Part shown: piece by piece, positions 1 to 64,000 of the stretch
Position numbering within the stretch: the first letter of the stretch is position 1
Layout of the letters: the number at the start of each line of letters is the position of its first letter
DNA from: Bacteroidales bacterium
GTDB taxonomy: Bacteria; Bacteroidota; Bacteroidia; Bacteroidales; UBA932
Length of the DNA stretch: 64,000 bases
Assembly: GCA_017626355.1 (NCBI GenBank)
Contig: JAGAIY010000023.1
Span: 51,386-115,385 of the forward strand
Reading direction: 5' to 3'
Made by a program: the position numbers and the translations under genes
Notes under the pieces: model-generated
The model's input: only the letters and a program-made list of their open reading frames with translations
Told to the model about the DNA's origin: nothing
Database searches by the model: none

Positions 1-1069
1 TACCGGCCTCAGCCCCCTCAAGAACCTCCTGAACACTTTCCTTTACAATCTGGAATGCAAGATAGTACCCTCTGGCAACCAACGCATTCTTATTCTCTTT
101 ATCTTCCGCATCGGGCCTCCAGTTACCGCTTCTCACTTTTTCTATGAGTTCAGCTGAAATCTTGTATCCTTCAATCGACAATGAATGATAGGCATCATCC
201 TTATACTTCACATCCAAAGAACTCATATAACCCTTAACATCGTCGATCTTCATTTCCGATTTATCAATTAGAGGAAGTATCTGCTCTCTCATCTCTTTCC
301 ACATCAGAGTGATTCTGGCTTCGTATGGTGAAGAGAATGCCAACGACTCATCTGCCGGTTTCTCAAAAGGATCAGTCTCCCTCACATCATATCCGAAGCC
401 TCGCATAGTCCTGAGAATATCATCAGCAATATCATCCTTTCCGATATGACGGAATGCACCGACCATTCGTCCGGCACGCACCGAAGCACCATTGTCTGCA
501 AGAAGTCGAAGTATGGCAGAAGAATCCTGAACAAGTGAAAGACATATCTTTGCAGTAAGTTCATTCAGAACAAAAAAGGAAGGCGATACATTTATCAACG
601 CTTCTTCAAGAGTATAGACATTCACTCCAGTCACAGGGTCCTTGACAATATTCTCCGGAAGTTTTCCTTTCATTGGGAATATTGAAGTACCATAAAGGAG
701 ATTGGTCACGTTATTAGCTCCCTCTGGAGCCTTGACAATGCATTGTTTAGCGATCACAGTGCTTCCTGACCACCTGTCCAATGACAGCTCAGGACTTAAG
801 ACCCACTGCTCTCCATATTTTCTGTTGCAATATGCCTTTATGAAACTCCAGAAAGACGAATACCACACGGTAGTATCTCCCTCTGCCCCTGGCTTGCTTA
901 CTATATACCAGCCCTTCAGAACTTCCTGAAGCCAACCATTCAACTTAAGCCGGTCCAGATGCGTCCTGCTCAACTGGGTTGTACCGTATATCACCAGACT
1001 GTTATCCTTATCCTGCAATTCTTTCAGAACCTGCAAAGACTCCGCTAACTTCTCACTAGGTGTTGCCAT
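1..1069 (-). CDS. Fic family protein with N-terminal winged-helix-like region (truncated by window edge)
   Basis: An unbroken frame of 356 codons starts at ATG 1069 and runs off the left edge. The N-terminus (about residues 1-60, with TQLSRTHLDRLKLNGWL) resembles the winged helix that precedes many Bacteroidota Fic domains. Near residues 296-301 SLSIEG fits the Fic inhibitory helix (S/T)xxxE(G/N), followed by typical Fic N-terminal helices. The catalytic HPFxxGNGR motif would lie beyond the edge and is not seen. Fic enzymes usually transfer AMP to a target protein, and the inhibitory glutamate keeps them quiet. It is divergent from an AbiH gene, so a defence or toxin-like role is plausible but inferred. 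The frame stays open upstream of this ATG back to about 1170 without another ATG. Confidence 0.8.
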   Translation of the reverse strand, partial: MATPSEKLAESLQVLKELQDKDNSLVIYGTTQLSRTHLDRLKLNGWLQEVLKGWYIVSKPGAEGDTTVWYSSFWSFIKAYCNRKYGEQWVLSPELSLDRWSGSTVIAKQCIVKAPEGANNVTNLLYGTSIFPMKGKLPENIVKDPVTGVNVYTLEEALINVSPSFFVLNELTAKICLSLVQDSSAILRLLADNGASVRAGRMVGAFRHIGKDDIADDILRTMRGFGYDVRETDPFEKPADESLAFSSPYEARITLMWKEMREQILPLIDKSEMKIDDVKGYMSSLDVKYKDDAYHSLSIEGYKISAELIEKVRSGNWRPDAEDKENKNALVARGYYLAFQIVKESVQEVLEGAEAG

Positions 1070-1086
1070 ATTCGTATCTGTTTGTG

Positions 1087-1153
1087 TATCAAATTTAGTA
1101 TTTATTATTGCATCAATTTTAGTGCTTATTGATGTATAAATTTTCGTATTAGC
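1087..1153. repeat. 24-bp direct repeats in the fic leader
   Basis: Two full copies (1087-1110 and 1111-1134) and a partial third (1135-1153) share the pattern TATcAAnTTTaGT..TTATT on the plus strand. They lie between the predicted fic promoter and the start codon. Iterated units at this position suggest an operator, perhaps for the winged helix of Fic itself. No reading was possible beyond visual alignment. Confidence 0.6.
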
Positions 1154-1155
1154 TG

Positions 1156-1185
1156 CAAATATAATAAAAATTAAAATTCACCAAA
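1156..1185 (-). promoter_or_regulatory. Bacteroidota promoter for the fic gene
   Basis: On the minus strand TTTG (1185-1182) is followed after 18 nt by TATATTTG (1163-1156), matching TTTG-N18..20-TAnnTTTG. Transcription would start near 1149, giving an 80-nt leader that contains the 24-bp repeats. A second -7-like TAAATTTG lies at 1097-1090 inside a repeat. Confidence 0.6.
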
Positions 1186-1369
1186 TAATTCTGGGCATCA
1201 CTATTTACATCACGAATCACCTTTCCGCGATTTTTGGAAGATACGAGATTACACCTTTCCTAGATTTTCTATTAATCATTTAGTCCAAATTTTACTACTC
1301 ATATCTAGGCTATTCAATCTAACGTATTATGCGATTACTGTTCGCTATAATTTATTGAAAATAATTAAG

Positions 1370-1377
1370 TAAATTTG
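1370..1377 (+). promoter_or_regulatory. -7 element upstream of abiH-like gene
   Basis: TAAATTTG matches TAnnTTTG about 50 nt before the ATG at 1427. No well-spaced TTTG -33 box was found, so this is a moderate call. The rest of 1186-1369 is AT-rich with no other feature seen. Confidence 0.4.
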
Positions 1378-1426
1378 CACTTATACGAGATGATGAACAA
1401 TAGTAATTTCTAACAGCTTAACGATA

Positions 1427-2401
1427 ATGAATGTACTTTACATATTAGGAAATGGCTTTGATAAGGCTCAGGGAATGAAAACCAGTTATCCTGAGTTTTA
1501 TGAGTATTTGAAGACAATTGATCCAAGTAAAGAGAGTTCCCTGTTAAAGAAGATGAAACAGGAAATTAAAGCAGATACTGCATTATGGTCTGATATGGAA
1601 GAGGCATTAGGAAAATTTACTGAAAGCATCACTTCCATTCAGGAGTTTGAAGACTTCTACTATGAATTATCCAATCATCTTCAAGATCATCTTAACAATG
1701 AAAACAATCATTTTACCCCTTCTGATAAATTAAAGACAAAATTTCAAAACGATTTTTTGGCTATTAGCAAATATTTAGGAGATCTTGACAAACCTAGATT
1801 TACGTCATTTTCTAACACAATAAGTGGCGGAAAGGATATTTCTGTTATAAGTTTGAATTACACGAATACCCTTGAAAAATTATTGTCGTTAGGTAGTAAC
1901 AACTCAAAATCATTTGGTAGTAGTCAAACATTAAGTAACATTATTCATGTTCACGGGATTCTCAATGATTCAATTATCCTAGGGGTGAATGATAGCTCGC
2001 AAATAGCAAACAATGATTTGAGAGATGATGATGACATCAAAGATTTTATGATTAAGCTCCAGTCTAATCAATGTATGAAGTCAACAAGGCATCTTAAATG
2101 TTCTGAACTAATAGCCAATGCTCACTGCATTATTTTGCACGGGGTTTCGCTTGGAGACACAGATGCACACTGGTGGAAACTTATTGGCGAACAATTGATT
2201 CGCAGAAAGTCTCTCTGCATTATTCAGCATGTATATGCACCTAAAGCAATCGAGCCAACCAAGAAACATTTAATGGGGAGAATTGAAAGGCAACAGCAAA
2301 ATCTACTCCTTCAGAAAATGAGAATTGACAAGAAAGATGTTAGCGACGAATTAAAAAATCGATTATTCTTCATTGTCAACGCACCGATCTTTACAGTATA
2401 A
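1427..2401 (+). CDS. AbiH family phage abortive-infection protein
   Basis: This 324-aa cytoplasmic protein opens with MNVLYILGNGFDKAQGMKTS, the hallmark start of AbiH proteins (NGFDxAHGLxTSY). Later motifs also fit: ISLNYTNTLE near residue 142, IHVHG near 172, ILGVND near 183, and HCIILHGVSLGDTDAHWW near 236. AbiH was described as a phage-exclusion gene whose mechanism is not settled; the N-terminal loop resembles nucleotide-binding folds. Its base composition is clearly richer in A+T than the SusCD genes next door, which suggests transfer. It sits beside a fic gene and an integrase remnant, as in small defence islands. Confidence 0.8.
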   Translation: MNVLYILGNGFDKAQGMKTSYPEFYEYLKTIDPSKESSLLKKMKQEIKADTALWSDMEEALGKFTESITSIQEFEDFYYELSNHLQDHLNNENNHFTPSDKLKTKFQNDFLAISKYLGDLDKPRFTSFSNTISGGKDISVISLNYTNTLEKLLSLGSNNSKSFGSSQTLSNIIHVHGILNDSIILGVNDSSQIANNDLRDDDDIKDFMIKLQSNQCMKSTRHLKCSELIANAHCIILHGVSLGDTDAHWWKLIGEQLIRRKSLCIIQHVYAPKAIEPTKKHLMGRIERQQQNLLLQKMRIDKKDVSDELKNRLFFIVNAPIFTV

Positions 2402-2530
2402 CTACCCCAAAATATCCACCAGGCTCTTCTTAAGATCCTCTTCGATAGTGCGATACCGGGCAAAGGCACGGCTGCCATCGACGTGACCGGTCATTGAACC
2501 GATGACGTTTGGGTCGGGAACTTTGTTATA
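2402..2530 (-). pseudogene. C-terminal remnant of a tyrosine recombinase/integrase
   Basis: The minus strand reads NKVPDPNVIGSMTGHVDG and then SRAFARYRTIEEDLKKSLVD before a TAG at 2404-2402. The TGH followed by a Y about ten residues later (ARYR) fits the last catalytic box of tyrosine recombinases. There is no start codon and no upstream catalytic domain: the frame runs back into the 3' end of the PorV-like gene. It is read as a leftover from an integrated element that may have brought in abiH and fic. The family call rests on a short segment. Confidence 0.45.
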
Positions 2531-2612
2531 AATATTGATAGACAGCCAGATAGACGCCGCCGATCCTTGACTATAATACGGCAGCGTCAGGCTTTGGTCA
2601 GGCTGGGCAGAT

Positions 2613-3533
2613 CTAGAAGCTGTAGCCGAGGGAGAGGGATAGAGTGTTGCCGAGCACTTCGTTGGCGAAGAGGTAAGCGGCATCTATCCTTATGCCGGCG
2701 ATATGTACTCCGACTCCGGCAGATGCGAATGAGGGGATGACAGTCTCACCTCCGTATCTGTATCCTGCCCTTACAAAGACCAGTTTCCTGAAGTTATACT
2801 CCGCTCCGAAAGCAGCTCCGAATGCGCCAGAGAAGGCATATTCAGCATCTACCTCCAGATCTATTCCATGTGCTTCACCTATGTCGGAACCATAGCCCAG
2901 AGCCACTGCAGCGGAAGCTGGAAGACCGAACTTCGCTCCTGAAGCAGAGACGACACTGCCGCCAAGGTCAGACACTCCTGCAGCAACTTTGAAACCGTTG
3001 AACTCTCCCATAAGGAAAACGTCAGCTGTCACTGCGCCATAGGATACCGCTTCCGACAAGGATGCAGAAGCATAGCCCACATTTACACCCACCGACATAG
3101 CCGGTATGAAGCGATATGAGACTCCGGCCATGAACTGCATTTCCGAAGGCTTGAACAGGCCTTTGGAAGCCCCAGAAGCGTCATAGATGTCATAGGCCGG
3201 ATTCATGCCGTATGAGAAGCCTGCTGTCACACCTAACCTGTCAGCCACATTGTATGCTCCGGCTGCACTGATGACATTCGTATTCACACCCTGAGGCGCC
3301 CACATTGCATAACCAGCAGCAAAATCTCCTTTGCCATCATAGAAAGGCACTGCAGCCGGATTGGCAAAAGCGCCATATGCGGCAGAAGATGTACTGAGAC
3401 AGGAAGCGCCAGCCCTCGCTACAGAGCCCGCGTCATAATTGACTGCGGTAAAAGGCAGGGTCTGGGAATAGATCACGGCAGGAAACAGAAGCATTGAAGC
3501 CGCAACTATGAATCTGTATATGTATCGGGTCAT
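2613..3533 (-). CDS. PorV/PorQ-like outer-membrane beta-barrel (left module)
   Basis: This 306-aa protein has a signal peptide (cleavage near AVIYSQ, residue 23) and then alternating short hydrophobic strands typical of FadL-like barrels. The N-terminal FTAVNYDAGSVARAGASCLS resembles the start of PorV/PorQ proteins, where AxxxxxGGA-type turns follow maturation. It ends in SLGYSF with a terminal aromatic residue as expected for outer-membrane barrels. It lies 12 nt downstream of a protease carrying a T9SS sorting domain. In known T9SS, PorV binds that domain and shuttles cargo across the outer membrane. A dedicated cargo-escort role is inferred. A paralogue lies at 23303-24160 in the mirror position. 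Confidence 0.75.
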   Translation of the reverse strand: MTRYIYRFIVAASMLLFPAVIYSQTLPFTAVNYDAGSVARAGASCLSTSSAAYGAFANPAAVPFYDGKGDFAAGYAMWAPQGVNTNVISAAGAYNVADRLGVTAGFSYGMNPAYDIYDASGASKGLFKPSEMQFMAGVSYRFIPAMSVGVNVGYASASLSEAVSYGAVTADVFLMGEFNGFKVAAGVSDLGGSVVSASGAKFGLPASAAVALGYGSDIGEAHGIDLEVDAEYAFSGAFGAAFGAEYNFRKLVFVRAGYRYGGETVIPSFASAGVGVHIAGIRIDAAYLFANEVLGNTLSLSLGYSF

Positions 3534-3545
3534 AAGATCAGGTTT

Positions 3546-6134
3546 TTATAATTTGACAATCACTTCCTTATGTTCTGTATCAGAGAACGTCACAGTGACA
3601 GAATATATTCCCGGCGCATAAGGGGTCATATCGATGCGGGCCGGATCCACTGCACTTACTTCGGAAGTTTCGTCATAGACAATCTGTCCGGTAGATGAAG
3701 CTATCATTATCCTTGTCTGTGCAGGATCCATCGTCCTGACATTCAGGAAGTCTGACACCGGATTAGGGAAGACTTCAACCGGTCTCGAAGGATCTTTCAC
3801 AAGAACGCTGAAAGACAGGACGCAGGTCTCGCCCCTCGAATCGGTTGCGATGATCGAGACATCAGTCCTTCCGTATGCGAGAATGGTAGCATGAAGATTG
3901 TTGCCGGAAGGATTGATGTGCAGCACCCCTTTTTCAGATGAGGTTATGGTATATTTAAGCTGCTCTCCATCAGGGTCATGGAGATATTCGTCCATATTCA
4001 ATGTGAAAGTCTCTCCTGTCCTGATGTATACCATATCTTCTATATCCTTCACTATCACCGGTGCATTGTTCTCCAACACTTCATAGTCAATGTCCAGGCT
4101 TACAGAAGCTCCATAACTGTCAACGGCAGCAAGAACCGCCTTGTACTGTCCCGGAGCCGCTGCATTACCGACAATTGTGAGCTGATGAGAGTTGTCATTG
4201 ACCTTGACATACGAATCGGCAGAGGATCCGGAAGCGAAGGTCACATTCAGGGCATGTCCGTCAGGCTCGGTTACAGTAAAGTTAAGACGCAGGGTTTCAT
4301 GCGACTTGACCTTGTAAGGTCCTTCCTGAGAAGCCGTTATTACAGGAGGATTATTGATTCCGGTAACGACAGCCTTGACCGGTGACAGAGCCGACCAGTT
4401 CCTGTTATAGTCAAAGCCGGCCACTGCAACATGATATTCGGTTTCGAATTCAAGACCGGATACTGTCCCGGACAGAAGGTTTCCCACAGATGCATCGCCG
4501 GTCATGACGACAGACGAGCGGACATCGGCAGGAAGGGATGACAGATTGATCCCGCTGAGATGTGAAGGGTCCTTTGCTGCAAGGAGGATGTAGCCATAAG
4601 CCTTCTTGTCATCCTTGTCAGAAGTGACTTTCCAGGTAAAGTCCACATTGTTCGACCTTGATGCCGCCTCAAATGAAGAAACGGCTTCAGGAGGTGTCGT
4701 TCCACCATAAGTCATGGCTCCAAGAGCATCAAGAAGGACACCTATCTTCGCATTCCTGGACAATGCCGCCTTGTCTGCGCCTTCCATAAGCTTGCTGCGA
4801 AGATTATCTGCCGTAAAGCCCGGGCCACCGTACTGAGAGACAATAAGAGCTGCGACTCCTGAGACATGAGGACAGGCCATGGAAGTTCCCTGCATAGGGC
4901 CGTATGAGTTTCCCGGAAGCGTGCTTATGACCATATGAGGAGCATCACCGCCAGGTGCAGCTATATCCACCCAGTCTCCATAATTGGAATATGAGGCTCT
5001 CGTAAAATCAGCACCTATAGCTCCTACAGAAAGGACCGGTTCATACTTGCATATAGGATCATGCGCACGAGCTTCATTTCCGGCAGCAAAAATCACCAGA
5101 CCGCCGCGCATAGGACCGGTCTGAACTCCATTCGTCATACCCGCATTGGCGATGAAATAGTCTATTGCATCGGCAAGATATCCCGGGATCTCGGCTGCAG
5201 CCTGCTCCTCCTCGGTCTCATATACATAGCCCCAGCTGTTCTGAGAGATGACTGCACCGTTATCAGCGCTCCACTTGATGGCTGCCGCACCGTCTCCCCC
5301 GAAATCCTTCGTAGGATCAGCCGGATCAGGGGCAAAGATCTGACATGAAAGAAGACCCGCTCCCTTGATTCCCTTGGCGGCATCGCCTCCTGCGATACCA
5401 GCGACTCCGATACCGTTGTTATTGACGGCTGCGATCGTACCGGCCACATGGGTTCCGTGATCGTGTGGAACGACCTTCGACTGCTCATTCACAAAGCTCC
5501 TGCCCTTGATGTAGTGAGCTGCAAGATCTTCATGCATATAATCGATACCTCCGTCCACAACTCCGACTATCACATCGCTGCTGCCGACAGTATAATTTTC
5601 CCACACAGGATAGACATTGATATCGGCTCCTGAGATCATGCCGTCAGCATTTCCCGGATTGTAATAATGCCACTGATTCCCGAGCCTCGGATCATTGAAC
5701 ACCGCCGTATTCCTTATCCTGCGCACGACTTCGACATCTTCCACACCGGGAACAAGAGAGAAATCGGCAGAAGCCCTTGTCGAAGGTATGTTCTTGTCGA
5801 ACTTCACCTTATACCATCTGTGAAGTCCGGCCTCCCTCGTCCTCTGCTCAAATTCTCCTGCATGCTCGAACACCCTCTCCATGGAAAGAATGCCGAGCTG
5901 CTCAGAAAGCAGATTGAAATCCGAAGACCTCGTGACAACCGTGCCTGCATTTACCGCATCCTCGATCATCAGGGTCATCTCGTCCGTGAATTTAACGACC
6001 ATCTCACCGGAAACGACAGCCGGTTCCGGTTCTTTTGAAGAAGGAGCCAGCTCCTCATTTGAATATACAATATCCTGCGCACATGAAGAGCACAGGATAA
6101 CAAGAAAGGCAAACAATGATCTTTTCGTATTCAT
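3546..6134 (-). CDS. S8 subtilisin-like protease with T9SS type A sorting domain (left module)
   Basis: This 862-aa exported protease has the catalytic triad in order: Asp194 (VVDGGIDYMHEDL), His226 (HDHGTHVAGT) and Ser418 (GTSMACPHVSG), with oxyanion Asn near 353. Residues 40-150 form a propeptide ending FNDPRLGNQWHYYN, and 490-780 carry fibronectin/cadherin-like beta domains (NNPPVIT, NNAPVIV). The last 75 residues (VFPNPVSDFLNV ... TPYAPGIYSVTV) are a T9SS type A C-terminal sorting domain. The N-terminus has a Cys18 lipobox-like site (ILCSSC), which is unusual for T9SS cargo. It is the sixth gene of the left operon and precedes the PorV-like barrel. The substrate is unknown; extracellular proteolysis is the safe call. 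Confidence 0.9.
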   Translation of the reverse strand: MNTKRSLFAFLVILCSSCAQDIVYSNEELAPSSKEPEPAVVSGEMVVKFTDEMTLMIEDAVNAGTVVTRSSDFNLLSEQLGILSMERVFEHAGEFEQRTREAGLHRWYKVKFDKNIPSTRASADFSLVPGVEDVEVVRRIRNTAVFNDPRLGNQWHYYNPGNADGMISGADINVYPVWENYTVGSSDVIVGVVDGGIDYMHEDLAAHYIKGRSFVNEQSKVVPHDHGTHVAGTIAAVNNNGIGVAGIAGGDAAKGIKGAGLLSCQIFAPDPADPTKDFGGDGAAAIKWSADNGAVISQNSWGYVYETEEEQAAAEIPGYLADAIDYFIANAGMTNGVQTGPMRGGLVIFAAGNEARAHDPICKYEPVLSVGAIGADFTRASYSNYGDWVDIAAPGGDAPHMVISTLPGNSYGPMQGTSMACPHVSGVAALIVSQYGGPGFTADNLRSKLMEGADKAALSRNAKIGVLLDALGAMTYGGTTPPEAVSSFEAASRSNNVDFTWKVTSDKDDKKAYGYILLAAKDPSHLSGINLSSLPADVRSSVVMTGDASVGNLLSGTVSGLEFETEYHVAVAGFDYNRNWSALSPVKAVVTGINNPPVITASQEGPYKVKSHETLRLNFTVTEPDGHALNVTFASGSSADSYVKVNDNSHQLTIVGNAAAPGQYKAVLAAVDSYGASVSLDIDYEVLENNAPVIVKDIEDMVYIRTGETFTLNMDEYLHDPDGEQLKYTITSSEKGVLHINPSGNNLHATILAYGRTDVSIIATDSRGETCVLSFSVLVKDPSRPVEVFPNPVSDFLNVRTMDPAQTRIMIASSTGQIVYDETSEVSAVDPARIDMTPYAPGIYSVTVTFSDTEHKEVIVKL

Positions 6135-6142
6135 AAGTCTGT

Positions 6143-6823
6143 CTATTTAAGTCTGTCAGCGATATAATCAACCAAAGGCAGAAGCGACTGCGGATCCTTC
6201 CATTTCACCTGCTTCTCCTTCAGGAATGCATTAAGTTCCTTCTTGTCAACTCCCTGGAGTTCGGAAACATCTTTTTTCGCAGCATAGATCTGATAGCCCG
6301 GAACCACTATGTAGAGCTTGACGTTCAGAGGCAGGACCTCGCCATCATTTCTGGAGCGTTTCAGCTCCATATGGTTCATGTTCGTACGAGTGCCGCCTAT
6401 ACCCTCAAGAGAAGAAAGAGCCTGGGTAGAGATGGAATTGGAAGACGAACCGTAGGCTCCTCCGGTATTGTTCAGCTGCGCCACATCCACCACCGCCTCC
6501 TGAGCCACAAATCCTTTCTCTGATTTTGCCAGCACCTTCATCATGCTGCCTCCTACATTCGCATAATAGTCGTTGCCTATCCTGACCGAGAATATCTCGG
6601 AAGCCGCCGCCTCCCTGATCAGGTCACCGTCAATGAAATGAAGAGTGCTTTCAAACAGATGTACATTGTACTTACCGGCTTTAGGAGAACCCTGCAGCAC
6701 CTGGAGCTCTCCGTCAGTGAAGTCAGGATAAAGATAAGGCCATGTTGTAGTAGGCTCATACTGAGCGAAAAGCGATGTCGCTGACATCAGCATGACAATC
6801 GCGAGGAAAAGACGATGTCTCAT
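6143..6823 (-). CDS. Secreted protein of unknown function
   Basis: This 226-aa protein has a clear signal peptide (MRHRLFLAIVMLMSATSLFAQ, cleavage after about residue 21) and no membrane segment after it. It contains the repeated pattern GDLIREAAASEIFSVRIGNDYY and a closing helix (ELNAFLKEKQVKWKDPQSLL). I do not recognise a family. It is 8 nt upstream of the S8 protease and belongs to the left operon only: the right operon has no counterpart. It could be a periplasmic partner or protease regulator, but nothing in the sequence decides this. Confidence 0.7.
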   Translation of the reverse strand: MRHRLFLAIVMLMSATSLFAQYEPTTTWPYLYPDFTDGELQVLQGSPKAGKYNVHLFESTLHFIDGDLIREAAASEIFSVRIGNDYYANVGGSMMKVLAKSEKGFVAQEAVVDVAQLNNTGGAYGSSSNSISTQALSSLEGIGGTRTNMNHMELKRSRNDGEVLPLNVKLYIVVPGYQIYAAKKDVSELQGVDKKELNAFLKEKQVKWKDPQSLLPLVDYIADRLK

Positions 6824-6848
6824 ACCGGCATATTTTAAGAATGGAAGA

Positions 6849-6872
6849 TGAAGGGCGTTTCACCGCCCTTCA
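6849..6872 (-). terminator. Intra-operon hairpin between lipoprotein and protease half (left)
   Basis: A perfect 9-bp stem TGAAGGGCG/CGCCCTTCA with a 6-nt loop sits in the 63-nt gap after the 522-aa lipoprotein gene. No long U-run follows, so it may weaken rather than end transcription, or protect upstream mRNA. The right operon has a hairpin at the matching place (20681-20715). Confidence 0.5.
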
Positions 6873-6886
6873 CCTTGAATATGGAA

Positions 6887-8455
6887 TTAGAAGTTCCTTG
6901 CAACAAATGATGGCTTGAAGCCTGCAGCTGCAGTCTCAGCACCCTCGGAAGCATCCTGTCTTACGAGGTAGCACTCAGTGTAGGCATCATACCAGCCGGC
7001 TCCGTTGATATATGCACCGAACCATGCGGATGGAGCAGTGAGGACACCGCTCTCCGGCATCATGAGATCAACATAATCAGCACCGTTCACTGCGAAGAAT
7101 ATCACGTCCTCACCTTCTACGAAGAATACCTGTCCACTTGCGATGGTAAGGGTACCTGCATCACCGTTGAAGTTGGCATAGATGTTTCCTGCCGAGCATG
7201 GAAGACCCATGTAAGAGCCTGTGATCATCACGTTACCAGCCTCAGCATCATCGCTTTCAGCTACAGTGAAAGAAAGTTCGAGCGGACCATCCCAGTAGCT
7301 CACAGCCTCACCTGCGTATGTTCCGAGAACATCCTCAAGAGTGTAGCCGTATGAGTAGAGCATTGTGTGCTCCCATGCCTCACAGTCATTGCCGTAGATG
7401 TCATAAAGACAGCCTGCAGGAACACTGATGGTAACATATGCACCCACAACAGGAGGCTCAGGAAGATTCACTACGAAACCGAGGGTAGTAAGAGCGTAGT
7501 CAGCACCTGGGGTAAGAGTGTGAACTACAGTCTTGTTCTCGCTTTCATAGGTAACAGTCACGAACTTCTTGCTGCTGTAACCGGCTGCAGGATACTTGAA
7601 GTCAACAGGGATAACGAAACCATTGTCCCACTCTGCAAAAGACTCAAGGCCAAGCTCACCGAGCATAGGAAGCTCCACATATGAAATCGAGCCTGCAAAA
7701 CCCTGAGCAGCAGGGCCGCTCTCACTCATCACGAATGCACTCTTGTAGGCAGGAAGCTTGTGGCCTACCTGATCTACGAAAGCACCCTCAGCGATATCAA
7801 CTGTATAGTATGCACCTGTAGGGATCTCGGGAACAGTGATCTGTGCCATGTCATCAGCAACCTGAATATTCTCCTCAGGAACCACGACCTCTCCTGCAGG
7901 AGCAGCCGTAGTCTTGAAGTCAGAAGAATATGGAGCATAATAAGCGACTTTGATCTGGCCTGAACCTCTTGCAACTACCTCAGAGAAAGTGAAAAGAACT
8001 TCATTCTCCTCAGCCTGGACACTGGCATAAGCAGGAGCCACGTTGTCTGATGTAGTTACATTCGCAACAGCCACCTCGCCTGCAAAACCCATAGGGCTGC
8101 CTGCAACGGCATAGACCTGATATGTAGTGTTAGGCTCTGCTGATACCTCGAAAGTATATGAAGGGTTCTTTGCGTAATCAACAGTTCCCTGAGCTACACT
8201 TGTATAGCCTACCTCATAAAGAGTCGTAGGATCGAGTGTCTCGACAGCTTCAGACTCATCAACGAGGTATGAGTAGTAAGACGATTCACCTGAAGGAGTA
8301 ACTGTCACCTTGAATGAATTGTCTGTAACATCTGAGATTGAAATCTGCACGCTCGCAGCGGTATCCGGTGTGAGCGGAGTCTCCTCCGGTCCGTAAAGCT
8401 CGTCACAAGCCACGGTCAGAGAAAGAACTGAAAGTAAAAGTATGAATCTCTTCAT
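6887..8455 (-). CDS. Surface lipoprotein with Ig/fibronectin-like domains
   Basis: This 522-aa protein begins MKRFILLLSVLSLTVAC, a signal peptidase II site with the lipid cysteine at residue 17. Residues 35-135 look like a fibronectin type III domain (FKVTVTPSGESSYYSY ... TTYQVYAVAGSPMGF). Residues 140-240 and 260-370 look like Ig-like beta modules (FTFSEVVARGSG, TVDIAEGAFVD). The C-terminal 140 residues form a further beta-rich region. An acidic stretch after the cysteine (DELYGPEE) is compatible with export to the cell surface. It follows SusC, SusD and another lipoprotein, the place of accessory substrate-binding proteins (SusE/F-like). The ligand is not known. Confidence 0.75.
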   Translation of the reverse strand: MKRFILLLSVLSLTVACDELYGPEETPLTPDTAASVQISISDVTDNSFKVTVTPSGESSYYSYLVDESEAVETLDPTTLYEVGYTSVAQGTVDYAKNPSYTFEVSAEPNTTYQVYAVAGSPMGFAGEVAVANVTTSDNVAPAYASVQAEENEVLFTFSEVVARGSGQIKVAYYAPYSSDFKTTAAPAGEVVVPEENIQVADDMAQITVPEIPTGAYYTVDIAEGAFVDQVGHKLPAYKSAFVMSESGPAAQGFAGSISYVELPMLGELGLESFAEWDNGFVIPVDFKYPAAGYSSKKFVTVTYESENKTVVHTLTPGADYALTTLGFVVNLPEPPVVGAYVTISVPAGCLYDIYGNDCEAWEHTMLYSYGYTLEDVLGTYAGEAVSYWDGPLELSFTVAESDDAEAGNVMITGSYMGLPCSAGNIYANFNGDAGTLTIASGQVFFVEGEDVIFFAVNGADYVDLMMPESGVLTAPSAWFGAYINGAGWYDAYTECYLVRQDASEGAETAAAGFKPSFVARNF

Positions 8456-8467
8456 GATTACCCGAAT

Positions 8468-9346
8468 TTAGTTTTTAGTGAATGTTACACCTGAAACGAT
8501 GATATCAAAGTTACCTGCACCCTCACCTGATGTAACGTAAACCGCATAGAAGCTCCAGCCATAGTCTACAGCTACGAATGGTTTGCCAGCACCCTCACGG
8601 GTAAGAGTGATGGATGCCATATCAGTCTCATCATAGATGTATGAACCGTCGAACGCATAGAAGTATGCATTGTAGGTAGAGCTGTAAGGAAGCATCTGTC
8701 CGAGAGGGATAGTGATTGTGTTATGATCCTCTGATACAACGCCATAGATAAGGTCTGTAGCCATTGTGAAGCCTGGAGCGAGACCACGCATCCATACCTT
8801 TGTAAGGTCATTTGCATCCTTGGTGAACTCAGCCTCCCATGTTGCAGGACCGTTGAAGTATGACTCACCGCTTACAGTGTAAGTTCCGAGAACATCTGAA
8901 AGCGGATGGTCAAGGTCGGCGATAGTCACTGTACATGTGCTGTTGTGACCGATATTGAGGTCACCTGCGCTGACAAGGTTTACAGAGAAGGTAAGGTCAC
9001 CTGTGAACTCACCTGCCAGATCAACGATGTCGATCTCGATGACATTCGAACGTGCCTGACCGTCGAATACAACTGTCGCAGCTTCATTGACAAGCTTGAA
9101 GTTCGTACCTGCCGACGCAGTTCCGTCAACAACCTCATAAGCGACTGTAACACCTACAGGATCAATGGAAGCGACCGATACAGGAAGGGAGATCTTTCCT
9201 ACATTCTCGTTAACGATCATCGAACCCTTGTCGAAAGCTACGAAAGAATCCTCAGCTGAGAATACAGGAGTCTCGTTGAGCTTGCTGCATGAAAAGGCAG
9301 CTGAAAGTGCAAGTGCACAAGCTGTATATTTAAGTATGTTCTTCAT
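8468..9346 (-). CDS. Calx-beta domain surface lipoprotein
   Basis: This 292-aa protein has a lipobox (AAFSC, Cys20). Residues 35-145 resemble a Calx-beta domain: FDKGSMIVNENVGKISLPVSV, VTVAYEVVDGTASAGTNFKL, and ISVNL-like strands ending CTVTIADLD. The rest is a beta-rich domain (VLGTYTVSGESYFNGPATWE) whose start resembles that in the neighbouring 522-aa lipoprotein (VLGTYAGEAVSYWDGPLELS), so the two share a C-terminal module. It lies between SusD and that lipoprotein in the left operon. A surface binding accessory of the SusCD importer is likely, with substrate unknown. Confidence 0.75.
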   Translation of the reverse strand: MKNILKYTACALALSAAFSCSKLNETPVFSAEDSFVAFDKGSMIVNENVGKISLPVSVASIDPVGVTVAYEVVDGTASAGTNFKLVNEAATVVFDGQARSNVIEIDIVDLAGEFTGDLTFSVNLVSAGDLNIGHNSTCTVTIADLDHPLSDVLGTYTVSGESYFNGPATWEAEFTKDANDLTKVWMRGLAPGFTMATDLIYGVVSEDHNTITIPLGQMLPYSSTYNAYFYAFDGSYIYDETDMASITLTREGAGKPFVAVDYGWSFYAVYVTSGEGAGNFDIIVSGVTFTKN

Positions 9347-9363
9347 ATTAAATCCTCCATCTA

Positions 9364-10803
9364 TTAATAACCTGCGTTCTGAACGAGGTTCGGGTTAACC
9401 TGAAGCTCTCTGAGCGGAATAGGCATAGCCCACTTGTTGTCACCCCATGGAAGGCTCTTTGCAGCGTCCGCACCGACGAAGTCAGTTCTTGACATGCTTC
9501 TCTTTGTACGACCGAGGTCGAACCAGTAGTGTGCCTCCCAAGCCAGCTCCTTCTGACGCTCAGCCCAGACATCCTCTACGGTATTTCCGATCTTGGCAGC
9601 GTTTGCAGGATCGTATACACGATTGAGGTATACGGTCTGAAGGTCAGTGAGAACGTTGCAACCTGGAACAGATGCTCCGTTAGCCATAGCCTCAGCACGG
9701 TTGAGATACATCTCGGAAAGACGAAGTACGATAGTGTTTGTAAGATCCGGAGTAGCCTGACCCTTACCTACATACTTTGCAGTCCAGTAAACGCCGTCCT
9801 TCTCCTGGAAGAGAGTTCCGCGGACATCGTCCTCTGCATAGAGGTCCATAAGGTCAGCTGAAGCACCTGCGTCACCGTAACCGTTAGGACCGCACATAGG
9901 TGAAAGTCCCTCACGATATGGATCGTATGAGTTCGACTTGCTTCCGTAGATCTCGAAGATCACCTCTCCACCTGCAGGAGCATCCTCAGCATAGCATGCA
10001 GCATCTGTAAGATCCTCTACAGTCCACATCTCGAACTTGCCGCTGTCGATTACCTTTGTAGCATAGTCAGCAGCATTCTGCCACTGCTGTGAGTAGAGAT
10101 AAACACGGCTGAGAAGAGCCTGGATAGCCTCCACAGAAGCTACTGCCTTTGAGTCTGCAACACCGCTTCTCACATAACCAGGTCCGATGATAGACTCGGC
10201 TTCTGTAAGGTCTGCGATAACCTGAGCATAAACTTCAGCTACAGTGTTTCTTGCAGGAACGGCCTGTGAATCAGTCTTGAGGACTACAGGAACTCCCGGA
10301 TGAGAAGCATCTGCCGTGAAGCAGTAAGGCTGAGCATAAGTCCTCACGAGGTCGAAGTGTGCGAGAGCACGGAGGAAAAGGCACTCTGCCTTGAGGTTGT
10401 TGAGATCCTGAACAGTGACGTCAGGTGTCTCCTTGCCCTCGAGATTGTCCATTACGTTGTTCACTGCAGAGATCACATAATATGCATAGCTCCAGAGTCC
10501 TGAAGTGTTGCTTGCATTGTAGATCATGTTATAGAGGTCGTTGCAGCGTCCTGAGTCAAAGTCTGAACCTATATACTTCTTTCCGTTCATGGTGTTCAGC
10601 TCATAACGAAGCACGAAATCTGCACCATACCAGTTATATGCAGCAAGTGGAGAATAAGCACCGGCTGTAGCCTGGTTGAGTCCCTCGTAGCTTGAAAGAG
10701 TCAGCTCGTTGCTCTGCGAAAGGATAGGATCCTCAACGAGGAAGTCCTGACATCCGCAGAATGTAGCGAGAGCCACAAATGTTATTACTATATATTTTTT
10801 CAT
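9364..10803 (-). CDS. SusD/RagB family surface nutrient-binding lipoprotein (left module)
   Basis: This 479-aa lipoprotein has a lipobox at Cys18-19 (ATFCGC) followed by QDFLVEDP, a common SusD start. N-terminal TPR-like helices with LKAECLFLRALAHFDLVRTYAQPY near residue 140 and the C-terminal region VWAERQKELAWEAHYWFDLGRT are diagnostic of RagB/SusD. It ends NPNLVQNAGY, the usual closing motif. SusD caps the SusC barrel and gives substrate affinity. It lies 12 nt downstream of the SusC gene. The associated protease suggests oligopeptides as cargo, which is an inference. Confidence 0.93.
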   Translation of the reverse strand: MKKYIVITFVALATFCGCQDFLVEDPILSQSNELTLSSYEGLNQATAGAYSPLAAYNWYGADFVLRYELNTMNGKKYIGSDFDSGRCNDLYNMIYNASNTSGLWSYAYYVISAVNNVMDNLEGKETPDVTVQDLNNLKAECLFLRALAHFDLVRTYAQPYCFTADASHPGVPVVLKTDSQAVPARNTVAEVYAQVIADLTEAESIIGPGYVRSGVADSKAVASVEAIQALLSRVYLYSQQWQNAADYATKVIDSGKFEMWTVEDLTDAACYAEDAPAGGEVIFEIYGSKSNSYDPYREGLSPMCGPNGYGDAGASADLMDLYAEDDVRGTLFQEKDGVYWTAKYVGKGQATPDLTNTIVLRLSEMYLNRAEAMANGASVPGCNVLTDLQTVYLNRVYDPANAAKIGNTVEDVWAERQKELAWEAHYWFDLGRTKRSMSRTDFVGADAAKSLPWGDNKWAMPIPLRELQVNPNLVQNAGY

Positions 10804-10815
10804 ATCCTTAGTCTT

Positions 10816-13800
10816 TTAGAATGATAATTCAACACCGCCTACGAATGACTTGGTCAATGGATAGATACCTGCTCCGGCTCCTGTCACACCCATCTCGGGA
10901 TCCCAGAAGTTGACATCATTGAAGCAGTAAAGATTAAGACCGCTGACATAGAATCTGAGGCCCTTGATATGAAGCTTGTCGAGAGCCACCTGAGGAAGCG
11001 AGTAAGAAAGGGTCACGTCCTTGATTCTGAGGTAGTCACCTCTTTCGAGCCATCTGTCGCTGAGAGCGGTAGACGAGCTTGTAGAGTTACCTGCGATCGG
11101 CTTAGGGTTTACACCCACATCACCCGGCTTCTTCCAGTAGTTGAGTGATGAAGCCATCTGGTTCATTGTCATCTGGGCACCGTCTGAGTTGAGGTAGCTG
11201 TGCTCGTTGAGGATAAGCACGTGGCAGCCTGCCTTGAACTCGAAGAATGCGCTGAGGCTGAGTCCCTTCCAGTTGAGTGAAGTATTGAAACCTCCGAGAA
11301 GCTTAGGCTCAGGTGAACCAGCATAGTACTTGCGTGCATCATTGTAGTTGTTAGAGAGCGAACCGTCCTCGGTAACCCAGAGAGCCTCACCGTTTGCAGG
11401 GTTCACTCCGTAGTAGTCAGACACCCAGTAAGTGTACATTGACTTTCCTACAACATGGTAAACGAAAGAACCGTTTGCGATTCTCTCCTCGCCGTTTGCA
11501 TCCGGCTCGACTGCGAGGTCGAGGATTTCAGTCTTGTTGTGAGCAAGGTTGAAGCCTGCTGTCCAGAGGAAATCAGGAGTAGAGATGATGTCAGCGTCGA
11601 GCTGGAACTCAACTCCGGAGTTCTTCATCGAACCTGCATTCTTGAAGTTTGTGCTGAAACCTGTTGTCTGAGGCACATTCACATCAAGGAGCATATCCTT
11701 GGTCACACGGTCATATACATCGAAGTTACCTCTGAGTCTGTTACCGAAGAAACCGAAATCGAGACCGACATTCCATGTAGAGTTCTTCTCCCAAGAAAGA
11801 TAGTCATTAGATGGCTGTGATGGTACCATACCTACGCCATTGTTGTACTGAGTAGAAGAATATACACCGTATGCCTTGTATGGGTTGATACCGTTGTTAC
11901 CGTTGAGACCGTAGCTTGCACGTACCTTAAGAAGGTCGAGCCAGCTGTCTGTGCTGTCCATCCACTTCTCGTTGCTGAGGTTCCATGAAGCCGAAGCCGA
12001 CCAGAAGAGACCCCACTTGTTCTTTGAACCGAAGAGTGAAGAACCGTCCTCACGGATTGTAGCCTGAACGAAGTATCTGTTGTCGTAGTTATAGTCAGCG
12101 ATACCGAAGAACGACATGAGGGTCTCGTTTGAGAAACCTACCTCTGACTCAACATTTGACTGAGGAGCTGTGTTCTGGTAAGGGATGTCAGGATTTACGC
12201 CCGGAGCATATACATATGAATACTCATACTTGTATGCGTTAGCCTCCTGACCGGCAAGAACACGGAGAGAGTGATAACCGCCGAATACATTAGAGTAATT
12301 GATTGTATTCGAAGTGGTGAGGTTTGTGTACTGGCTCTTTGTCGCCTGAAGTGTAGCATCAGAACCTGAACCGTCTGAAAGCGGGTTCCAGTAACGTCTG
12401 TCCTGAGTGAATGCAGCCTCGGCTGAGTTTCTAGTCTCGATCACGAGGTGCTTCACAGGCTCCCATCTGAGGAACATTGTACCGTTGAACTTGTATGACT
12501 TAGACCACTGGTCATCATACATTGCGGTAGCACGTGGATTGCTATATGAGTTTGAAGGGATGTTCACATTGTGGTTTCCGTTCTCGTCGTACTTTGGAAT
12601 CCAAGGGAGGAGGGTAAGACCTGCCCATGATGCATTTGCATAATAGAGCGACTGCATAGGGACGTCATTCTGGTCTGTGTAAGCGACATTGACACGTACA
12701 CCGGTCTCGAGGTTCTTGAGAAGCTTGTAATCAGCGTTCACACGAGCCTGAAGCTTTGAGTAGTCGATGCCGTAGAATACACCGTCGTTCTTGTGGTAAG
12801 AGACAGAAGAATAATAAGTACCTTTGCTGTTACCGCCCCTTGCACTGATCTCATACTCCTGAAGGATACCAGGTCTTGTGAAGTGGTTCATCCAGTTTGT
12901 GAGCTCACCTGTAAGGAGAGACATCGGACGATAGTAGGTGCTTGTAGGGTCATCCGGATTGTGTCCTGCGTTGATAGCCGCATCTCTCTGATATGAAAGG
13001 AGTTCCGATGCGTTCATCATACGGAAGCCGCTATCGCTCTGAAGCCATGACACACCATACTTCGCACGCGCATCGAACTGAGCCCTGCCCTGCTTACCGC
13101 TCTTTGTGGTAACGAGAATGACACCGTTTGCAGCACGTGAACCGTAAACGGCAGCCGCCGCAGCATCCTTGAGGACTGTGATCGACTCGATGTCGTTAGG
13201 GTTGATGGTCGCAATACCGTTTGAGGTATTGGTCATCTCACTTGTACCGCTTGAGATTACAGGAATACCGTCGACAACCCAGAGAGGTGTGTTGGAAGCG
13301 TTGATTGATGACGTACCACGGATACGGATCTGTGAAGCCGCACCTGGCTGACCTGAAGCAGCGGTAATCTGCACACCGGCGAGCTTACCCGAAAGGGCCT
13401 TGTCGACAGATGTTACAGGAGCGGATGCAAGAGTCTCACCCTTTACGGATGACACTGAACCTGTCACCGCTTCCTTTCTGGCAGAACCGTAAGCGACTAC
13501 CACTACATCATCGAGAGCAGTTGCATCTGCCTCAAGAGCGCAGTCCACTACAGAACGGCCATCAACCGCAACCTCAGCAGTCTTGTAACCGACAAAACTG
13601 AAAACGAGCACCGGATTTCCATGTGTTGGAACACTGATCGAATATGTACCGTCAGCACCTACCGAAGCTCCTGTCATGGTGTCCTTAACCCTGACTGATG
13701 CAAAAGGGATCTTCTCTCCGTTATCTGCATCATAGACAGTACCTGTGACCTTTGCTGTCTGCGCATTGGCAAGACCTGCTGTCAACAGCACCATGACGGC

Positions 13801-13827
13801 TGTGAAAAAAAGTCTGATTTTTTTCAT
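10816..13827 (-). CDS. SusC/RagA family TonB-dependent importer (left module)
   Basis: This 1003-aa outer-membrane protein has a signal peptide (cleavage after NAQ, residue 23). A CarboxypepD-reg-like domain follows at about 26-110, then VVVVAYG and a plug domain (SGKLAGVQI, IRGTSSINAS, LWVVDGIP, VLKDAAAAAVYGSRAANGVI). The barrel ends in GGVELSF with a terminal Phe. It would import large nutrients with SusD using TonB energy. The start codon is 96 nt from the edge of the invertible cassette. Its leader contains the left inverted repeat and no TAnnTTTG promoter, so in the orientation present here it is predicted to be off. First gene of a seven-gene operon. Confidence 0.93.
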   Translation of the reverse strand: MKKIRLFFTAVMVLLTAGLANAQTAKVTGTVYDADNGEKIPFASVRVKDTMTGASVGADGTYSISVPTHGNPVLVFSFVGYKTAEVAVDGRSVVDCALEADATALDDVVVVAYGSARKEAVTGSVSSVKGETLASAPVTSVDKALSGKLAGVQITAASGQPGAASQIRIRGTSSINASNTPLWVVDGIPVISSGTSEMTNTSNGIATINPNDIESITVLKDAAAAAVYGSRAANGVILVTTKSGKQGRAQFDARAKYGVSWLQSDSGFRMMNASELLSYQRDAAINAGHNPDDPTSTYYRPMSLLTGELTNWMNHFTRPGILQEYEISARGGNSKGTYYSSVSYHKNDGVFYGIDYSKLQARVNADYKLLKNLETGVRVNVAYTDQNDVPMQSLYYANASWAGLTLLPWIPKYDENGNHNVNIPSNSYSNPRATAMYDDQWSKSYKFNGTMFLRWEPVKHLVIETRNSAEAAFTQDRRYWNPLSDGSGSDATLQATKSQYTNLTTSNTINYSNVFGGYHSLRVLAGQEANAYKYEYSYVYAPGVNPDIPYQNTAPQSNVESEVGFSNETLMSFFGIADYNYDNRYFVQATIREDGSSLFGSKNKWGLFWSASASWNLSNEKWMDSTDSWLDLLKVRASYGLNGNNGINPYKAYGVYSSTQYNNGVGMVPSQPSNDYLSWEKNSTWNVGLDFGFFGNRLRGNFDVYDRVTKDMLLDVNVPQTTGFSTNFKNAGSMKNSGVEFQLDADIISTPDFLWTAGFNLAHNKTEILDLAVEPDANGEERIANGSFVYHVVGKSMYTYWVSDYYGVNPANGEALWVTEDGSLSNNYNDARKYYAGSPEPKLLGGFNTSLNWKGLSLSAFFEFKAGCHVLILNEHSYLNSDGAQMTMNQMASSLNYWKKPGDVGVNPKPIAGNSTSSSTALSDRWLERGDYLRIKDVTLSYSLPQVALDKLHIKGLRFYVSGLNLYCFNDVNFWDPEMGVTGAGAGIYPLTKSFVGGVELSF

Positions 13828-13841
13828 AAGCTGTGAATTTA

Positions 13842-13945
13842 GTTAAACATAAATATTGAATTGTATTATTGTGCCTGCCTAATATTACACTACACTTTAT
13901 AATATTGAGCACTGAATAATCTGCACTTAAAATCGGGCGTTTTAT
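13842..13945. repeat. Left inverted repeat of the invertible cassette
   Basis: The inner 23 bp (13923-13945, containing AAAATCGGGCGTTTTAT) is the exact reverse complement of 14783-14805. The outer end GTTAAACATAAATATTGA (13842-13859) exactly matches the reverse complement of 14859-14876. The middle, including TACACTACACT, matches with small indels. It forms the whole upstream leader of the left susC gene. The inner core has AAAA...TTTT dyad symmetry around GGG, as crossover sites of serine invertases often do. Confidence 0.92.
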
Positions 13946-13983
13946 CATGCGGCGTTTTTTTGGTATGAAAAACATTTGAAGAC

Positions 13984-14595
13984 ATGAAGATTTATGCATA
14001 CATCAGGGTCAGCACAGAAATGCAGACCTACGTCAATCAGGAGCATGAGATTCATCAGTATTGCCTCCGGCATGGGCTCAAGGTCACGGAATGGGTTTCC
14101 GAGTCAGTCTCCGGGACTGTTCCGATCGAGAAAAGGAGGCTCGGAAAGGTATTGCGGAAGATGGCTCGGGGAGATATGCTGATAGCCACAGAATTGTCGA
14201 GACTTGGACGTAACATGCTGATGGTCATGGCGGTATTGAACATCTGTTCATCAAAAGGCATTGCCATCCATACGATAAAGGACAACTTTGACCTATCCGA
14301 CAACATCAACTCAAAGATCATTGCATTTGCCTTTGCGCTTGCTGCGGAAATCGAGCGCAATCTCATCTCACAAAGAACGAAGGAAGCCCTTGCCGTAAGG
14401 AAACTCAGGGGCATGAAACTGGGACGTCCTCCAGGAAGTTCCAAAAAGAAAGTTTTATTCTGTAAGAATAAGGAGGATATCGTGATGATGCTGAATGAGG
14501 GAAAGAGCTGTACGGATGTGGCCAGAAGCCTTGGAATTCATAGAAATACACTAAGAAAATACCTGTATCAGGAAGAAGACAATGAAAAAAAATAA
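13984..14595 (+). CDS. Serine site-specific recombinase, DNA invertase type (Mpi/Hin-like)
   Basis: This 203-aa protein has the resolvase/invertase catalytic start YAYIRVSTEMQ with nucleophile Ser10. The conserved ELSRLGRN lies near residue 71, the dimerisation helix IAFAFALAAEIERNLISQRT near 120, and a C-terminal helix-turn-helix (SCTDVARSLGIHRNTLRKYL). The length and RTKEALAVRKLRGMKLGRPPG linker fit invertases rather than large integrases. Bacteroides Mpi is the closest described type by function. It lies inside inverted repeats between two susC operons, so it most likely flips its own segment. No clear promoter of its own was found. The start at 13984 gives the canonical N-terminus. Confidence 0.92.
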   Translation: MKIYAYIRVSTEMQTYVNQEHEIHQYCLRHGLKVTEWVSESVSGTVPIEKRRLGKVLRKMARGDMLIATELSRLGRNMLMVMAVLNICSSKGIAIHTIKDNFDLSDNINSKIIAFAFALAAEIERNLISQRTKEALAVRKLRGMKLGRPPGSSKKKVLFCKNKEDIVMMLNEGKSCTDVARSLGIHRNTLRKYLYQEEDNEKK

Positions 14596-14734
14596 ACTTT
14601 TTTTATCTCACGAATATTAAGTTAAATTTGAAAGTTCACTTAAAAATCCTCATGCTTTTTCATTTTCATCTTACAATTTTAAATCAGGTCACCGATTGAG
14701 ACGAGATTCGTCAATAAGCCGACTTTTTTCAGCT

Positions 14735-14766
14735 TTTGGAATTTTGAAAAATGTTTTTGACCTTTG
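14735..14766 (+). promoter_or_regulatory. Outward promoter at the right end of the invertible cassette
   Basis: TTTG at 14735-14738 is followed after 20 nt by GACCTTTG at 14759-14766, one base off TAnnTTTG. A start near 14773 would place the right inverted repeat inside the 5' leader of the right susC gene. No comparable promoter is seen on the minus strand at the left end. An additional TAAATTTG (14623-14630) lies further upstream with a poor -33 box. Confidence 0.6.
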
Positions 14767-14782
14767 TGGTTCGCGGTGTTAT

Positions 14783-14876
14783 ATAAAACGCCCGATTTTA
14801 AGTGCAAATTATTAGGTGCGTTATTATAGTGTAGTGTAAATAAAGCACAATAATTTAATCAATATTTATGTTTAAC
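14783..14876. repeat. Right inverted repeat of the invertible cassette
   Basis: Positions 14783-14805 are the exact reverse complement of 13923-13945 and 14859-14876 of 13842-13859. It fills the leader of the right susC gene, 18 nt before its ATG. The sequence between the two exact blocks is partly conserved with the left copy. Confidence 0.92.
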
Positions 14877-14893
14877 ATCTAAAAGTAACAACT

Positions 14894-17800
14894 ATGAGAA
14901 AAATGAAACTATTTTTCACAGCGTTGGCAGTCCTGATCAGTTCTGTGGCCTTTGCCCAGAATCTGAAGGTGACCGGTGTTGTAACTGATTCCAACAATGG
15001 AGAACCAGTTCCTTTCGCAGCGGTTCACGTTAAAGGCACCATGACAGGTGTCAGCACTGACGCAGAGGGTAATTACTCCATCACTGCTCCTCAGGACGGC
15101 ATTCTCGTATTCTCGTGTGTAGGTTATCAGACAATGCAGGTTGCAGTCGACGGCAAGCTGACCCACAATGTGGTGCTGGTATCCGAGCAGCTCGATGAAG
15201 TAGTGATGGTTGCTTACGGTACCGCAAAGAAGTCTTCTTTCACCGGTTCTGCAACATCTGTCAAGAGCGAATCAATCGAGAAGCGTACAGTTTCAAACGT
15301 AACAAAGGCTCTCGACGGTCTCGTACCGGGTGTGACCACAAGTGCAGGTTCAGGTCAGCCAGGTGAGGGTGCAAGCATTCAGATCCGTGGATACGGCTCT
15401 ATCAATGCATCTTCTTCACCTCTTTATGTAGTTGACGGTGTACCTTACGACGGTAGCATTTCAGCCATCAACCCTAACGACATCGAGTCACTCACAGTGC
15501 TCAAGGATGCATCTGCTGCAGCCCTCTACGGTTCACGTGGTGCCAACGGTGTCGTAATGATCCAGACAAAGAGAGGTCAGGCCGGCTACGTAAATGTAAA
15601 CCTCAAGGCTACATGGGGTCTTTCTTCAAGAGCTTACAAGCCTTACGACACTGTTGACCAGAGAGAGTTTGTAGAGCTCACTTATGAAGCACTCCGCAAC
15701 GGTTACATGTTCAACAGCGGTTACACAATGGATCACGCTTCAGAGGCAGCTATGGGCGACCTCAATGCAGCACTCGGCGGACAGCAGTACAACCCATTCA
15801 AGAACTACACATGGGATACTGTAATCGACCCTGCAACCGGCAAGGTACGCGCTGATGCCGTTTCTGCATACGATGAGAGCTGGCTTGACGAGATGACAAA
15901 CGCAAAGGCTCTCCGTCAGGAGTATCTCTTCGGTGTGAACGGTGGTAACGACAGGACCAAGTATGCCCTTTCATTCGGTTACCTCGATGACAACGGTATC
16001 CTCATCACCACAAACTTCAAGCGTTACACATTCCGCGCAAGTGTTGATCAGGAGATCACAAACTGGATGAAGGCCGGTGTTTCAACATCTTACGGTTACA
16101 CCAAGTCTAACCAGCAGACAATCGCTGAGGGTTCATACATAAGCAACGCATGGTACACCGCTCAGTTCATGGCTCCTATCTATCCTGTATATCTCAAGGA
16201 TGAGAACGGTAACACCGTAATGGATGCCAACGGCGCCGCTCTTTATGACTATGGTGAGTCAGGACGTCCTAAGGCTGCAAGATTCAACAACATCGCAGAC
16301 CTCTATGACAACAAGTACGGTCTCTGGAGAGACAACTCAAGCTCACGTGCAAACCTCGTTCTCGGTGGCGACAACCCTGTAATGGGCGTATTCAGAGGCC
16401 TCGAGTTCTCAGTAAACGCCGGTTTCGACGTTACTAACGCAGCTTCTTCAGAGTACAACAACCCTTACCACGGTGACGGTGCCCAGACAGGCGGTTCAGT
16501 AGCAAAGGCTAACGGCCGTACAATGTCTTACACAATCAACCAGATCCTCAAGTACGACAGGACATTCGCAGAGAAGCACCATGTTCTTGCTCAGGCAGGT
16601 CACGAGTACTACAACTACGAGTACCGCTACCTCGCAGCTGACCGTACAGGTGTATATCCTGGTATCGACGAGCTCGACCCTACTACAAACGTAACAGGAA
16701 ACCGCTCATACAGATTAGATTACCGCATCGAGTCATACTTCGGCCGTCTCTCATACGACTTCGCTGACAAGTACTACTTCGAGGGTACATGGCGTACTGA
16801 CGGATCTTCACGTTTCCACAAGGATTACCGTTGGGGACAGTTCTGGTCACTCGGTGGTTCATGGAGAATCTCAGAGGAGCAGTTCATGAAGAATGCTGGT
16901 TGGGTTGACAACATGACACTCCGTCTTTCTTATGGTCAGCTCGGTAATGATGCCCTTAAAAACGGTAGTTCCCAGAACTACTACGCATGGCAGTCATTCT
17001 ATGACCTTACATGGCCTAACGCCAACAACCCAGGTGCTATCGTAAGCAAGCTCGAGAACACTCAGGTATCATGGGAGAAGAAGAGCACGTGGAACGCAGG
17101 TATCGAGGCAACCCTCTTCAACCGCTTCCTCCAGTTCTCTGCAGAGTACTATCACTCAGTTACTTCTGACATGCTCCTTTCTTACCCGCTTCCGATGTCA
17201 ACCGGTTTCACAGGTTACAACGCGAACGTAGGTTCAATGCAGAACCAGGGATTCGAGGCATCATTCCGCTTCAACTGGGCTAACAAGCAGAACTTCGGTG
17301 CAGGTTCTACTCTCATGCTCTACAGAAACTGGAACAAGGTGCTCGCCCTTACAAAGGATGACAAGATCACTTCAGGCTATCAGGTGATCGAGGTCGGAAG
17401 ACCTATCTACTCTTACCTCCTCCCTAAGAACGCAGGTGTAGACCCTGCAACAGGTGCACAGCTCTACTGGGCATATGAGAAGGATGAGAACGGAGACAAG
17501 GTCGAGGGTTCTGACTACATCACTTCAAACAAGACCAAGGCTAACGAGTCACGTTACTATGAGGGAAGCCGCGAGCCTAAGCTCCAGGGTTCATTCGGTT
17601 CTGACTTCCGCTTCGGTCCGGTTGACTTCTCGTTCCTCACTACATTCTCTGTCGGCGGTAAGACTTACGACAGCCTTTACGCAGGTCTGATGGAGGTTAT
17701 GTACACAGGTGATACATGGAGCAAGAACACTCTCCGTCGTTGGCAGAAGCCAGGTGACGTTACTGACGTTCCTGCCGTATTGTTCAACTCAGGCCGTCTC

Positions 17801-18049
17801 GGAACTGACAAGGACCTCATCGACGCTTCTTACTTCGCAATCAAGTCTGTACAGCTCGGATATACCTTCCCTAAGAGATGGACCAACGCTGCAAAGATCA
17901 AGGCTCTCAGAATCTTCGTCAATGCTGACAACGTTGCCATGTTCAACCACCTCAACGGTCTTAACGTACAGTACAACTTCTCAGGTGGTACAGGCTATAC
18001 ATACACTCCTACCAGAGTTATTTCAGCAGGTATCGACATTAACTTTTAA
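14894..18049 (+). CDS. SusC/RagA family TonB-dependent importer (right module)
   Basis: This 1051-aa outer-membrane protein has a signal peptide (cleavage after FAQ, residue 22) and a CarboxypepD-reg-like domain (LKVTGVVTDSNNGEPVPFAA). The plug contains LDGLVPGVTT, IQIRGYGSINASSSP, LYVVDGVPYDG and VLKDASAAALYGSRGANGVV. The barrel ends ISAGIDINF. Codon choice is strongly biased (CTC, AAC, GGT), as in highly expressed genes. It starts the right operon and receives the cassette promoter in the present orientation, so it is predicted to be on. It resembles the fourth-operon SusC at 31772 more than the left SusC in its N-terminal domain. Transported substrate unknown; peptides are likely from context. 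Confidence 0.93.
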   Translation: MRKMKLFFTALAVLISSVAFAQNLKVTGVVTDSNNGEPVPFAAVHVKGTMTGVSTDAEGNYSITAPQDGILVFSCVGYQTMQVAVDGKLTHNVVLVSEQLDEVVMVAYGTAKKSSFTGSATSVKSESIEKRTVSNVTKALDGLVPGVTTSAGSGQPGEGASIQIRGYGSINASSSPLYVVDGVPYDGSISAINPNDIESLTVLKDASAAALYGSRGANGVVMIQTKRGQAGYVNVNLKATWGLSSRAYKPYDTVDQREFVELTYEALRNGYMFNSGYTMDHASEAAMGDLNAALGGQQYNPFKNYTWDTVIDPATGKVRADAVSAYDESWLDEMTNAKALRQEYLFGVNGGNDRTKYALSFGYLDDNGILITTNFKRYTFRASVDQEITNWMKAGVSTSYGYTKSNQQTIAEGSYISNAWYTAQFMAPIYPVYLKDENGNTVMDANGAALYDYGESGRPKAARFNNIADLYDNKYGLWRDNSSSRANLVLGGDNPVMGVFRGLEFSVNAGFDVTNAASSEYNNPYHGDGAQTGGSVAKANGRTMSYTINQILKYDRTFAEKHHVLAQAGHEYYNYEYRYLAADRTGVYPGIDELDPTTNVTGNRSYRLDYRIESYFGRLSYDFADKYYFEGTWRTDGSSRFHKDYRWGQFWSLGGSWRISEEQFMKNAGWVDNMTLRLSYGQLGNDALKNGSSQNYYAWQSFYDLTWPNANNPGAIVSKLENTQVSWEKKSTWNAGIEATLFNRFLQFSAEYYHSVTSDMLLSYPLPMSTGFTGYNANVGSMQNQGFEASFRFNWANKQNFGAGSTLMLYRNWNKVLALTKDDKITSGYQVIEVGRPIYSYLLPKNAGVDPATGAQLYWAYEKDENGDKVEGSDYITSNKTKANESRYYEGSREPKLQGSFGSDFRFGPVDFSFLTTFSVGGKTYDSLYAGLMEVMYTGDTWSKNTLRRWQKPGDVTDVPAVLFNSGRLGTDKDLIDASYFAIKSVQLGYTFPKRWTNAAKIKALRIFVNADNVAMFNHLNGLNVQYNFSGGTGYTYTPTRVISAGIDINF

Positions 18050-18068
18050 TTCATAAGGAGACAGAATA

Positions 18069-19658
18069 ATGAAAAAGATATATATAGTACTTCTTGCTGC
18101 TGTCCTTGCTATGACAACATCCTGCAAGGAAGGCACTCTTGACACCGCTCCTACAGATGCGGTTGCCGGATCTACTCTCCTTGAGACAACCGAGGGTGGC
18201 TATATGGCTCTCAACGGTGCTGTAAGACGGCTGTGGCAGTGGGGTGTTACCGTAACAGGTAACACACACCAGTGCATCGGTCCTCAGGGATACTCTCTTA
18301 TGGCAGACCTCATGGGTGAGGATATGGTGATGGCAGGCCAGGGTAACGGATGGTTCTGGTTCGACTACCTCTATGATGTCAAGGATGCATACACCAGCGG
18401 TGCATGGCGTCCATACGACTGCTGGAACTACTACTACACTCTCATCTGCCAGGTGAACTACATCATCGCTGCGGCTGAGACAATGCAGGGCGATTCTGCT
18501 GACGTAGACTATATCATGGGTAACGCTTATGCTTTCAGAGCATATGCATACCACTACCTTGAAATGGTCTATGCCCGCAGCTACATCGGCCACGAGGACA
18601 AGCTTGGTGTTCCAGTGCTTCTCGAGCCTACAACATCTTCAACAACAGGTAAGCCACGCTCTACCAACAGACAGGTTTACGAGCAGATCGTAAGCGACAT
18701 CAACACTGCAATCTCCCTCCTCGAGGGCAAGAGCCAGAAGCATTGCTCACACATCGACTACTATGTTGCGAACGGTATCAAGACACGTATCGCTCTCTAC
18801 ATGGGTGACTGGCAGAGTGCATATGACGCAGCATCAAAGGCTCTCGGCGGAAGCAAGGTCATCACTACTGACATCCTCAGCGGTTACAATGACGCTGATG
18901 CGAAGGACGTGATGTGGGGTGCTGAGATCATCGAGTCTCAGGGTACTACCAACCCTCAGTTCCTCGCTCACATGGACATCGCTTTCGGCGGTTACGGTGA
19001 GGCTGCAAGAAAGTGCTGCAGCGAGTGGCTCTATGAAAGGATTCCTGCAGGCGACGCTCGTAAGCAGTGGTGGAACTATGAGGACCTCAATGCAAACGGC
19101 AACACTCTCGTAGGATATCAGCAGTACAAGTTCAGATTCGCTGACGCTTCTAACCCATACACAGGTGCTGACCATATCTTCATGAGGGTTCCTGAGATGT
19201 ATCTCTCTATGGCAGAGGCAGCTTGCCGTCTTGGCAACGATGCTGAGGCTCAGTCTATCCTCAACGAGTTCATGAGCTACCGTGTATCAGGAGAGTTCAC
19301 TTACGACTGCTCAGGCAAGACAGGTACAGCTCTCGGCGCTCTTACAACTGACGAGACTGGATCACTCCTCGAGGAGATCATCCTTCAGCGTCGTATCGAG
19401 CTCTGGGGTGAGTTCGGCCGCGTATTCGACATCAAGCGTCTCCGCCAGGGATTTGTCCGCACTGTAGAAATGGGACACCCTGCACAGGCCCTCCTCCCTA
19501 CTCTCAAGCTCAACGACCCTGAGTCATTCGACTGGGTACTCACTATCCCGCAGGCTGAGATCGACGCCAACCCATACATCCTCCAGAACCCTGTAGGAAG
19601 TGTTGAGGCTGACGGCCAGGGTGACGATCCTGCACTTGCTCCGAAGGTTGAGGAGTAA
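18069..19658 (+). CDS. SusD/RagB family surface lipoprotein (right module)
   Basis: This 529-aa lipoprotein has a lipobox at Cys19 (AMTTSC). SusD signatures are NAYAFRAYAYHYLEMVYARSYIG near residue 160, FMRVPEMYLSMAEAACRLGN near 375, and LQRRIELWGEFGRVFDIKRLRQG near 440. The closing ANPYILQNP matches the family end. It starts 19 nt after the SusC stop. It shares WELFG/FMSYRVxxxxYDCS features with the SusD of the fourth operon (35022-36671), so these two pairs are close relatives and likely bind related ligands. Confidence 0.92.
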   Translation: MKKIYIVLLAAVLAMTTSCKEGTLDTAPTDAVAGSTLLETTEGGYMALNGAVRRLWQWGVTVTGNTHQCIGPQGYSLMADLMGEDMVMAGQGNGWFWFDYLYDVKDAYTSGAWRPYDCWNYYYTLICQVNYIIAAAETMQGDSADVDYIMGNAYAFRAYAYHYLEMVYARSYIGHEDKLGVPVLLEPTTSSTTGKPRSTNRQVYEQIVSDINTAISLLEGKSQKHCSHIDYYVANGIKTRIALYMGDWQSAYDAASKALGGSKVITTDILSGYNDADAKDVMWGAEIIESQGTTNPQFLAHMDIAFGGYGEAARKCCSEWLYERIPAGDARKQWWNYEDLNANGNTLVGYQQYKFRFADASNPYTGADHIFMRVPEMYLSMAEAACRLGNDAEAQSILNEFMSYRVSGEFTYDCSGKTGTALGALTTDETGSLLEEIILQRRIELWGEFGRVFDIKRLRQGFVRTVEMGHPAQALLPTLKLNDPESFDWVLTIPQAEIDANPYILQNPVGSVEADGQGDDPALAPKVEE

Positions 19659-19690
19659 TCTGAGGTTTAACATTTAAAAATGAGATTATT

Positions 19691-20635
19691 ATGAACAAGA
19701 TATTCAAGACTTTTCTTGCTGCATCAGTGAGTCTTCTCGCTGTAGCATGTAATCTTGATCAGGTAAACGATGTCTATACAGCCGAAGGCAACGAGCCGTC
19801 AATGCTCCAGACCGTATTCAACGAGACTGAACTTGACGCGACTCTCGAGACAATCGCTATTCCTGTTGTAAGATCGAATTCATCAGAGGCTGCCACTGTG
19901 AATCTCACAGCAACCCTTCCTGCAGGCATCACTGTATCAGGAACAGCAGTCGAGACACTCGAGAACGGCAACGTTGTCTACAGCACATCTGTATCATTCG
20001 CTGCCGGCGAGGCTCAGACAGGTTGCGTCCTCAACATTTCAGAGATGGCTGTAGGTTCCACCTACAAGGGTACAGTTGCCATCGCTGAGGGTGAGAAGGT
20101 AAACGAGCACAAGGTAACCATGTCAACTGCCTTCACTCTTGCTAAGGCCTATACATGGGTTTCTCTCGGTCAGGGAGAATGGTTCGACCAGCTTTCACTC
20201 ATGTCTGACAGCAGCTATGGTGTTCAGACTGTAGAGGTCATGAAAGCGGAAGGTTTCGAGCGTTACCGTATCATGAATCCATATGCAAATACCGATCAGC
20301 TTGCTGCAGCTTGGGGAGCATCGTCACTTGGCGGAAACAAGAGTTCTTTCATCGAATTCTGGGTTCTCGATAACGGTGTTAACGTAGCATGGGACGGATG
20401 GTGGTTCCCTGGTATTCTTTATGACGGAGACGGCACTGACATCAAGGCATATCTCCCATCTGCACTTGACGCATCACTCGCCGAGGAGGATGTAAAGAGT
20501 CTTTTCGTAGAGGAGAAGGTTGTCGAATTCCATCCTTACTGGTATATCGACGGTCTCGGCGGCTTCGGTACAAAGTACCCTTGCTTCCTCACTCTTCCGG
20601 GAGGACCATCCATGTCAGAAGTTCTTGGTATATAA
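19691..20635 (+). CDS. Surface lipoprotein accessory to SusCD (right module)
   Basis: This 314-aa protein has a lipobox at Cys20 (LLAVAC). After a beta-rich N-terminal domain comes YTWVSLGQGEWFDQL and then VEVMKAEGFERYRIMNPY near residue 185. A comparable run, SWDEIGTGTFVDYNFSNV with KIYRNSNDRTLYRVDDPY, occurs in the 832-aa lipoprotein of the fourth operon, so the two share a domain of unknown name. Its place after SusD is that of SusE-like ligand-binding proteins. A hairpin follows it before the protease gene. Confidence 0.75.
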   Translation: MNKIFKTFLAASVSLLAVACNLDQVNDVYTAEGNEPSMLQTVFNETELDATLETIAIPVVRSNSSEAATVNLTATLPAGITVSGTAVETLENGNVVYSTSVSFAAGEAQTGCVLNISEMAVGSTYKGTVAIAEGEKVNEHKVTMSTAFTLAKAYTWVSLGQGEWFDQLSLMSDSSYGVQTVEVMKAEGFERYRIMNPYANTDQLAAAWGASSLGGNKSSFIEFWVLDNGVNVAWDGWWFPGILYDGDGTDIKAYLPSALDASLAEEDVKSLFVEEKVVEFHPYWYIDGLGGFGTKYPCFLTLPGGPSMSEVLGI

Positions 20636-20680
20636 CCAAGATAAGAAAACCCGAATGAATCCGGGTAACATATATTGATT

Positions 20681-20715
20681 GAGGCGGTGGATCAATACAG
20701 ATTGGTCACCGCCTC
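20681..20715 (+). terminator. Intra-operon hairpin between lipoprotein and protease half (right)
   Basis: GAGGCGGTG pairs with CACCGCCTC, and the inner GATCAAT/ATTGGTC extends the stem to about 15 bp with an ACAG loop; TTTTAAAA follows. It looks like a terminator inside the operon that may allow partial read-through to the protease. A smaller hairpin (ACCCG...CGGGT) lies just before it, at about 20649-20666. No promoter was found between it and the protease. Confidence 0.65.
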
Positions 20716-20732
20716 TTTTAAAATAACAGATC

Positions 20733-23297
20733 ATGAACATCATCAACCGTTTTTCCATTCTTTTCCTGTGTCTTGCAGCCGCAGGTTGTGCCGCTGAAAT
20801 CGATGAAGGCATCCGTGACGGGGCCGAGGGCACAACGACCGCTGAAATCAGGACAGTCAACATACTGTTCTCAGAGGACACGGCAGGTCTCCTTGAGAAA
20901 TCCGAGGGTATGCAGACCAGATCCGAAGGTTTGAATTCCGCCTTGAGCGAAGCCGGTATAATCTCCATTTCGAGACTCTTCCCTGATGCCGGCGTATTCG
21001 AGCCGAGGACCCGCAAGGCCGGCCTGCACAGATGGTACAAGGTCAGATATGTTGAAAGCCCTGACGTCAAGTCAGCTGAAGGGTTCGGAAATCTTCCCGG
21101 AGCCGAGATTGTGGAGCCGGAAAGGGAAATAGCCCTCAACACGATGTTCAATGATCCGAAATCAGGACAGCAGTGGCATTACCTGAACGACGGCAGCCTG
21201 TCTTCCGACTTCAAGGCCGGGGCTGATATAAATGTAACTCCTGTCTGGGACAATTACACAACCGGCGACAGATCCGTCATTGTTGCGGTTGTCGATGCCG
21301 GCGTAGATTACGCTCATGAAGATCTCGCAGCAAATTATATTGACGGAAAGAATTTCGGAACCGGTGGAAAGATTACTCCTGACGACCATGGAACTCATGT
21401 GGCCGGAACGATTGCCGCAGTGAACAATAACGGCGTCGGAGTCTCTGGCATAGCAGGAGGAGATGCGGAAGCAGGAGTGCAGGGAGTAGGAATCCTTGCA
21501 TGTCAGATCTTTTCCGGCAACAATCCTGTCGGAGGTGCGGAAGCCATCAAATGGGCAGCAGACCACGGTGCTGTCATTGCCAACAACAGCTGGGGCTATG
21601 TATTTGAATCTGAGAACGATGCGATGAATGCTAACATTTCCGCAGACCTTGCTGCCGCCATTGACTACTTCATCATGTACGCAGGATGCGACAACGACGG
21701 CAATCAGCTTCCTGAAAGCCCGATGAAAGGAGGTGTCGTTCTTTTCAGCGCAGGAAATGACGGCTGGAGGTACAATCCTATAGGTGAGTATGAACCTGTG
21801 ATAGCTGTGGGTTCTATCGGCCCTGATTATACAAGAGCATACTACTCCTGCTATGGCGACTGGGTGGACATCGCTGCTCCGGGAGGCACGGCCAAAGTCA
21901 ATAAAGGCATGGTTTACAGCACTATAGTAGGAAACAAATATGACTTCATGCAGGGTACATCCATGTCTTGCCCTCATGTGAGCGGAGTTGCGGCGCTGAT
22001 TGCTTCCTATTTTGGAGGCCCCGGTTTCACCAATGACATGCTTGTCGAGAGACTTCTCGGCGGTGCAAGAAAGGATGCGCTGCCGGCATCTGCCAAGATC
22101 GGTCCGCTTGTGGATGCACTCGGTTCGTTCTGCATGGGAGGTACCGCTGCTCCGGACAAAGTTGAAGATTTCGATCTGTCGGCTGTAGGCAACAGGCTTG
22201 ATGTGAGCATAAAGGTTACTGCAGATGCCGATGATGTAAAGACTTATGAGTATGCTGTGCTTGTTTCCGAGGATCAGGCCCTTCTTCAGGGAGCCGATCT
22301 GAAAGCCTTGCCTGAGGGAGTGAAGGAATACAGGTTCAAGGTCGGTCTGAAAGAAGTCGGGGAATACCTGCAGATCGCCATTCCGGGCCTTGAATTCGAC
22401 AAGGAATATCATGTTGCGGTGGCTGGATACGACTATCTGCAACATAGCTCAGCCCTGTCCGAAATAAAGCAGATAAGGACAACCGCCAACAACGCTCCCG
22501 TGATCAGGCCTCAGCAGGAGACTGCAGATCTCGTTATAAAGCCATATGAGACCCTTACTCTCAGCTTCGAGATACTTGATCCGGAAGGAGAGAATGTGGA
22601 AGTGACTCTTGCCGAAAAACGAAACGGTCTGAACCTTCAGAAGGGAGCGGACGGAACATGGACACTTACCATAACCGGCCGTCTTTTAAAGGCCGGTGCA
22701 TATGACTGCACCATTCATGTGACTGATCCTCACGGACTTGCCGCTGATTTCAGCTTCACTTTTGAAGTACTTGACAATGCTGTCCCAGTGCAGTCGAAAG
22801 AGTTTGACGACCTCTATGTCGAAGGTACCGGAAAGACTTTCACATACAATCTTGACGAGTACTTTGCAGATCCTGAGGGCGAGACCCTGACATATAAAAC
22901 AAACGGCGACATCGGTAAGGTCGCAGACGTTACCATCTCCGGCAATCAGCTGGTTATCAATATCAAAGGCTATGGTCCCGCCACTTTGGAGATAACCGCT
23001 TCCGATTCCGGAAAAAGCTGCACTGTACAACTTAGGATAATGGTGAAGGATCCGACAGACCTTATAGAACTTTATCCTGTACCCGTAAAGGACATACTCA
23101 ATGTGAGGACAGGTCCTGCAGCAGAAACGAAGATTGAAATCAGGTCGGCATCAGGCCATATAGTCCATCAGGAGAGCGAATCCGTGAGTGCCTTCGACCC
23201 TGCCGCCATAGACATGAAGCATTGTGCTCCAGGCAGATACGTCGTAAGAGTGACCATCGGAGACAATACAGTAGAAAAGATAATATCCAAGATTTAA
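20733..23297 (+). CDS. S8 subtilisin-like protease with T9SS type A sorting domain (right module)
   Basis: This 854-aa protease carries Asp188 (VVDAGVDYAHEDL), His219 (DDHGTHVAGT) and Ser410 (GTSMSCPHVSG). It has a propeptide at about 30-150 (LFPDAGVFEPRTRKAGLHRW), Ig/cadherin-like domains at about 480-770 (NNAPVIRPQ, DNAVPVQSK), and a C-terminal T9SS type A domain (LYPVPVKDILNV ... HCAPGRYVVRV). It is collinear with the left protease, and both share the FNDP..xxQWHY junction. The N-terminus has a textbook lipobox (CLAAAGC, Cys19), which is odd for a T9SS cargo. It precedes the PorV-like barrel by 5 nt. Extracellular or surface proteolysis is predicted; specificity is unknown. Confidence 0.9.
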   Translation: MNIINRFSILFLCLAAAGCAAEIDEGIRDGAEGTTTAEIRTVNILFSEDTAGLLEKSEGMQTRSEGLNSALSEAGIISISRLFPDAGVFEPRTRKAGLHRWYKVRYVESPDVKSAEGFGNLPGAEIVEPEREIALNTMFNDPKSGQQWHYLNDGSLSSDFKAGADINVTPVWDNYTTGDRSVIVAVVDAGVDYAHEDLAANYIDGKNFGTGGKITPDDHGTHVAGTIAAVNNNGVGVSGIAGGDAEAGVQGVGILACQIFSGNNPVGGAEAIKWAADHGAVIANNSWGYVFESENDAMNANISADLAAAIDYFIMYAGCDNDGNQLPESPMKGGVVLFSAGNDGWRYNPIGEYEPVIAVGSIGPDYTRAYYSCYGDWVDIAAPGGTAKVNKGMVYSTIVGNKYDFMQGTSMSCPHVSGVAALIASYFGGPGFTNDMLVERLLGGARKDALPASAKIGPLVDALGSFCMGGTAAPDKVEDFDLSAVGNRLDVSIKVTADADDVKTYEYAVLVSEDQALLQGADLKALPEGVKEYRFKVGLKEVGEYLQIAIPGLEFDKEYHVAVAGYDYLQHSSALSEIKQIRTTANNAPVIRPQQETADLVIKPYETLTLSFEILDPEGENVEVTLAEKRNGLNLQKGADGTWTLTITGRLLKAGAYDCTIHVTDPHGLAADFSFTFEVLDNAVPVQSKEFDDLYVEGTGKTFTYNLDEYFADPEGETLTYKTNGDIGKVADVTISGNQLVINIKGYGPATLEITASDSGKSCTVQLRIMVKDPTDLIELYPVPVKDILNVRTGPAAETKIEIRSASGHIVHQESESVSAFDPAAIDMKHCAPGRYVVRVTIGDNTVEKIISKI

Positions 23298-23302
23298 GGC
23301 AT

Positions 23303-24160
23303 ATGAGAAAGTTATTTGTAAAAATCGTTGCCGCAGCTGTTCTTGCAGTTTCATCCGGTATGGCTGCCAATGCCCAAAAGACTGTTGCAATGCCGTTTTC
23401 AGCTATACCTGTCAATGCAGCAGATGCCGCTAAAGCGGGCATAGGATTCACTGAGAACCCTTTCATCACAGGCCGCACCCTTGATGTATCCGCAGGATAT
23501 ATGTCATATTCCCCTTCATATATCCCGTCATCATACCTGAATCTGGATACAGAATACTGCCTGAAGGGCAGACTTTCTTTCTCGCTCACGGGAGTATACG
23601 GCATGAACCCTCAGCAGATGCTTGTCGGGGTAGGAGCCGGCTACCGCTTTCTTGATTTCCTTTCGGCAAAGGTAAACCTTAAATACCTGAGTGATAACCC
23701 TGTACCGGAAGTATCCTATGGAGCATTCGGAGCAGATATTGCTGTAACGAGTCTGTTTGAAATATCATCCGCAAGCAGGATAGCTGCCGAACTCGGAGCA
23801 TATTCTCTCGGAACAAAGATAACCTCGGCTTCCGGAATGAAGTTCTCTCTTCCGTCATATGCAAGGATATCCGGAGCATACATCCACGACATCGATCAGA
23901 AGAACAGTTTCAGCATTCTGGCCCAGGCCGACTATTATCTTCACAACGCATTCGGAGCCGCAATCGCTGCTGAAGCCGATATCGCAGACCTGATCTCAGT
24001 GAGGGCCGGATACAATCTCGGAGCAGAAAATGTCCTCCCATCATTCGCATCTGCCGGCATCGGAGTACATTTCATAGGCATAAGGATAGATGCAGCCTAC
24101 CTCTTCGCCAACGAAGTGATCGGCAACACCCTCGCCCTCTCCCTCGGCTACAGCTTCTAG
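23303..24160 (+). CDS. PorV/PorQ-like outer-membrane beta-barrel (right module)
   Basis: The chosen start is ATG 23303 (MRKLFVKIVAAAVLAVSSGM), which gives a proper signal peptide and a 285-aa protein; the longer open frame back to 23222 overlaps the protease and lacks a signal peptide. Mature residues FSAIPVNAADAAKAGIG match the PorV/PorQ start and the barrel ends LALSLGYSF. The C-terminal third (LPSFASAGIGVHFIGIRIDAA) is nearly the same as in the left paralogue. Like that one it directly follows a T9SS-tagged protease. It could be a cargo-specific escort or a structural barrel; T9SS core genes are not in this window. Confidence 0.75.
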   Translation: MRKLFVKIVAAAVLAVSSGMAANAQKTVAMPFSAIPVNAADAAKAGIGFTENPFITGRTLDVSAGYMSYSPSYIPSSYLNLDTEYCLKGRLSFSLTGVYGMNPQQMLVGVGAGYRFLDFLSAKVNLKYLSDNPVPEVSYGAFGADIAVTSLFEISSASRIAAELGAYSLGTKITSASGMKFSLPSYARISGAYIHDIDQKNSFSILAQADYYLHNAFGAAIAAEADIADLISVRAGYNLGAENVLPSFASAGIGVHFIGIRIDAAYLFANEVIGNTLALSLGYSF

Positions 24161-24176
24161 ATCTGCCCCTACATCC

Positions 24177-24275
24177 CCAAAAGCCGGCACCGCTCCGACA
24201 TACCTAAAGACCGACGCAGTCCCAACATCTCCGAAGACTGACGCCGCCCCTGGAGCCCCAAAAGCCGACGACACC
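24177..24275. repeat. 27-bp tandem repeats downstream of the PorV-like gene
   Basis: Units start at 24177, 24204, 24231 and 24258, an exact 27-bp period. One frame reads PKAGTAPTY, LKTDAVPTS, PKTDAAPGA, PKADDTY. That frame stays open through the 3' end of the PorV-like gene but has no start of its own. The matching flank of the left PorV-like gene keeps one related unit and the same GGCTGTCTATCAA end point (2535-2547). The rest of the 335-nt gap is a palindrome and AT-rich upstream sequence. Confidence 0.7.
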
Positions 24276-24303
24276 TATCAGGCTGTCTATCAACCTTTTA
24301 CAT

Positions 24304-24337
24304 ATCCACGGGTGTTCCCTGCGGAACACCCGTGGAT
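24304..24337. repeat. Large palindrome, copy 1
   Basis: Perfect 15-bp stem (ATCCACGGGTGTTCC) with a CTGC loop. The core CACGGGTGTTCC-CTGC-GGAACACCCGTG is identical in copy 2 (26965-27024) and closely similar in copy 3 (63698-63731). No T-run follows. Confidence 0.9.
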
Positions 24338-24432
24338 GCATAAGATACTGCAACTCAGAAGGTTAAGCGCCAAGGGTATAAAATCTCATCAGGAGTGATC
24401 TCAAAAAAACGAAGAAAATACTTCGCAAAAAC

Positions 24433-24464
24433 CTTGTTATTCCCAAAAAAATATACTATATTAG
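24433..24464 (+). promoter_or_regulatory. Possible promoter of the C10 protease gene
   Basis: CTTG (24433-24436) is followed after 20 nt by TATATTAG (24457-24464), one base off TAnnTTTG, 31 nt before the ATG. Confidence 0.4.
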
Positions 24465-24495
24465 TCGCGCATAATATATAATAAAAAGGCAGCTT

Positions 24496-25719
24496 ATGAA
24501 AAAGTTCTCTCTCTTATTTTTGCTTTGTATCGTTTTTGTTTCTTGTGAACAAACTCATATATATAGCAATATTACTGAGTCAACTTTAATAAGTATGACT
24601 CGGACATATGATGAAGCCATATCCTATGCCGAACAAGCATTGGATTTGGTTTCAGGACTTCCCACGAAATCAGGAAATAAAAGAGTAATTGAAAACCATG
24701 AGGTTATCGTATCAAATCAAACCAAAGGTAATTACCCAGACACACTAATGTATGTCTTTAATTTCTCTGAAAACTCAGGTTTTTCTGCAATCTCAGCAAA
24801 TAAGTCTCAATTTCCAATTGTAGCTGTCACTGAGAATGGCCATTTTGACCTAAAACATCTCACCGGCATTCCGCCTGTTGATTCTTTCTTCGAATTGTAT
24901 ATAAAAAATTTAGAGAACGCTTCAATTGCTACTAAAGCAGCTCCACCTGGAATAATAACCTTAACAAACATTGTTTATTCGGATTCTGTCGGACCTTTCA
25001 TAAATGTTAATTGGGGGCAAACAGGAATTTACGGAATGTTTTGTCCCAATCTAATTAGCGGCTGCATGGCAACCGCTATTGCCCAAATAATGTCCTATCA
25101 CAAACATCCCACATCATTTATTTCAACTGTTATTATGGGAGAAGAGTACACTAATGGCGATATGGTATCACTTGATTGGAACAATATCAACACCCATATT
25201 AACTCACATAGTAACATTCAAAGTTGCACTCCAAGCCACAAACAAATTGCCGCCCTAATGCGTGAGACAGGAGATTTAGTTCAGATGGATTACAGTTCAC
25301 CAACTAGTAGCAGCGCCATTGGATCAAAGGCGGAAGATGCTTTTGAATATTTTGGATATGCATTCGACAATTATTCATTTGCGTATACCCCTTCAATAAT
25401 CCTATCTCTTAAAGAAAACGGACCTGTATTTATGAGCGGAACTGACTCAAATGCAGGTGGACATGCATGGGTAGCAGATGGATATGTTGAATATGTTACG
25501 ACAATTGATTCATATGAGAATGGAGAATTAATAGGATCTTTCCCCAAGGATGATCGCCATGTCTTACATATAAATTGGGGATGGGATGGAGATTGTAACG
25601 GTTATTTTCACTTTGACAACTACGACACAGGTAATGCTGACACCTACGATGGAACTTCATACAGCGATTATAATTTCCAATCAAATCTAAAGACTTTAAC
25701 AAACATTAGAAAGCATTGA
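24496..25719 (+). CDS. C10 family cysteine protease lipoprotein (streptopain/interpain-like)
   Basis: This 407-aa protein has a lipobox (VFVSC, Cys17). Residues about 35-125 form the Spi-type propeptide (FSENSGFSAISANKSQFPIVAV). The peptidase part has catalytic Cys190 in SGCMATAIAQIMSYHKHP, His323 in GGHAWVADGY and the conserved INWGWDG near 357. It cleaves protein outside the cell, anchored by lipid. The gene is noticeably richer in A+T than the SusCD genes, suggesting separate acquisition. It is followed 2 nt later by a serpin, a protease-inhibitor pairing. The pair is bracketed by palindrome copies 1 and 2. Confidence 0.9.
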   Translation: MKKFSLLFLLCIVFVSCEQTHIYSNITESTLISMTRTYDEAISYAEQALDLVSGLPTKSGNKRVIENHEVIVSNQTKGNYPDTLMYVFNFSENSGFSAISANKSQFPIVAVTENGHFDLKHLTGIPPVDSFFELYIKNLENASIATKAAPPGIITLTNIVYSDSVGPFINVNWGQTGIYGMFCPNLISGCMATAIAQIMSYHKHPTSFISTVIMGEEYTNGDMVSLDWNNINTHINSHSNIQSCTPSHKQIAALMRETGDLVQMDYSSPTSSSAIGSKAEDAFEYFGYAFDNYSFAYTPSIILSLKENGPVFMSGTDSNAGGHAWVADGYVEYVTTIDSYENGELIGSFPKDDRHVLHINWGWDGDCNGYFHFDNYDTGNADTYDGTSYSDYNFQSNLKTLTNIRKH

Positions 25720-25721
25720 AT

Positions 25722-26945
25722 ATGAAACGTATAGCAGTAGCCATAGGTATTCTTATTTCGGCATTTATATGCAGTTGCAACAAGACGGATATTCCTCAGA
25801 ATGAGCCAAGCGACAAAGCATATGAGCCGATTACCCTCACAAAAGTAGAAAATGATATGATCGAGGGTATAAATGATTTCGGATTTGACATCTTTCATCA
25901 GCAATTCGAGACTGGTCAGGACCATCTGATCTCACCTCTGAGCGCCGCAGTCGCTTTGTCAATGGCAGCGGAAGGTGCTGCCGGAGCCACAAAAGACCAG
26001 ATTCTCAGTACGCTTGGAATAAAGGACAAGTCTGAAGATGCAATAAGTACATTCTACCTCAAGATTCTCGAGGCCATACTCAATACCGACAACAATGTGA
26101 CATTGGGTATAGCGAATTCATTATGGTACGATAAAGGCTTTTCGTTAAGCCCGGCCTATATTACAAGAATGGAGGATGTATTTTCAGCGACATCCCATAT
26201 TGAGGATTTCTCAAATCCGTCAGTGGCGCTCAATACCATCAACAACTGGTGTGCAGAGCAGACAGACAACAAGATTACAAGATTCCTTGACGAGATTTCA
26301 CCTGACAGCAGACTCATACTGCTCAATGCCCTCTATTACAAAGGTTCATGGACAGATGGCTTTGAAAAGCCCGCACAGGGAAAGTTTACACATGATGACG
26401 GATCGACATCAACTGAATTGATGATTTCAGACCGCAGGAAAGTCAGATATTCCGAGACAGAGGATTATAAATGCATTGAAATCCCTTATGGAAACGGCTC
26501 GTTTGCCATGGATCTGATTCTCCCTCTGAAAACAGACGATGAGAATCCATGGGCATCATTCACAAACGACAAGTGGACAGACCTGGCCACAAACTTCAGT
26601 GAAGAAACGCTTCCTATAAAATTCCCATGCTTCAAGATTGAAGGCAAGAACGATCTTACCGAGACTCTCTCAGCTTTGGGAATCAGGAATGCACTCAGCC
26701 CTGCCCTTGCAGACTTCTCAGGTATGTCAGACATGAACATCTATCTGCAGAAGGTCAAGCAGGCTGTGTATGTCAATGTAGATGAGAAAGGTACTGAAGC
26801 AGCCGGAGTTACAGGAAACGAACTGATCGGAGCTTTGCCTGGCAATGAGAACTCTTTACCGAAATTCATCGCCGACCGTCCGTTCATGTTCATGATAAGG
26901 GAATCCGCTTCAGGGCTGATCCTTTTCGTAGGATACAGATCATAA
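25722..26945 (+). CDS. Serpin-family protease inhibitor lipoprotein
   Basis: The start is taken at ATG 25722 rather than the TTG at 25716 that overlaps the preceding stop; this gives 407 aa with a lipobox (AFICSC). Serpin marks are ISPLSAAVALSMAAEGAAG, LLNALYYKGSW, the hinge DEKGTEAAGVT and the end RPFMFMIRESASGLILFVG. Counting 17 residues from the hinge Glu puts the scissile bond near Ala-Leu in ELIGALPG, which would suit elastase-like or cysteine-protease targets; this is an estimate. Serpins trap proteases irreversibly. Tight coupling to the C10 protease suggests self-protection or control of that enzyme, or defence against host and competitor proteases. Confidence 0.92.
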   Translation: MKRIAVAIGILISAFICSCNKTDIPQNEPSDKAYEPITLTKVENDMIEGINDFGFDIFHQQFETGQDHLISPLSAAVALSMAAEGAAGATKDQILSTLGIKDKSEDAISTFYLKILEAILNTDNNVTLGIANSLWYDKGFSLSPAYITRMEDVFSATSHIEDFSNPSVALNTINNWCAEQTDNKITRFLDEISPDSRLILLNALYYKGSWTDGFEKPAQGKFTHDDGSTSTELMISDRRKVRYSETEDYKCIEIPYGNGSFAMDLILPLKTDDENPWASFTNDKWTDLATNFSEETLPIKFPCFKIEGKNDLTETLSALGIRNALSPALADFSGMSDMNIYLQKVKQAVYVNVDEKGTEAAGVTGNELIGALPGNENSLPKFIADRPFMFMIRESASGLILFVGYRS

Positions 26946-26964
26946 CAATCATCTGATTGATTAT

Positions 26965-27024
26965 CAACGCTTTACGCATTCACGGGTGTTCCCTGCGGAA
27001 CACCCGTGAATGCGTAAAGCGTTG
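26965..27024. repeat. Large palindrome, copy 2 (28-bp perfect stem)
   Basis: Left arm 26965-26992 and right arm 26997-27024 are perfect reverse complements with a CTGC loop. The inner 12 bp matches copy 1 exactly. The outer 13 bp (CAACGCTTTACGC) is unique to this copy, so the element may extend by pairing of flanking sequence. It lies 20 nt after the serpin stop and could also end transcription, although no T-run follows. Confidence 0.92.
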
Positions 27025-27167
27025 TGGGATAGGCGGTTAGGTGACAGAGTGAACAGGGGGGGGAAAAGAGTGGAAGGAGCAGAAAAGGAGGGGAAGGGCG
27101 GTTTGGCAGGATTTTGGGATTGACCGGGCTGACGTTTGAATTGGAATTATTATAAATCGTTAGTCTT
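27025..27167 (+). other. Purine-rich upstream region of the third SusCD operon
   Basis: This stretch is strongly purine-biased from about 27050 to 27100, with an 8-G run at 27056-27063. GACGTTTG (27131-27138) resembles a -7 box, but no TTTG is found at the proper spacing. No gene seen. Confidence 0.4.
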
Positions 27168-30100
27168 ATGGTCAGAAGAACCGCTTTTATCATGGCCGCG
27201 TTCATGATGACATCCATCATTGCGGCCGCACAGGACCTGACGGTGTCGGGAACTGTAACCGATCTGACCGGATATCCCCTTGAAGGGGCTACGGTAATGG
27301 TCAGAGGCACTTCCAGCGGAACCACGGCTGGAGCAGACGGAAGCTATTCGCTGAAGGCTGCTCCCGATGCAGAACTCGTCGTATCCTATATGGGATATCT
27401 TTCCCAGATCATACCGGTCGACGGGAAGAGCAGGGTGGATTTCGTACTGCAGGAGGATATGAATTTTCTGGACGATGTACTTGTCGTAGCCTACGGCACG
27501 ATGTCGGAGTCGGACTTCACGGGTTCGGCAGCCCAGATCAAGGGAGAAGAGGTCGCCAAGGCCTCGAAAGAGTCCATCGACAAGGGTATGATGGGAAAGA
27601 TCGCCGGAGTAAGGATATCCTCGGACAATGGAGACCCGGGCTCGGCAGGCAGCGTGCAGATCAGAGGAGTCGGCTCGATTTCCGCCGGCACTTCCCCACT
27701 CTATGTAATTGATGGCGTGGTGGTTTCATCGGCATCAGAAAGCGACATCCAGGTCGGCTACAGAAGTACCGGAGTCCTCAATACACTCAATCCCGACGAC
27801 ATAGAATCGATAACCGTGCTCAAGGATGCAGCAGCGGCTTCCCTCTATGGTTCGCGTGCTGCGAACGGAGTCATACTCATAACTACGAAAAGAGGAAAGA
27901 AAGGCAGAAGCAGCATATCATACAGCGGAGAGGCAGGAGTGAGCCGTATGGCAGTCGGTCGGGCGTTCGACCTTCTGGACGGCCCGCAGTTCATACAGTA
28001 CATAAAGGATGCAGCCGACAATGCCTACGCCATGAATCCGGCATACAGCTACGGGGAGACAGGCGAGACCTGGGCCTCATGGGTCGCAGATCCGTCAGGT
28101 CAGACAAGCACGGACTGGAAAAGACAGATATTCCGCAATGCCTTCCGCCACAGCCACCAGCTGAGCCTTACGGCAGGAAACGACATGACCCAGGTCTATG
28201 CAGGACTGGGCTACAGCCGCAATGACGGCATTGTCACCGGTTCGTATTTCGAGAGATATTCCGGCAGGGTGAACGTTGACCACAAAGTCAATGACTGGCT
28301 CAAGGTCGGTCTGAGACAGATGGTCTCATTCACAGGATCCAGGGGCCACAGCGACCAGAGCGACCAGTCCCAGGGCATGGGTTATGCCACTCCTGTCGGA
28401 GTCCTGACCCAGAGCGACCCTACGGCCAAGCCGAAGAATCCGGACGGGACATGGAACGAGAATGTGAGCTGGAGCGGCTTTACCACCAATCCGCATCTTC
28501 TTTTCGACAGCGACATCCAGTACAACAAGTCACACTCCATGAGGAGCATGTCCAACATCGACCTCGAATTCACATTCAGCAAGGCCCTGTCGCTGAAGAA
28601 CACCTTCGGCTATGACTACATGGACAACAAGCAGTATCTCTGGTGGGCTCCGTCATCGATAGACGGCGAATCCATGAACGGCCTTAGCGCCAGCTACATA
28701 TTCCAGAATTCAGACCTTACCAACTCTCTGATTCTCAGATATTCAGATACTCTCGGAGACAGTCACCACCTGTCTGCCATAGCAGGCCTGGAAGTGGCCG
28801 ACCACAGGTCTTCATACACCTATGCCGCCGCCAACAACTATCCTTCGGACAAGCTGAACGCCCTCTCGACAGGCCAGATGTACGGAACAGGAGGAGCCTC
28901 ATACCGCTCATACATGGTATCCTTCCTCGCCAATGCGAACTACGACTGGGCACACAGGTACTATGCGAGCGCATCGTTCAGAAGGGACGGTTCTTCGCGT
29001 CTCGGCCCTGACAGCAGATGGGCGAACTTCTGGTCGGTCTCAGCCGCATGGAGGATAAGCGAGGAGGAGTTCCTGCAGGGCAGCGACCTGTTCTCGGACG
29101 TGAAGATCAAGGCTTCATACGGAACGAACGGAAACCTTCCGTCCGCGTACTATGCCTACAAGGGCCTGTACTCCGCAAGCGGAGGCTACGGAACGGATGC
29201 CGCCATATACTGGAGCAATCCTCAGAACGACAGCCTCGGCTGGGAGAAGTCACGCAACTTCAACATAGGAGCAGACTGGTACATGTTCAACCGCGTGAAC
29301 CTGAATCTGGAGTATTATCACAAATACACAAGCTCGCTGATCTTCGACATGCCGGCCTCGGCTGTGACAGGATTCAGCAGCTACACGGCAAATGTCGGCA
29401 ACCTTCTGAACAACGGTCTCGAATTGGAAGTGAACTCGCAGAACATCAGCCGGGACAACTTCACATGGGACACAAGCTTCAACATAACCTTCCAGAAGTC
29501 CACAGTCAGCAATCTGCCTAACGACGGGGCGGACATCAGCTACGGCGACGGCGGTATGTACATACACAGGGAAGGAGAATCCATGTACTCGTTCTACCTT
29601 CCTGTATGGAAAGGCGTGGATCCGGAAACAGGTCTGGGCGAATTCTGGATCGACCCGAACGACCATACCAAAGGTGTGACGAACTGGTATTCGGAAGCCG
29701 GAAGCACAATCGTGGGCAAGGCCATACCGGACTTCACGGGAGGCCTCACGAACACCTTCACCTTCCTCAAAGGCATGTTCGACCTGTCATTCCTGATCAC
29801 GTTCCAGAGCGGCGGCTTGATGTTCGACTACCCGGGATATTTCACCCACAGCGACGGATTCAGAGCGGCTTCAATGAATGCAGCCAAGGATGCCGCGGAC
29901 TACTGGACACCGCAGAACCGGGATGCGGCATACCCGAAGCCGATCATGAACAACCCGTACCGCTGGGACAGATTCTCCAGCAGGCTGATCCACTCTACCG
30001 ACAACATCCGCATGCGTGAGATCACATTCGGATACAACATCCCCGTCAAGGAACAGCTTCTGAACATGCGCCTCTACTTCAAGGCCACCAATCCTTTCAT

Positions 30101-30212
30101 GATCTGGTCGGCCACTCCTTACATAGACCCTGATGTAGCCATCAACGGTTACCGCACGGCGGACGTACCTGCCACAAGGGCCTTCGTACTCGGATTGAGC
30201 ATCACTCTATAA
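27168..30212 (+). CDS. SusC/RagA family TonB-dependent importer (third operon)
   Basis: This 1014-aa protein has a signal peptide (MVRRTAFIMAAFMMTSIIAAAQ) and a CarboxypepD-reg-like domain (LTVSGTVTDLTGYPLEGATV). The plug contains MGKIAGVRISSDNGDPGS, VQIRGVGSISAG, LYVIDGVVVSS and VLKDAAAASLYGSRAANGVI. The barrel ends FVLGLSITL. Codon usage is looser and richer in G+C than in the right-module SusC, so it probably has a different history and lower expression. It begins a two-gene operon with SusD and has no protease attached. Substrate unknown. Confidence 0.92.
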   Translation: MVRRTAFIMAAFMMTSIIAAAQDLTVSGTVTDLTGYPLEGATVMVRGTSSGTTAGADGSYSLKAAPDAELVVSYMGYLSQIIPVDGKSRVDFVLQEDMNFLDDVLVVAYGTMSESDFTGSAAQIKGEEVAKASKESIDKGMMGKIAGVRISSDNGDPGSAGSVQIRGVGSISAGTSPLYVIDGVVVSSASESDIQVGYRSTGVLNTLNPDDIESITVLKDAAAASLYGSRAANGVILITTKRGKKGRSSISYSGEAGVSRMAVGRAFDLLDGPQFIQYIKDAADNAYAMNPAYSYGETGETWASWVADPSGQTSTDWKRQIFRNAFRHSHQLSLTAGNDMTQVYAGLGYSRNDGIVTGSYFERYSGRVNVDHKVNDWLKVGLRQMVSFTGSRGHSDQSDQSQGMGYATPVGVLTQSDPTAKPKNPDGTWNENVSWSGFTTNPHLLFDSDIQYNKSHSMRSMSNIDLEFTFSKALSLKNTFGYDYMDNKQYLWWAPSSIDGESMNGLSASYIFQNSDLTNSLILRYSDTLGDSHHLSAIAGLEVADHRSSYTYAAANNYPSDKLNALSTGQMYGTGGASYRSYMVSFLANANYDWAHRYYASASFRRDGSSRLGPDSRWANFWSVSAAWRISEEEFLQGSDLFSDVKIKASYGTNGNLPSAYYAYKGLYSASGGYGTDAAIYWSNPQNDSLGWEKSRNFNIGADWYMFNRVNLNLEYYHKYTSSLIFDMPASAVTGFSSYTANVGNLLNNGLELEVNSQNISRDNFTWDTSFNITFQKSTVSNLPNDGADISYGDGGMYIHREGESMYSFYLPVWKGVDPETGLGEFWIDPNDHTKGVTNWYSEAGSTIVGKAIPDFTGGLTNTFTFLKGMFDLSFLITFQSGGLMFDYPGYFTHSDGFRAASMNAAKDAADYWTPQNRDAAYPKPIMNNPYRWDRFSSRLIHSTDNIRMREITFGYNIPVKEQLLNMRLYFKATNPFMIWSATPYIDPDVAINGYRTADVPATRAFVLGLSITL

Positions 30213-30223
30213 AACCTTAGAAC

Positions 30224-31621
30224 ATGAAGAAGTCAATATACATGATGGCCTTTGCCGCCGCTCTTGCCGGCTGCGAGGCACTGGATCAGGATCCGTCGAC
30301 CTCGGTGACGACGGAGACGGCGATCACAGATGTCGAAGACCTGGCCAATGCTGTGAACGGAGCATATTATCTGGCCACATACGGAACACGGATGACCATG
30401 GCCTCGGAACTGAGCATCTATGCGGACCTGACCGGACCTGACTCATACCAGCCGTCATCCTCGGGCCAGAACGCATCGAGGATAGCGCAGTTCGCCATGA
30501 CGCCGAACGACACCTACGGAGCCTACTATTATCTTTACGCCGCCCTGGCGAATGTGAACAGTGCCATCGAGAAGGGAGCGGAGCTTGAGGACAAGGATGG
30601 AGCCGCTCCGTACCTCGCCGAGCTGTATGCCTTGCGCGGCCTTTTCCACTTCCATCTGGCCGTGCTTTTCGCTCCCATCCCTACTTCAGGAAGTCCGAAC
30701 ACCATGGGTATAGTCCTGTCTGACAAGGTCTTCGACATCGGATATATCGGGGAGAGGGCAGGACTCGAGCAGACTTATGAGTTTATAGTCAGCGACCTTA
30801 CCAAGGCCATAGATTCAGGACTCGGAAAGGAGCGGAGCACCGGCCACATCAACCATTGGGCAGCATTGGGACTCCGCGCAAGAGCCAATCTCTACAGAGG
30901 AAGATACCAGGAAGCCCTGCAGGACTGCGACGAGATAATCAAGGCCTCGCCTTATACCCTCTACAGCAGGGATGAATATCCGAAGGTCTGGTCACAGCAG
31001 GGCAGCTCCGAAATGCTCCTTGAATATCTCCAGACAGACTCTTACAACGCCCAAAGATACTCTCCGGGCTACTACACCTCACCAAAGGGATATTCGGAAT
31101 ACGGGCTCAAGCCGGAGTTCTACCGATGGCTGACATCCGACCCGGCTGACATAAGAGGCCGCATGGCCGCCGACCTGACGGTGAAGCCTGAAGGGGAAAA
31201 CGACTATAATCCGGGATATTATCCGCTCAAGTATCCCGGCAATTCCGGGGCATCCGTACCTCTGTATGTAAATAACATCAAGGTGCTGCGTCTGTCTGAA
31301 ATATACCTGATAGCAGCTGAAGCCGCCCTGCATACAGGAGAGGACGCAGGAGCATATCTGGACAAGCTGAGGGAGCAGAGGATAGAAGGCTACACAGGTG
31401 ACGGCTCACCGGTAACCATAGAGACGGTCCTGGATGAACGCAGAAAGGAACTCTTTGCCGAAGGACAGATAGCCTTCGACTTCTGGAGAAACGGAATAAG
31501 CGTTGAAACAGCGCTCGGGACCATTGCTCCGGACGACTTCAGGACAGTGCTTCCGCTCCCTAAGGAAGAGATCGACATAAGCAAAGGAAAACTCGTCCAG
31601 AACCCTGGCTACGGCACCTGA
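30224..31621 (+). CDS. SusD/RagB family surface lipoprotein (third operon)
   Basis: This 465-aa lipoprotein has a lipobox at Cys17 (AALAGC). Family motifs are LAELYALRGLFHFHLAVLFAP near residue 130, VLRLSEIYLIAAEAALHTGE near 350, and VLDERRKELFAEGQIAFDFWRNG near 405. It ends ISKGKLVQNPGYGT. It starts 11 nt after the SusC stop. The ligand cannot be told from sequence; no glycoside hydrolase or protease is in this operon. Confidence 0.92.
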   Translation: MKKSIYMMAFAAALAGCEALDQDPSTSVTTETAITDVEDLANAVNGAYYLATYGTRMTMASELSIYADLTGPDSYQPSSSGQNASRIAQFAMTPNDTYGAYYYLYAALANVNSAIEKGAELEDKDGAAPYLAELYALRGLFHFHLAVLFAPIPTSGSPNTMGIVLSDKVFDIGYIGERAGLEQTYEFIVSDLTKAIDSGLGKERSTGHINHWAALGLRARANLYRGRYQEALQDCDEIIKASPYTLYSRDEYPKVWSQQGSSEMLLEYLQTDSYNAQRYSPGYYTSPKGYSEYGLKPEFYRWLTSDPADIRGRMAADLTVKPEGENDYNPGYYPLKYPGNSGASVPLYVNNIKVLRLSEIYLIAAEAALHTGEDAGAYLDKLREQRIEGYTGDGSPVTIETVLDERRKELFAEGQIAFDFWRNGISVETALGTIAPDDFRTVLPLPKEEIDISKGKLVQNPGYGT

Positions 31622-31646
31622 TTCACAGAAAAGTACCCCGGTTTCA

Positions 31647-31677
31647 CTTGCCGGAACCGATAAAAAATGTATCTTTG
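31647..31677 (+). promoter_or_regulatory. Promoter of the fourth SusCD operon
   Basis: CTTG (31647-31650) is followed after 19 nt by TATCTTTG (31670-31677), a full TAnnTTTG match. The start would be near 31684, giving an 88-nt leader. Confidence 0.65.
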
Positions 31678-31682
31678 TCTGC

Positions 31683-31699
31683 CGCATTCCCCCAATGCG
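31683..31699 (+). promoter_or_regulatory. Hairpin at the 5' end of the fourth-operon leader
   Basis: CGCATT and AATGCG pair around a CCCCC loop, directly at the predicted transcript start; ACAGGCTTTTT follows. It may stabilise the mRNA end or act as a weak attenuator. Confidence 0.45.
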
Positions 31700-31771
31700 A
31701 CAGGCTTTTTCGTGTAACACATTGAATAACAATTGAATACAAAAACAAAGCAATAATAACAATTTAAAATC

Positions 31772-34700
31772 ATGATCCAAAGAACAAAGAATTCGAAACT
31801 GATTCTTACAGTTCTGGCGCTTATGATGTCTGTAGCGGCTTTCGCACAGAATCTGACAGTGACAGGTACTGTAACGGATTCGTCTACCGGCGAGCCGGTT
31901 CCTTTTGCTGCAATCCAGCTCAAGGACACCATGACCGGAGGCAGCACGGACATTGACGGAAACTATTCCATCACTGTTCCGTCCAACGGTATCCTCATCT
32001 TCTCATCCATCGGATACAAGAACGTGGAGGTTGCCGTTGCAGGAAAGGCAGTCCATGATGTCGTGATGGCACCGGACACTGAAACACTCGAGGAGACAAT
32101 CGTCGTCGCCTTCGGTACAGCTACTAAAGAGTCATTCACAGGTTCTGCAACCGTGGTGAACTCATCTGACATTTCGAAAGTTCAGTCATCTGACGTGACA
32201 AGAGCCCTTGAGGGTATGGTTGCCGGTGTGCAGATGACCACATCTACCGGTACTCTCGGAAGTACTCCTTCAATCGTCATCCGCGGACACTCTTCAATCA
32301 ACGCAGGAAACGCTCCTCTCTATGTTGTCGACGGAGTTCCATATGACGGTGACATCAACAACCTCAACAATGCGGACATCGAGTCCATGACAGTCCTCAA
32401 GGACGCAGCTTCGAATGCGCTTTACGGAGCCAGAGGTGCAAACGGTGTGATCATGATCACCACAAAGAAAGCAAAGGCAGGAGACGCTATTATCAATGTG
32501 GATGCAAAGTGGGGTCTGAACACCAAGGCTCTTGAGGAATATGACGTATTCACTAACCCTGCACAGTACTACGAGGCTCATTACGCTGCCCTCTACAACT
32601 ACTATGTGAACTCTCAGGGCATGATTCCGTCAGAGGCTCATATCCTTGCAAACCAGACAGTAACAGGCCCTGCGGCTTCAGGCGGTCTCGGCTACCAGGT
32701 GTTCAGCGTTCCTGAGGGACAGGCCTTCATCGGTTCCAACGGCAAGGTCAACCCTAACGCGACCCTCGGCAAGATGTACACATACAACGGCAAGGACTAC
32801 TGGATGACCCCTGACAACTGGATGGACGAGACATACAGGAAGAGCCTCCGTCAGGAGTACAACGTAAGCGTATCCGGAAGACATGAGAAGGGAGCCTTCC
32901 TCGCATCGTTCGGTTACCTCAACAACAAGGGTATCATCGACGCATCCGACATGAACCGATACACTGCACGTCTCAAGGGAGACTATCAGGCGAAGGAATG
33001 GTTCAAGGTAGGAGCCAACATGTCATATACCAACTACAACTACAACAACGGTAACTCTGACGAGGGTTCGTCTGGAAGTACGGGCAACATCTTCGCATTC
33101 GCTTCGAGAATAGCCCCTATCTATCCTCTCTACCTCCGCGACGGAGACGGCAACATCATGAAGGACAGCCGCGGCTACCTCATCCGTGACTACGGTAACG
33201 GCGAGAACGGCGGTCTTGTTCGTCCTTTCATGCAGAACTCCAACCCTCTCCAGACCCTTGCACTCGACAAGAACAACTCTGAAGGCAACGCCCTCACCAC
33301 CCAGGCATTCGCCGAGCTTTCGTTCCTCAAGGACTTCAAGTTCACGCTCAATGCCGGTACAGGTCTGGACGAAACCCGCCAGACAAGCATGAACAACCCT
33401 TATTACGGTCAGTTCGCGACACAGGGCGGTACAGTTTCAAAGGGACACAGCAGGTCGTTCTACCTCAACCTCCAGCAGCTCCTCAACTACACCAAGACGA
33501 TCAAGGGTGTGCACCATATCAGCGCCCTTCTCGGACATGAGTGGTACAAGAGGTCAAGCGTATCCCTCAGTGCATCAAAGAACCAGATGTCATCAATCGA
33601 CAACACCGAGCTCAACGGAGCCGGTACAGACGGCATGAGCGCGGCATCTTCAAGGTCGACATACAACAACGAGGGTTACTTCACCCGAGTACAGTACGAC
33701 TACATGAACAGGATCTTCGCAAACGCTTCATTCCGTAGGGATGCATCTTCACGCTTCCATCCTGACCACCGCTGGGGTAACTTCTGGTCCCTCGGTGCAG
33801 CCTGGATCATAAGCGAGGAAGGATGGTTCAACGCTCCGGTACTCAACATGCTCAAGCTCAAGGCTTCATATGGTTCACAGGGTAACGACAACATCAGCAA
33901 CTTCCTCTATGTGGACACATATCAGTCACTTCCGGGAACAGACGGTCTCGCCACCACATTCTACAGCAAGGGTAACGAGAACATCACCTGGGAGACCAAC
34001 GCCAACTTCAACGTAGGAGCAGAGTTCGGTCTGTGGAACGACAGGCTCTCAGGATCGGTAGAGTACTTCTTCCGCAACACCACCGACATGCTCTATTTCT
34101 ACAGCCTCGCTTCATCAAGCGGTTACGGCGGATATTACGACAACCTCGGTGACATGAGGAACGCCGGTGTCGAAATCGCCCTCAACGGCAACATCATCAA
34201 CACACGCGACATGAGGTGGGATGTATATGTCAACGCGACCCATTACACCAACAAGGTGACCATGCTCCCTGACGAGAACAAGACCACCGAGCATGAAGGA
34301 TACTGGGGTTTCGAGAACGGCTCGAACTTCATCGCAGAGGGACTTCCTCTCACAACCTTCTTCATGCCTCAGTATGCAGGTGTGAACAAGGAGACAGGAG
34401 AAGCGATGTGGTACAAGGACGCGAGAGATGAGAACGGAAACGTGACCAAGACAACCACAACCAACTACTCAGAGGCGACAGACTACATCTGCGGTAACCC
34501 TACACCGCTCTTCTACGGTGGTTTCGGTACTTCATTCCAGTGGAAAGGCTTCGACGTGGCTGCCAGCTTCACATACTCTGTAGGCGGTCTCACATATGAC
34601 TCAGGCTATGCGTCATACATGACCAACCCTACTACAGGTTCAGGAAGCAACTACCACAAGGACATCCTCAAGGCATGGACTCCTGAGAACCCTGATTCAG

Positions 34701-34993
34701 ATATCCCAAGATGGCAGTATGCAGACCAGTATCCTGCATCACAGTCAGACAGATTCCTCGTGAACGCAAGCTACCTCAACTTCCAGAACGCACAGATCGG
34801 ATACACCCTTCCGGAGAACATCACAAGAAAGTTCAAGGTTGCCAAACTCCGCATCTACGCAGCTTGCGACAACATCGTCTACTGGTCATACAGAAAGGGT
34901 CTTGACCCACGTTTCAGTCTCACCGGTAGCACAAACAATGCAGTGAACTCACCTGTACGTACATTGTCAGGAGGTATCAACATTACATTCTAA
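31772..34993 (+). CDS. SusC/RagA family TonB-dependent importer (fourth operon)
   Basis: This 1073-aa protein has a signal peptide (cleavage after AFAQ) and LTVTGTVTDSSTGEPVPFAA, almost the same as the right-module SusC. The plug holds LEGMVAGVQM, IVIRGHSSINAGN, LYVVDGVPYDG and VLKDAASNALYGARGANGVI. The barrel ends LSGGINITF. Codon bias is strong. It heads an operon with SusD, a large lipoprotein, an S8 protease, a lipocalin-like lipoprotein and perhaps YhhN. It has an ordinary fixed promoter and no inverted repeats. A peptide or protein-derived substrate is inferred from the protease. Confidence 0.93.
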   Translation: MIQRTKNSKLILTVLALMMSVAAFAQNLTVTGTVTDSSTGEPVPFAAIQLKDTMTGGSTDIDGNYSITVPSNGILIFSSIGYKNVEVAVAGKAVHDVVMAPDTETLEETIVVAFGTATKESFTGSATVVNSSDISKVQSSDVTRALEGMVAGVQMTTSTGTLGSTPSIVIRGHSSINAGNAPLYVVDGVPYDGDINNLNNADIESMTVLKDAASNALYGARGANGVIMITTKKAKAGDAIINVDAKWGLNTKALEEYDVFTNPAQYYEAHYAALYNYYVNSQGMIPSEAHILANQTVTGPAASGGLGYQVFSVPEGQAFIGSNGKVNPNATLGKMYTYNGKDYWMTPDNWMDETYRKSLRQEYNVSVSGRHEKGAFLASFGYLNNKGIIDASDMNRYTARLKGDYQAKEWFKVGANMSYTNYNYNNGNSDEGSSGSTGNIFAFASRIAPIYPLYLRDGDGNIMKDSRGYLIRDYGNGENGGLVRPFMQNSNPLQTLALDKNNSEGNALTTQAFAELSFLKDFKFTLNAGTGLDETRQTSMNNPYYGQFATQGGTVSKGHSRSFYLNLQQLLNYTKTIKGVHHISALLGHEWYKRSSVSLSASKNQMSSIDNTELNGAGTDGMSAASSRSTYNNEGYFTRVQYDYMNRIFANASFRRDASSRFHPDHRWGNFWSLGAAWIISEEGWFNAPVLNMLKLKASYGSQGNDNISNFLYVDTYQSLPGTDGLATTFYSKGNENITWETNANFNVGAEFGLWNDRLSGSVEYFFRNTTDMLYFYSLASSSGYGGYYDNLGDMRNAGVEIALNGNIINTRDMRWDVYVNATHYTNKVTMLPDENKTTEHEGYWGFENGSNFIAEGLPLTTFFMPQYAGVNKETGEAMWYKDARDENGNVTKTTTTNYSEATDYICGNPTPLFYGGFGTSFQWKGFDVAASFTYSVGGLTYDSGYASYMTNPTTGSGSNYHKDILKAWTPENPDSDIPRWQYADQYPASQSDRFLVNASYLNFQNAQIGYTLPENITRKFKVAKLRIYAACDNIVYWSYRKGLDPRFSLTGSTNNAVNSPVRTLSGGINITF

Positions 34994-35021
34994 GTGGAAC
35001 CTTGTCAACAGATTATAAAGA

Positions 35022-36671
35022 ATGAAAAGAATAACTAACAAGATACTTGCTCTTCTCGTGGCTCCCCTGCTCGCAGCGGGATGTATCGAGGAGACAAAGC
35101 CGGAAAGCAGCGTCATGCTTCCCGACCAGATATCTCTCGACGGAATGGCACGTTCCTTCTCTGTAGCCATGATGATGCCTGACAAGTGCGGCTTCCTTTC
35201 AAGCTACGGCTCGCAGGCAGACTTCGGTGTTCCTGCCATGCATATCATGACAGACGCCATGCTCGAGGACCTCGCCATCCAGGGTGCCAACCCGGGATAT
35301 TTCCAGTTCTACCCATGGGCCTACAACCTCGGTATGGACGACCAGTCATGGCCTACAGGCTACTTCTGGGAGCATTACTACGCATACATCAAGATCGCCA
35401 ACGACCTTATCGGCATGATCGATGTCAATGCAGAAAACTTCGAAGAGAACAAGGTCTACCTCGGATATGCATATGCCTACAGGGCGATGTATTACCTCGA
35501 CCTTGCGCGTATGTATGAGCCTAAGGAGAACAATTATACAGACGTATCGAATGTACTCGGACTTACAGTTCCTATCGTGACAGAGCTCACTACCCAGGCT
35601 GAAATCGAGAACAACCCACGTCTTCCAAGAGAGGAGGTATATGCCTTCATCCTTTCTGACCTTGAAAAAGCCGAAAGCTACCTCAAGAGCGCAGGAACCA
35701 ACTACACCTATCCTACCCTCGGTGCTGTCTACGGCCTCTACGCAAGGGCATACATCGAGATGGGTTACTGGAACGGCGGCGACAAGGATGCATTCAGCGA
35801 GGCGGCATACTACGCCCGTGAGGCCATCAAGGCCAGCGGCAAGACTCCTCTTACCGAGGCTCAGTGGACAGACCCTACCACAGGATTCAACAGCGGAAGC
35901 TCAAACAATTCATGGATCTGGGGTCTTACAGTCGCCAAGGAGAACCTCATCAACCTCGTGTCATTCACAGCACACATCAGTGCAGAGGCACTCTGGGGCT
36001 ACTCTTCATACACATTCCCTGGCATAAGCAAGGCGCTCTATGACAAGATCGGCAAGAAGGACTTCAGAAGAAAGTCGTTCCTCAGCCCTGACCAGACCGA
36101 GTGGACTTCAGGTACTTACAGATTCGCTCCTTCAGGAGACTGGCTCGATTACTTCTTCTACTACAATGCAATGCCTTATACAGCCATCAAGTTCCGCCCT
36201 GCACAGGGAGAATGCGTGGACTACAACATCGGAAACGCTGCTGACCATCCGCTCATGCGTGTAGAGGAGATGTTCTTCATCGAGATGGAAGCATATGCCG
36301 GAATGGGCAATCTTGCGAAGGCCAAGGAGCTCCTCAACACATTCATGACCTATCGTGTGACTGACGGAAGCTACGACTGCAGCCTTCTTGCATCTGACTT
36401 CGAGACCTTCACAGACGAGATGCTCCTTCAGAAGAGAATCGAGTTCTGGGGCGAGGGTATCGTATTCTACGACTACAAGAGACTTGACGAGGGTATAACC
36501 CGTTACTATACAGACACCAACCACCCTGATATCTGGCAGTTCAACACTGAGGGACGTTCTCCACAGTGGAACTTCGTGATCAACCGCGGTGAGTTCCAGT
36601 CCAACATAGGAATCAATGCGTCAACAAACAATCCGGATCCGTCAGGACTTCTGAAGGTTCCTAACAAATAA
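35022..36671 (+). CDS. SusD/RagB family surface lipoprotein (fourth operon)
   Basis: This 549-aa lipoprotein has a lipobox at Cys21 (LLAAGC). It has VYLGYAYAYRAMYYLDLARMYEP near residue 145, LMRVEEMFFIEMEAYAGMGN near 405 and LLQKRIEFWGEGIVFYDYKRLDEG near 468. Many segments align with the right-module SusD (FMTYRVTDGSYDCS versus FMSYRVSGEFTYDCS). It lies 28 nt after SusC. It should cap the SusC barrel and bind the same nutrient class as the right module. Confidence 0.92.
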   Translation: MKRITNKILALLVAPLLAAGCIEETKPESSVMLPDQISLDGMARSFSVAMMMPDKCGFLSSYGSQADFGVPAMHIMTDAMLEDLAIQGANPGYFQFYPWAYNLGMDDQSWPTGYFWEHYYAYIKIANDLIGMIDVNAENFEENKVYLGYAYAYRAMYYLDLARMYEPKENNYTDVSNVLGLTVPIVTELTTQAEIENNPRLPREEVYAFILSDLEKAESYLKSAGTNYTYPTLGAVYGLYARAYIEMGYWNGGDKDAFSEAAYYAREAIKASGKTPLTEAQWTDPTTGFNSGSSNNSWIWGLTVAKENLINLVSFTAHISAEALWGYSSYTFPGISKALYDKIGKKDFRRKSFLSPDQTEWTSGTYRFAPSGDWLDYFFYYNAMPYTAIKFRPAQGECVDYNIGNAADHPLMRVEEMFFIEMEAYAGMGNLAKAKELLNTFMTYRVTDGSYDCSLLASDFETFTDEMLLQKRIEFWGEGIVFYDYKRLDEGITRYYTDTNHPDIWQFNTEGRSPQWNFVINRGEFQSNIGINASTNNPDPSGLLKVPNK

Positions 36672-36698
36672 TCCTGACATCCCAGAAAAAAAGATATT

Positions 36699-39197
36699 AT
36701 GAACAAGTTAAGATATATGATTCTCGCTATGGCGGCTGTGCTGTCATTCGCGGTGGTCTCTTGCGGTCCGGAAGAAACCTATACTCCGGGCGAGCCTGAT
36801 GTGGAAGGATGCTTCGGCGTGTACTTCCCGTCACAGGAGGCTTCTTCAAGAACCATCACGCTGGATCCGAACCAGGCACGCCGTGTCAAGGTGACGGTAG
36901 CACGTGAGGTTTCCGATGTCGACTATGACATCACCGTACCGGTGGAGATCACCGGTGATGACATCTTCGAGGTGGACGAAATCTATTTCGAAGGTGGTGC
37001 GGCTTCCACTACATTCTGGGTGAACTTCCCTGATGCAGAGGTCGGAGAAAGATATTCATGCACTATCGAGGTAACTGACCCTCAGTTCGTCTCAAACTAC
37101 AGGACAAAGGCCAACTACATCACTCTCAACGTGATAGTAGTAAGCTGGGATGAGATCGGAACAGGTACATTCGTTGACTACAACTTCTCTAATGTCCAGA
37201 CAGGAGAGCCTATGGCTGTCCAGACCAAGATCTACAGGAACAGCAACGACAGGACCCTCTACAGGGTGGATGACCCATATACTGAATTCATGCAGGCTGC
37301 CGGAGCGCTTTCATCGACTCCTGCTCCGGAGTACTTCGAGTTCAGGATCCTCGAGAGAGGTCAGGAGTTCATCGCTTTCGACGGAGCTCAGCCTGTGACC
37401 ATCCCTGTGGACGACCTCGTTCATTACGAGCCTATCTTCACTGCCTATGCAGACCCATCATACGGCGACGCTTACCTCTACCATCCTTCACTCCTCAACG
37501 GATACGAGGATCCTATGACATGGTACGACAACCGTGTCCTCAGCTGGAGCGACGCGTCTAAGACCCAGCCGTCCGTGGTTCAGCTCGCACCGAGCCTCTA
37601 CTTCCCGGCTGCCGGAGGATATGAGCCAAGCATCAGCGCGCTCATCCTCTTCCCTGGAGCTAAGCTCACAGACTACTCAATGAGCATCGTGCCAGGTCTT
37701 TCAGAGAACGGTGAGGTACCTGTTACCGTAACCCTCGGAGAGGACGTGGCTACAGTCAAGTATGCTGTATTCAGCGGAGAACTCGGAGCAGCCCAGCTCA
37801 CTGAAAAGACCGATGCTATCATCGCCGGAAAGATCGAGTGCGAGGAGTTCAAGGAATCAGGTGAGTACAGGATCAAGGGCCTCAAGGAGACAGGACTCTA
37901 CACCCTCGTCGCCGTAGCATATGACAGCGAGGGCAAGAATGTAGGCCATACCAACGCCGTATTCGGCTTCCTCAAGGCCGGAGAGAGCAACCCTGTAACA
38001 ATCAACTGCGGTGTGATCGTTTCAGATAAATATGCACCGGAGGGCTTCACATCCGAGAACTCACTTGAGTTCTACATCTATGGTTCCGACATCAAGAAGG
38101 CTCACTACGGTCTTTACAGAAAGAAGGATGTGGACGAGAAGTTCGAGTCAGTACTCACAGACCTCAAGTCAATCGAGGCTTCAGAGGCAGAGGTAGAGGC
38201 TATCAACACTACAGGTCTCACCGACGTATTCATCCGTCTTAACTCAGGAATGGAGTATGTTCTGGTCGTATGCGCTTCAAACGGCTACGAGGAGAAGGTA
38301 GTGATGGCTGAGGCCAAGCTTGCCGGCGAGATCAATCCTCTCCAGATGTCATACGATCTCGACATGCTTTCACCAGCCGAGACAAAGGCTGATTACTGCA
38401 GGGAGTGGACCTTCTGGTCAGGTACACCTGAATCAAACGGCCGAGTTGAAGTCGGTCCTGTAACCATCACTGACGGCGGAATGGAGACAATCACAATCGA
38501 GAACGAGGACGGAACAAAGGAGGAAATGGAAGTCGACTATGTGAAGGTCAAGGGCTTCTGGAAGCCTGTCATCGATGAGGGATTCATCTCTGACGACACA
38601 ATGAAGTGGCAGTACTACGGTGGAGCAATCGTTCCGCTCCACGGCCATGTAGGAAGCTTCAGGAACTCAGGCGGCGAGCAGCTCAATCTCGAGATGATTT
38701 CATTCTTCACAAGCGGAAACGGAGGATATGCCGACGGAGCAGTCTGCGGTGCATTCACCGATGAAGGCCATATCGCATTCGTCGACATGGAGACCGGTAA
38801 CTACGATGATATGGGTTCTTACTGGTTCACATCACTCGGAGTATTCGACTCGAAGGGCAACTATCAGGGTGACATGATCGCTTACGACGAGATGATGTTC
38901 ATCGACGCTGATAAGCTCGGCAACAAGGAGGAGTCACAGACTTCTGCCCAGTCTATGCTCCAGCAGGTCAAGAAGAACTTCCAGAAGAACTACAACTTCG
39001 TGGAGTACAGACGCTACCAGCTTTACGATGCGATTGACAGCGTGTTCTCAAGAGTGGACTCATTCGGTGAAAAGGCAGGTCTTGAAACTGATTTCGAGCG
39101 TCCTCAGGTGAACGTTTCTGTCGAGCAGGTAACCGACATGACCACAGGAGTCTTCAGATACGCAGGAAAGCCTGTATCTGCAGCTTCACGCAAATAA
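36699..39197 (+). CDS. Large surface lipoprotein accessory to SusCD (fourth operon)
   Basis: This 832-aa protein has a lipobox (VVSC, Cys22) followed by GPEETYTPGEPDVEG. Residues 40-150 are a beta sandwich (RVKVTVAREVSDVDYDITVP). Residues about 150-320 hold the domain shared with the 314-aa lipoprotein of the right module. Residues 325-580 look like two fibronectin/Ig-like modules, and 590-830 form a C-terminal domain with Trp-rich and Asp-rich turns. I do not recognise a named family. The place after SusD and before a surface protease suggests substrate binding on the cell surface. Confidence 0.75.
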   Translation: MNKLRYMILAMAAVLSFAVVSCGPEETYTPGEPDVEGCFGVYFPSQEASSRTITLDPNQARRVKVTVAREVSDVDYDITVPVEITGDDIFEVDEIYFEGGAASTTFWVNFPDAEVGERYSCTIEVTDPQFVSNYRTKANYITLNVIVVSWDEIGTGTFVDYNFSNVQTGEPMAVQTKIYRNSNDRTLYRVDDPYTEFMQAAGALSSTPAPEYFEFRILERGQEFIAFDGAQPVTIPVDDLVHYEPIFTAYADPSYGDAYLYHPSLLNGYEDPMTWYDNRVLSWSDASKTQPSVVQLAPSLYFPAAGGYEPSISALILFPGAKLTDYSMSIVPGLSENGEVPVTVTLGEDVATVKYAVFSGELGAAQLTEKTDAIIAGKIECEEFKESGEYRIKGLKETGLYTLVAVAYDSEGKNVGHTNAVFGFLKAGESNPVTINCGVIVSDKYAPEGFTSENSLEFYIYGSDIKKAHYGLYRKKDVDEKFESVLTDLKSIEASEAEVEAINTTGLTDVFIRLNSGMEYVLVVCASNGYEEKVVMAEAKLAGEINPLQMSYDLDMLSPAETKADYCREWTFWSGTPESNGRVEVGPVTITDGGMETITIENEDGTKEEMEVDYVKVKGFWKPVIDEGFISDDTMKWQYYGGAIVPLHGHVGSFRNSGGEQLNLEMISFFTSGNGGYADGAVCGAFTDEGHIAFVDMETGNYDDMGSYWFTSLGVFDSKGNYQGDMIAYDEMMFIDADKLGNKEESQTSAQSMLQQVKKNFQKNYNFVEYRRYQLYDAIDSVFSRVDSFGEKAGLETDFERPQVNVSVEQVTDMTTGVFRYAGKPVSAASRK

Positions 39198-39205
39198 CAT
39201 AGATT

Positions 39206-41203
39206 ATGATCAACAGAAAGACATTTCTGCGCATGATGATGCTGCCATTGACCGCAATGGCAGCATTGTCGTGCACTGCAGAGCTCGATCCATCAGTTGA
39301 GATGGAGAACGGCAGACTTGCCAAAATCACCAACACCCCTGAGAATGTATGTCAGGAAAGCGTATTGATACAGGTTACGGCCGGCACAGACGCTGCTTCA
39401 CTTGAAAGCGGTCTTGCAGGCATGGCAGCTGTGGAAAGGGTTTTCCCTGACGTTCCGGGAAAGGAAGAGAAAGCGGCTTCCTTCGGTCTCGACAGATGGT
39501 ACAAAGCTATTGTTGCCGAAGGCCATAAGATCGAATCTGTCGCAAAGTCGGCTGCGATGCTTGAGTGCGTTTCAAAGGTAGAGTACAACACCTTGGCAGT
39601 CAAGGCATCTGACGGAAGACACTATCCTTACACTCCAGCCCCTGTGACAAAGGCTGACGGACGCATCTTCAATGACCCGTCACTCAGCGACCAGTGGCAC
39701 TACATCAACACAGGTGACAAGAGCATCGCGGCTTCCGCTTATGCAGGAGCAGACATCAATGTAAAGGACGTATGGAATCTTGTGACCGGAGATCCTTCAA
39801 TCATTGTGGCTGTAGTCGACGAAGGTGTGAAGCATACCCACCCTGACCTCGCGGCCAACATGTGGGTCAACACAGGCGAGATTCCGGGAAACGGCATCGA
39901 CGATGACAAGAACGGTTATGTGGATGATGTCCACGGATACAATTTCCGCTCGCAGGGCCCGATCTCTTGGACAGGTGAAGGCGACAGCGGACACGGAACC
40001 CACATTGCCGGAACAATCGCAGCTGTCAACAACAACAGGACAGGAGTTGTCGGCATTGCGGGAGGAAGCGGCAACAATGACGGAGTGAAGATCATGGGCT
40101 GCCAGATCCACGACGGAATGAACGCTGCAAGCGGTGATGTCACAGCGAAGGCCATCAGATATGCGGCTGACATGGGTGCCTCGATCATCCAGTGCTCATG
40201 GGGATATCCTGCCGGATACTACAAGGACGACAAGACTTACAAGGAGCTCTACCCTCTCGAATTTGCAGCCATCGAGTATTTCGAGTCTACAAAGAACAAC
40301 AGCGTGCTTAACGGCGGCATCGCCATCTTCGCATCAGGAAACGACGGTCTCGCCTATGCTTCATATCCGGGAGCATACAAGGACTACATCTGCGTTTCTG
40401 CCTTCGGCCCTGACTACCTTCCTGCATACTATACCAACTATGGTCCGGGATGTAACATCATCGCACCAGGCGGTGAGGCTTATCTTCCGCCTTGGGACAG
40501 CATGAAGGGCCTCGTGCTTTCGACGCTCTGTTCGGAGACCAACGATGGAGAAGACTACGGCTACATGCAGGGTACCTCAATGGCCTGCCCTCATGTCTCA
40601 GGTATTGCAGCTCTCGGTCTCGCCTACGCGAAGAAACTCGGCAAGAAGTTCACTGTCAAGGAGTTCAAGGATATGATCGTGACATCTGCCAACGAGTTCG
40701 AATCGAGACTTGACGGCAAGAAGACTTATGATCCTAGCGGAGCGGCGGACGGAGCAAAGACTCTCGATCTGGGTAAATACCGCAACATGATGGGCTCAGG
40801 ATCAATCGATGCCTGGACTCTTATGATGAAGATCGAGGGCGTTCCATGCATCAGCGCGATCACCGGAAAGAACCAGTGGCTTGATGTTTCCGATTTCTTC
40901 GGCACCTCGTCAGTCAACCTCACCTTCATCGGTGAAGAGCTTGACAACGGCGGCATCAAGGTGGAGGTGAACGCAAAGGGACGCGAGTCTCTCGGTCTTG
41001 CCGAGGAGCCTTACATGAAGAACGGCCGTCTCTATGTCCATCCGACAAAGGCAGGTTCTGCGAAGTTTACCGTAAGGGCCATTGCCGGAGGCAGCGAAAT
41101 CGGAAGTGACGCCGCTATCGGAGGCATGGAAGTGACACAGGAGATTTCAGTAATTGCAAGATCAGTCAAATCTGAGAACAACGGTCTCGGAGGATGGTTA
41201 TAA
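39206..41203 (+). CDS. S8 subtilisin-like protease lipoprotein (fourth operon)
   Basis: This 665-aa lipoprotein has a lipobox (MAALSC, Cys23), a propeptide (about 40-150) and the triad Asp205 (VVDEGVKHTHPDL), His263 (GHGTHIAGT) and Ser458 (GTSMACPHVSG). An insert GNGIDDDKNGYVDD near 229 looks like a calcium-binding loop. The tail (about 550-665) is a beta domain without any T9SS sorting motif. It is therefore probably kept on the cell by its lipid anchor, unlike the two T9SS-tailed relatives. All three share the FNDPxxxxQWHY junction between propeptide and enzyme. Likely to cut protein for import by the adjacent SusCD. Confidence 0.9.
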   Translation: MINRKTFLRMMMLPLTAMAALSCTAELDPSVEMENGRLAKITNTPENVCQESVLIQVTAGTDAASLESGLAGMAAVERVFPDVPGKEEKAASFGLDRWYKAIVAEGHKIESVAKSAAMLECVSKVEYNTLAVKASDGRHYPYTPAPVTKADGRIFNDPSLSDQWHYINTGDKSIAASAYAGADINVKDVWNLVTGDPSIIVAVVDEGVKHTHPDLAANMWVNTGEIPGNGIDDDKNGYVDDVHGYNFRSQGPISWTGEGDSGHGTHIAGTIAAVNNNRTGVVGIAGGSGNNDGVKIMGCQIHDGMNAASGDVTAKAIRYAADMGASIIQCSWGYPAGYYKDDKTYKELYPLEFAAIEYFESTKNNSVLNGGIAIFASGNDGLAYASYPGAYKDYICVSAFGPDYLPAYYTNYGPGCNIIAPGGEAYLPPWDSMKGLVLSTLCSETNDGEDYGYMQGTSMACPHVSGIAALGLAYAKKLGKKFTVKEFKDMIVTSANEFESRLDGKKTYDPSGAADGAKTLDLGKYRNMMGSGSIDAWTLMMKIEGVPCISAITGKNQWLDVSDFFGTSSVNLTFIGEELDNGGIKVEVNAKGRESLGLAEEPYMKNGRLYVHPTKAGSAKFTVRAIAGGSEIGSDAAIGGMEVTQEISVIARSVKSENNGLGGWL

Positions 41204-41220
41204 TATAAAATGACGATATC

Positions 41221-41625
41221 ATGAAAAGATTAATAAGCATGCTCCTGATCGGAGCTTCGTTAATCCTCTGCGGATGCGGAAACGGTAACGGTGACGGAGG
41301 AAAGGATGAAAAGGCGATAGACATCACCGGTACATGGGAACTCACAGGTATAGAGATCACCAAGGCGGCTCAGCTCGGAGACGAGACCATCGAGGTGACA
41401 ATCACCTTCAATGCCGACAAGACCTTCTCCATGAGCCAGATGCTCGGAGACGGAAGGCCTAAGGAGTTCAGCGGAACATGGGCTCTTACAGAGACCACCC
41501 TCACAGGAAAGTACTCCAACGGAAAGGCATGGGGCAGTTCATACACAGTAAACGTGGAGAATGCTGTCCTCACCATGATTCCGGAAACAGAGGCTGAGAT
41601 CTACACATACAGAAAGAAGAACTGA
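41221..41625 (+). CDS. Lipocalin-like domain lipoprotein
   Basis: This 134-aa protein has a lipobox (ILCGC) and then a lipocalin-like repeat start, DITGTWELTGIEI. It continues TITFNADKTFSMSQML and FSGTWALTETTLTGKYSNG, a pattern seen in small Bacteroidota lipocalin-like lipoproteins. It closes the fourth operon, 17 nt after the protease and 1 nt before YhhN. The ligand is unknown. Confidence 0.75.
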   Translation: MKRLISMLLIGASLILCGCGNGNGDGGKDEKAIDITGTWELTGIEITKAAQLGDETIEVTITFNADKTFSMSQMLGDGRPKEFSGTWALTETTLTGKYSNGKAWGSSYTVNVENAVLTMIPETEAEIYTYRKKN

Positions 41626-41626
41626 T

Positions 41627-42316
41627 ATGTCGGTTTTCAGAATAGAGGAAAGAAAGATAAGGCCGGCCGCACTTGCTGCGGCAGGTCTTTTTCTGCTTTT
41701 TGCCGCTCTTTTCTTTTCACCGGTAAAGATACCTCACAAGATATCATTCACCCTTGCAAGCGCGTTCATAGCCTCGTTATGGCTGTGTCCGTGGCAGATC
41801 AGCCTGGCCCTGCTGTTTTCCGCTCTGGGAGATTATTTCGGTTCATGCCATAATTTCCTCGGCCAGATGGGCTTCTTCGCCTTGGCTCATGTGTTCTATG
41901 TCTGGTACTTCGTAAAGAGATGGCTGACCAAGGTAGAGCATGACAGGAAACTGACCGCCAAGGCCAAGGGACTTGCCTTCATGCTTCTTCTGATGATAGC
42001 AGCCCTGCTTGCCGTTGTATTCACACAGATAGTACCTCACGCCCCTGAGGGCATAATACGCATCGGTGTGAGCATCTATGCCGTACTCATATCCGCAATG
42101 CTTTATTTCGCCCTTCTGCAGCGAAGCAGCCTCTTCGCCTTGGGAGCGGTGCTGTTTGTATTTTCAGATTTCATCCTTGCATGGAACAAGTTCGTGGAAC
42201 CGATTCCGTACAGCGGACTTCTGATAATGATCCCATACTACTCCGGACAGTTCCTTCTGTTCATGCGGTCAACACCTTACAGAGTGAAAAAAGGACTGAG
42301 AGGGCTGAGATTTTAA
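41627..42316 (+). CDS. YhhN family membrane protein (lysoplasmalogenase-like)
   Basis: This 229-aa protein has about eight membrane segments. YhhN signatures are LLFSALGDYFGS near residue 64, QMGFFALAHVFYVWYF near 79 and GAVLFVFSDFILAWNKF near 172. The conserved acidic residues in GD and SD fit the family, some of whose members cleave lysoplasmalogen. It begins 1 nt after the lipocalin-like gene, so it is probably co-transcribed, but its function looks unrelated to protease foraging. Confidence 0.85.
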   Translation: MSVFRIEERKIRPAALAAAGLFLLFAALFFSPVKIPHKISFTLASAFIASLWLCPWQISLALLFSALGDYFGSCHNFLGQMGFFALAHVFYVWYFVKRWLTKVEHDRKLTAKAKGLAFMLLLMIAALLAVVFTQIVPHAPEGIIRIGVSIYAVLISAMLYFALLQRSSLFALGAVLFVFSDFILAWNKFVEPIPYSGLLIMIPYYSGQFLLFMRSTPYRVKKGLRGLRF

Positions 42317-42341
42317 AGTAACATTAGTGCATTTTCATAAT

Positions 42342-42358
42342 TTGGCACGGAATTGGAT
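42342..42358 (+). promoter_or_regulatory. Sigma-54-like -24/-12 element
   Basis: TTGGCACGGAATTGGAT fits the -24 half (TTGGCACG) fully and the -12 half (TTGCW) only partly. It lies in the loop of an inverted repeat (GTGCATTTTCA/TGAAATGCAC, about 42328-42373). The following transcript would meet a terminator within about 80 nt. Tentative. Confidence 0.35.
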
Positions 42359-42411
42359 AATTCGTGAAATGCACTTAATTGTTACATAAATATTGATAAA
42401 TAATGGTTCGA

Positions 42412-42458
42412 TATCCGGGACTGGCCGTGAGGCAAGCCCCGGTTTTTCGAGCCGGATA
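42412..42458 (+). terminator. Terminator with competing outer stem
   Basis: CCGGG (42415-42419) pairs with CCCGG (42438-42442) through an imperfect stem and GTGA loop, followed by TTTTT (42443-42447). An alternative outer stem, TATCCGG (42412-42418) with CCGGATA (42452-42458), would break it. It may end the fourth operon or attenuate the META lipoprotein gene. Confidence 0.55.
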
Positions 42459-42471
42459 AGACAAGACAGAC

Positions 42472-42873
42472 ATGAAACGAATTTTAACTGCAATAATCTT
42501 TACAGCAATGACTCTGACATCATGCTCAAACAAAGTTGACCTCAACGGAGAGTGGAAGATCATTTCTGTCGGCTCGGAAAAGGTCATGGAGACAGAAGCC
42601 CCACCGACTCTTTCCTTCGATGCGGCGACAGGCAGATTCCACGGATATACGGGAGTCAATATAGTAAACGGTGACTATGTCCAGAAAGGACGCAAGCTTA
42701 CTTTGAACGGTCTCGGAGCAACAATGATGGCCGGCCCTGAAGAGGATATGGCTCTTGAAAGGAAGATACTCGACACCTACTCACAGGTGCAGTCCACAAA
42801 GCTGTCCGATGACGGAGAACTCCATCTGCTGAATGCCGAAAAAGCCACCGTCATGATACTGAAAAGACGCTAG
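42472..42873 (+). CDS. META/HslJ-like domain lipoprotein
   Basis: This 133-aa lipoprotein has a lipobox (TLTSC). It has the META-domain layout: LNGEWKIISVGSE, PTLSFDAATGRFHGYTGVNIVNGDY, LTLNGLGATMMAGPEEDMALERKIL, and a closing strand ATVMILKR. The usual GCN of HslJ is GVN here. HslJ-type proteins sit in the envelope and their role is poorly known. Its stop codon lies within a terminator. Confidence 0.85.
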   Translation: MKRILTAIIFTAMTLTSCSNKVDLNGEWKIISVGSEKVMETEAPPTLSFDAATGRFHGYTGVNIVNGDYVQKGRKLTLNGLGATMMAGPEEDMALERKILDTYSQVQSTKLSDDGELHLLNAEKATVMILKRR

Positions 42874-42896
42874 CCTTTCGGCTAACGTCTTTTTTA
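42865..42896 (+). terminator. Rho-independent terminator of the META lipoprotein gene
   Basis: AGACGCTAGCC pairs with GGCTAACGTCT with one mismatch and a TTTC loop, followed by a run of T. It overlaps the stop codon and lies between convergent genes. Confidence 0.8.
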
Positions 42897-43286
42897 TTGT
42901 TCGTCTGCAAGCTCTCTGTCCATCCTGTCCTGATCGAAGTCGCTGAAGATCTCACTGGCCTTGGCAGCTGCCATAGCCTTGACTTCAGGAGTGATGTTCT
43001 TCCATATAGCATGAAGAGCCAGGAGAATGGCGGAGAGGTCATCTGTGAAGCCTACTACCGGCAGCACGTCTGGAAGAAGGTCAAGGGGGAGGATGAAATA
43101 TCCCAAGGCTCCGAGTATGGTCGCCTTGTCCTTTTTAGGTACAGAAGGGACCTTGAGCACATAATAAAGCAGAAGCACGGCATAGACAATCTTCTGCCCG
43201 GCCCTTTTAGCGACCTTGGTCAGCTTACCCGAGAATTTCTGTTCCGAATAGTGGCCCTGATACCTCTGTATATCCTTTTCCTTCAT
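42894..43286 (-). CDS. YkvA family (DUF1232) protein
   Basis: This 130-aa protein contains the YkvA core: KKDKATILGALGYFILPLDLLPDVLPVVGFTDD, with the conserved LPxDLxPDxxP motif near residue 72. There is one hydrophobic segment, so it is probably membrane-associated. Its start overlaps the RNase R stop by one base (TAATG), so it is translationally coupled to rnr. The molecular role of the family is unknown. Confidence 0.85.
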   Translation of the reverse strand: MKEKDIQRYQGHYSEQKFSGKLTKVAKRAGQKIVYAVLLLYYVLKVPSVPKKDKATILGALGYFILPLDLLPDVLPVVGFTDDLSAILLALHAIWKNITPEVKAMAAAKASEIFSDFDQDRMDRELADEQ

Positions 43287-45667
43287 TATTTCTGTTCGAG
43301 CTTTCTTGGCTTCCTGCCTGATGACTTACGCGATTTCTTTTTCGATTCCTGTATGGCCTTGCGGATTTTCTCCTTTCTGGCTGCCTTGTTGATGCCGACG
43401 GTCACATTGTCGAAATCTCCGTCAGCTCCCTTCACGAAGGAAGTTCCGCGTCCATGTTCATAATCTATACGGTCATATATCCTATCCTCGGAACCGGTCT
43501 CCACAAGCTCATAATCAAGAAGCTTCTGCTCAAGATTGGTCTTCTTGACCCTTATTCTTACAGGATCGCCGAGATTATACACTATTCTTGAACGCCTTCC
43601 CACAAGCCTGTAATGCTCCTGGTCGAATTCGAAGAAGTCGCTCTTGATGTCCCTGAGCGGCACCATACCCTCGATCTTGGTAGGCTCCACCTCCACATAC
43701 ATGCCCCACTCGGTCAGACCCGAGATATGGCCCTCGAACTCATATCCGACCTTATCCTGCATGAACTCCACAAGCTTGTACTTGATGCTTGCGCGTTCTG
43801 CTTCGGCAGCAATTATTTCTCTTTCGGTGGAATGCTTGCAAAGCTTGTCGAAAGTTTCCTGCCTTGCAGACTCCCCTCCTTCAAGATAACGGGCCAGAAG
43901 CCTGTGCACCATCATATCGGGATAACGGCGGATCGGCGAAGTGAAATGAGTGTAATACTTGAATGCGAGTCCGTAATGACCCAGATTCTCGGTATCGTAA
44001 CGCGCCTTGGCCATCGTCCTGAGCGAAAGAAGCTCTATGGCATTGTATTCCGGCGTATCCTTCGCCTTTTCAAAGAGGGAATTGAGTTCCTTGGAGATCT
44101 CCTTTCCGTTGTTGGTAGGGCCGAGCTTATAGCCGAAATTGCCTATGAAGTTCTTGAGATTCTCCAGCTTTTCCTGATTAGGCTCATCGTGCACACGATA
44201 GACAAAGGTCTTTATCTGCTTTCTGCCCCTTGCAGGAGTCTCGCCCACACCCTTGCAGCCTGTAGCCACGAATTCGGCCACGCTTCTGTTTGCAAGCAGC
44301 ATGAACTCCTCTATGAGCCAGTTAGCCTCCTTGCTGACCTTCTGGCAGACATCCACAGGACGGCCCTTTTCATCCACGATGACCTTCATCTCCGGCCTTT
44401 CGAAGCTTATGGCACCGCTGGCAAACCTCTTGCGTCTGAGCTTGGAAGCCAGTGAGTTCATTATAAGCACAGCTTCCTTCTGTTCCCTCGGGATAAGGGT
44501 ATCCTGAGCAATGCCGTCCGTACCGCCCTTCATATCCATGTCAAGAGCCTTGTTTCCGGCCTCGATCACCTGCTGGGCATCTTCATAAGCGAACCTGTAG
44601 TCCGACCTTATGACTGTCCTGCCGAACCACTGGGAAACTATCCTTGCCAGAGGTGTGATCACGAAGACAGCCGAGAATGTCAGCTTCTCCTCGTTCGGTC
44701 TGAGCGAGCAGAGCTTGTTGGAAAGCTTTTCAGGGAGCATAGGGACAGTCCTGTCCACGAGATATACGGAAGTTCCTCTGCTCTTCGCCTCGTCATCGAC
44801 GACAGAACCCGGGCGCACATAATGGGTTACATCGGCAATATGGACACCCACCTCATAATTGCCGTCCTCGAGACGGCGGAAAGAGATGGCGTCATCGAAA
44901 TCCTTAGCATCCGCAGGGTCTATGGTAAAGGTAAGGACATCTCTGAAATCCCTGCGTCCGGCGATATCCTCCGCGGTGATCTCCTCGGGGATAACATCCG
45001 CAGCATTGGCTACAGCCGATTCAAAACGATAAGGAAGGGCATATTCGGCAAGGATGGCATGCATCTCTGTGTCATTCTCACCCGGCTCTCCGAGCACATC
45101 CACAAGATGACCGCGAGGATTGGACTCATGTCTCGGCCAGTCGTCAACAACGGCCGCCACCTTCATGCCGGACCTTACCGGCAGTTCGCGCCTGCCCCCC
45201 TCCTCAAGCATTTCATAGACATTGCAGACGGAGAATACATCACCGTCCTTAGGTCTGAGCCATCCGGTCTCATCCCTCTGAGGTTCATCCTTTCCCTTAT
45301 GCCTGCGATAACGCACCGCATCGCTCTGAGCGATCGGAATGGAAATGTCATAAGGCATGAAACGGCTCTCCATGAGCACCCATGCCTGATTTCCCACGAC
45401 ATGAAGGATACCGATGAACGGTTTGGCAGAACGTTCGACGATCTCGATGATCTCACCCTCGCGACGCTGGCGGTCTGTCTTTTCACGGGTCACCGAGACC
45501 CTTACAATATCTCCGTTAAGGGCGCCACGGGTCTTTGATGCCTTGACAAAGACATCGTCTTCAGAATCCTCGGACACGACAAAGGCAAAGCCTTCGCGCG
45601 TCATCTGTACCTTTCCTGTAACCTGTGGGAAAACCCTTTTCTGCTGCTTTCTTTTTCTTTTTGACAT
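43286..45667 (-). CDS. rnr: Ribonuclease R
   Basis: This 793-aa 3'-5' exoribonuclease has an N-terminal cold-shock/winged region (GKVQMTREGFAFVVSED near residue 18). The RNB catalytic core has DPADAKDFDDAISF near 257 with its metal-binding aspartates, followed by TSPIRRYPDMMVHRLL near 588. A C-terminal S1 domain (GHISGLTEWGMYVEV near 655) and a basic tail (KKKSRKSSGRKPRK) complete it. The length is typical. It degrades structured RNA and acts in rRNA and tmRNA quality control. It follows nhaA by 2 nt. Confidence 0.96.
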   Translation of the reverse strand: MSKRKRKQQKRVFPQVTGKVQMTREGFAFVVSEDSEDDVFVKASKTRGALNGDIVRVSVTREKTDRQRREGEIIEIVERSAKPFIGILHVVGNQAWVLMESRFMPYDISIPIAQSDAVRYRRHKGKDEPQRDETGWLRPKDGDVFSVCNVYEMLEEGGRRELPVRSGMKVAAVVDDWPRHESNPRGHLVDVLGEPGENDTEMHAILAEYALPYRFESAVANAADVIPEEITAEDIAGRRDFRDVLTFTIDPADAKDFDDAISFRRLEDGNYEVGVHIADVTHYVRPGSVVDDEAKSRGTSVYLVDRTVPMLPEKLSNKLCSLRPNEEKLTFSAVFVITPLARIVSQWFGRTVIRSDYRFAYEDAQQVIEAGNKALDMDMKGGTDGIAQDTLIPREQKEAVLIMNSLASKLRRKRFASGAISFERPEMKVIVDEKGRPVDVCQKVSKEANWLIEEFMLLANRSVAEFVATGCKGVGETPARGRKQIKTFVYRVHDEPNQEKLENLKNFIGNFGYKLGPTNNGKEISKELNSLFEKAKDTPEYNAIELLSLRTMAKARYDTENLGHYGLAFKYYTHFTSPIRRYPDMMVHRLLARYLEGGESARQETFDKLCKHSTEREIIAAEAERASIKYKLVEFMQDKVGYEFEGHISGLTEWGMYVEVEPTKIEGMVPLRDIKSDFFEFDQEHYRLVGRRSRIVYNLGDPVRIRVKKTNLEQKLLDYELVETGSEDRIYDRIDYEHGRGTSFVKGADGDFDNVTVGINKAARKEKIRKAIQESKKKSRKSSGRKPRKLEQK

Positions 45668-45669
45668 GC

Positions 45670-47034
45670 TTATTTGTTATCCGATGCTTTGGGAAGCGTG
45701 ATGTTAAGAAGTATACATCCCAGAACCGCTGCAAGAACCGAGCCTGTCAGGACTCCGAGTTTTGCCTTGTTCAAAAGCATGAAACCGGCCTCACCTGCAC
45801 CGGAGTATGAAAGATCGGCGATGAACATCGATACTGTGAATCCGATACCGCAGATCACACATACACTTGCAAATGCCTTCCATGAAGTGTTTGCAGGCAG
45901 AGAAACGATCTTGGACTTGATTGCAAGCCATGAGAACGAGAAGACTCCGATGAATTTTCCGAGCACCAGACCCAGCATGACAGCCAGACCTACGCCATTG
46001 AAGAGATCGCCCAGGTTCATGACAGAGAGATCCACACCTGCATTGGCAAATGCGAAGATAGGAATGACGAAATAGTTGATCGGAACATGAAGATGGTCTT
46101 CGAGGTCCTGAAGAGGGCTGATGAGCTTGTCGGCTGCCGACTCTATGCTCTTGAGGGTATGTACCTGATCATTGTCCAGAACCACAGTCTTGTGCTGCTC
46201 ATCCACGTCGATTACAGGGAAGAGCTTGATGTTATTGCGGATACGCTCGAGATAGTGACCTGTACCCTTGATGAGTGAAGCAGGTACGCAGAACGCCACG
46301 ATCACACCAGCGATTGTCGCATGTATTCCTGTCTGCAGCATCATGTACCAGAGCACAAGGCCTACCGTTATATAGAACACCTTGCCCCTGATCTTGAACT
46401 TGTTGCCGAGCATCAGGACAGCCACGGTAACGGCAGAAAGTATCAGGTAAAGGGTATTGATATGCGATGAATAGAAAATTGCGATGACGAGAATGCCTCC
46501 AAGGTCATCAGCTACGGCAAGGGCAGCAAGGAAGACCTTCAGTCCCACCGGAACTCTTGTCTTGAAGACAGAAAGCACGCCGAGCGAGAAGGCGATGTCT
46601 GTAGCCATAGGGATGGCAAGGCCGCGCATCATCATTGGATCGTTCGGGCAGAAAAGCCAGAACACGAGCACGGGCACGATCATACCTCCGCATGCTCCGA
46701 TGATAGGAAGAAGAGCCTTCTTCATGGAAGAAAGTTCTCCGACAAGAATCTCCCTCTTGATTTCAAGGCCCACAGAGAGGAAGAAAATAGCCATCAGGAA
46801 GTCATTGATGACTTCCATCACAGACATTGGATGACCATTGTGGCTGAAGAAGTTGAAATTTCCTATCGAGATGCTCACTTCATTCTGCCAAAGCGAGAAA
46901 TACCCGTCCTTGAGTGCAGGTACATTCGCGCAGATAAGGGCTAATACAGTGCATACTATGAGCACTACGCTTGATGATACATACTTTTTGAATTTACTCA
47001 TAAAGCTGTAGTTTTTCATTACTGGTTGTTGCAT
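45670..47034 (-). CDS. nhaA: Na+/H+ antiporter NhaA
   Basis: This 454-aa inner-membrane protein has about 12 hydrophobic segments. NhaA hallmarks are MAIFFLSVGLEIKREILVGEL near residue 88, MATDIAFSLGVLSVF near 143 and ALAVADDLGGILVIAIFY near 170; the paired aspartates of the last motif carry Na+ and H+. It is a little longer than the E. coli protein because of a loop at 285-320. It precedes rnr by 2 nt. ATG 47034 is chosen; MSKFKKYVSSSVVL, 12 residues in, is an alternative start. Confidence 0.95.
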   Translation of the reverse strand: MQQPVMKNYSFMSKFKKYVSSSVVLIVCTVLALICANVPALKDGYFSLWQNEVSISIGNFNFFSHNGHPMSVMEVINDFLMAIFFLSVGLEIKREILVGELSSMKKALLPIIGACGGMIVPVLVFWLFCPNDPMMMRGLAIPMATDIAFSLGVLSVFKTRVPVGLKVFLAALAVADDLGGILVIAIFYSSHINTLYLILSAVTVAVLMLGNKFKIRGKVFYITVGLVLWYMMLQTGIHATIAGVIVAFCVPASLIKGTGHYLERIRNNIKLFPVIDVDEQHKTVVLDNDQVHTLKSIESAADKLISPLQDLEDHLHVPINYFVIPIFAFANAGVDLSVMNLGDLFNGVGLAVMLGLVLGKFIGVFSFSWLAIKSKIVSLPANTSWKAFASVCVICGIGFTVSMFIADLSYSGAGEAGFMLLNKAKLGVLTGSVLAAVLGCILLNITLPKASDNK

Positions 47035-47064
47035 GATAAAATCTCCTTATTTTAAACACGGGTG

Positions 47065-47072
47065 CAAAAGTA
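47065..47072 (-). promoter_or_regulatory. -7 element of the nhaA-rnr-ykvA operon
   Basis: The minus strand reads TACTTTTG (TAnnTTTG) 30 nt before the nhaA start. No convincing TTTG is found 19-21 nt further upstream. Confidence 0.4.
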
Positions 47073-47122
47073 GGCAATTTTATCGTTCGGTGTCCTTTTT
47101 TTTGCAAAAAGTACAATCCGTC

Positions 47123-49315
47123 CTAAAAATCCTTTCCTTCAAACATGGCTCCTGAAGATACGGCGCCGGAACTTTCCTTGTGACCGGCCGCATTGAATGT
47201 CCATGTAAGCGAAAGTACGATATGAGGGTACTTCGGACGCACATGGGTAGTGGAAATCAGGGTCGGGGAAACTCTCGTGCTGTAATATTTCGCCGTGCGG
47301 AAGATGTCATGGGCGACAAGAGAGGCATGCAGCCTGTTCCCGAGTATCTGCTGGCGAAGGGCGAAGTCGAAATAGCAGTAGGCCTCTTCCCTTCCCTGCG
47401 AAAGGACACGCGGGCCTACGACATTGGCATCGAACTGCATCCTGGTGGTCTTTCCCACATTGAAGGTGTTTATCATAGATGCTGTGTAGCTGAGTACGGA
47501 ATTGTCGCTGCAGCCCTCGTATGAACTGAAGAACCTGTAGTCGAAAAGGCTTCCTCCGAGGGTCATGTTCCACCAGCGCGCAGGTTTGAGGACGGCATTC
47601 GCCTCAAGACCCCAGGTACGGTCGTTTCCTGCATTGACAAGAGAGTCCAGAGTCACCCCCGGTTCCAGGACATAGGCGGTTCGTATACGCTCGCGCACAT
47701 CCTTGCGATGACGGTAGAATCCTGTAACCGACAGCGTATTGCCTCCTTTGAAATGTTTCCTGTAGCCCACTTCCGCAGAATGGATGTATTCAGGACGGAT
47801 ATCCGGATTGCCGGTCTTCTTGGTATAATAGTCCTCGTAGGTGATGTATGGTTCAAGCTCCCATATTCCCGGTCTCGCGACCCTGTACGAATAGCCTGCG
47901 GAAATTATATTGCGGCCCGGAGCCTCATATGAAAGATGAGCGGAAGGGAAAAGATTCCATCTCTTGATGTCACGGCTGACATAAGTCTCATCGAAGTGCA
48001 TCTTGTCGTTTGTATGCTCACCTCTCAGGCCGGCTTCCACCGAAACCGGACCGAACCTGTCCGTCACCATGGCATAAAGGCTGTGAAGCTGACGGCGGTA
48101 CCAGAACGGTGCAGCCAGATGGTCCTGCCACTGGAAATCCTCCGCCTCCCTGTTCCAGTACTTTATGCTGTAGTCTCCGAATTCGCTGTACGAAGTGAGC
48201 TGATAGCCGAACTCGGCCTTGCCTGTCTCACGGTAATGCAGGTCATAGTTCAATGCGGCATCTATATCCCAATGGGCCTCGTCCTCATAGCCCCTTGTGC
48301 CTTCGTATCGCGCCCCTGCCGCATCGAACATGTTGCTTTCGGTATATTCAAGGGCGTACCAGTCATATCTGAAACGGGAGCGGAAGGACAGGTTGTCTCC
48401 CCTTTCGTTTATCTTCCAGTCGTAATCCGCGACTATCTGTCCCAGACGTTTTTCATTTGAATATCTGTCGTAACTGTCATACATGGCGTCGTTGATGAGT
48501 TCCTCCGCCACCGTACGTCTTTCATTATAGGCCAGATCACCTCCCCTTGCGACTTCCGTCACACCCGACTGGGCTTCTATGAGGATGCGGTGACCGGCAA
48601 GATTCAGCTCATAGCCGAGCTTGGCGATGTATGAGGAGTTGCAGCCGAAACGCTCTCCATCCGAAATGGAATTCGTCACATAGTCTCCGACAATGGTCGT
48701 CCTGTCCTGACTGAAGTCACTCCTCCTCTTGGCCTGCGAGGCTGAAAGGCCTGCATACCAACGGCTTGCACCTTTCCTGAAATTGACAAGAGCATCCCCG
48801 TTCCATGAACCGATGGTACTGCCGGAAGCATTGAAGATGCCGCTGACACCGGTCTCATCCTTTTTCTTCGTGATGATGTTTATTATACCGACATCGCCGT
48901 CAGTCTTGTATCTGGCTGAAGGTGTGGTTATTATCTCTATGTCCTCGATAACGGCAGCCGAGATCTGCTGAAGCGCCTGCGTACCTTCAAGCACGCTCTG
49001 ATGCCCATCCACATATACAAGGAAACCCGAACTGCCGCGGAAGGTCACGCCGCCTTCCGAATCGACCTGAACGGAAGGAATGCTGCGCAGGACATCCACA
49101 GCCGACCCACCCTCTGCGGAAATGGACGCCGAACCGCTGAGCTTCTGACGGTCAAGACGATAGACAACCTTGCTTTTCTCCGCTGTCGCTACAGCCTCGT
49201 CCAGCACCTCCACCACTGAAAAGACGGATGTGGTGTCTGTCTGCTGGGCATAAGAGAAAGAAGCAGACGAGATGAATGCCGTCAGAAAAAGGGAAATATG
49301 TAAAGCCCGTTTCAT
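47123..49315 (-). CDS. TonB-dependent receptor-like outer-membrane protein
   Basis: This 730-aa protein has a signal peptide (cleavage after SYAQ, residue 24). The plug-like domain has SAVDVLRSIPSVQVDSEGGVTFRGSSG, VYVDGHQS and IEIITTPSARYKTDGDVGIINIIT, typical of the Bacteroidota outer-membrane barrel group related to TonB receptors. There is no SusD partner and no CarboxypepD-reg domain. The barrel occupies the remaining 550 residues. Substrate unknown. The preceding 65 nt hold the ROK-gene terminator, so it may depend on read-through or an unseen promoter. Confidence 0.85.
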   Translation of the reverse strand: MKRALHISLFLTAFISSASFSYAQQTDTTSVFSVVEVLDEAVATAEKSKVVYRLDRQKLSGSASISAEGGSAVDVLRSIPSVQVDSEGGVTFRGSSGFLVYVDGHQSVLEGTQALQQISAAVIEDIEIITTPSARYKTDGDVGIINIITKKKDETGVSGIFNASGSTIGSWNGDALVNFRKGASRWYAGLSASQAKRRSDFSQDRTTIVGDYVTNSISDGERFGCNSSYIAKLGYELNLAGHRILIEAQSGVTEVARGGDLAYNERRTVAEELINDAMYDSYDRYSNEKRLGQIVADYDWKINERGDNLSFRSRFRYDWYALEYTESNMFDAAGARYEGTRGYEDEAHWDIDAALNYDLHYRETGKAEFGYQLTSYSEFGDYSIKYWNREAEDFQWQDHLAAPFWYRRQLHSLYAMVTDRFGPVSVEAGLRGEHTNDKMHFDETYVSRDIKRWNLFPSAHLSYEAPGRNIISAGYSYRVARPGIWELEPYITYEDYYTKKTGNPDIRPEYIHSAEVGYRKHFKGGNTLSVTGFYRHRKDVRERIRTAYVLEPGVTLDSLVNAGNDRTWGLEANAVLKPARWWNMTLGGSLFDYRFFSSYEGCSDNSVLSYTASMINTFNVGKTTRMQFDANVVGPRVLSQGREEAYCYFDFALRQQILGNRLHASLVAHDIFRTAKYYSTRVSPTLISTTHVRPKYPHIVLSLTWTFNAAGHKESSGAVSSGAMFEGKDF

Positions 49316-49327
49316 AGAATCATATTC

Positions 49328-49362
49328 AAAAAAAGCCGCCGGCCTCTGCAGGTCAGCGGCTT
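49328..49362 (-). terminator. Terminator of the sugar permease-ROK kinase operon
   Basis: On the minus strand AAGCCGCTGACC pairs with GGCCGGCGGCTT around TGCAGA and is followed by seven T. It lies just after the ROK gene stop. Confidence 0.85.
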
Positions 49363-49380
49363 AAATCGGTTTATCTCAGA

Positions 49381-50340
49381 TTAGAGCTCCCAAGCAAGAG
49401 CTGATGCACCAAGAATTGCTGCATCCGACTCCTTAAGCTGTGAGAACACGATCTTCACCTTGTTTCTCCACAATGGAAGTACGTTTCCGTTCATAGCCTC
49501 CTCGATAGGTCCGAGAAGGAACTCCTTCGCTCTTGCGAGACCACCGAAGAGAACGATAGCCTCTGGAGAGCTGAATGCGATGAAGTCTGCGAATGATCGT
49601 CCGAGCATCTTTCCTGTAAAGTCGAAGACCTTCAGGGCGAGCTTGTCGCCATCCTTGGCAGCTTCATAGACATCCTTAGAAGTTATGTTGTCAAGGCTGC
49701 GCAGGAGTGAAGGCTCGTCGCTGAGCTCAAGCCACTCACGTGCAGTCTTGGCCATACCGATTGCAGAAGCATAAGCCTCAAGACAGCCGGTCTTTCCGCA
49801 GTTGCATGAACGTCCGTTATTGCGTACTGCTGTGACATGTCCGAGCTCTCCGGCAAAACCGTCATGACCGTAAACGACATCACCGTTGATCACGATACCC
49901 GAGCCCACACCGGTTCCGAGAGTGATCATGATGAAGTTCTTCATACCTCTCGCAGCTCCGTATGTCATTTCACCTACAGCAGCGGCATTCGCATCATTTG
50001 TAAGAGATACAGGAAGACCGCCCATAGCCTTTGAAAGAAGCTTTGCGAAAGGGATGGACTTTGCACCGCCCCATGAAAGGTTCACCGCGTTCTCGATGGT
50101 ACCGTCATAATAATTGGCGTTAGGAGCGCCTACTCCGATACCTCTCACATTTCCTTCCACACCTGCCTCCTTGATGATTCTCTTTACAGCCTCAGCAAGT
50201 TCAGCGATGTATGGTTCGATCTCATTATATGTATCTGTACGGATAACTGTCTGAGCGAGAACAGTACCTCTTGCGTCTACAACGCCGAGCTTCGAAGTCT
50301 GACCGCCGACGTCAATTCCTACTACGAATGTTGAATCCAT
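49381..50340 (-). CDS. ROK family sugar kinase (glucokinase-like)
   Basis: This 319-aa cytoplasmic kinase has the phosphate-binding start VGIDVGGQTSKLGVVD, catalytic TNDANAAAVGE near residue 106 and the ROK zinc motif CNCGKTGCLEAYAS near 178. It probably makes glucose 6-phosphate. The pairing with an FHS-type sugar permease 24 nt upstream supports uptake and phosphorylation of free glucose or a related hexose. Specificity for N-acetylmannosamine or fructose cannot be excluded. Confidence 0.9.
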   Translation of the reverse strand: MDSTFVVGIDVGGQTSKLGVVDARGTVLAQTVIRTDTYNEIEPYIAELAEAVKRIIKEAGVEGNVRGIGVGAPNANYYDGTIENAVNLSWGGAKSIPFAKLLSKAMGGLPVSLTNDANAAAVGEMTYGAARGMKNFIMITLGTGVGSGIVINGDVVYGHDGFAGELGHVTAVRNNGRSCNCGKTGCLEAYASAIGMAKTAREWLELSDEPSLLRSLDNITSKDVYEAAKDGDKLALKVFDFTGKMLGRSFADFIAFSSPEAIVLFGGLARAKEFLLGPIEEAMNGNVLPLWRNKVKIVFSQLKESDAAILGASALAWEL

Positions 50341-50364
50341 TGTGTTACTGTCTTATTGTTTTGA

Positions 50365-51618
50365 TTATGCCTTCTTTACCTTTGAGCCTGATACAGCGAA
50401 CCAGAACATGTATGCAAGAGCTGCAACGAGAACCCAGTAGCTGTTGATATATCCTGCAGCATCAGCTACAGCACCCTGTACGAGCGGAAGGATACCGCCG
50501 CCGCATACCATCACCATGAAGAGACCTGATGCGATTGAAGTATACTTTCCGAGACCCTCTACAGCAAGGTTGAAGATCGCACCCCACATGACTGAAGTAC
50601 AGAGACCGCAGAGGACGAAGAAGAGGATGCTTACAGGAACTGTTGCGCCGAGAAGCGACATTGTAAGAGTCTTAGGAAGGAACATTGCGCAGAGGAGGAA
50701 GAGGATAGCGACAGCACTTACTGCAGCCATCATCACGCGGCTGGACACCTTTCCACCTACAACACCACCTACGAGACGGCCGATAAGCATGAGGAACCAG
50801 TATGCACCTACGAGGGTACCTGCCGCACCTGCTGCGATATTGAGACCGTTAACGTCTGTCATATAAAGGTTTGCAACGTTAGGAACACCTACCTCAACAC
50901 CTACATAGAAGAAGATGGCGATGATACCGAACACAAGGTTTCTGTGTGAAAGAGCACCCTTGATGCTGTCCATTGTACCTTCCTGCTTCTTCTCGCCGGC
51001 AGCCTTTGCAGCCTCGAGCTCAGGCTCAGGAATCTCTGAGAAGAAGATGATAACGAATGCAAGTGCGAAGATAGCCATTGCGATGAAGAGCGCAAGGTTC
51101 ACGTCAGCCACCTGGGTCTGTGCTGTAACCTCACCGATGAGGTAACCTGCGAGAGTAGGAACGATTGTAGCTGCGAGAGAGTTACCTGCACCTGCGAACT
51201 GGATGAGCTGGTTACCCTTGTTTCCGCCACCACCGAGAGTGTTGAGCATTGGGTTCACCACTGTGTTGAGCATACACATCGAGAAACCTGACACGAATGC
51301 ACCGAGGAGGTATACGACGAAGCTGCCGAAAACACCTGAAAGATAAGAGATGCCGACACCTACGAAACCTACAGTCACGGCTGCAAGAGCAGTAAACTTG
51401 TAGCCTCTTCTCTTAAGGAGGAAACCTGCAGGAAGACCAAGGAATGCATAAGCGATGAAGTTAGCAGCATTACCGAGCTGTGACATGAAGTTTGTTGCTC
51501 CGAACTGAGCCTTTGCGATGATACCCATTGGGTTCTGAAGTCCTGTAACGAAAGAGATCATTGCGAAAAGGAAGAACATGATCGCAATCGCAAGAACATT
51601 ACCTTTTTTGTTGTTCAT
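50365..51618 (-). CDS. Sugar MFS transporter (FHS family, glucose/galactose/fucose-type)
   Basis: This 417-aa inner-membrane protein has 12 membrane segments. The start MFFLFAMISFVTGLQNPMGIIAKAQF and GLPAGFLLKRRGYKFTAL near residue 58 are FHS-type. A long cytoplasmic linker lies at 200-225 (EPELEAAKAAGEKKQEG), and GVEVGVPNVANLY near 240 matches the second half. It should import a hexose with protons. It is the first gene of an operon with the ROK kinase. Confidence 0.88.
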   Translation of the reverse strand: MNNKKGNVLAIAIMFFLFAMISFVTGLQNPMGIIAKAQFGATNFMSQLGNAANFIAYAFLGLPAGFLLKRRGYKFTALAAVTVGFVGVGISYLSGVFGSFVVYLLGAFVSGFSMCMLNTVVNPMLNTLGGGGNKGNQLIQFAGAGNSLAATIVPTLAGYLIGEVTAQTQVADVNLALFIAMAIFALAFVIIFFSEIPEPELEAAKAAGEKKQEGTMDSIKGALSHRNLVFGIIAIFFYVGVEVGVPNVANLYMTDVNGLNIAAGAAGTLVGAYWFLMLIGRLVGGVVGGKVSSRVMMAAVSAVAILFLLCAMFLPKTLTMSLLGATVPVSILFFVLCGLCTSVMWGAIFNLAVEGLGKYTSIASGLFMVMVCGGGILPLVQGAVADAAGYINSYWVLVAALAYMFWFAVSGSKVKKA

Positions 51619-51683
51619 TGTTTTTTGAGTTTATGTTAATAATTATTGTTGGTCAGGCAAACGGTATACACCGAAAAATCGTT

Positions 51684-51691
51684 CAAATATA
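51684..51691 (-). promoter_or_regulatory. -7 element of the permease-kinase operon
   Basis: The minus strand reads TATATTTG (full TAnnTTTG), 66 nt before the permease start. The -33 box is weak (TTG-like, spacing about 23). Confidence 0.45.
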
Positions 51692-51762
51692 GTAAATAAA
51701 AAGAAATAGAGGGACAATTACTTATAGAAATCAACAAAAAGAGCTGAATGTATATAAAATTA

Positions 51763-51790
51763 GCAGGGTTCCCTCCCCAAGGAACCCTGC
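51763..51790 (-). terminator. Perfect 10-bp hairpin between two minus-strand operons
   Basis: GCAGGGTTCC pairs with GGAACCCTGC around an 8-nt loop, with TATATAAAA on both flanks. On the minus strand TAATTTTATA follows, so it probably ends the receptor-calycin operon. If the promoter at 51846-51876 is used it would instead lie in a long 5' leader. Nothing else is seen in this 335-nt gap. Confidence 0.65.
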
Positions 51791-51845
51791 CGTATATAAA
51801 ACGAACTTAACAAATAGACACGAAAAAAATTTCTGATGTCTTTTG

Positions 51846-51876
51846 CAAAGGTAAACAATTAAAACATATTTCCAAA
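51846..51876 (-). promoter_or_regulatory. Well-spaced Bacteroidota promoter upstream of the hairpin
   Basis: On the minus strand TTTG (51876-51873), 19 nt, then TACCTTTG (51853-51846): a full match in sequence and spacing. It would drive the sugar permease operon with a leader of about 220 nt that contains the 51763-51790 hairpin. Confidence 0.6.
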
Positions 51877-51953
51877 AAATATTGACAGATTTAAACAAAT
51901 CTTAAGCGAAATCGACAATTTTGTATAAAAAATCCCCCAATATGCAATAACTG

Positions 51954-52430
51954 TTATTCTCCGTTCATCTGTCCCTGATAGCTTGTCGGATAACCCTCGC
52001 CCTTCTTGGTGTTGAAAAAATCCAATGAGAATGAAATATCATCACCTGAAACGGTCCCATAAAGCTCATCGACGCGGTATGTATCATACAGCCCTCCCAT
52101 AGCCCAAGGAACGACTCCGTCGGCAGCAAAGGTCATGCTTCCATCCGCCGCCTTATCCACAGGTATGTCCATGATGGTCACATCTATCCTCAACGGCATC
52201 GCAGGCACGAACTTCACCTTCTGGAGCATTATATCCACCATGCTTCCGCCATCATGGAACTCAGCCTTGACGGAGATACCGTTCTGCACGAACTCCTCGC
52301 CTTCATACAGCACGGTCATCCTGCCAGAGTATACAGGAGAACTGTCGGTAATGGCTGTAGGCGGTTCCTCACACGAGACAAGCAGCACCAAAGCTGCAGC
52401 TAAAGCAAAAAAACTTTTTATCATATTCAT
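51954..52430 (-). CDS. Calycin-like domain lipoprotein
   Basis: This 158-aa protein has a lipobox (LVLLVSC, Cys20). The body is a small beta barrel of calycin type: YSGRMTVLYEGEEFVQNGISVKAEFHDGGSMVDIMLQKVKF and a closing YQGQM strand. Such lipoproteins often accompany TonB receptors in Bacteroidota and may bind the receptor's ligand (HmuY-like roles are one idea). The gene lies 1 nt after the receptor gene. Confidence 0.75.
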   Translation of the reverse strand: MNMIKSFFALAAALVLLVSCEEPPTAITDSSPVYSGRMTVLYEGEEFVQNGISVKAEFHDGGSMVDIMLQKVKFVPAMPLRIDVTIMDIPVDKAADGSMTFAADGVVPWAMGGLYDTYRVDELYGTVSGDDISFSLDFFNTKKGEGYPTSYQGQMNGE

Positions 52431-52431
52431 C

Positions 52432-54705
52432 TTAGATATTCAATGTAATGCCGGCTGTCCACCTGAAAGGCTTTCCCCTTTGGAAGAACATGTTGCCGAC
52501 CGATTTGAAATAAAACACATTATAGTCCTCTCCGGTAAGGTTGTCAGCCCTGAACCAGAGATCGAATCTTCTGAAACGAAGCCTCATATCAGCCCCGGCA
52601 AGCATGACGAAAGGCTCCACGAGGGTATTGGCCTCATCCCACCATATCCTGCCCGTACCGGTACAGTCCGCTCCGATGGTCAAGGCTCTGACTGCATTTC
52701 CCTGGAAATCAAAGGTATAGCCGGCACGCACATTAAGGGTCTGCTCCGGAGAATACGGTATCCTGTTGCCGCTGAAGTCATTGTTGCCGTCGTCATACCA
52801 TGTGAAACGTGCATCCGTATATCCATATGAACCCGAAACCGACAGGCCTCTGAACCCGTACATGAAAGACAGTTCCGCACCGGCGCTACGCGAACGGCCC
52901 ACATTGGCCATCATCCTGCCTGTGGACTTGCCCGGAGGGAAAAGGGTTATCTGCTGGTCCCTGCACGCGATGTAGAAAAGCGAAGCGGAAGCATTCAGAC
53001 GATGCCCTGCCCTGCTGAAGTCATAACTGCCTCCCAGTTCGAAATTCCAGCTCTTTTCCGGTCTGTAAGCCGTATCTTCTGCCTTCACGGCCTTTCCCGG
53101 ATCATCCAGATACACGCCCAGATCCGCCATAAGTCCGTTCATCATCATATTCTGGAGTATATCCGAGAATATCTGCGTATTGAAGCCGCCGCTCCTGTAT
53201 CCTTTCGACACGACAGCAAAGGCTCTCGCCTTTCCATATCCGCCCACCCTGCCGAAATCATAGAGAGCTGACAGTTTCGGAAGGAACTCCACATAATGAT
53301 CTGTAAGACTGCCTTGATAAAGGGTCGAGAACGGCTTCCAGTCAGCCATTGTAGGAAGGAAACGGTAATGGATGGACGCATCACTGCAATACTTCATGGA
53401 GTTACCTTCATAATCAAGCCTGAGCCCGGCCGTAAACAGCCAGTTACGGAAAGTGAAATAGGACTCATGATAAAGGGCCGCACCGAAGGTGTTGATACCG
53501 AACTCGCTTCCTATAAGAAAGGAGTCCTCCATTATAGCCAGAGGCGCATCATAGCCTCCGGCAACATCTTCCGGAATATTGGAATTTGCATTATGAAGTA
53601 TCAGATCTTCGATTCCATTTCTTTTGAAGGTGACGGGAGCGGACATCCCGTTATGCTTATAGAAAGCAAAGGCCCCGCTCTGCCAGTCCCACCAATCCTT
53701 CTTCCAGTCCTGCTTCGGCTTCAGCACAACCTCCTGAGTAAGAACACCTTCCCTCTGAATCTGCGCAAGGGTGAACATCGACCTTTCAGTAAAATCCTGA
53801 TCCATGTCCATCCTGTCCAGCAGAACCTGGAGAGCGGAAATGCTGTTCAGGGTAAAGTTCCGCGCCTCGTACCTGAGCTTCACGGCTTCTGTCAGATTGA
53901 ACCTGCGGTAGGCGCTTCTGTCATTGTAGGAAGTCGGAGACAGACTGCCGGAAACCGGATCATAAAGCCTGTAGGGCCAGCCGCCCTGAGTCAAGGCTCC
54001 TGCAGAAAAGATATTCTCGAAATACAGGTCAGGCCTGAGTGCCTTTTCTACCCTGAATCTCATTGAAAGAGCATCATAAGGATCGCACTTCTGCCCCGTG
54101 TATTCATTTTCATAGAAGCCGTCACTATGTCGGTAGCTTATTCCACCACCGACAGCAATCCCCTTCTTCGTTTTGCCATAAGCAGAAAAACGGGCCAGCA
54201 AGGAGTTGGCGGAACCGTATTCCAGAGATGCGCGGATTCCGCTGTATGACGAAGGCGAAAGGGTGCTCAAGGCAAGGACTCCACACATGGAATTACGTCC
54301 GTACACAGTGCCTTGAGGCCCGCGGAACAGATCAGCCCTCCTGATGTCGAGCATTTCAAGATCGTAGGCATTCTTGTTCAGAACGGGGACATCGTCGACA
54401 TAAAGTCCGAGTACAGGATTCTCCATCCTCGAACCGAAGCCTCGAAGATAGATCGAGGAAGTCATTGAAGAACCGTAATCCGGAATATGAAGGTTCGGAA
54501 CGATCGCCGAAAGTCTTTTCGGAGAATCTATACACCTGTTTTCCAGCTCATTAAGATATACCACAGAAACCGGGGACGCCAACCTCTCCAAAGGAAGAAT
54601 CTGCTTTACAGACGTCTCCACATAGGATTCGGAAAGCGTATCCGATACTTCCTCGTCAGGGACGGAAGCACAGAAAAGCATGGATATGACGGTTGCCAAT
54701 AACAC
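52432..54705 (-). CDS. TonB-dependent outer-membrane receptor
   Basis: This 757-aa protein has a plug with SPVSVVYLNELENRCIDSPKRLSAIVPNL, YLRGFGSRMENPVLGLYVDDVP and RADLFRGPQGTVYGRNSMCGVL, as in siderophore and cobalamin-type receptors. A barrel follows, ending FRWTAGITLNI. The start is a GTG at 54705; the signal sequence VLLATVISMLFCASV lacks basic residues, so the N-terminus is uncertain. An AraC regulator gene lies just upstream and a calycin-like lipoprotein downstream. The ligand is unknown. Confidence 0.85.
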   Translation of the reverse strand: MLLATVISMLFCASVPDEEVSDTLSESYVETSVKQILPLERLASPVSVVYLNELENRCIDSPKRLSAIVPNLHIPDYGSSMTSSIYLRGFGSRMENPVLGLYVDDVPVLNKNAYDLEMLDIRRADLFRGPQGTVYGRNSMCGVLALSTLSPSSYSGIRASLEYGSANSLLARFSAYGKTKKGIAVGGGISYRHSDGFYENEYTGQKCDPYDALSMRFRVEKALRPDLYFENIFSAGALTQGGWPYRLYDPVSGSLSPTSYNDRSAYRRFNLTEAVKLRYEARNFTLNSISALQVLLDRMDMDQDFTERSMFTLAQIQREGVLTQEVVLKPKQDWKKDWWDWQSGAFAFYKHNGMSAPVTFKRNGIEDLILHNANSNIPEDVAGGYDAPLAIMEDSFLIGSEFGINTFGAALYHESYFTFRNWLFTAGLRLDYEGNSMKYCSDASIHYRFLPTMADWKPFSTLYQGSLTDHYVEFLPKLSALYDFGRVGGYGKARAFAVVSKGYRSGGFNTQIFSDILQNMMMNGLMADLGVYLDDPGKAVKAEDTAYRPEKSWNFELGGSYDFSRAGHRLNASASLFYIACRDQQITLFPPGKSTGRMMANVGRSRSAGAELSFMYGFRGLSVSGSYGYTDARFTWYDDGNNDFSGNRIPYSPEQTLNVRAGYTFDFQGNAVRALTIGADCTGTGRIWWDEANTLVEPFVMLAGADMRLRFRRFDLWFRADNLTGEDYNVFYFKSVGNMFFQRGKPFRWTAGITLNI

Positions 54706-54712
54706 AGAACGG

Positions 54713-54720
54713 CAAAGATA
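54713..54720 (-). promoter_or_regulatory. -7 element very close to the receptor start
   Basis: The minus strand reads TATCTTTG, a full TAnnTTTG match, only 7 nt before the GTG start. This would make the mRNA leaderless or nearly so. No good -33 box is seen. Confidence 0.35.
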
Positions 54721-54741
54721 GCACTATTTTTCAAATATGAG

Positions 54742-55662
54742 CTAAGAATTGCGGTACTCGCTAGGAGTCATTCCTGTGCGTGCCTTGAAGAATTTATAGA
54801 AAACCGACTGGTTAGGGAAATTGAGCTTGTAGACGATTTCCTTGATGGTGCAGTTGGAATACTTGAGCATGTTCTTGGCCTCGAGTATCACATACGAATC
54901 TATCCAGTCAGGAGCCGAACGGCCTGTCGCATTCTTGATAAGCTTGGAAAGGTATTTCGGCGTAAGACACAGCTTGTCGGCATAGAAGCCCACATTTCGG
55001 TGCTGGCCGTGATATCTGGCCACAAGATTGATGAACTGCTCGAACAGAAGCCTGCTCCTGGTCGTGGAAGCATCCGTCTCAGCCGACCTGGACCTTCTGC
55101 CCAGCACGTCTGCGAAGACATACAGCATGGAAGTCCACAGGCTCTGGACACTTTCCTTCTTGTACACAAGGTCTGACTTCACCACGGCGTCCATCATCTG
55201 GATATACCTGACCATGAGGGAAGTCTCCTGGTCCGACAGTTTCACGCTCGGATTGTCAAGGAGAGTCAGCGCATTTGAGAACATCTTGTTCACATCCACC
55301 TTCTGACTGGACGCGAAATCCTTGGACATCGCGATACAGACATAGTGCAGTTCGTCGTCCTCACCCACTATCTCATTGAGCTTGAATATATTGCCCGGCA
55401 CACAGATGAAGAGATCGTTCTCTTCGAGAATATAATCATTCAGATTGATGGAAACACTCAGCCGTCCCTTCAGACACCACACCAGCAGGATTCCGTCAAA
55501 CCTGAACGGGTAGTTCAGCTGACGTTCCTTGCGGCGGAACTTCATGTTCACTATACAGAAATCGTTGTCTATGCTTATGTGCTCGGAATCCTTGAATGCA
55601 TCTCTCAGATGAGAGATGCCGACATTACTTAAATAATGGCTGTTCATTGTTTTTTGGTTCAA
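54742..55662 (-). CDS. AraC family transcriptional regulator
   Basis: This 306-aa protein has an N-terminal cupin-like sensing part (LLVWCLKGRLSVSINLNDYILEENDLFICVPGNIF). The C-terminal AraC domain has two helix-turn-helix units (VGFYADKLCLTPKYLSKLIKNATG and TIKEIVYKLNFPNQSVFYKFFK) and ends FKARTGMTPSEYR. It lies 36 nt upstream of the TonB receptor on the same strand and may control it. ATG 55662 is used; Met at codon 6 is an alternative start. Confidence 0.92.
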   Translation of the reverse strand: MNQKTMNSHYLSNVGISHLRDAFKDSEHISIDNDFCIVNMKFRRKERQLNYPFRFDGILLVWCLKGRLSVSINLNDYILEENDLFICVPGNIFKLNEIVGEDDELHYVCIAMSKDFASSQKVDVNKMFSNALTLLDNPSVKLSDQETSLMVRYIQMMDAVVKSDLVYKKESVQSLWTSMLYVFADVLGRRSRSAETDASTTRSRLLFEQFINLVARYHGQHRNVGFYADKLCLTPKYLSKLIKNATGRSAPDWIDSYVILEAKNMLKYSNCTIKEIVYKLNFPNQSVFYKFFKARTGMTPSEYRNS

Positions 55663-55681
55663 TCTTATTCTATCAATAAGC

Positions 55682-55689
55682 CAAATTTA
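55682..55689 (-). promoter_or_regulatory. -7 element of the AraC gene
   Basis: The minus strand reads TAAATTTG, 19 nt before the start codon at 55662. The -33 box is not clear. Confidence 0.4.
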
Positions 55690-55783
55690 TATACAAAAAC
55701 CAATCCATTCACTTTAATAGGAACAAAGAATCGACCTTTTGACAAATACTACAGTCGAAACCGAAACTTCCTGAAGAAGATAT

Positions 55784-55811
55784 TTTAAAAGGGAGCCGTA
55801 AGACTCCCTTT
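55784..55811 (-). terminator. Terminator of the acyl-CoA ligase gene
   Basis: AAAGGGAG pairs with CTCCCTTT around an 8-nt loop; on the minus strand TTTTAAAATA follows. It lies 23 nt after the ligase stop. Confidence 0.8.
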
Positions 55812-55833
55812 CACATTTTTCAGACGCAGATCC

Positions 55834-57744
55834 CTAAAGCGACGCAAGATTCATTTCGTTCACCACATTCTTGCCCTCAGGGGTATAGGCGAAGTCCATA
55901 TGAGCCTTGTATGCTTCCTCGACACGGCCACGGACAACCTTCATCGAGCTGTTGAGGAAATGATTCTGCTCAGTCCATGGATCAGGAAGCACACAGATTG
56001 CAGCCGGGAGCCATCTTTCAGGGAACTCGCCATAGAGGCGTCCGCCCTTGCGGTACATGTTGACCTCCTCCTGGATCTTCTCGAGCATCTTGACCTTAGC
56101 CTCCTTGGTGGATGGATCCATGCCGAGCTCCTTCACATACGCCTTGAGAGCCTCCTTGTTAGGAGTTACGAGAGCGATGGTGTAAGGGTTCTGGCTGTTA
56201 TGCATGAGCGCACCGTCGATGTACTTGGAATTCTCGACAAGATTCTCTTCGATTCCCTCCGGAGAATATTTCTCGCCGTCAGCTGCGATAAGAAGCGACT
56301 TGAAACGTCCCACGACATAAAGCATCTCCTCATCACGCATGTAACCCATGTCTCCTGTATGAAGCCAGCCGTCAACGATGGTGTTCGCGGTGGACTTAGG
56401 GTTCTTCCAGTATCCGGCCATGACGTTCTCGCCCTTGATGCAGATCTCGCCCTTCACACCGAACGGCTGCTCGACGCCATCGGCATCAAGAATCTTGATC
56501 TCCATAGGCTGCACGACCTTTCCTGATGAACCGAAGATATGTTTTGCAGGAGAGTTTGCTGAAATGATAGGGGTCGCCTCAGAAAGTCCATAACCCTGAT
56601 ACATAGGGATTCCGATTGCGTAGTAATATCTCTGGAGATCGATGTCCAGGAGAGCGCCGCCGCCGACGAAGAACTTCATCTGACCGCCGAGGCCTTCACG
56701 CACCTTCTTGAAGATGATCTTGTCGAAGAGCAGCATAAGAGGCTTGCGGAAGATGTCCACGAACTCTGTGCCCTTGTTGTAGCCTTCCTTGTTGTAGGCG
56801 ATCGCATTCTTCAGAGCGAAATTGTAGAGCTTCTCCACTGTCGGGCCGCTCTTCTTTATCGTTGCCTCGATGTTCTTCTTGAAGCTCTTTGCGAGAGTAG
56901 GAACGGAAAGCATCACATTCGGCTTGAATTCCTTGATGCTTGAAGGAATGTTCCTGAGGGCTTCCTTGCCGGTCTTACCTGACGGAACAGTACCGAACGA
57001 GGCTCCGTAGGACATCATCGTATAGAAGCCTGCTACATGGGCGAAGCAGTGGTCCAGAGGCAGGATGATGAGCATCCTGTCTTCAGGTGTCACACCGATT
57101 ACGGAGTGAGCCTGCTCGACATTGGCAGTATAGTTCCTGTGTGTCAGAAGGATACCCTTAGGGTCGGCTGTGGTGCCGGAGGTGTAGCTGATATTCGCAT
57201 AATCATCCGGGCCTATCGACCTGTATCTCTGTACGAACATCTCCTCATTCTCCGCAAGGAACTTGTCGCCCATCTCGATTATCTCGCTGATATAGAGCTC
57301 ATTCTCCTTCTTGTCATCCACTTCGTCAAAGATAATGACCTTCTCTACCATAGGGCATTCAGGAAGGATCTTCCTTATCTTGGGAAGCTGGAACTTTGAA
57401 GTGATTATATACTTTGAATCAGAATGCTTTACTCTGAACACCAGGTCGTTTGATTCTTCAAGCTTTATCGAGAGGGGCACATTGACAGCACCGGCATAAA
57501 GCACACCGAGTTCTCCGATCACCCACATGTCACGTCCCTCGCTGAGGTAGGACACCTTCTCGCCCTTCTGCATTCCGAGTGCCATGAGTCCGGCAGCTAT
57601 ACGCTTTGCCATCTTCAGGGTATCCTCGTAAGAAGTCGGCTCCCACACATTCGTATCAAGATTCTTCTCCCAGAGGAAAGGGTTCTTTGAATACTTGGCA
57701 ACATACTTCTCGACGAAGTCTATGATTGTCAGTCTTTCTGTCAT
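55834..57744 (-). CDS. AMP-binding long-chain acyl-CoA ligase
   Basis: This 636-aa enzyme has the adenylation motif ISYTSGTTADPKGILLTHRN near residue 186, then GGGALLDIDLQRYYYAIGI, GYGLSEATPIIS near 389, GWLHTGDMGYM near 456 and the hinge VVGRFKSLLIAADGEKYSPEGIE. It activates fatty acids with ATP and CoA for lipid synthesis or breakdown. The layout matches FadD15-type ligases of Bacteroidota. It follows a deoxynucleoside kinase by 36 nt and has its own terminator. Confidence 0.92.
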   Translation of the reverse strand: MTERLTIIDFVEKYVAKYSKNPFLWEKNLDTNVWEPTSYEDTLKMAKRIAAGLMALGMQKGEKVSYLSEGRDMWVIGELGVLYAGAVNVPLSIKLEESNDLVFRVKHSDSKYIITSKFQLPKIRKILPECPMVEKVIIFDEVDDKKENELYISEIIEMGDKFLAENEEMFVQRYRSIGPDDYANISYTSGTTADPKGILLTHRNYTANVEQAHSVIGVTPEDRMLIILPLDHCFAHVAGFYTMMSYGASFGTVPSGKTGKEALRNIPSSIKEFKPNVMLSVPTLAKSFKKNIEATIKKSGPTVEKLYNFALKNAIAYNKEGYNKGTEFVDIFRKPLMLLFDKIIFKKVREGLGGQMKFFVGGGALLDIDLQRYYYAIGIPMYQGYGLSEATPIISANSPAKHIFGSSGKVVQPMEIKILDADGVEQPFGVKGEICIKGENVMAGYWKNPKSTANTIVDGWLHTGDMGYMRDEEMLYVVGRFKSLLIAADGEKYSPEGIEENLVENSKYIDGALMHNSQNPYTIALVTPNKEALKAYVKELGMDPSTKEAKVKMLEKIQEEVNMYRKGGRLYGEFPERWLPAAICVLPDPWTEQNHFLNSSMKVVRGRVEEAYKAHMDFAYTPEGKNVVNEMNLASL

Positions 57745-57780
57745 GATGATATTAAGTTTTTTAGGTGTTAGTACTCTTGT

Positions 57781-58407
57781 TTATTCATTGTCTGCGGGAA
57801 AGAGGCCGAAAAGTTCGGCGTCAATCCTGTCAACGACCTCCTGAAAATCTTCAGGACGGTTCTCGAACTTGATCCTGTCGACATCCAGGATAAGCAGTTT
57901 ATGCTTATAATCCTTGATCCATGCCTCATAACGTTCGTTCAGGCCGGTTATATAGTCGATACGGATGCTCTTTTCATATTCACGTCCCCTCTTCTGTATC
58001 TGACCGATGAGATTAGGGATGGAGCTTCTGAGATAGATGAGAAGGTCTGGTGGATTCACCAGAGACATCATAAGGTCGAAGAGGTCGGAATAATTCTCGA
58101 AATCCCTTGTGCTCATGAGACCCATGCCATGAAGGTTAGGGGCGAATATGCGTGCATCCTCGTATATGGTACGGTCCTGTATGATGACGTTTTCATCTTT
58201 TGATATATCGACAACGTCCTTGAAACGCTTGTTCAGGAAGTATATCTGGAGGTTGAATGACCATCTCTCCATATCCTCATAGAAATCAGCAAGATATGGA
58301 TTATAATCAACCGATTCGAACTTAGGTGTCCAGCCATAATGGGCAGCGAGCATCTTCGTAAGCGTCGTCTTTCCGCTGCCTATGTTACCAGCAATTGCTA
58401 TATGCAT
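57781..58407 (-). CDS. Deoxynucleoside kinase
   Basis: This 208-aa enzyme begins MHIAIAGNIGSGKTTLTKML, a P-loop. It has the deoxynucleoside-kinase DRTIYEDARIFAPNL motif near residue 77 and the lid region KRGREYEKSIRIDYITGLNERYEAW. It phosphorylates salvaged deoxynucleosides; deoxyadenosine or deoxyguanosine are common substrates in this family. It is divergent from the MBL hydrolase gene. Confidence 0.93.
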   Translation of the reverse strand: MHIAIAGNIGSGKTTLTKMLAAHYGWTPKFESVDYNPYLADFYEDMERWSFNLQIYFLNKRFKDVVDISKDENVIIQDRTIYEDARIFAPNLHGMGLMSTRDFENYSDLFDLMMSLVNPPDLLIYLRSSIPNLIGQIQKRGREYEKSIRIDYITGLNERYEAWIKDYKHKLLILDVDRIKFENRPEDFQEVVDRIDAELFGLFPADNE

Positions 58408-58450
58408 AATTATTTACGTTTTAGTTCCGCAGTTTCTCTCCAATATTCAG

Positions 58451-58458
58451 CAAAATTA
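58451..58458 (-). promoter_or_regulatory. -7 element of the deoxynucleoside kinase gene
   Basis: The minus strand reads TAATTTTG, 43 nt before the start codon. No clear -33 box. Confidence 0.4.
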
Positions 58459-58471
58459 ACAAACCTTTTCT

Positions 58472-58479
58472 TATTTTTG
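58472..58479 (+). promoter_or_regulatory. -7 element of the MBL-uvrA-kinase operon
   Basis: TATTTTTG matches TAnnTTTG, 21 nt before the ATG at 58501. The -33 box is weak. Confidence 0.4.
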
Positions 58480-58500
58480 TATGTTTTAAAGAAAATTTGA

Positions 58501-59172
58501 ATGATAAAGATAGAACATTTCACATTCAATGCCTTCCAGACACGTTGCACAGTGATCTGGGATGAGGCCGGAAACTGTATCATCGCCGACCCGGGTGCAG
58601 CCGGAGAAAGCGAGAGGACAAGCCTTGCTTCGTTCATCGGTTCGCATGGGCTCACCCCTTCATGCATCCTGCTGACACACTGCCATTTCGACCATATCTA
58701 CGGGGTATCGGACCTTGTCCGTACATATGGGATTCCGGTATATATGCACAAAGACGAAGCCTTCACCCTCGAAAAGACCAACCCGTACGTGTGCGGAGCC
58801 TTCGGTCTGCCTCTTCCGGACATCTCGTTCACGGATGCTGCACGATATGTCAAGGACGGGGACATCATCGAGGCAGGCGCCATGAAGTTCGAGGTTCTTG
58901 AAACCCCCGGCCATACGACGGGAGGAGTCTGCTATCTTGAAAGGAAGGAGAAGGTCCTTCTAAGCGGAGACACGATTTTTGCAGGAGCAATCGGCCGCAC
59001 CGACCATCCGGGAGGCGACTACGACACCATAATGAAGAGCATATTCGGAAAGCTGATGAGCCTCGACGGAGACATCACGGTGATTCCGGGCCACGGACCG
59101 GCAAGCGACATTGCGACAGAACGCATGACCAACCCGTTCCTGCTGCCTTTCAACGAACCATATGAAGAATAA
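58501..59172 (+). CDS. MBL-fold metal-dependent hydrolase (glyoxalase II-like)
   Basis: This 223-aa cytoplasmic enzyme has the metal motif LLTHCHFDHIYG (HxHxDH) near residue 58. Further metal ligands lie in TPGHTTGGVCY near 138, LSGDTIFAGAIGRTD near 158 and VIPGHGPAS near 198. This is the standard short thioester-hydrolase or hydroxyacylglutathione-hydrolase-like form. Its end overlaps the uvrA start by 11 nt. Confidence 0.92.
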   Translation: MIKIEHFTFNAFQTRCTVIWDEAGNCIIADPGAAGESERTSLASFIGSHGLTPSCILLTHCHFDHIYGVSDLVRTYGIPVYMHKDEAFTLEKTNPYVCGAFGLPLPDISFTDAARYVKDGDIIEAGAMKFEVLETPGHTTGGVCYLERKEKVLLSGDTIFAGAIGRTDHPGGDYDTIMKSIFGKLMSLDGDITVIPGHGPASDIATERMTNPFLLPFNEPYEE

Positions 59173-61966
59173 GGGATACATAGAGATTCAGGGAGCCAAG
59201 GCCCACAACCTGAAAGGGGCGAGCCTTTCGATTCCGCGCGGCAAGTTCGTGGTAGTCACGGGACTGAGCGGAAGCGGAAAGTCATCACTTGCGTTCGACA
59301 CGATATATGCAGAAGGACAGAGGAGGTATATGGATACCCTCTCCACCTATGCAAAGCATTTCATGGGCATATTGGAAAAGCCTGATGTAGAATCCATTAC
59401 AGGACTGAGTCCTATCATCGCCATAGAACAGAAGACAACGGGAAACAACCCGCGTTCCACTGTGGGCACGATCACCGAGATCTACGATTTCCTTCGTCTG
59501 CTCTACGCCAAGGCATCCAAGGCCTATTCTCCGGAAACCGGAGCCGAGATGGTCAGATACAGCGACGAGCAGATCGTGTCCCTGATAATGGAGAGCTACA
59601 AGGACCGCAAGTGCTACCTGATGGCACCGCTTGTGCGCGGACGAAAGGGACATTACAAGGAACTTCTCGAACAGCTGCGCAAACGCGGATACACCCAGGT
59701 CAGGATAGACGGCAAGCTGCATGAACTCAATGAAGTGACGGCACTTGACAGGTACAAGGCCCATTTCATCGAACTCATCGTGGACCGTCTGAAGCCGTCG
59801 GCCAAGGACGAAAAGAGAATCAAGGACTCCGTAATGTCCGCCCTCAATTTCGGAAAGGGTTCGATTGCCGTAATGGACATGGAGACTGAGGATGTCCGCC
59901 ATTATTCGAAGCATCTGGTATGCCCAGACACCGGAATATCCCTTGCCGAACCGGCTCCCCATTCGTTCTCCTTCAATTCACCTCAGGGATACTGCCCTCA
60001 CTGCAAAGGTCTGGGTATAATCGTGGACGTGAACATAGACACCATCATCCCTGACCGCAGCATATCGATCGCCGACGGAGGCATCGTGCCTCTGGGCAAG
60101 ATACGCGAGACAAAGAAATTCGACATAATACGCTCTATAGCACGTAAATACAACTTTTCACTCTACGATCCTATAGAGGAACTTCCTGACGAAGTCATAT
60201 CACTGATAGTCTTCGGTTCCGACGAACTGTTCAGAGTAGGCGAAGGCAGCTCTTCCGAAATGGTTTCGTTTCCGGGCATCACTTCGGACATACACGAGAA
60301 GATAGTATGCCCTGTCTGCAACGGCACGCGCCTGAACAGAGAGACCACCTACTTCAAGATAGACGGAAAGACTATATCCGAAGTCGCAGCGATGGAAATA
60401 AGCCAGCTTCAGCAGTGGTTCGGCACACTCGACGACGTGTTCGGCAAAAGGGAAAGCACAATCGCACACGACATACTCAAGGAGCTCAAGGACAGGGTCT
60501 CGTTCCTTATGGACGTAGGACTCGACTATCTGTCGCTCGACAGGGCGACGGCTTCATTGTCAGGAGGAGAGAGCCAGCGAATCAGGCTTGCCACTCAGAT
60601 AGGCTCCAAGCTCGTCAATGTGCTCTACATCCTCGACGAACCGAGCATCGGACTTCACCAGAGGGACAACAGGAAACTGATCGCCTCCTTGAAGAAGCTT
60701 CGCGACGAAGGCAATTCGGTCATGGTGGTGGAGCACGATGCAGAGACCATGATGGCGGCGGACTGGCTGATTGACGTCGGCCCGGGAGCCGGAGAGGAAG
60801 GCGGACGCATATGCCTGTCGGCACCTTTGCAGGAACTGGTTCCGAACCTTGAGGGCCCTGAAGCTGACGAAGAAGACAAAAGCAGGATGATAGCAGGAGA
60901 ATCGACCACCCTTGACTATCTGCTGGGCAGGAAGTCGATAGAGATTCCGGCACAGCGGCGCGAAGGAAACGGCCTGACGCTCGGAATCAGAGGAGCGAGA
61001 GGCAACAACCTCAAGGATGTGGATGTGGATTTTCCTCTGGGAATGTTCATAGGCATCAGCGGAGTCAGCGGAAGCGGCAAGTCGTCGCTGATAAACGAGA
61101 CCCTCATGCCGGTGCTCAAGAACAGGTTCTACAACGCCAAGATGCAGCCTCTCCCCCATGACGAGGTGACAGGCATGGACAATATAGACAAGCTCATAGA
61201 GATAGACCAGAGCCCGATAGGACGTACGCCGCGAAGCAATCCTGCGACATTCACAGGAGTCTTCAACGACATCAGAAGCCTGTTCGAGGCGACTCCTGAT
61301 GCGAAGGTACGCGGATTCAAGTCAGGAAGATTCTCGTTCAACGTACCGGGAGGACGATGCGAGGAATGCAAGGGAGCGGGAATCAAGGTCATCGAGATGA
61401 ACTTCCTTCCTTCGGTCAACGTGGTGTGCAACGAATGCAGGGGACGCAGGTACAAGAACGACACGCTTGCGGTGAAATACAAGGGCAAGAACATCAACGA
61501 TGTGCTTGAAATGCCTGTAAGCGAGGCTTATGAGTTCTTCAACAACATCCCTTCCATAGCCCAGAAGCTTAAGGCTATGGTCGATGTCGGTCTGGGTTAC
61601 ATAAAGCTCGGACAGTCGGCTGTGACTCTCTCCGGCGGAGAAAGCCAGAGAATGAAACTCGCGGCAGAACTTGCAAGGAAGGGCACAGGCAACACTCTGT
61701 ATATCCTTGACGAGCCTACTACCGGCCTTCATTTCGACGACATAAAGGTGCTGCTTGAAGTACTCAGACAGCTTGTAGAACAAGGGAATACAGTCATAAT
61801 AATCGAGCACAACCTCGACGTGCTCAAAAGTGTGGACTACATATTCGACATGGGACCGGAAGGTGGAAAGAAAGGAGGCAGGATCGTAGCTCAAGGCACA
61901 CCAGAGGAGCTTGCAGACAATCCGGATTCCGTCACAGGTCCGTTCCTTAAAGAAATATTAAAATAA
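59162..61966 (+). CDS. uvrA: Excinuclease ABC subunit A
   Basis: This 934-aa ATPase has two ABC modules. Walker A sites are GLSGSGKSS near residue 34 and GVSGSGKSS near 635. Signature LSGGESQR occurs near 465 and 820, with zinc-finger cysteines CPHCKGLG and CPVCNGTR in the first half and CEECKGAG and CNECRGR in the second. It recognises DNA damage with UvrB in nucleotide-excision repair. The start overlaps the MBL gene and the stop overlaps the kinase gene by one base (TAATG), so all three are translated together. Confidence 0.97.
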
Positions 61967-63660
61967 TGAACATGGAAGACATCAGAATCTTTTGCGAAAA
62001 CGATAAAGACTATCACAAGGTGCAGCCGGGCTGCAGCCTGAATGAACTGGCTGGGCTTGCATGTCCCGGAGGCAGGATCATAGCAGCCATCGTTGACAAC
62101 CAGCTCAAAGGTCTCGATTTCAAGATCCTGCAGCAGCACAGCATCCGCTTCATAACTTACGACCACCCTGACGGAAGACGTACATACATACGTTCCCTCT
62201 GCTTTGTGCTCCAGAATGCCGTCAACGAAATGTTCCCCGACAAGATTCTTGCAGTGGACTATTCTCTTCCAAGCGGACTCTACTGTGAAATAAGGGAGAA
62301 GGACTGCCTTGAAGACGGAAGGCCGAACATATATTTCATCACGGATGAAGAAATCGAGGCTCTGAAGGCCAGAATGATGGAGACAATTGCAAAAGATCTC
62401 CCGTTCAAAAGGGTAAAGATGACCTTCGAAGAAGCCTCCAAGCTCTACACGGCGAAACATCAGACGGAAAAGGTGAATCTGATGCATTCAGTCGGAAGAT
62501 TCACATACAGCGTCTATTTCCTTGACGGCAAGGCAGATACATTCTACGGTCCGTTGGCTCCGTCCACAGGCTGCCTCACAACATTCGACCTCATGGGATT
62601 CAATTCAGGCTTCTGCCTGCAGTATCCAATGGACGGCTGTCCCGAGAAGGTTCTTCCTATGAAAAGACAGTCCAAGATCGCGACTGCATTGAAGGAGCAT
62701 TCGGACTGGTGCTCGATAATGGGAGTCAAAGGAGCAGGAGCACTCAACAGAACTGTTCTTTCCGGCAACATCAAGGATCTGATCAATCTGTCCGAAGCCC
62801 TTCACGAAAGGAAATATGCCGACATAGCGGACCAGATATACGCCAGAAGAGGTTCTGTAAAGATCGTATTCATAGCAGGCCCGTCAAGCAGCGGAAAGAC
62901 ATCCACATCAAAGAGACTGGCGATACAGTGCCGCATACTCGGCATGAATCCTAAGGTCATCGAGCTTGACAACTATTTCGTTGACAGGGAGCTTACCCCA
63001 CGCGACGCCAACGGAGAATACGACTTCGAAGCCCTCGGAGCGATGGATCTTGACTTCCTCGGACAGCAGCTGAACGACCTTCTGGCAGGAAAAGAAGTGG
63101 AAATACCTAAATTCGATTTCAAGGAAGGACGCAGGGTCTTCAACGGTAACTTCATGCAGCTTCATGACAAGGATATCCTCATAATGGAAGGAATCCACGC
63201 CCTTAACCCGGCCATGATACCGGGAGTGGACAGTTCCAAGGTATTCAGGGTATATGCATCAGCCCTGACTTCACTTTCTCTTGATGAGAACAACAACATC
63301 TCCACATCGGACAACAGAATGCTCCGAAGAATGATCAGAGACAACCGCACGAGAGGTGTGAAACCGGAGGAAACCATCATGAGATGGCAGAGTGTCCGCC
63401 GAGGAGAAAACCGCAACATATTCCCGTTCCAGGAAAATGCAGATGCAGTGTTCAACTCGGCCCATATCTTCGAACTTCCGGTACTTAAATATTATGCAGA
63501 ACCGCTTCTGAGAAGAATCGCACCATCGTCACCGGCATACACCGAAGCTGTGAGGATGCTCAAGTTCCTCTCATACATAATTCCGCTTTCCCCTTCAGAA
63601 ATCGCCGTCATCCCGCCGACATCAATCCTACGCGAATTCATCGACGGCCAGACTCTGTAG
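61966..63660 (+). CDS. Nucleoside (uridine-type) kinase with N-terminal TGS/threonyl-tRNA-synthetase-like region
   Basis: This 564-aa protein joins an N-terminal TGS-like and tRNA-synthetase-editing-like part (CSLNELAGLACPGGRIIAAIVDNQL, then FITYDHPDGRRTYIRSL) to a kinase of the uridine kinase/phosphoribulokinase fold. The P-loop AGPSSSGKTSTSKRL lies near residue 304, and VIELDNYFVDRELTPRD near 335 follows as expected. This fused form is common in Bacteroidota and Firmicutes. The substrate is probably uridine or a related nucleoside. It is coupled to uvrA by a TAATG overlap. Confidence 0.9.
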   Translation: MNMEDIRIFCENDKDYHKVQPGCSLNELAGLACPGGRIIAAIVDNQLKGLDFKILQQHSIRFITYDHPDGRRTYIRSLCFVLQNAVNEMFPDKILAVDYSLPSGLYCEIREKDCLEDGRPNIYFITDEEIEALKARMMETIAKDLPFKRVKMTFEEASKLYTAKHQTEKVNLMHSVGRFTYSVYFLDGKADTFYGPLAPSTGCLTTFDLMGFNSGFCLQYPMDGCPEKVLPMKRQSKIATALKEHSDWCSIMGVKGAGALNRTVLSGNIKDLINLSEALHERKYADIADQIYARRGSVKIVFIAGPSSSGKTSTSKRLAIQCRILGMNPKVIELDNYFVDRELTPRDANGEYDFEALGAMDLDFLGQQLNDLLAGKEVEIPKFDFKEGRRVFNGNFMQLHDKDILIMEGIHALNPAMIPGVDSSKVFRVYASALTSLSLDENNNISTSDNRMLRRMIRDNRTRGVKPEETIMRWQSVRRGENRNIFPFQENADAVFNSAHIFELPVLKYYAEPLLRRIAPSSPAYTEAVRMLKFLSYIIPLSPSEIAVIPPTSILREFIDGQTL

Positions 63661-63697
63661 CCGGCAAGCCAATTCACTGGCAATCAGCGCATTATAC

Positions 63698-63731
63698 ATT
63701 CACGGGTGTACCTTTTGGTACACCCGTGAAT
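63698..63731. repeat. Large palindrome, copy 3
   Basis: Perfect 15-bp stem (ATTCACGGGTGTACC) with a TTTT loop, and a further ATAC/GTAT pairing across one bulged base. It shares ATTCACGGGTGT with copy 2 but has changed the inner bases on both arms together, which keeps pairing. It lies 38 nt after the kinase stop. Confidence 0.9.
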
Positions 63732-63764
63732 CGTATGGCTCAGTATCAGGGGGTTATGGCAACG

Positions 63765-63792
63765 AAAAAGCCCGGCCTGAAAAGGTCGGGCT
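63765..63792 (-). terminator. Terminator of the tRNA transcript
   Basis: On the minus strand AGCCCGACC pairs with GGCCGGGCT around TTTTCA and is followed by TTTT. It lies just after tRNA-Ala. Confidence 0.85.
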
Positions 63793-63797
63793 TGATG

Positions 63798-63871
63798 TGG
63801 AGATAGTCGGAGTCGAACCGACGACCCCCTGCTTGCAAAGCAGGTGCTCTAGCCAACTGAGCTATACCCCC
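63798..63871 (-). tRNA. tRNA-Ala (TGC anticodon)
   Basis: A 74-nt cloverleaf reads on the minus strand with acceptor GGGGGTA/TATCTCC, D-arm AGCTCAGTTGGCTAGAGC, anticodon arm CCTGCTTTGCAAGCAGG and T-arm GTCGGTTCGACTCCGAC. CCA is not encoded. Confidence 0.97.
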
Positions 63872-63889
63872 AGAATTGTTAAGAACTGG

Positions 63890-63963
63890 TAGTCCCGAGC
63901 AGACTTGAACTGCTGACCCCTACATTATCAGTGTAGTGCTCTAACCTACTGAGCTACGGGACT
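63890..63963 (-). tRNA. tRNA-Ile (GAT anticodon)
   Basis: A 74-nt cloverleaf reads on the minus strand with AGTCCCG/CGGGACT acceptor, D-arm AGCTCAGTAGGTTAGAGC, anticodon arm CTACACTGATAATGTAG and T-arm AGCAGTTCAAGTCTGCT. It precedes tRNA-Ala by 18 nt in transcription order. This pair is normally found in rRNA spacers, but no 23S sequence follows here. Confidence 0.97.
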
Positions 63964-64000
63964 GTATATAAAAAAGACTGAATGATATATTGTACTAGAC

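Follow-up and report, generated by a model that had tools for sequence, protein, structure and literature searches.

A predicted invertible promoter cassette with its own serine invertase between two divergent susCD-protease operons in a genus of Bacteroidales

The flagellar switch Hin of Salmonella carries invertase and promoter inside one inverting segment; its control is direct for one operon and runs via a repressor for the other. The phage tail-fibre systems Gin, Cin and Pin use a serine invertase to choose reciprocally between two gene sets, inverting coding segments and not a promoter. At the sapA locus of Campylobacter fetus, one promoter lies between divergent homologous surface genes, of which there are more silent copies; there, a 6.2-kb segment recombines through long homologous 5' regions and is not known to hold a dedicated invertase. 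Recombinases designated Tsr are tyrosine recombinases. Hin itself is a serine invertase (PMC11868660). In Bacteroides fragilis, Mpi is described as acting on invertible capsule promoters (PMC4747536; PMC12632263), with 13 regions inverted (PMC4747536). The same two papers attribute SusC/SusD phase variation by inversion to Tsr0667 (PMC4747536; PMC12632263), a master invertase said to cause multiple inversions of the shufflon type, which affect three SusC/SusD gene clusters and nine further regions (PMC4747536). A search of titles and abstracts, with subscription papers mostly outside its reach, returned no account of a cassette between two divergent susC operons.

We analyzed such a cassette in a 64,000-nucleotide stretch of DNA (the window) from an uncultured gut bacterium, which belongs to contig C17 of a 1.70-Mb genome assembly that is 74% complete. 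Enzyme, sites and promoter are all found in less than 900 bp, and the ORFs and Pfam revealed no other recognised gene besides the invertase between the two sites (Table 1). As in an inverton, a promoter, here recognised by its sequence, lies between inverted repeats and next to a gene that it could read. We consider it very probable that this is an invertible promoter cassette encoding its own serine invertase, one flip of which would swap the susCD-protease operon that is read. According to the proposed mechanism, the two sites face outward, and the invertase would recombine them at their asymmetric central dinucleotide, CC, and so flip the 0.86-kb segment. From the single promoter, transcription would pass outward across one of the sites and enter the adjoining susCD-protease operon. 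The operon on the other side, without a promoter of its own, would be silent, and each flip would exchange the two expression states. A sequence-only reading had already proposed a switch. It is supported, within what sequence and its comparison can tell, by the recurring and conserved anatomy, the promoter on one side, the matched core dinucleotides, the occurrence of orthologous operons both upstream and downstream of the invertase, and one hybrid junction. From these data we infer that the enzyme flips this segment today and that the left operon is off.

Table 1. Positions of the cassette and of both flanking operons in the window
Feature	Position	Strand	Remark
Outward promoter TTTG-N20-GACCTTTG	14735..14766	+	ends 19 nt short of right core
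Left crossover site, perfect 24-bp inverted repeat	13922..13945	-	core AAACG-CC-CGATT read outward
Right crossover site, inverted copy of left site	14783..14806	+	
Serine invertase, 203 aa	13984..14595	+	inside cassette; clade tied to susC genes
Leader element TCAATATTTATGTTTAAC of right operon	14859..14876	+	outside cassette
Same leader element TCAATATTTATGTTTAAC, before left operon	13842..13859	-	
Right susC (TIGR04056)	14894..18049	+	predicted on in present orientation
Right susD	18069..19658	+	
Right operon, 314-aa protein	19691..20635	+	no Pfam match
Right operon, S8 subtilase	20733..23297	+	T9SS sorting tail
Left susC (TIGR04056)	10816..13827	-	predicted off in present orientation
Left susD	9364..10803	-	
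Left operon, Calx-beta protein	8468..9346	-	
Left operon, 522-aa protein	6887..8455	-	no Pfam match
Left operon, 226-aa protein	6143..6823	-	no Pfam match
Left operon, S8 subtilase	3546..6134	-	T9SS sorting tail
Left operon, protein with weak beta-barrel match	2613..3533	-	below Pfam cut-off

Relatives of the invertase at E <= 1e-20 occur in 128 of 400 sampled genomes of the genus. Our set comprises each of the 63 matches listed at E <= 1.8e-63, together with 17 weaker relatives picked by hand; three partial, clade-like matches (G089, G225 and G179, 58-60% identity) fell below the E cut-off and are outside the counted loci. In a tree of 89 sequences, the 63 strong matches and the window gene form a clade of 64 genes (support 100/99). 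A susC gene was found within 2.5 kb of 61 of these 64, and 45 are flanked on both sides by divergent susC genes, each no more than 2.5 kb away. Sixteen have one susC, with the contig ending within 2.5 kb on the other side in 11 cases, and three have none, two of them at most 0.9 kb from a contig end. None of the 17 weaker relatives is flanked by susC. Outside the genus, the best-scoring match from 393 genomes drawn across the order is 55% identical, and no susC was seen near any of eight such loci checked, which have short flanks only. No relative was found in viral contigs (0 of 14 candidates). Judged by these loci, the cassette anatomy recurs in dozens of related genomes.

The window invertase contains a full resolvase domain (Pfam PF00239, Resolvase, 2e-31, residues 3-144), the N-terminal catalytic domain of small serine recombinases. 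Using phmmer, it matched the Tn3 resolvase 5cy1 (2e-14) and the DNA-invertase 4m6f (1.9e-12), and matches to transposase models were weak only. A C-terminal HTH_23 match (2.1e-4) reached 21.4 of 24.6 bits, slightly under the Pfam cut-off. The enzyme had been called a Hin-like serine invertase, which is right at the superfamily level only. Its best NCBIfam match is the Mpi family (NF009949), with 258 bits against a curated cut-off of 272 bits; Hin orthology was rejected on the basis of this profile, and the enzyme is best classed as an Mpi relative scoring below the family cut-off. None of the five clade members scored reached the Mpi equivalog cut-off, the four mates of the window enzyme having 257, 269, 232 and 256 bits. 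Among relatives outside the clade, four scored 306, 288, 295 and 328 bits and two others 244 and 248. The clade invertases are mostly open. Stops inside the match are listed for four of 63 (G324:C19, G206:C47, G371:C1 and G351:C41, one stop each), and some cassettes may be locked. A canonical promoter before the invertase was above threshold in only 2 of 63 loci, and the canonical promoters found would not explain its expression in most loci. For a defined gut community, it is reported that the promoter of an inverton generally could not read an invertase nearby (PMC11892184). The window invertase is likewise not readable by the cassette promoter, because this promoter lies downstream of the gene and points away.

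The repeats described by the sequence-only reading (13923-13945 and 14783-14805) are real and perfect, and their length is 24 bp instead of 23 bp. They form part of a pair of 37-bp stretches with 92% complementarity. Across loci, the site consensus in outward reading is approximately AAACG-NN-CGTTTAnnAGTGCA. Small serine recombinases require identical central bases, and an asymmetric pair leads to inversion and not to deletion. The central dinucleotides found are CC, CT, AC, GA, TC and GT, none of them palindromic. They differ between loci, and left and right were identical in all 33 loci with both sites scored, compared with a mean of 7.8 and a maximum of 17 in 10,000 shuffled pairings. All 33 loci consequently have the asymmetric 2-bp core, the same in both sites, that characterizes serine-invertase sites. 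Shared descent of both arms adds to this agreement, and decaying arms would not be expected to retain it.

The outward promoter lies at exactly the coordinates first proposed for it. With a matrix trained on the other loci, only one position in the 64 kb, both strands counted, outscores it. The right side scores 19.6. On the left, reading outward from the invertase start and across the leader, the best score is 0.8 and TTTG is absent. This bears out the claim that the left leader is without a recognisable promoter. The minus-strand maximum over cassette and left leader is 7.2 and is located within the invertase gene. For the other loci, the matrix was applied in leave-one-out fashion with a threshold of 11.3, the 99th percentile of shuffled sequence. 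The scan took in 47 loci with a right-site score of at least 13; scoring of left regions was confined to 33 of them, those with a left site as well, three left inner regions being too short, and nine loci with a left site alone stayed outside the scan. A promoter inside the right site was above threshold in 44 of 47 loci, usually 16-22 nt from the core, and below it in three. Inside the left site there was none in the 30 loci whose left inner region was scored. Leaders held a promoter in 1 of 33 loci on the left (L134, strong, 21.7) and in 1 of 47 on the right. Mainly because the promoter stands on one side only across loci, we predict that the left operon is off in the window genome, where the right operon would be on. 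An unusual sigma factor could use a promoter missed by the matrix. Both window leaders contain TATGTTTA, which is near TAnnTTTG, and the left leader nonetheless lacks any TTTG.

Both flanks indeed begin with divergent, adjacent susC and susD genes (TIGR04056, PF07980, PF14322), as had been read from the sequence. The two leaders (13828-13922 and 14806-14893) have AGTGTAGTGTA and the exact 18-bp element TCAATATTTATGTTTAAC in common, and similar elements stand upstream of susC in many related loci. RNA structure prediction gave no signal in these leaders (z-scores 0.13 and 0.78). Pfam revealed no glycoside hydrolase or lyase, as would mark a polysaccharide utilisation locus, in the 11 window operon proteins (ORF 23222-24160 left out); subtilases are present instead. 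Among 86 proteins chosen from 132 downstream of susD in related operons, 18 belong to the subtilase family, 11 have a T9SS tail and 5 are Peptidase_Mx1, and no glycoside hydrolase appeared among the 25 families listed of 34. The RagAB system imports peptides. Since the operons contain proteases and no glycoside hydrolase was seen, peptide import as in RagAB is likelier than glycan import, and the operons presumably import peptides released by the subtilase. The proposed reciprocal choice would not be between two unrelated nutrient systems, since the two are alternative versions of one system type, susCD with a T9SS-sorted subtilase. Three further observations concern the surroundings. Right beyond the right operon, a C10 peptidase with a Spi-type inhibitor domain adjoins a serpin (24496-26945). 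An AbiH family abortive-infection protein flanks the left operon (1427-2401). Two more susC genes, at 27168 and 31772, have no crossover site nearby and promoter scores of 1.3 and 13.5, respectively, the second being a promoter-like match.

Related operons were found on either side of the invertase. The 45 loci in which both operons are present yield 32 pairs with a susC in common (75% identity or more), the shared gene lying on opposite sides in 18 and on the same side in 14; these pairs are not independent, since one cluster of seven operons supplies many of them. The right susC of the window is 91% identical to the upstream susC in genome G270, and the left susC is 79% identical to the downstream susC in G032. 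Opposite-side orthologues differ in partner operon and cassette too, and exchange could mimic flipping. A few more distant pairs retain both partners at 45-64% identity, some on the same side and some on opposite sides. A more direct trace comes from G403, which has a third site approximately 12.6 kb from the invertase. The inner flank of this site agrees with the left-hand inner flank of the cassette at 99 of 100 positions, and its outer flank is of the right type in 38 of the first 39 bases, compared with 28 of 100 matches to the left type. The switch from left type to right type falls within the core. Recombination at the core would be the best account of this hybrid junction, and decay of a second cassette could produce such a trace too. 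In 5 of 63 loci (G367, G315, G029, G293 and G099), a contig end coincides with the core start or lies no more than about 75 nt from it, the end in G367 being placed by comparison with its relative G334. A second G367 contig stops within a site, four bases in. The repeats of G029 and G293 are longer than 65 bp, and length alone may account for the contig ends there. Flipping of the window segment itself is a prediction from these comparisons.

Other comparisons were discarded. Identity over 60 nt in 43 orthologous halves was too near random to use, both for inner flanks (0.55 same side, 0.40 opposite, baseline 0.44) and for outer flanks (0.53, 0.50 and 0.50). In 16 hand-picked pairs of orthologous halves, the main BLAST alignment starts -11 to +68 nt from the core in 11, one of which (L124/L127) has homology inside the cassette as well. 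The boundary lies away from the core in the other five (L083/L098, which is split, L122/L125, L081/L112, L107/L115 and L105/L107). Same-side pairs behave like opposite-side pairs, and the boundaries reveal modular halves, not flipping. L081/L112, a candidate for the same operon pair in opposite orientation, was lost once a short second alignment was excluded. Separately, two related sites lie inverted and about 540 bp apart at L164:4150-4718 (G392:C16), each preceded by a ACCTTTGCA box on the minus strand, and the surrounding 8 kb gave no match to susC or to an invertase.

None of the 32 locus pairs that share one operon share the other (maximum 44.5% identity), which is a new observation, and the DNA homology of the window with G270 or G032 is mostly limited to the invertase and the operon in common. 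It seems that relatives retain the switch and exchange the attached operons. We also newly observed, by site and promoter scores, promoterless susC genes behind lone sites in several genomes: no promoter above threshold was found in G076 (-3.8), G315 (-4.6), G403 (0.7), G222 (2.7), G092 (4.8) and G099 (6.7). This suggests that lone-site operons form a store of silent operons. We further examined 14 orthologues of the two window susC genes with enough upstream sequence and no invertase in the examined stretch. Five have a site score of at least 14, four of them without promoter and the fifth (G161) with a promoter-like match (14.2). Seven have a site score below 12, with the promoter threshold passed by L228, L235, L237 and L243 and not by L225, L226 and L236; site-less orthologous susC genes can have their own promoter (L235 20.2, L228 17.6, L243 15.0). 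The two with intermediate site scores have promoter scores of 10.5 (L230) and 19.4 (L232). Near a contig start, L163:60-340 (G355:C69) shows a site, a strong promoter (19.7) and susC with no invertase in reach, possibly another cassette truncated in the assembly.

The two-way switch might be the simplest state of a shuffling among three or more operons, in which the invertase would also join the cassette to promoterless lone-site susC operons. This reading, which would extend the best explanation and not exclude it, has in our view an even chance of being correct. It would accommodate the six lone sites, the hybrid junction in G403 and the complete lack of shared second partners. However, no more than two sites, allowing 1 mismatch, occur in the window genome at its 74% completeness, the lone-site susC in G161 does have a promoter-like match, and gene transfer with homologous recombination in shared leaders could explain partner exchange between species equally well. 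In its widest form the proposal is a genus-wide expression-site system, for which the balance of arguments is level. The invertase clade with its one promoter would handle susCD-protease operons, each with half-site and leader, as interchangeable cargo. Two operons would be docked and alternately expressed, others would wait promoterless behind lone sites and enter via core recombination, and partner pairs would turn over faster than the operons.

It is improbable that the cassette is fixed, with relic repeats, a promoter that permanently drives the right operon and a left operon under its own unrecognised promoter. The conserved element common to the leaders could hide an unusual promoter, but neither the matched cores of 33 of 33 loci nor the near-equal number of operons on both sides would be expected of relics, and most clade invertases are open. 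A transposon or integrative element inserted between two susC genes, with the inverted repeats as termini, is most unlikely: the recombinase, the terminal inverted repeats and the separate histories of cassettes and operons would fit, but the gene belongs to the small serine recombinases of the invertase/resolvase type and has weak transposase-model matches only, 61 of 64 clade members adjoin susC, and the window segment holds no other recognised gene. We retain the promoter cassette inverted by its own enzyme as the preferred explanation.

Promoter inversion is familiar in gut Bacteroidales, mostly as on/off control or in large shuffles. The arrangement described here is a new, genus-wide form of it: one flip would swap two complete outer-membrane uptake and protease systems, and the arrangement is common to many species of the genus, whose genomes here are metagenome-derived. 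Phages and the immune system plausibly target surface receptors of this kind, and hence a reciprocal switch could alter the exposed receptor without losing function. Because partner operons turn over, long-read metagenomes allow a direct test of how a phase-variable repertoire evolves.

Compared with known systems, the cassette resembles Mpi in the recombinase family by profile (NF009949) and in the promoter carried within inverted repeats. We also take the AACG-NN-CGTT type core of these sites to resemble the Mpi site. Different from Mpi, which inverts 13 regions (PMC4747536), the enzyme here sits inside its own segment between two operons. The Tsr0667 shufflon likewise switches the expression of SusC/SusD outer-membrane systems (PMC4747536), whereas here a serine recombinase is placed inside the promoter cassette. 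As in Hin, a serine invertase is carried inside the inverting promoter segment, but both operons would be read directly, in turn. Direct reciprocal control is shared with sapA of Campylobacter fetus, the difference being the invertase inside the segment, and in contrast to Gin, Cin and Pin it is the promoter that would be inverted.
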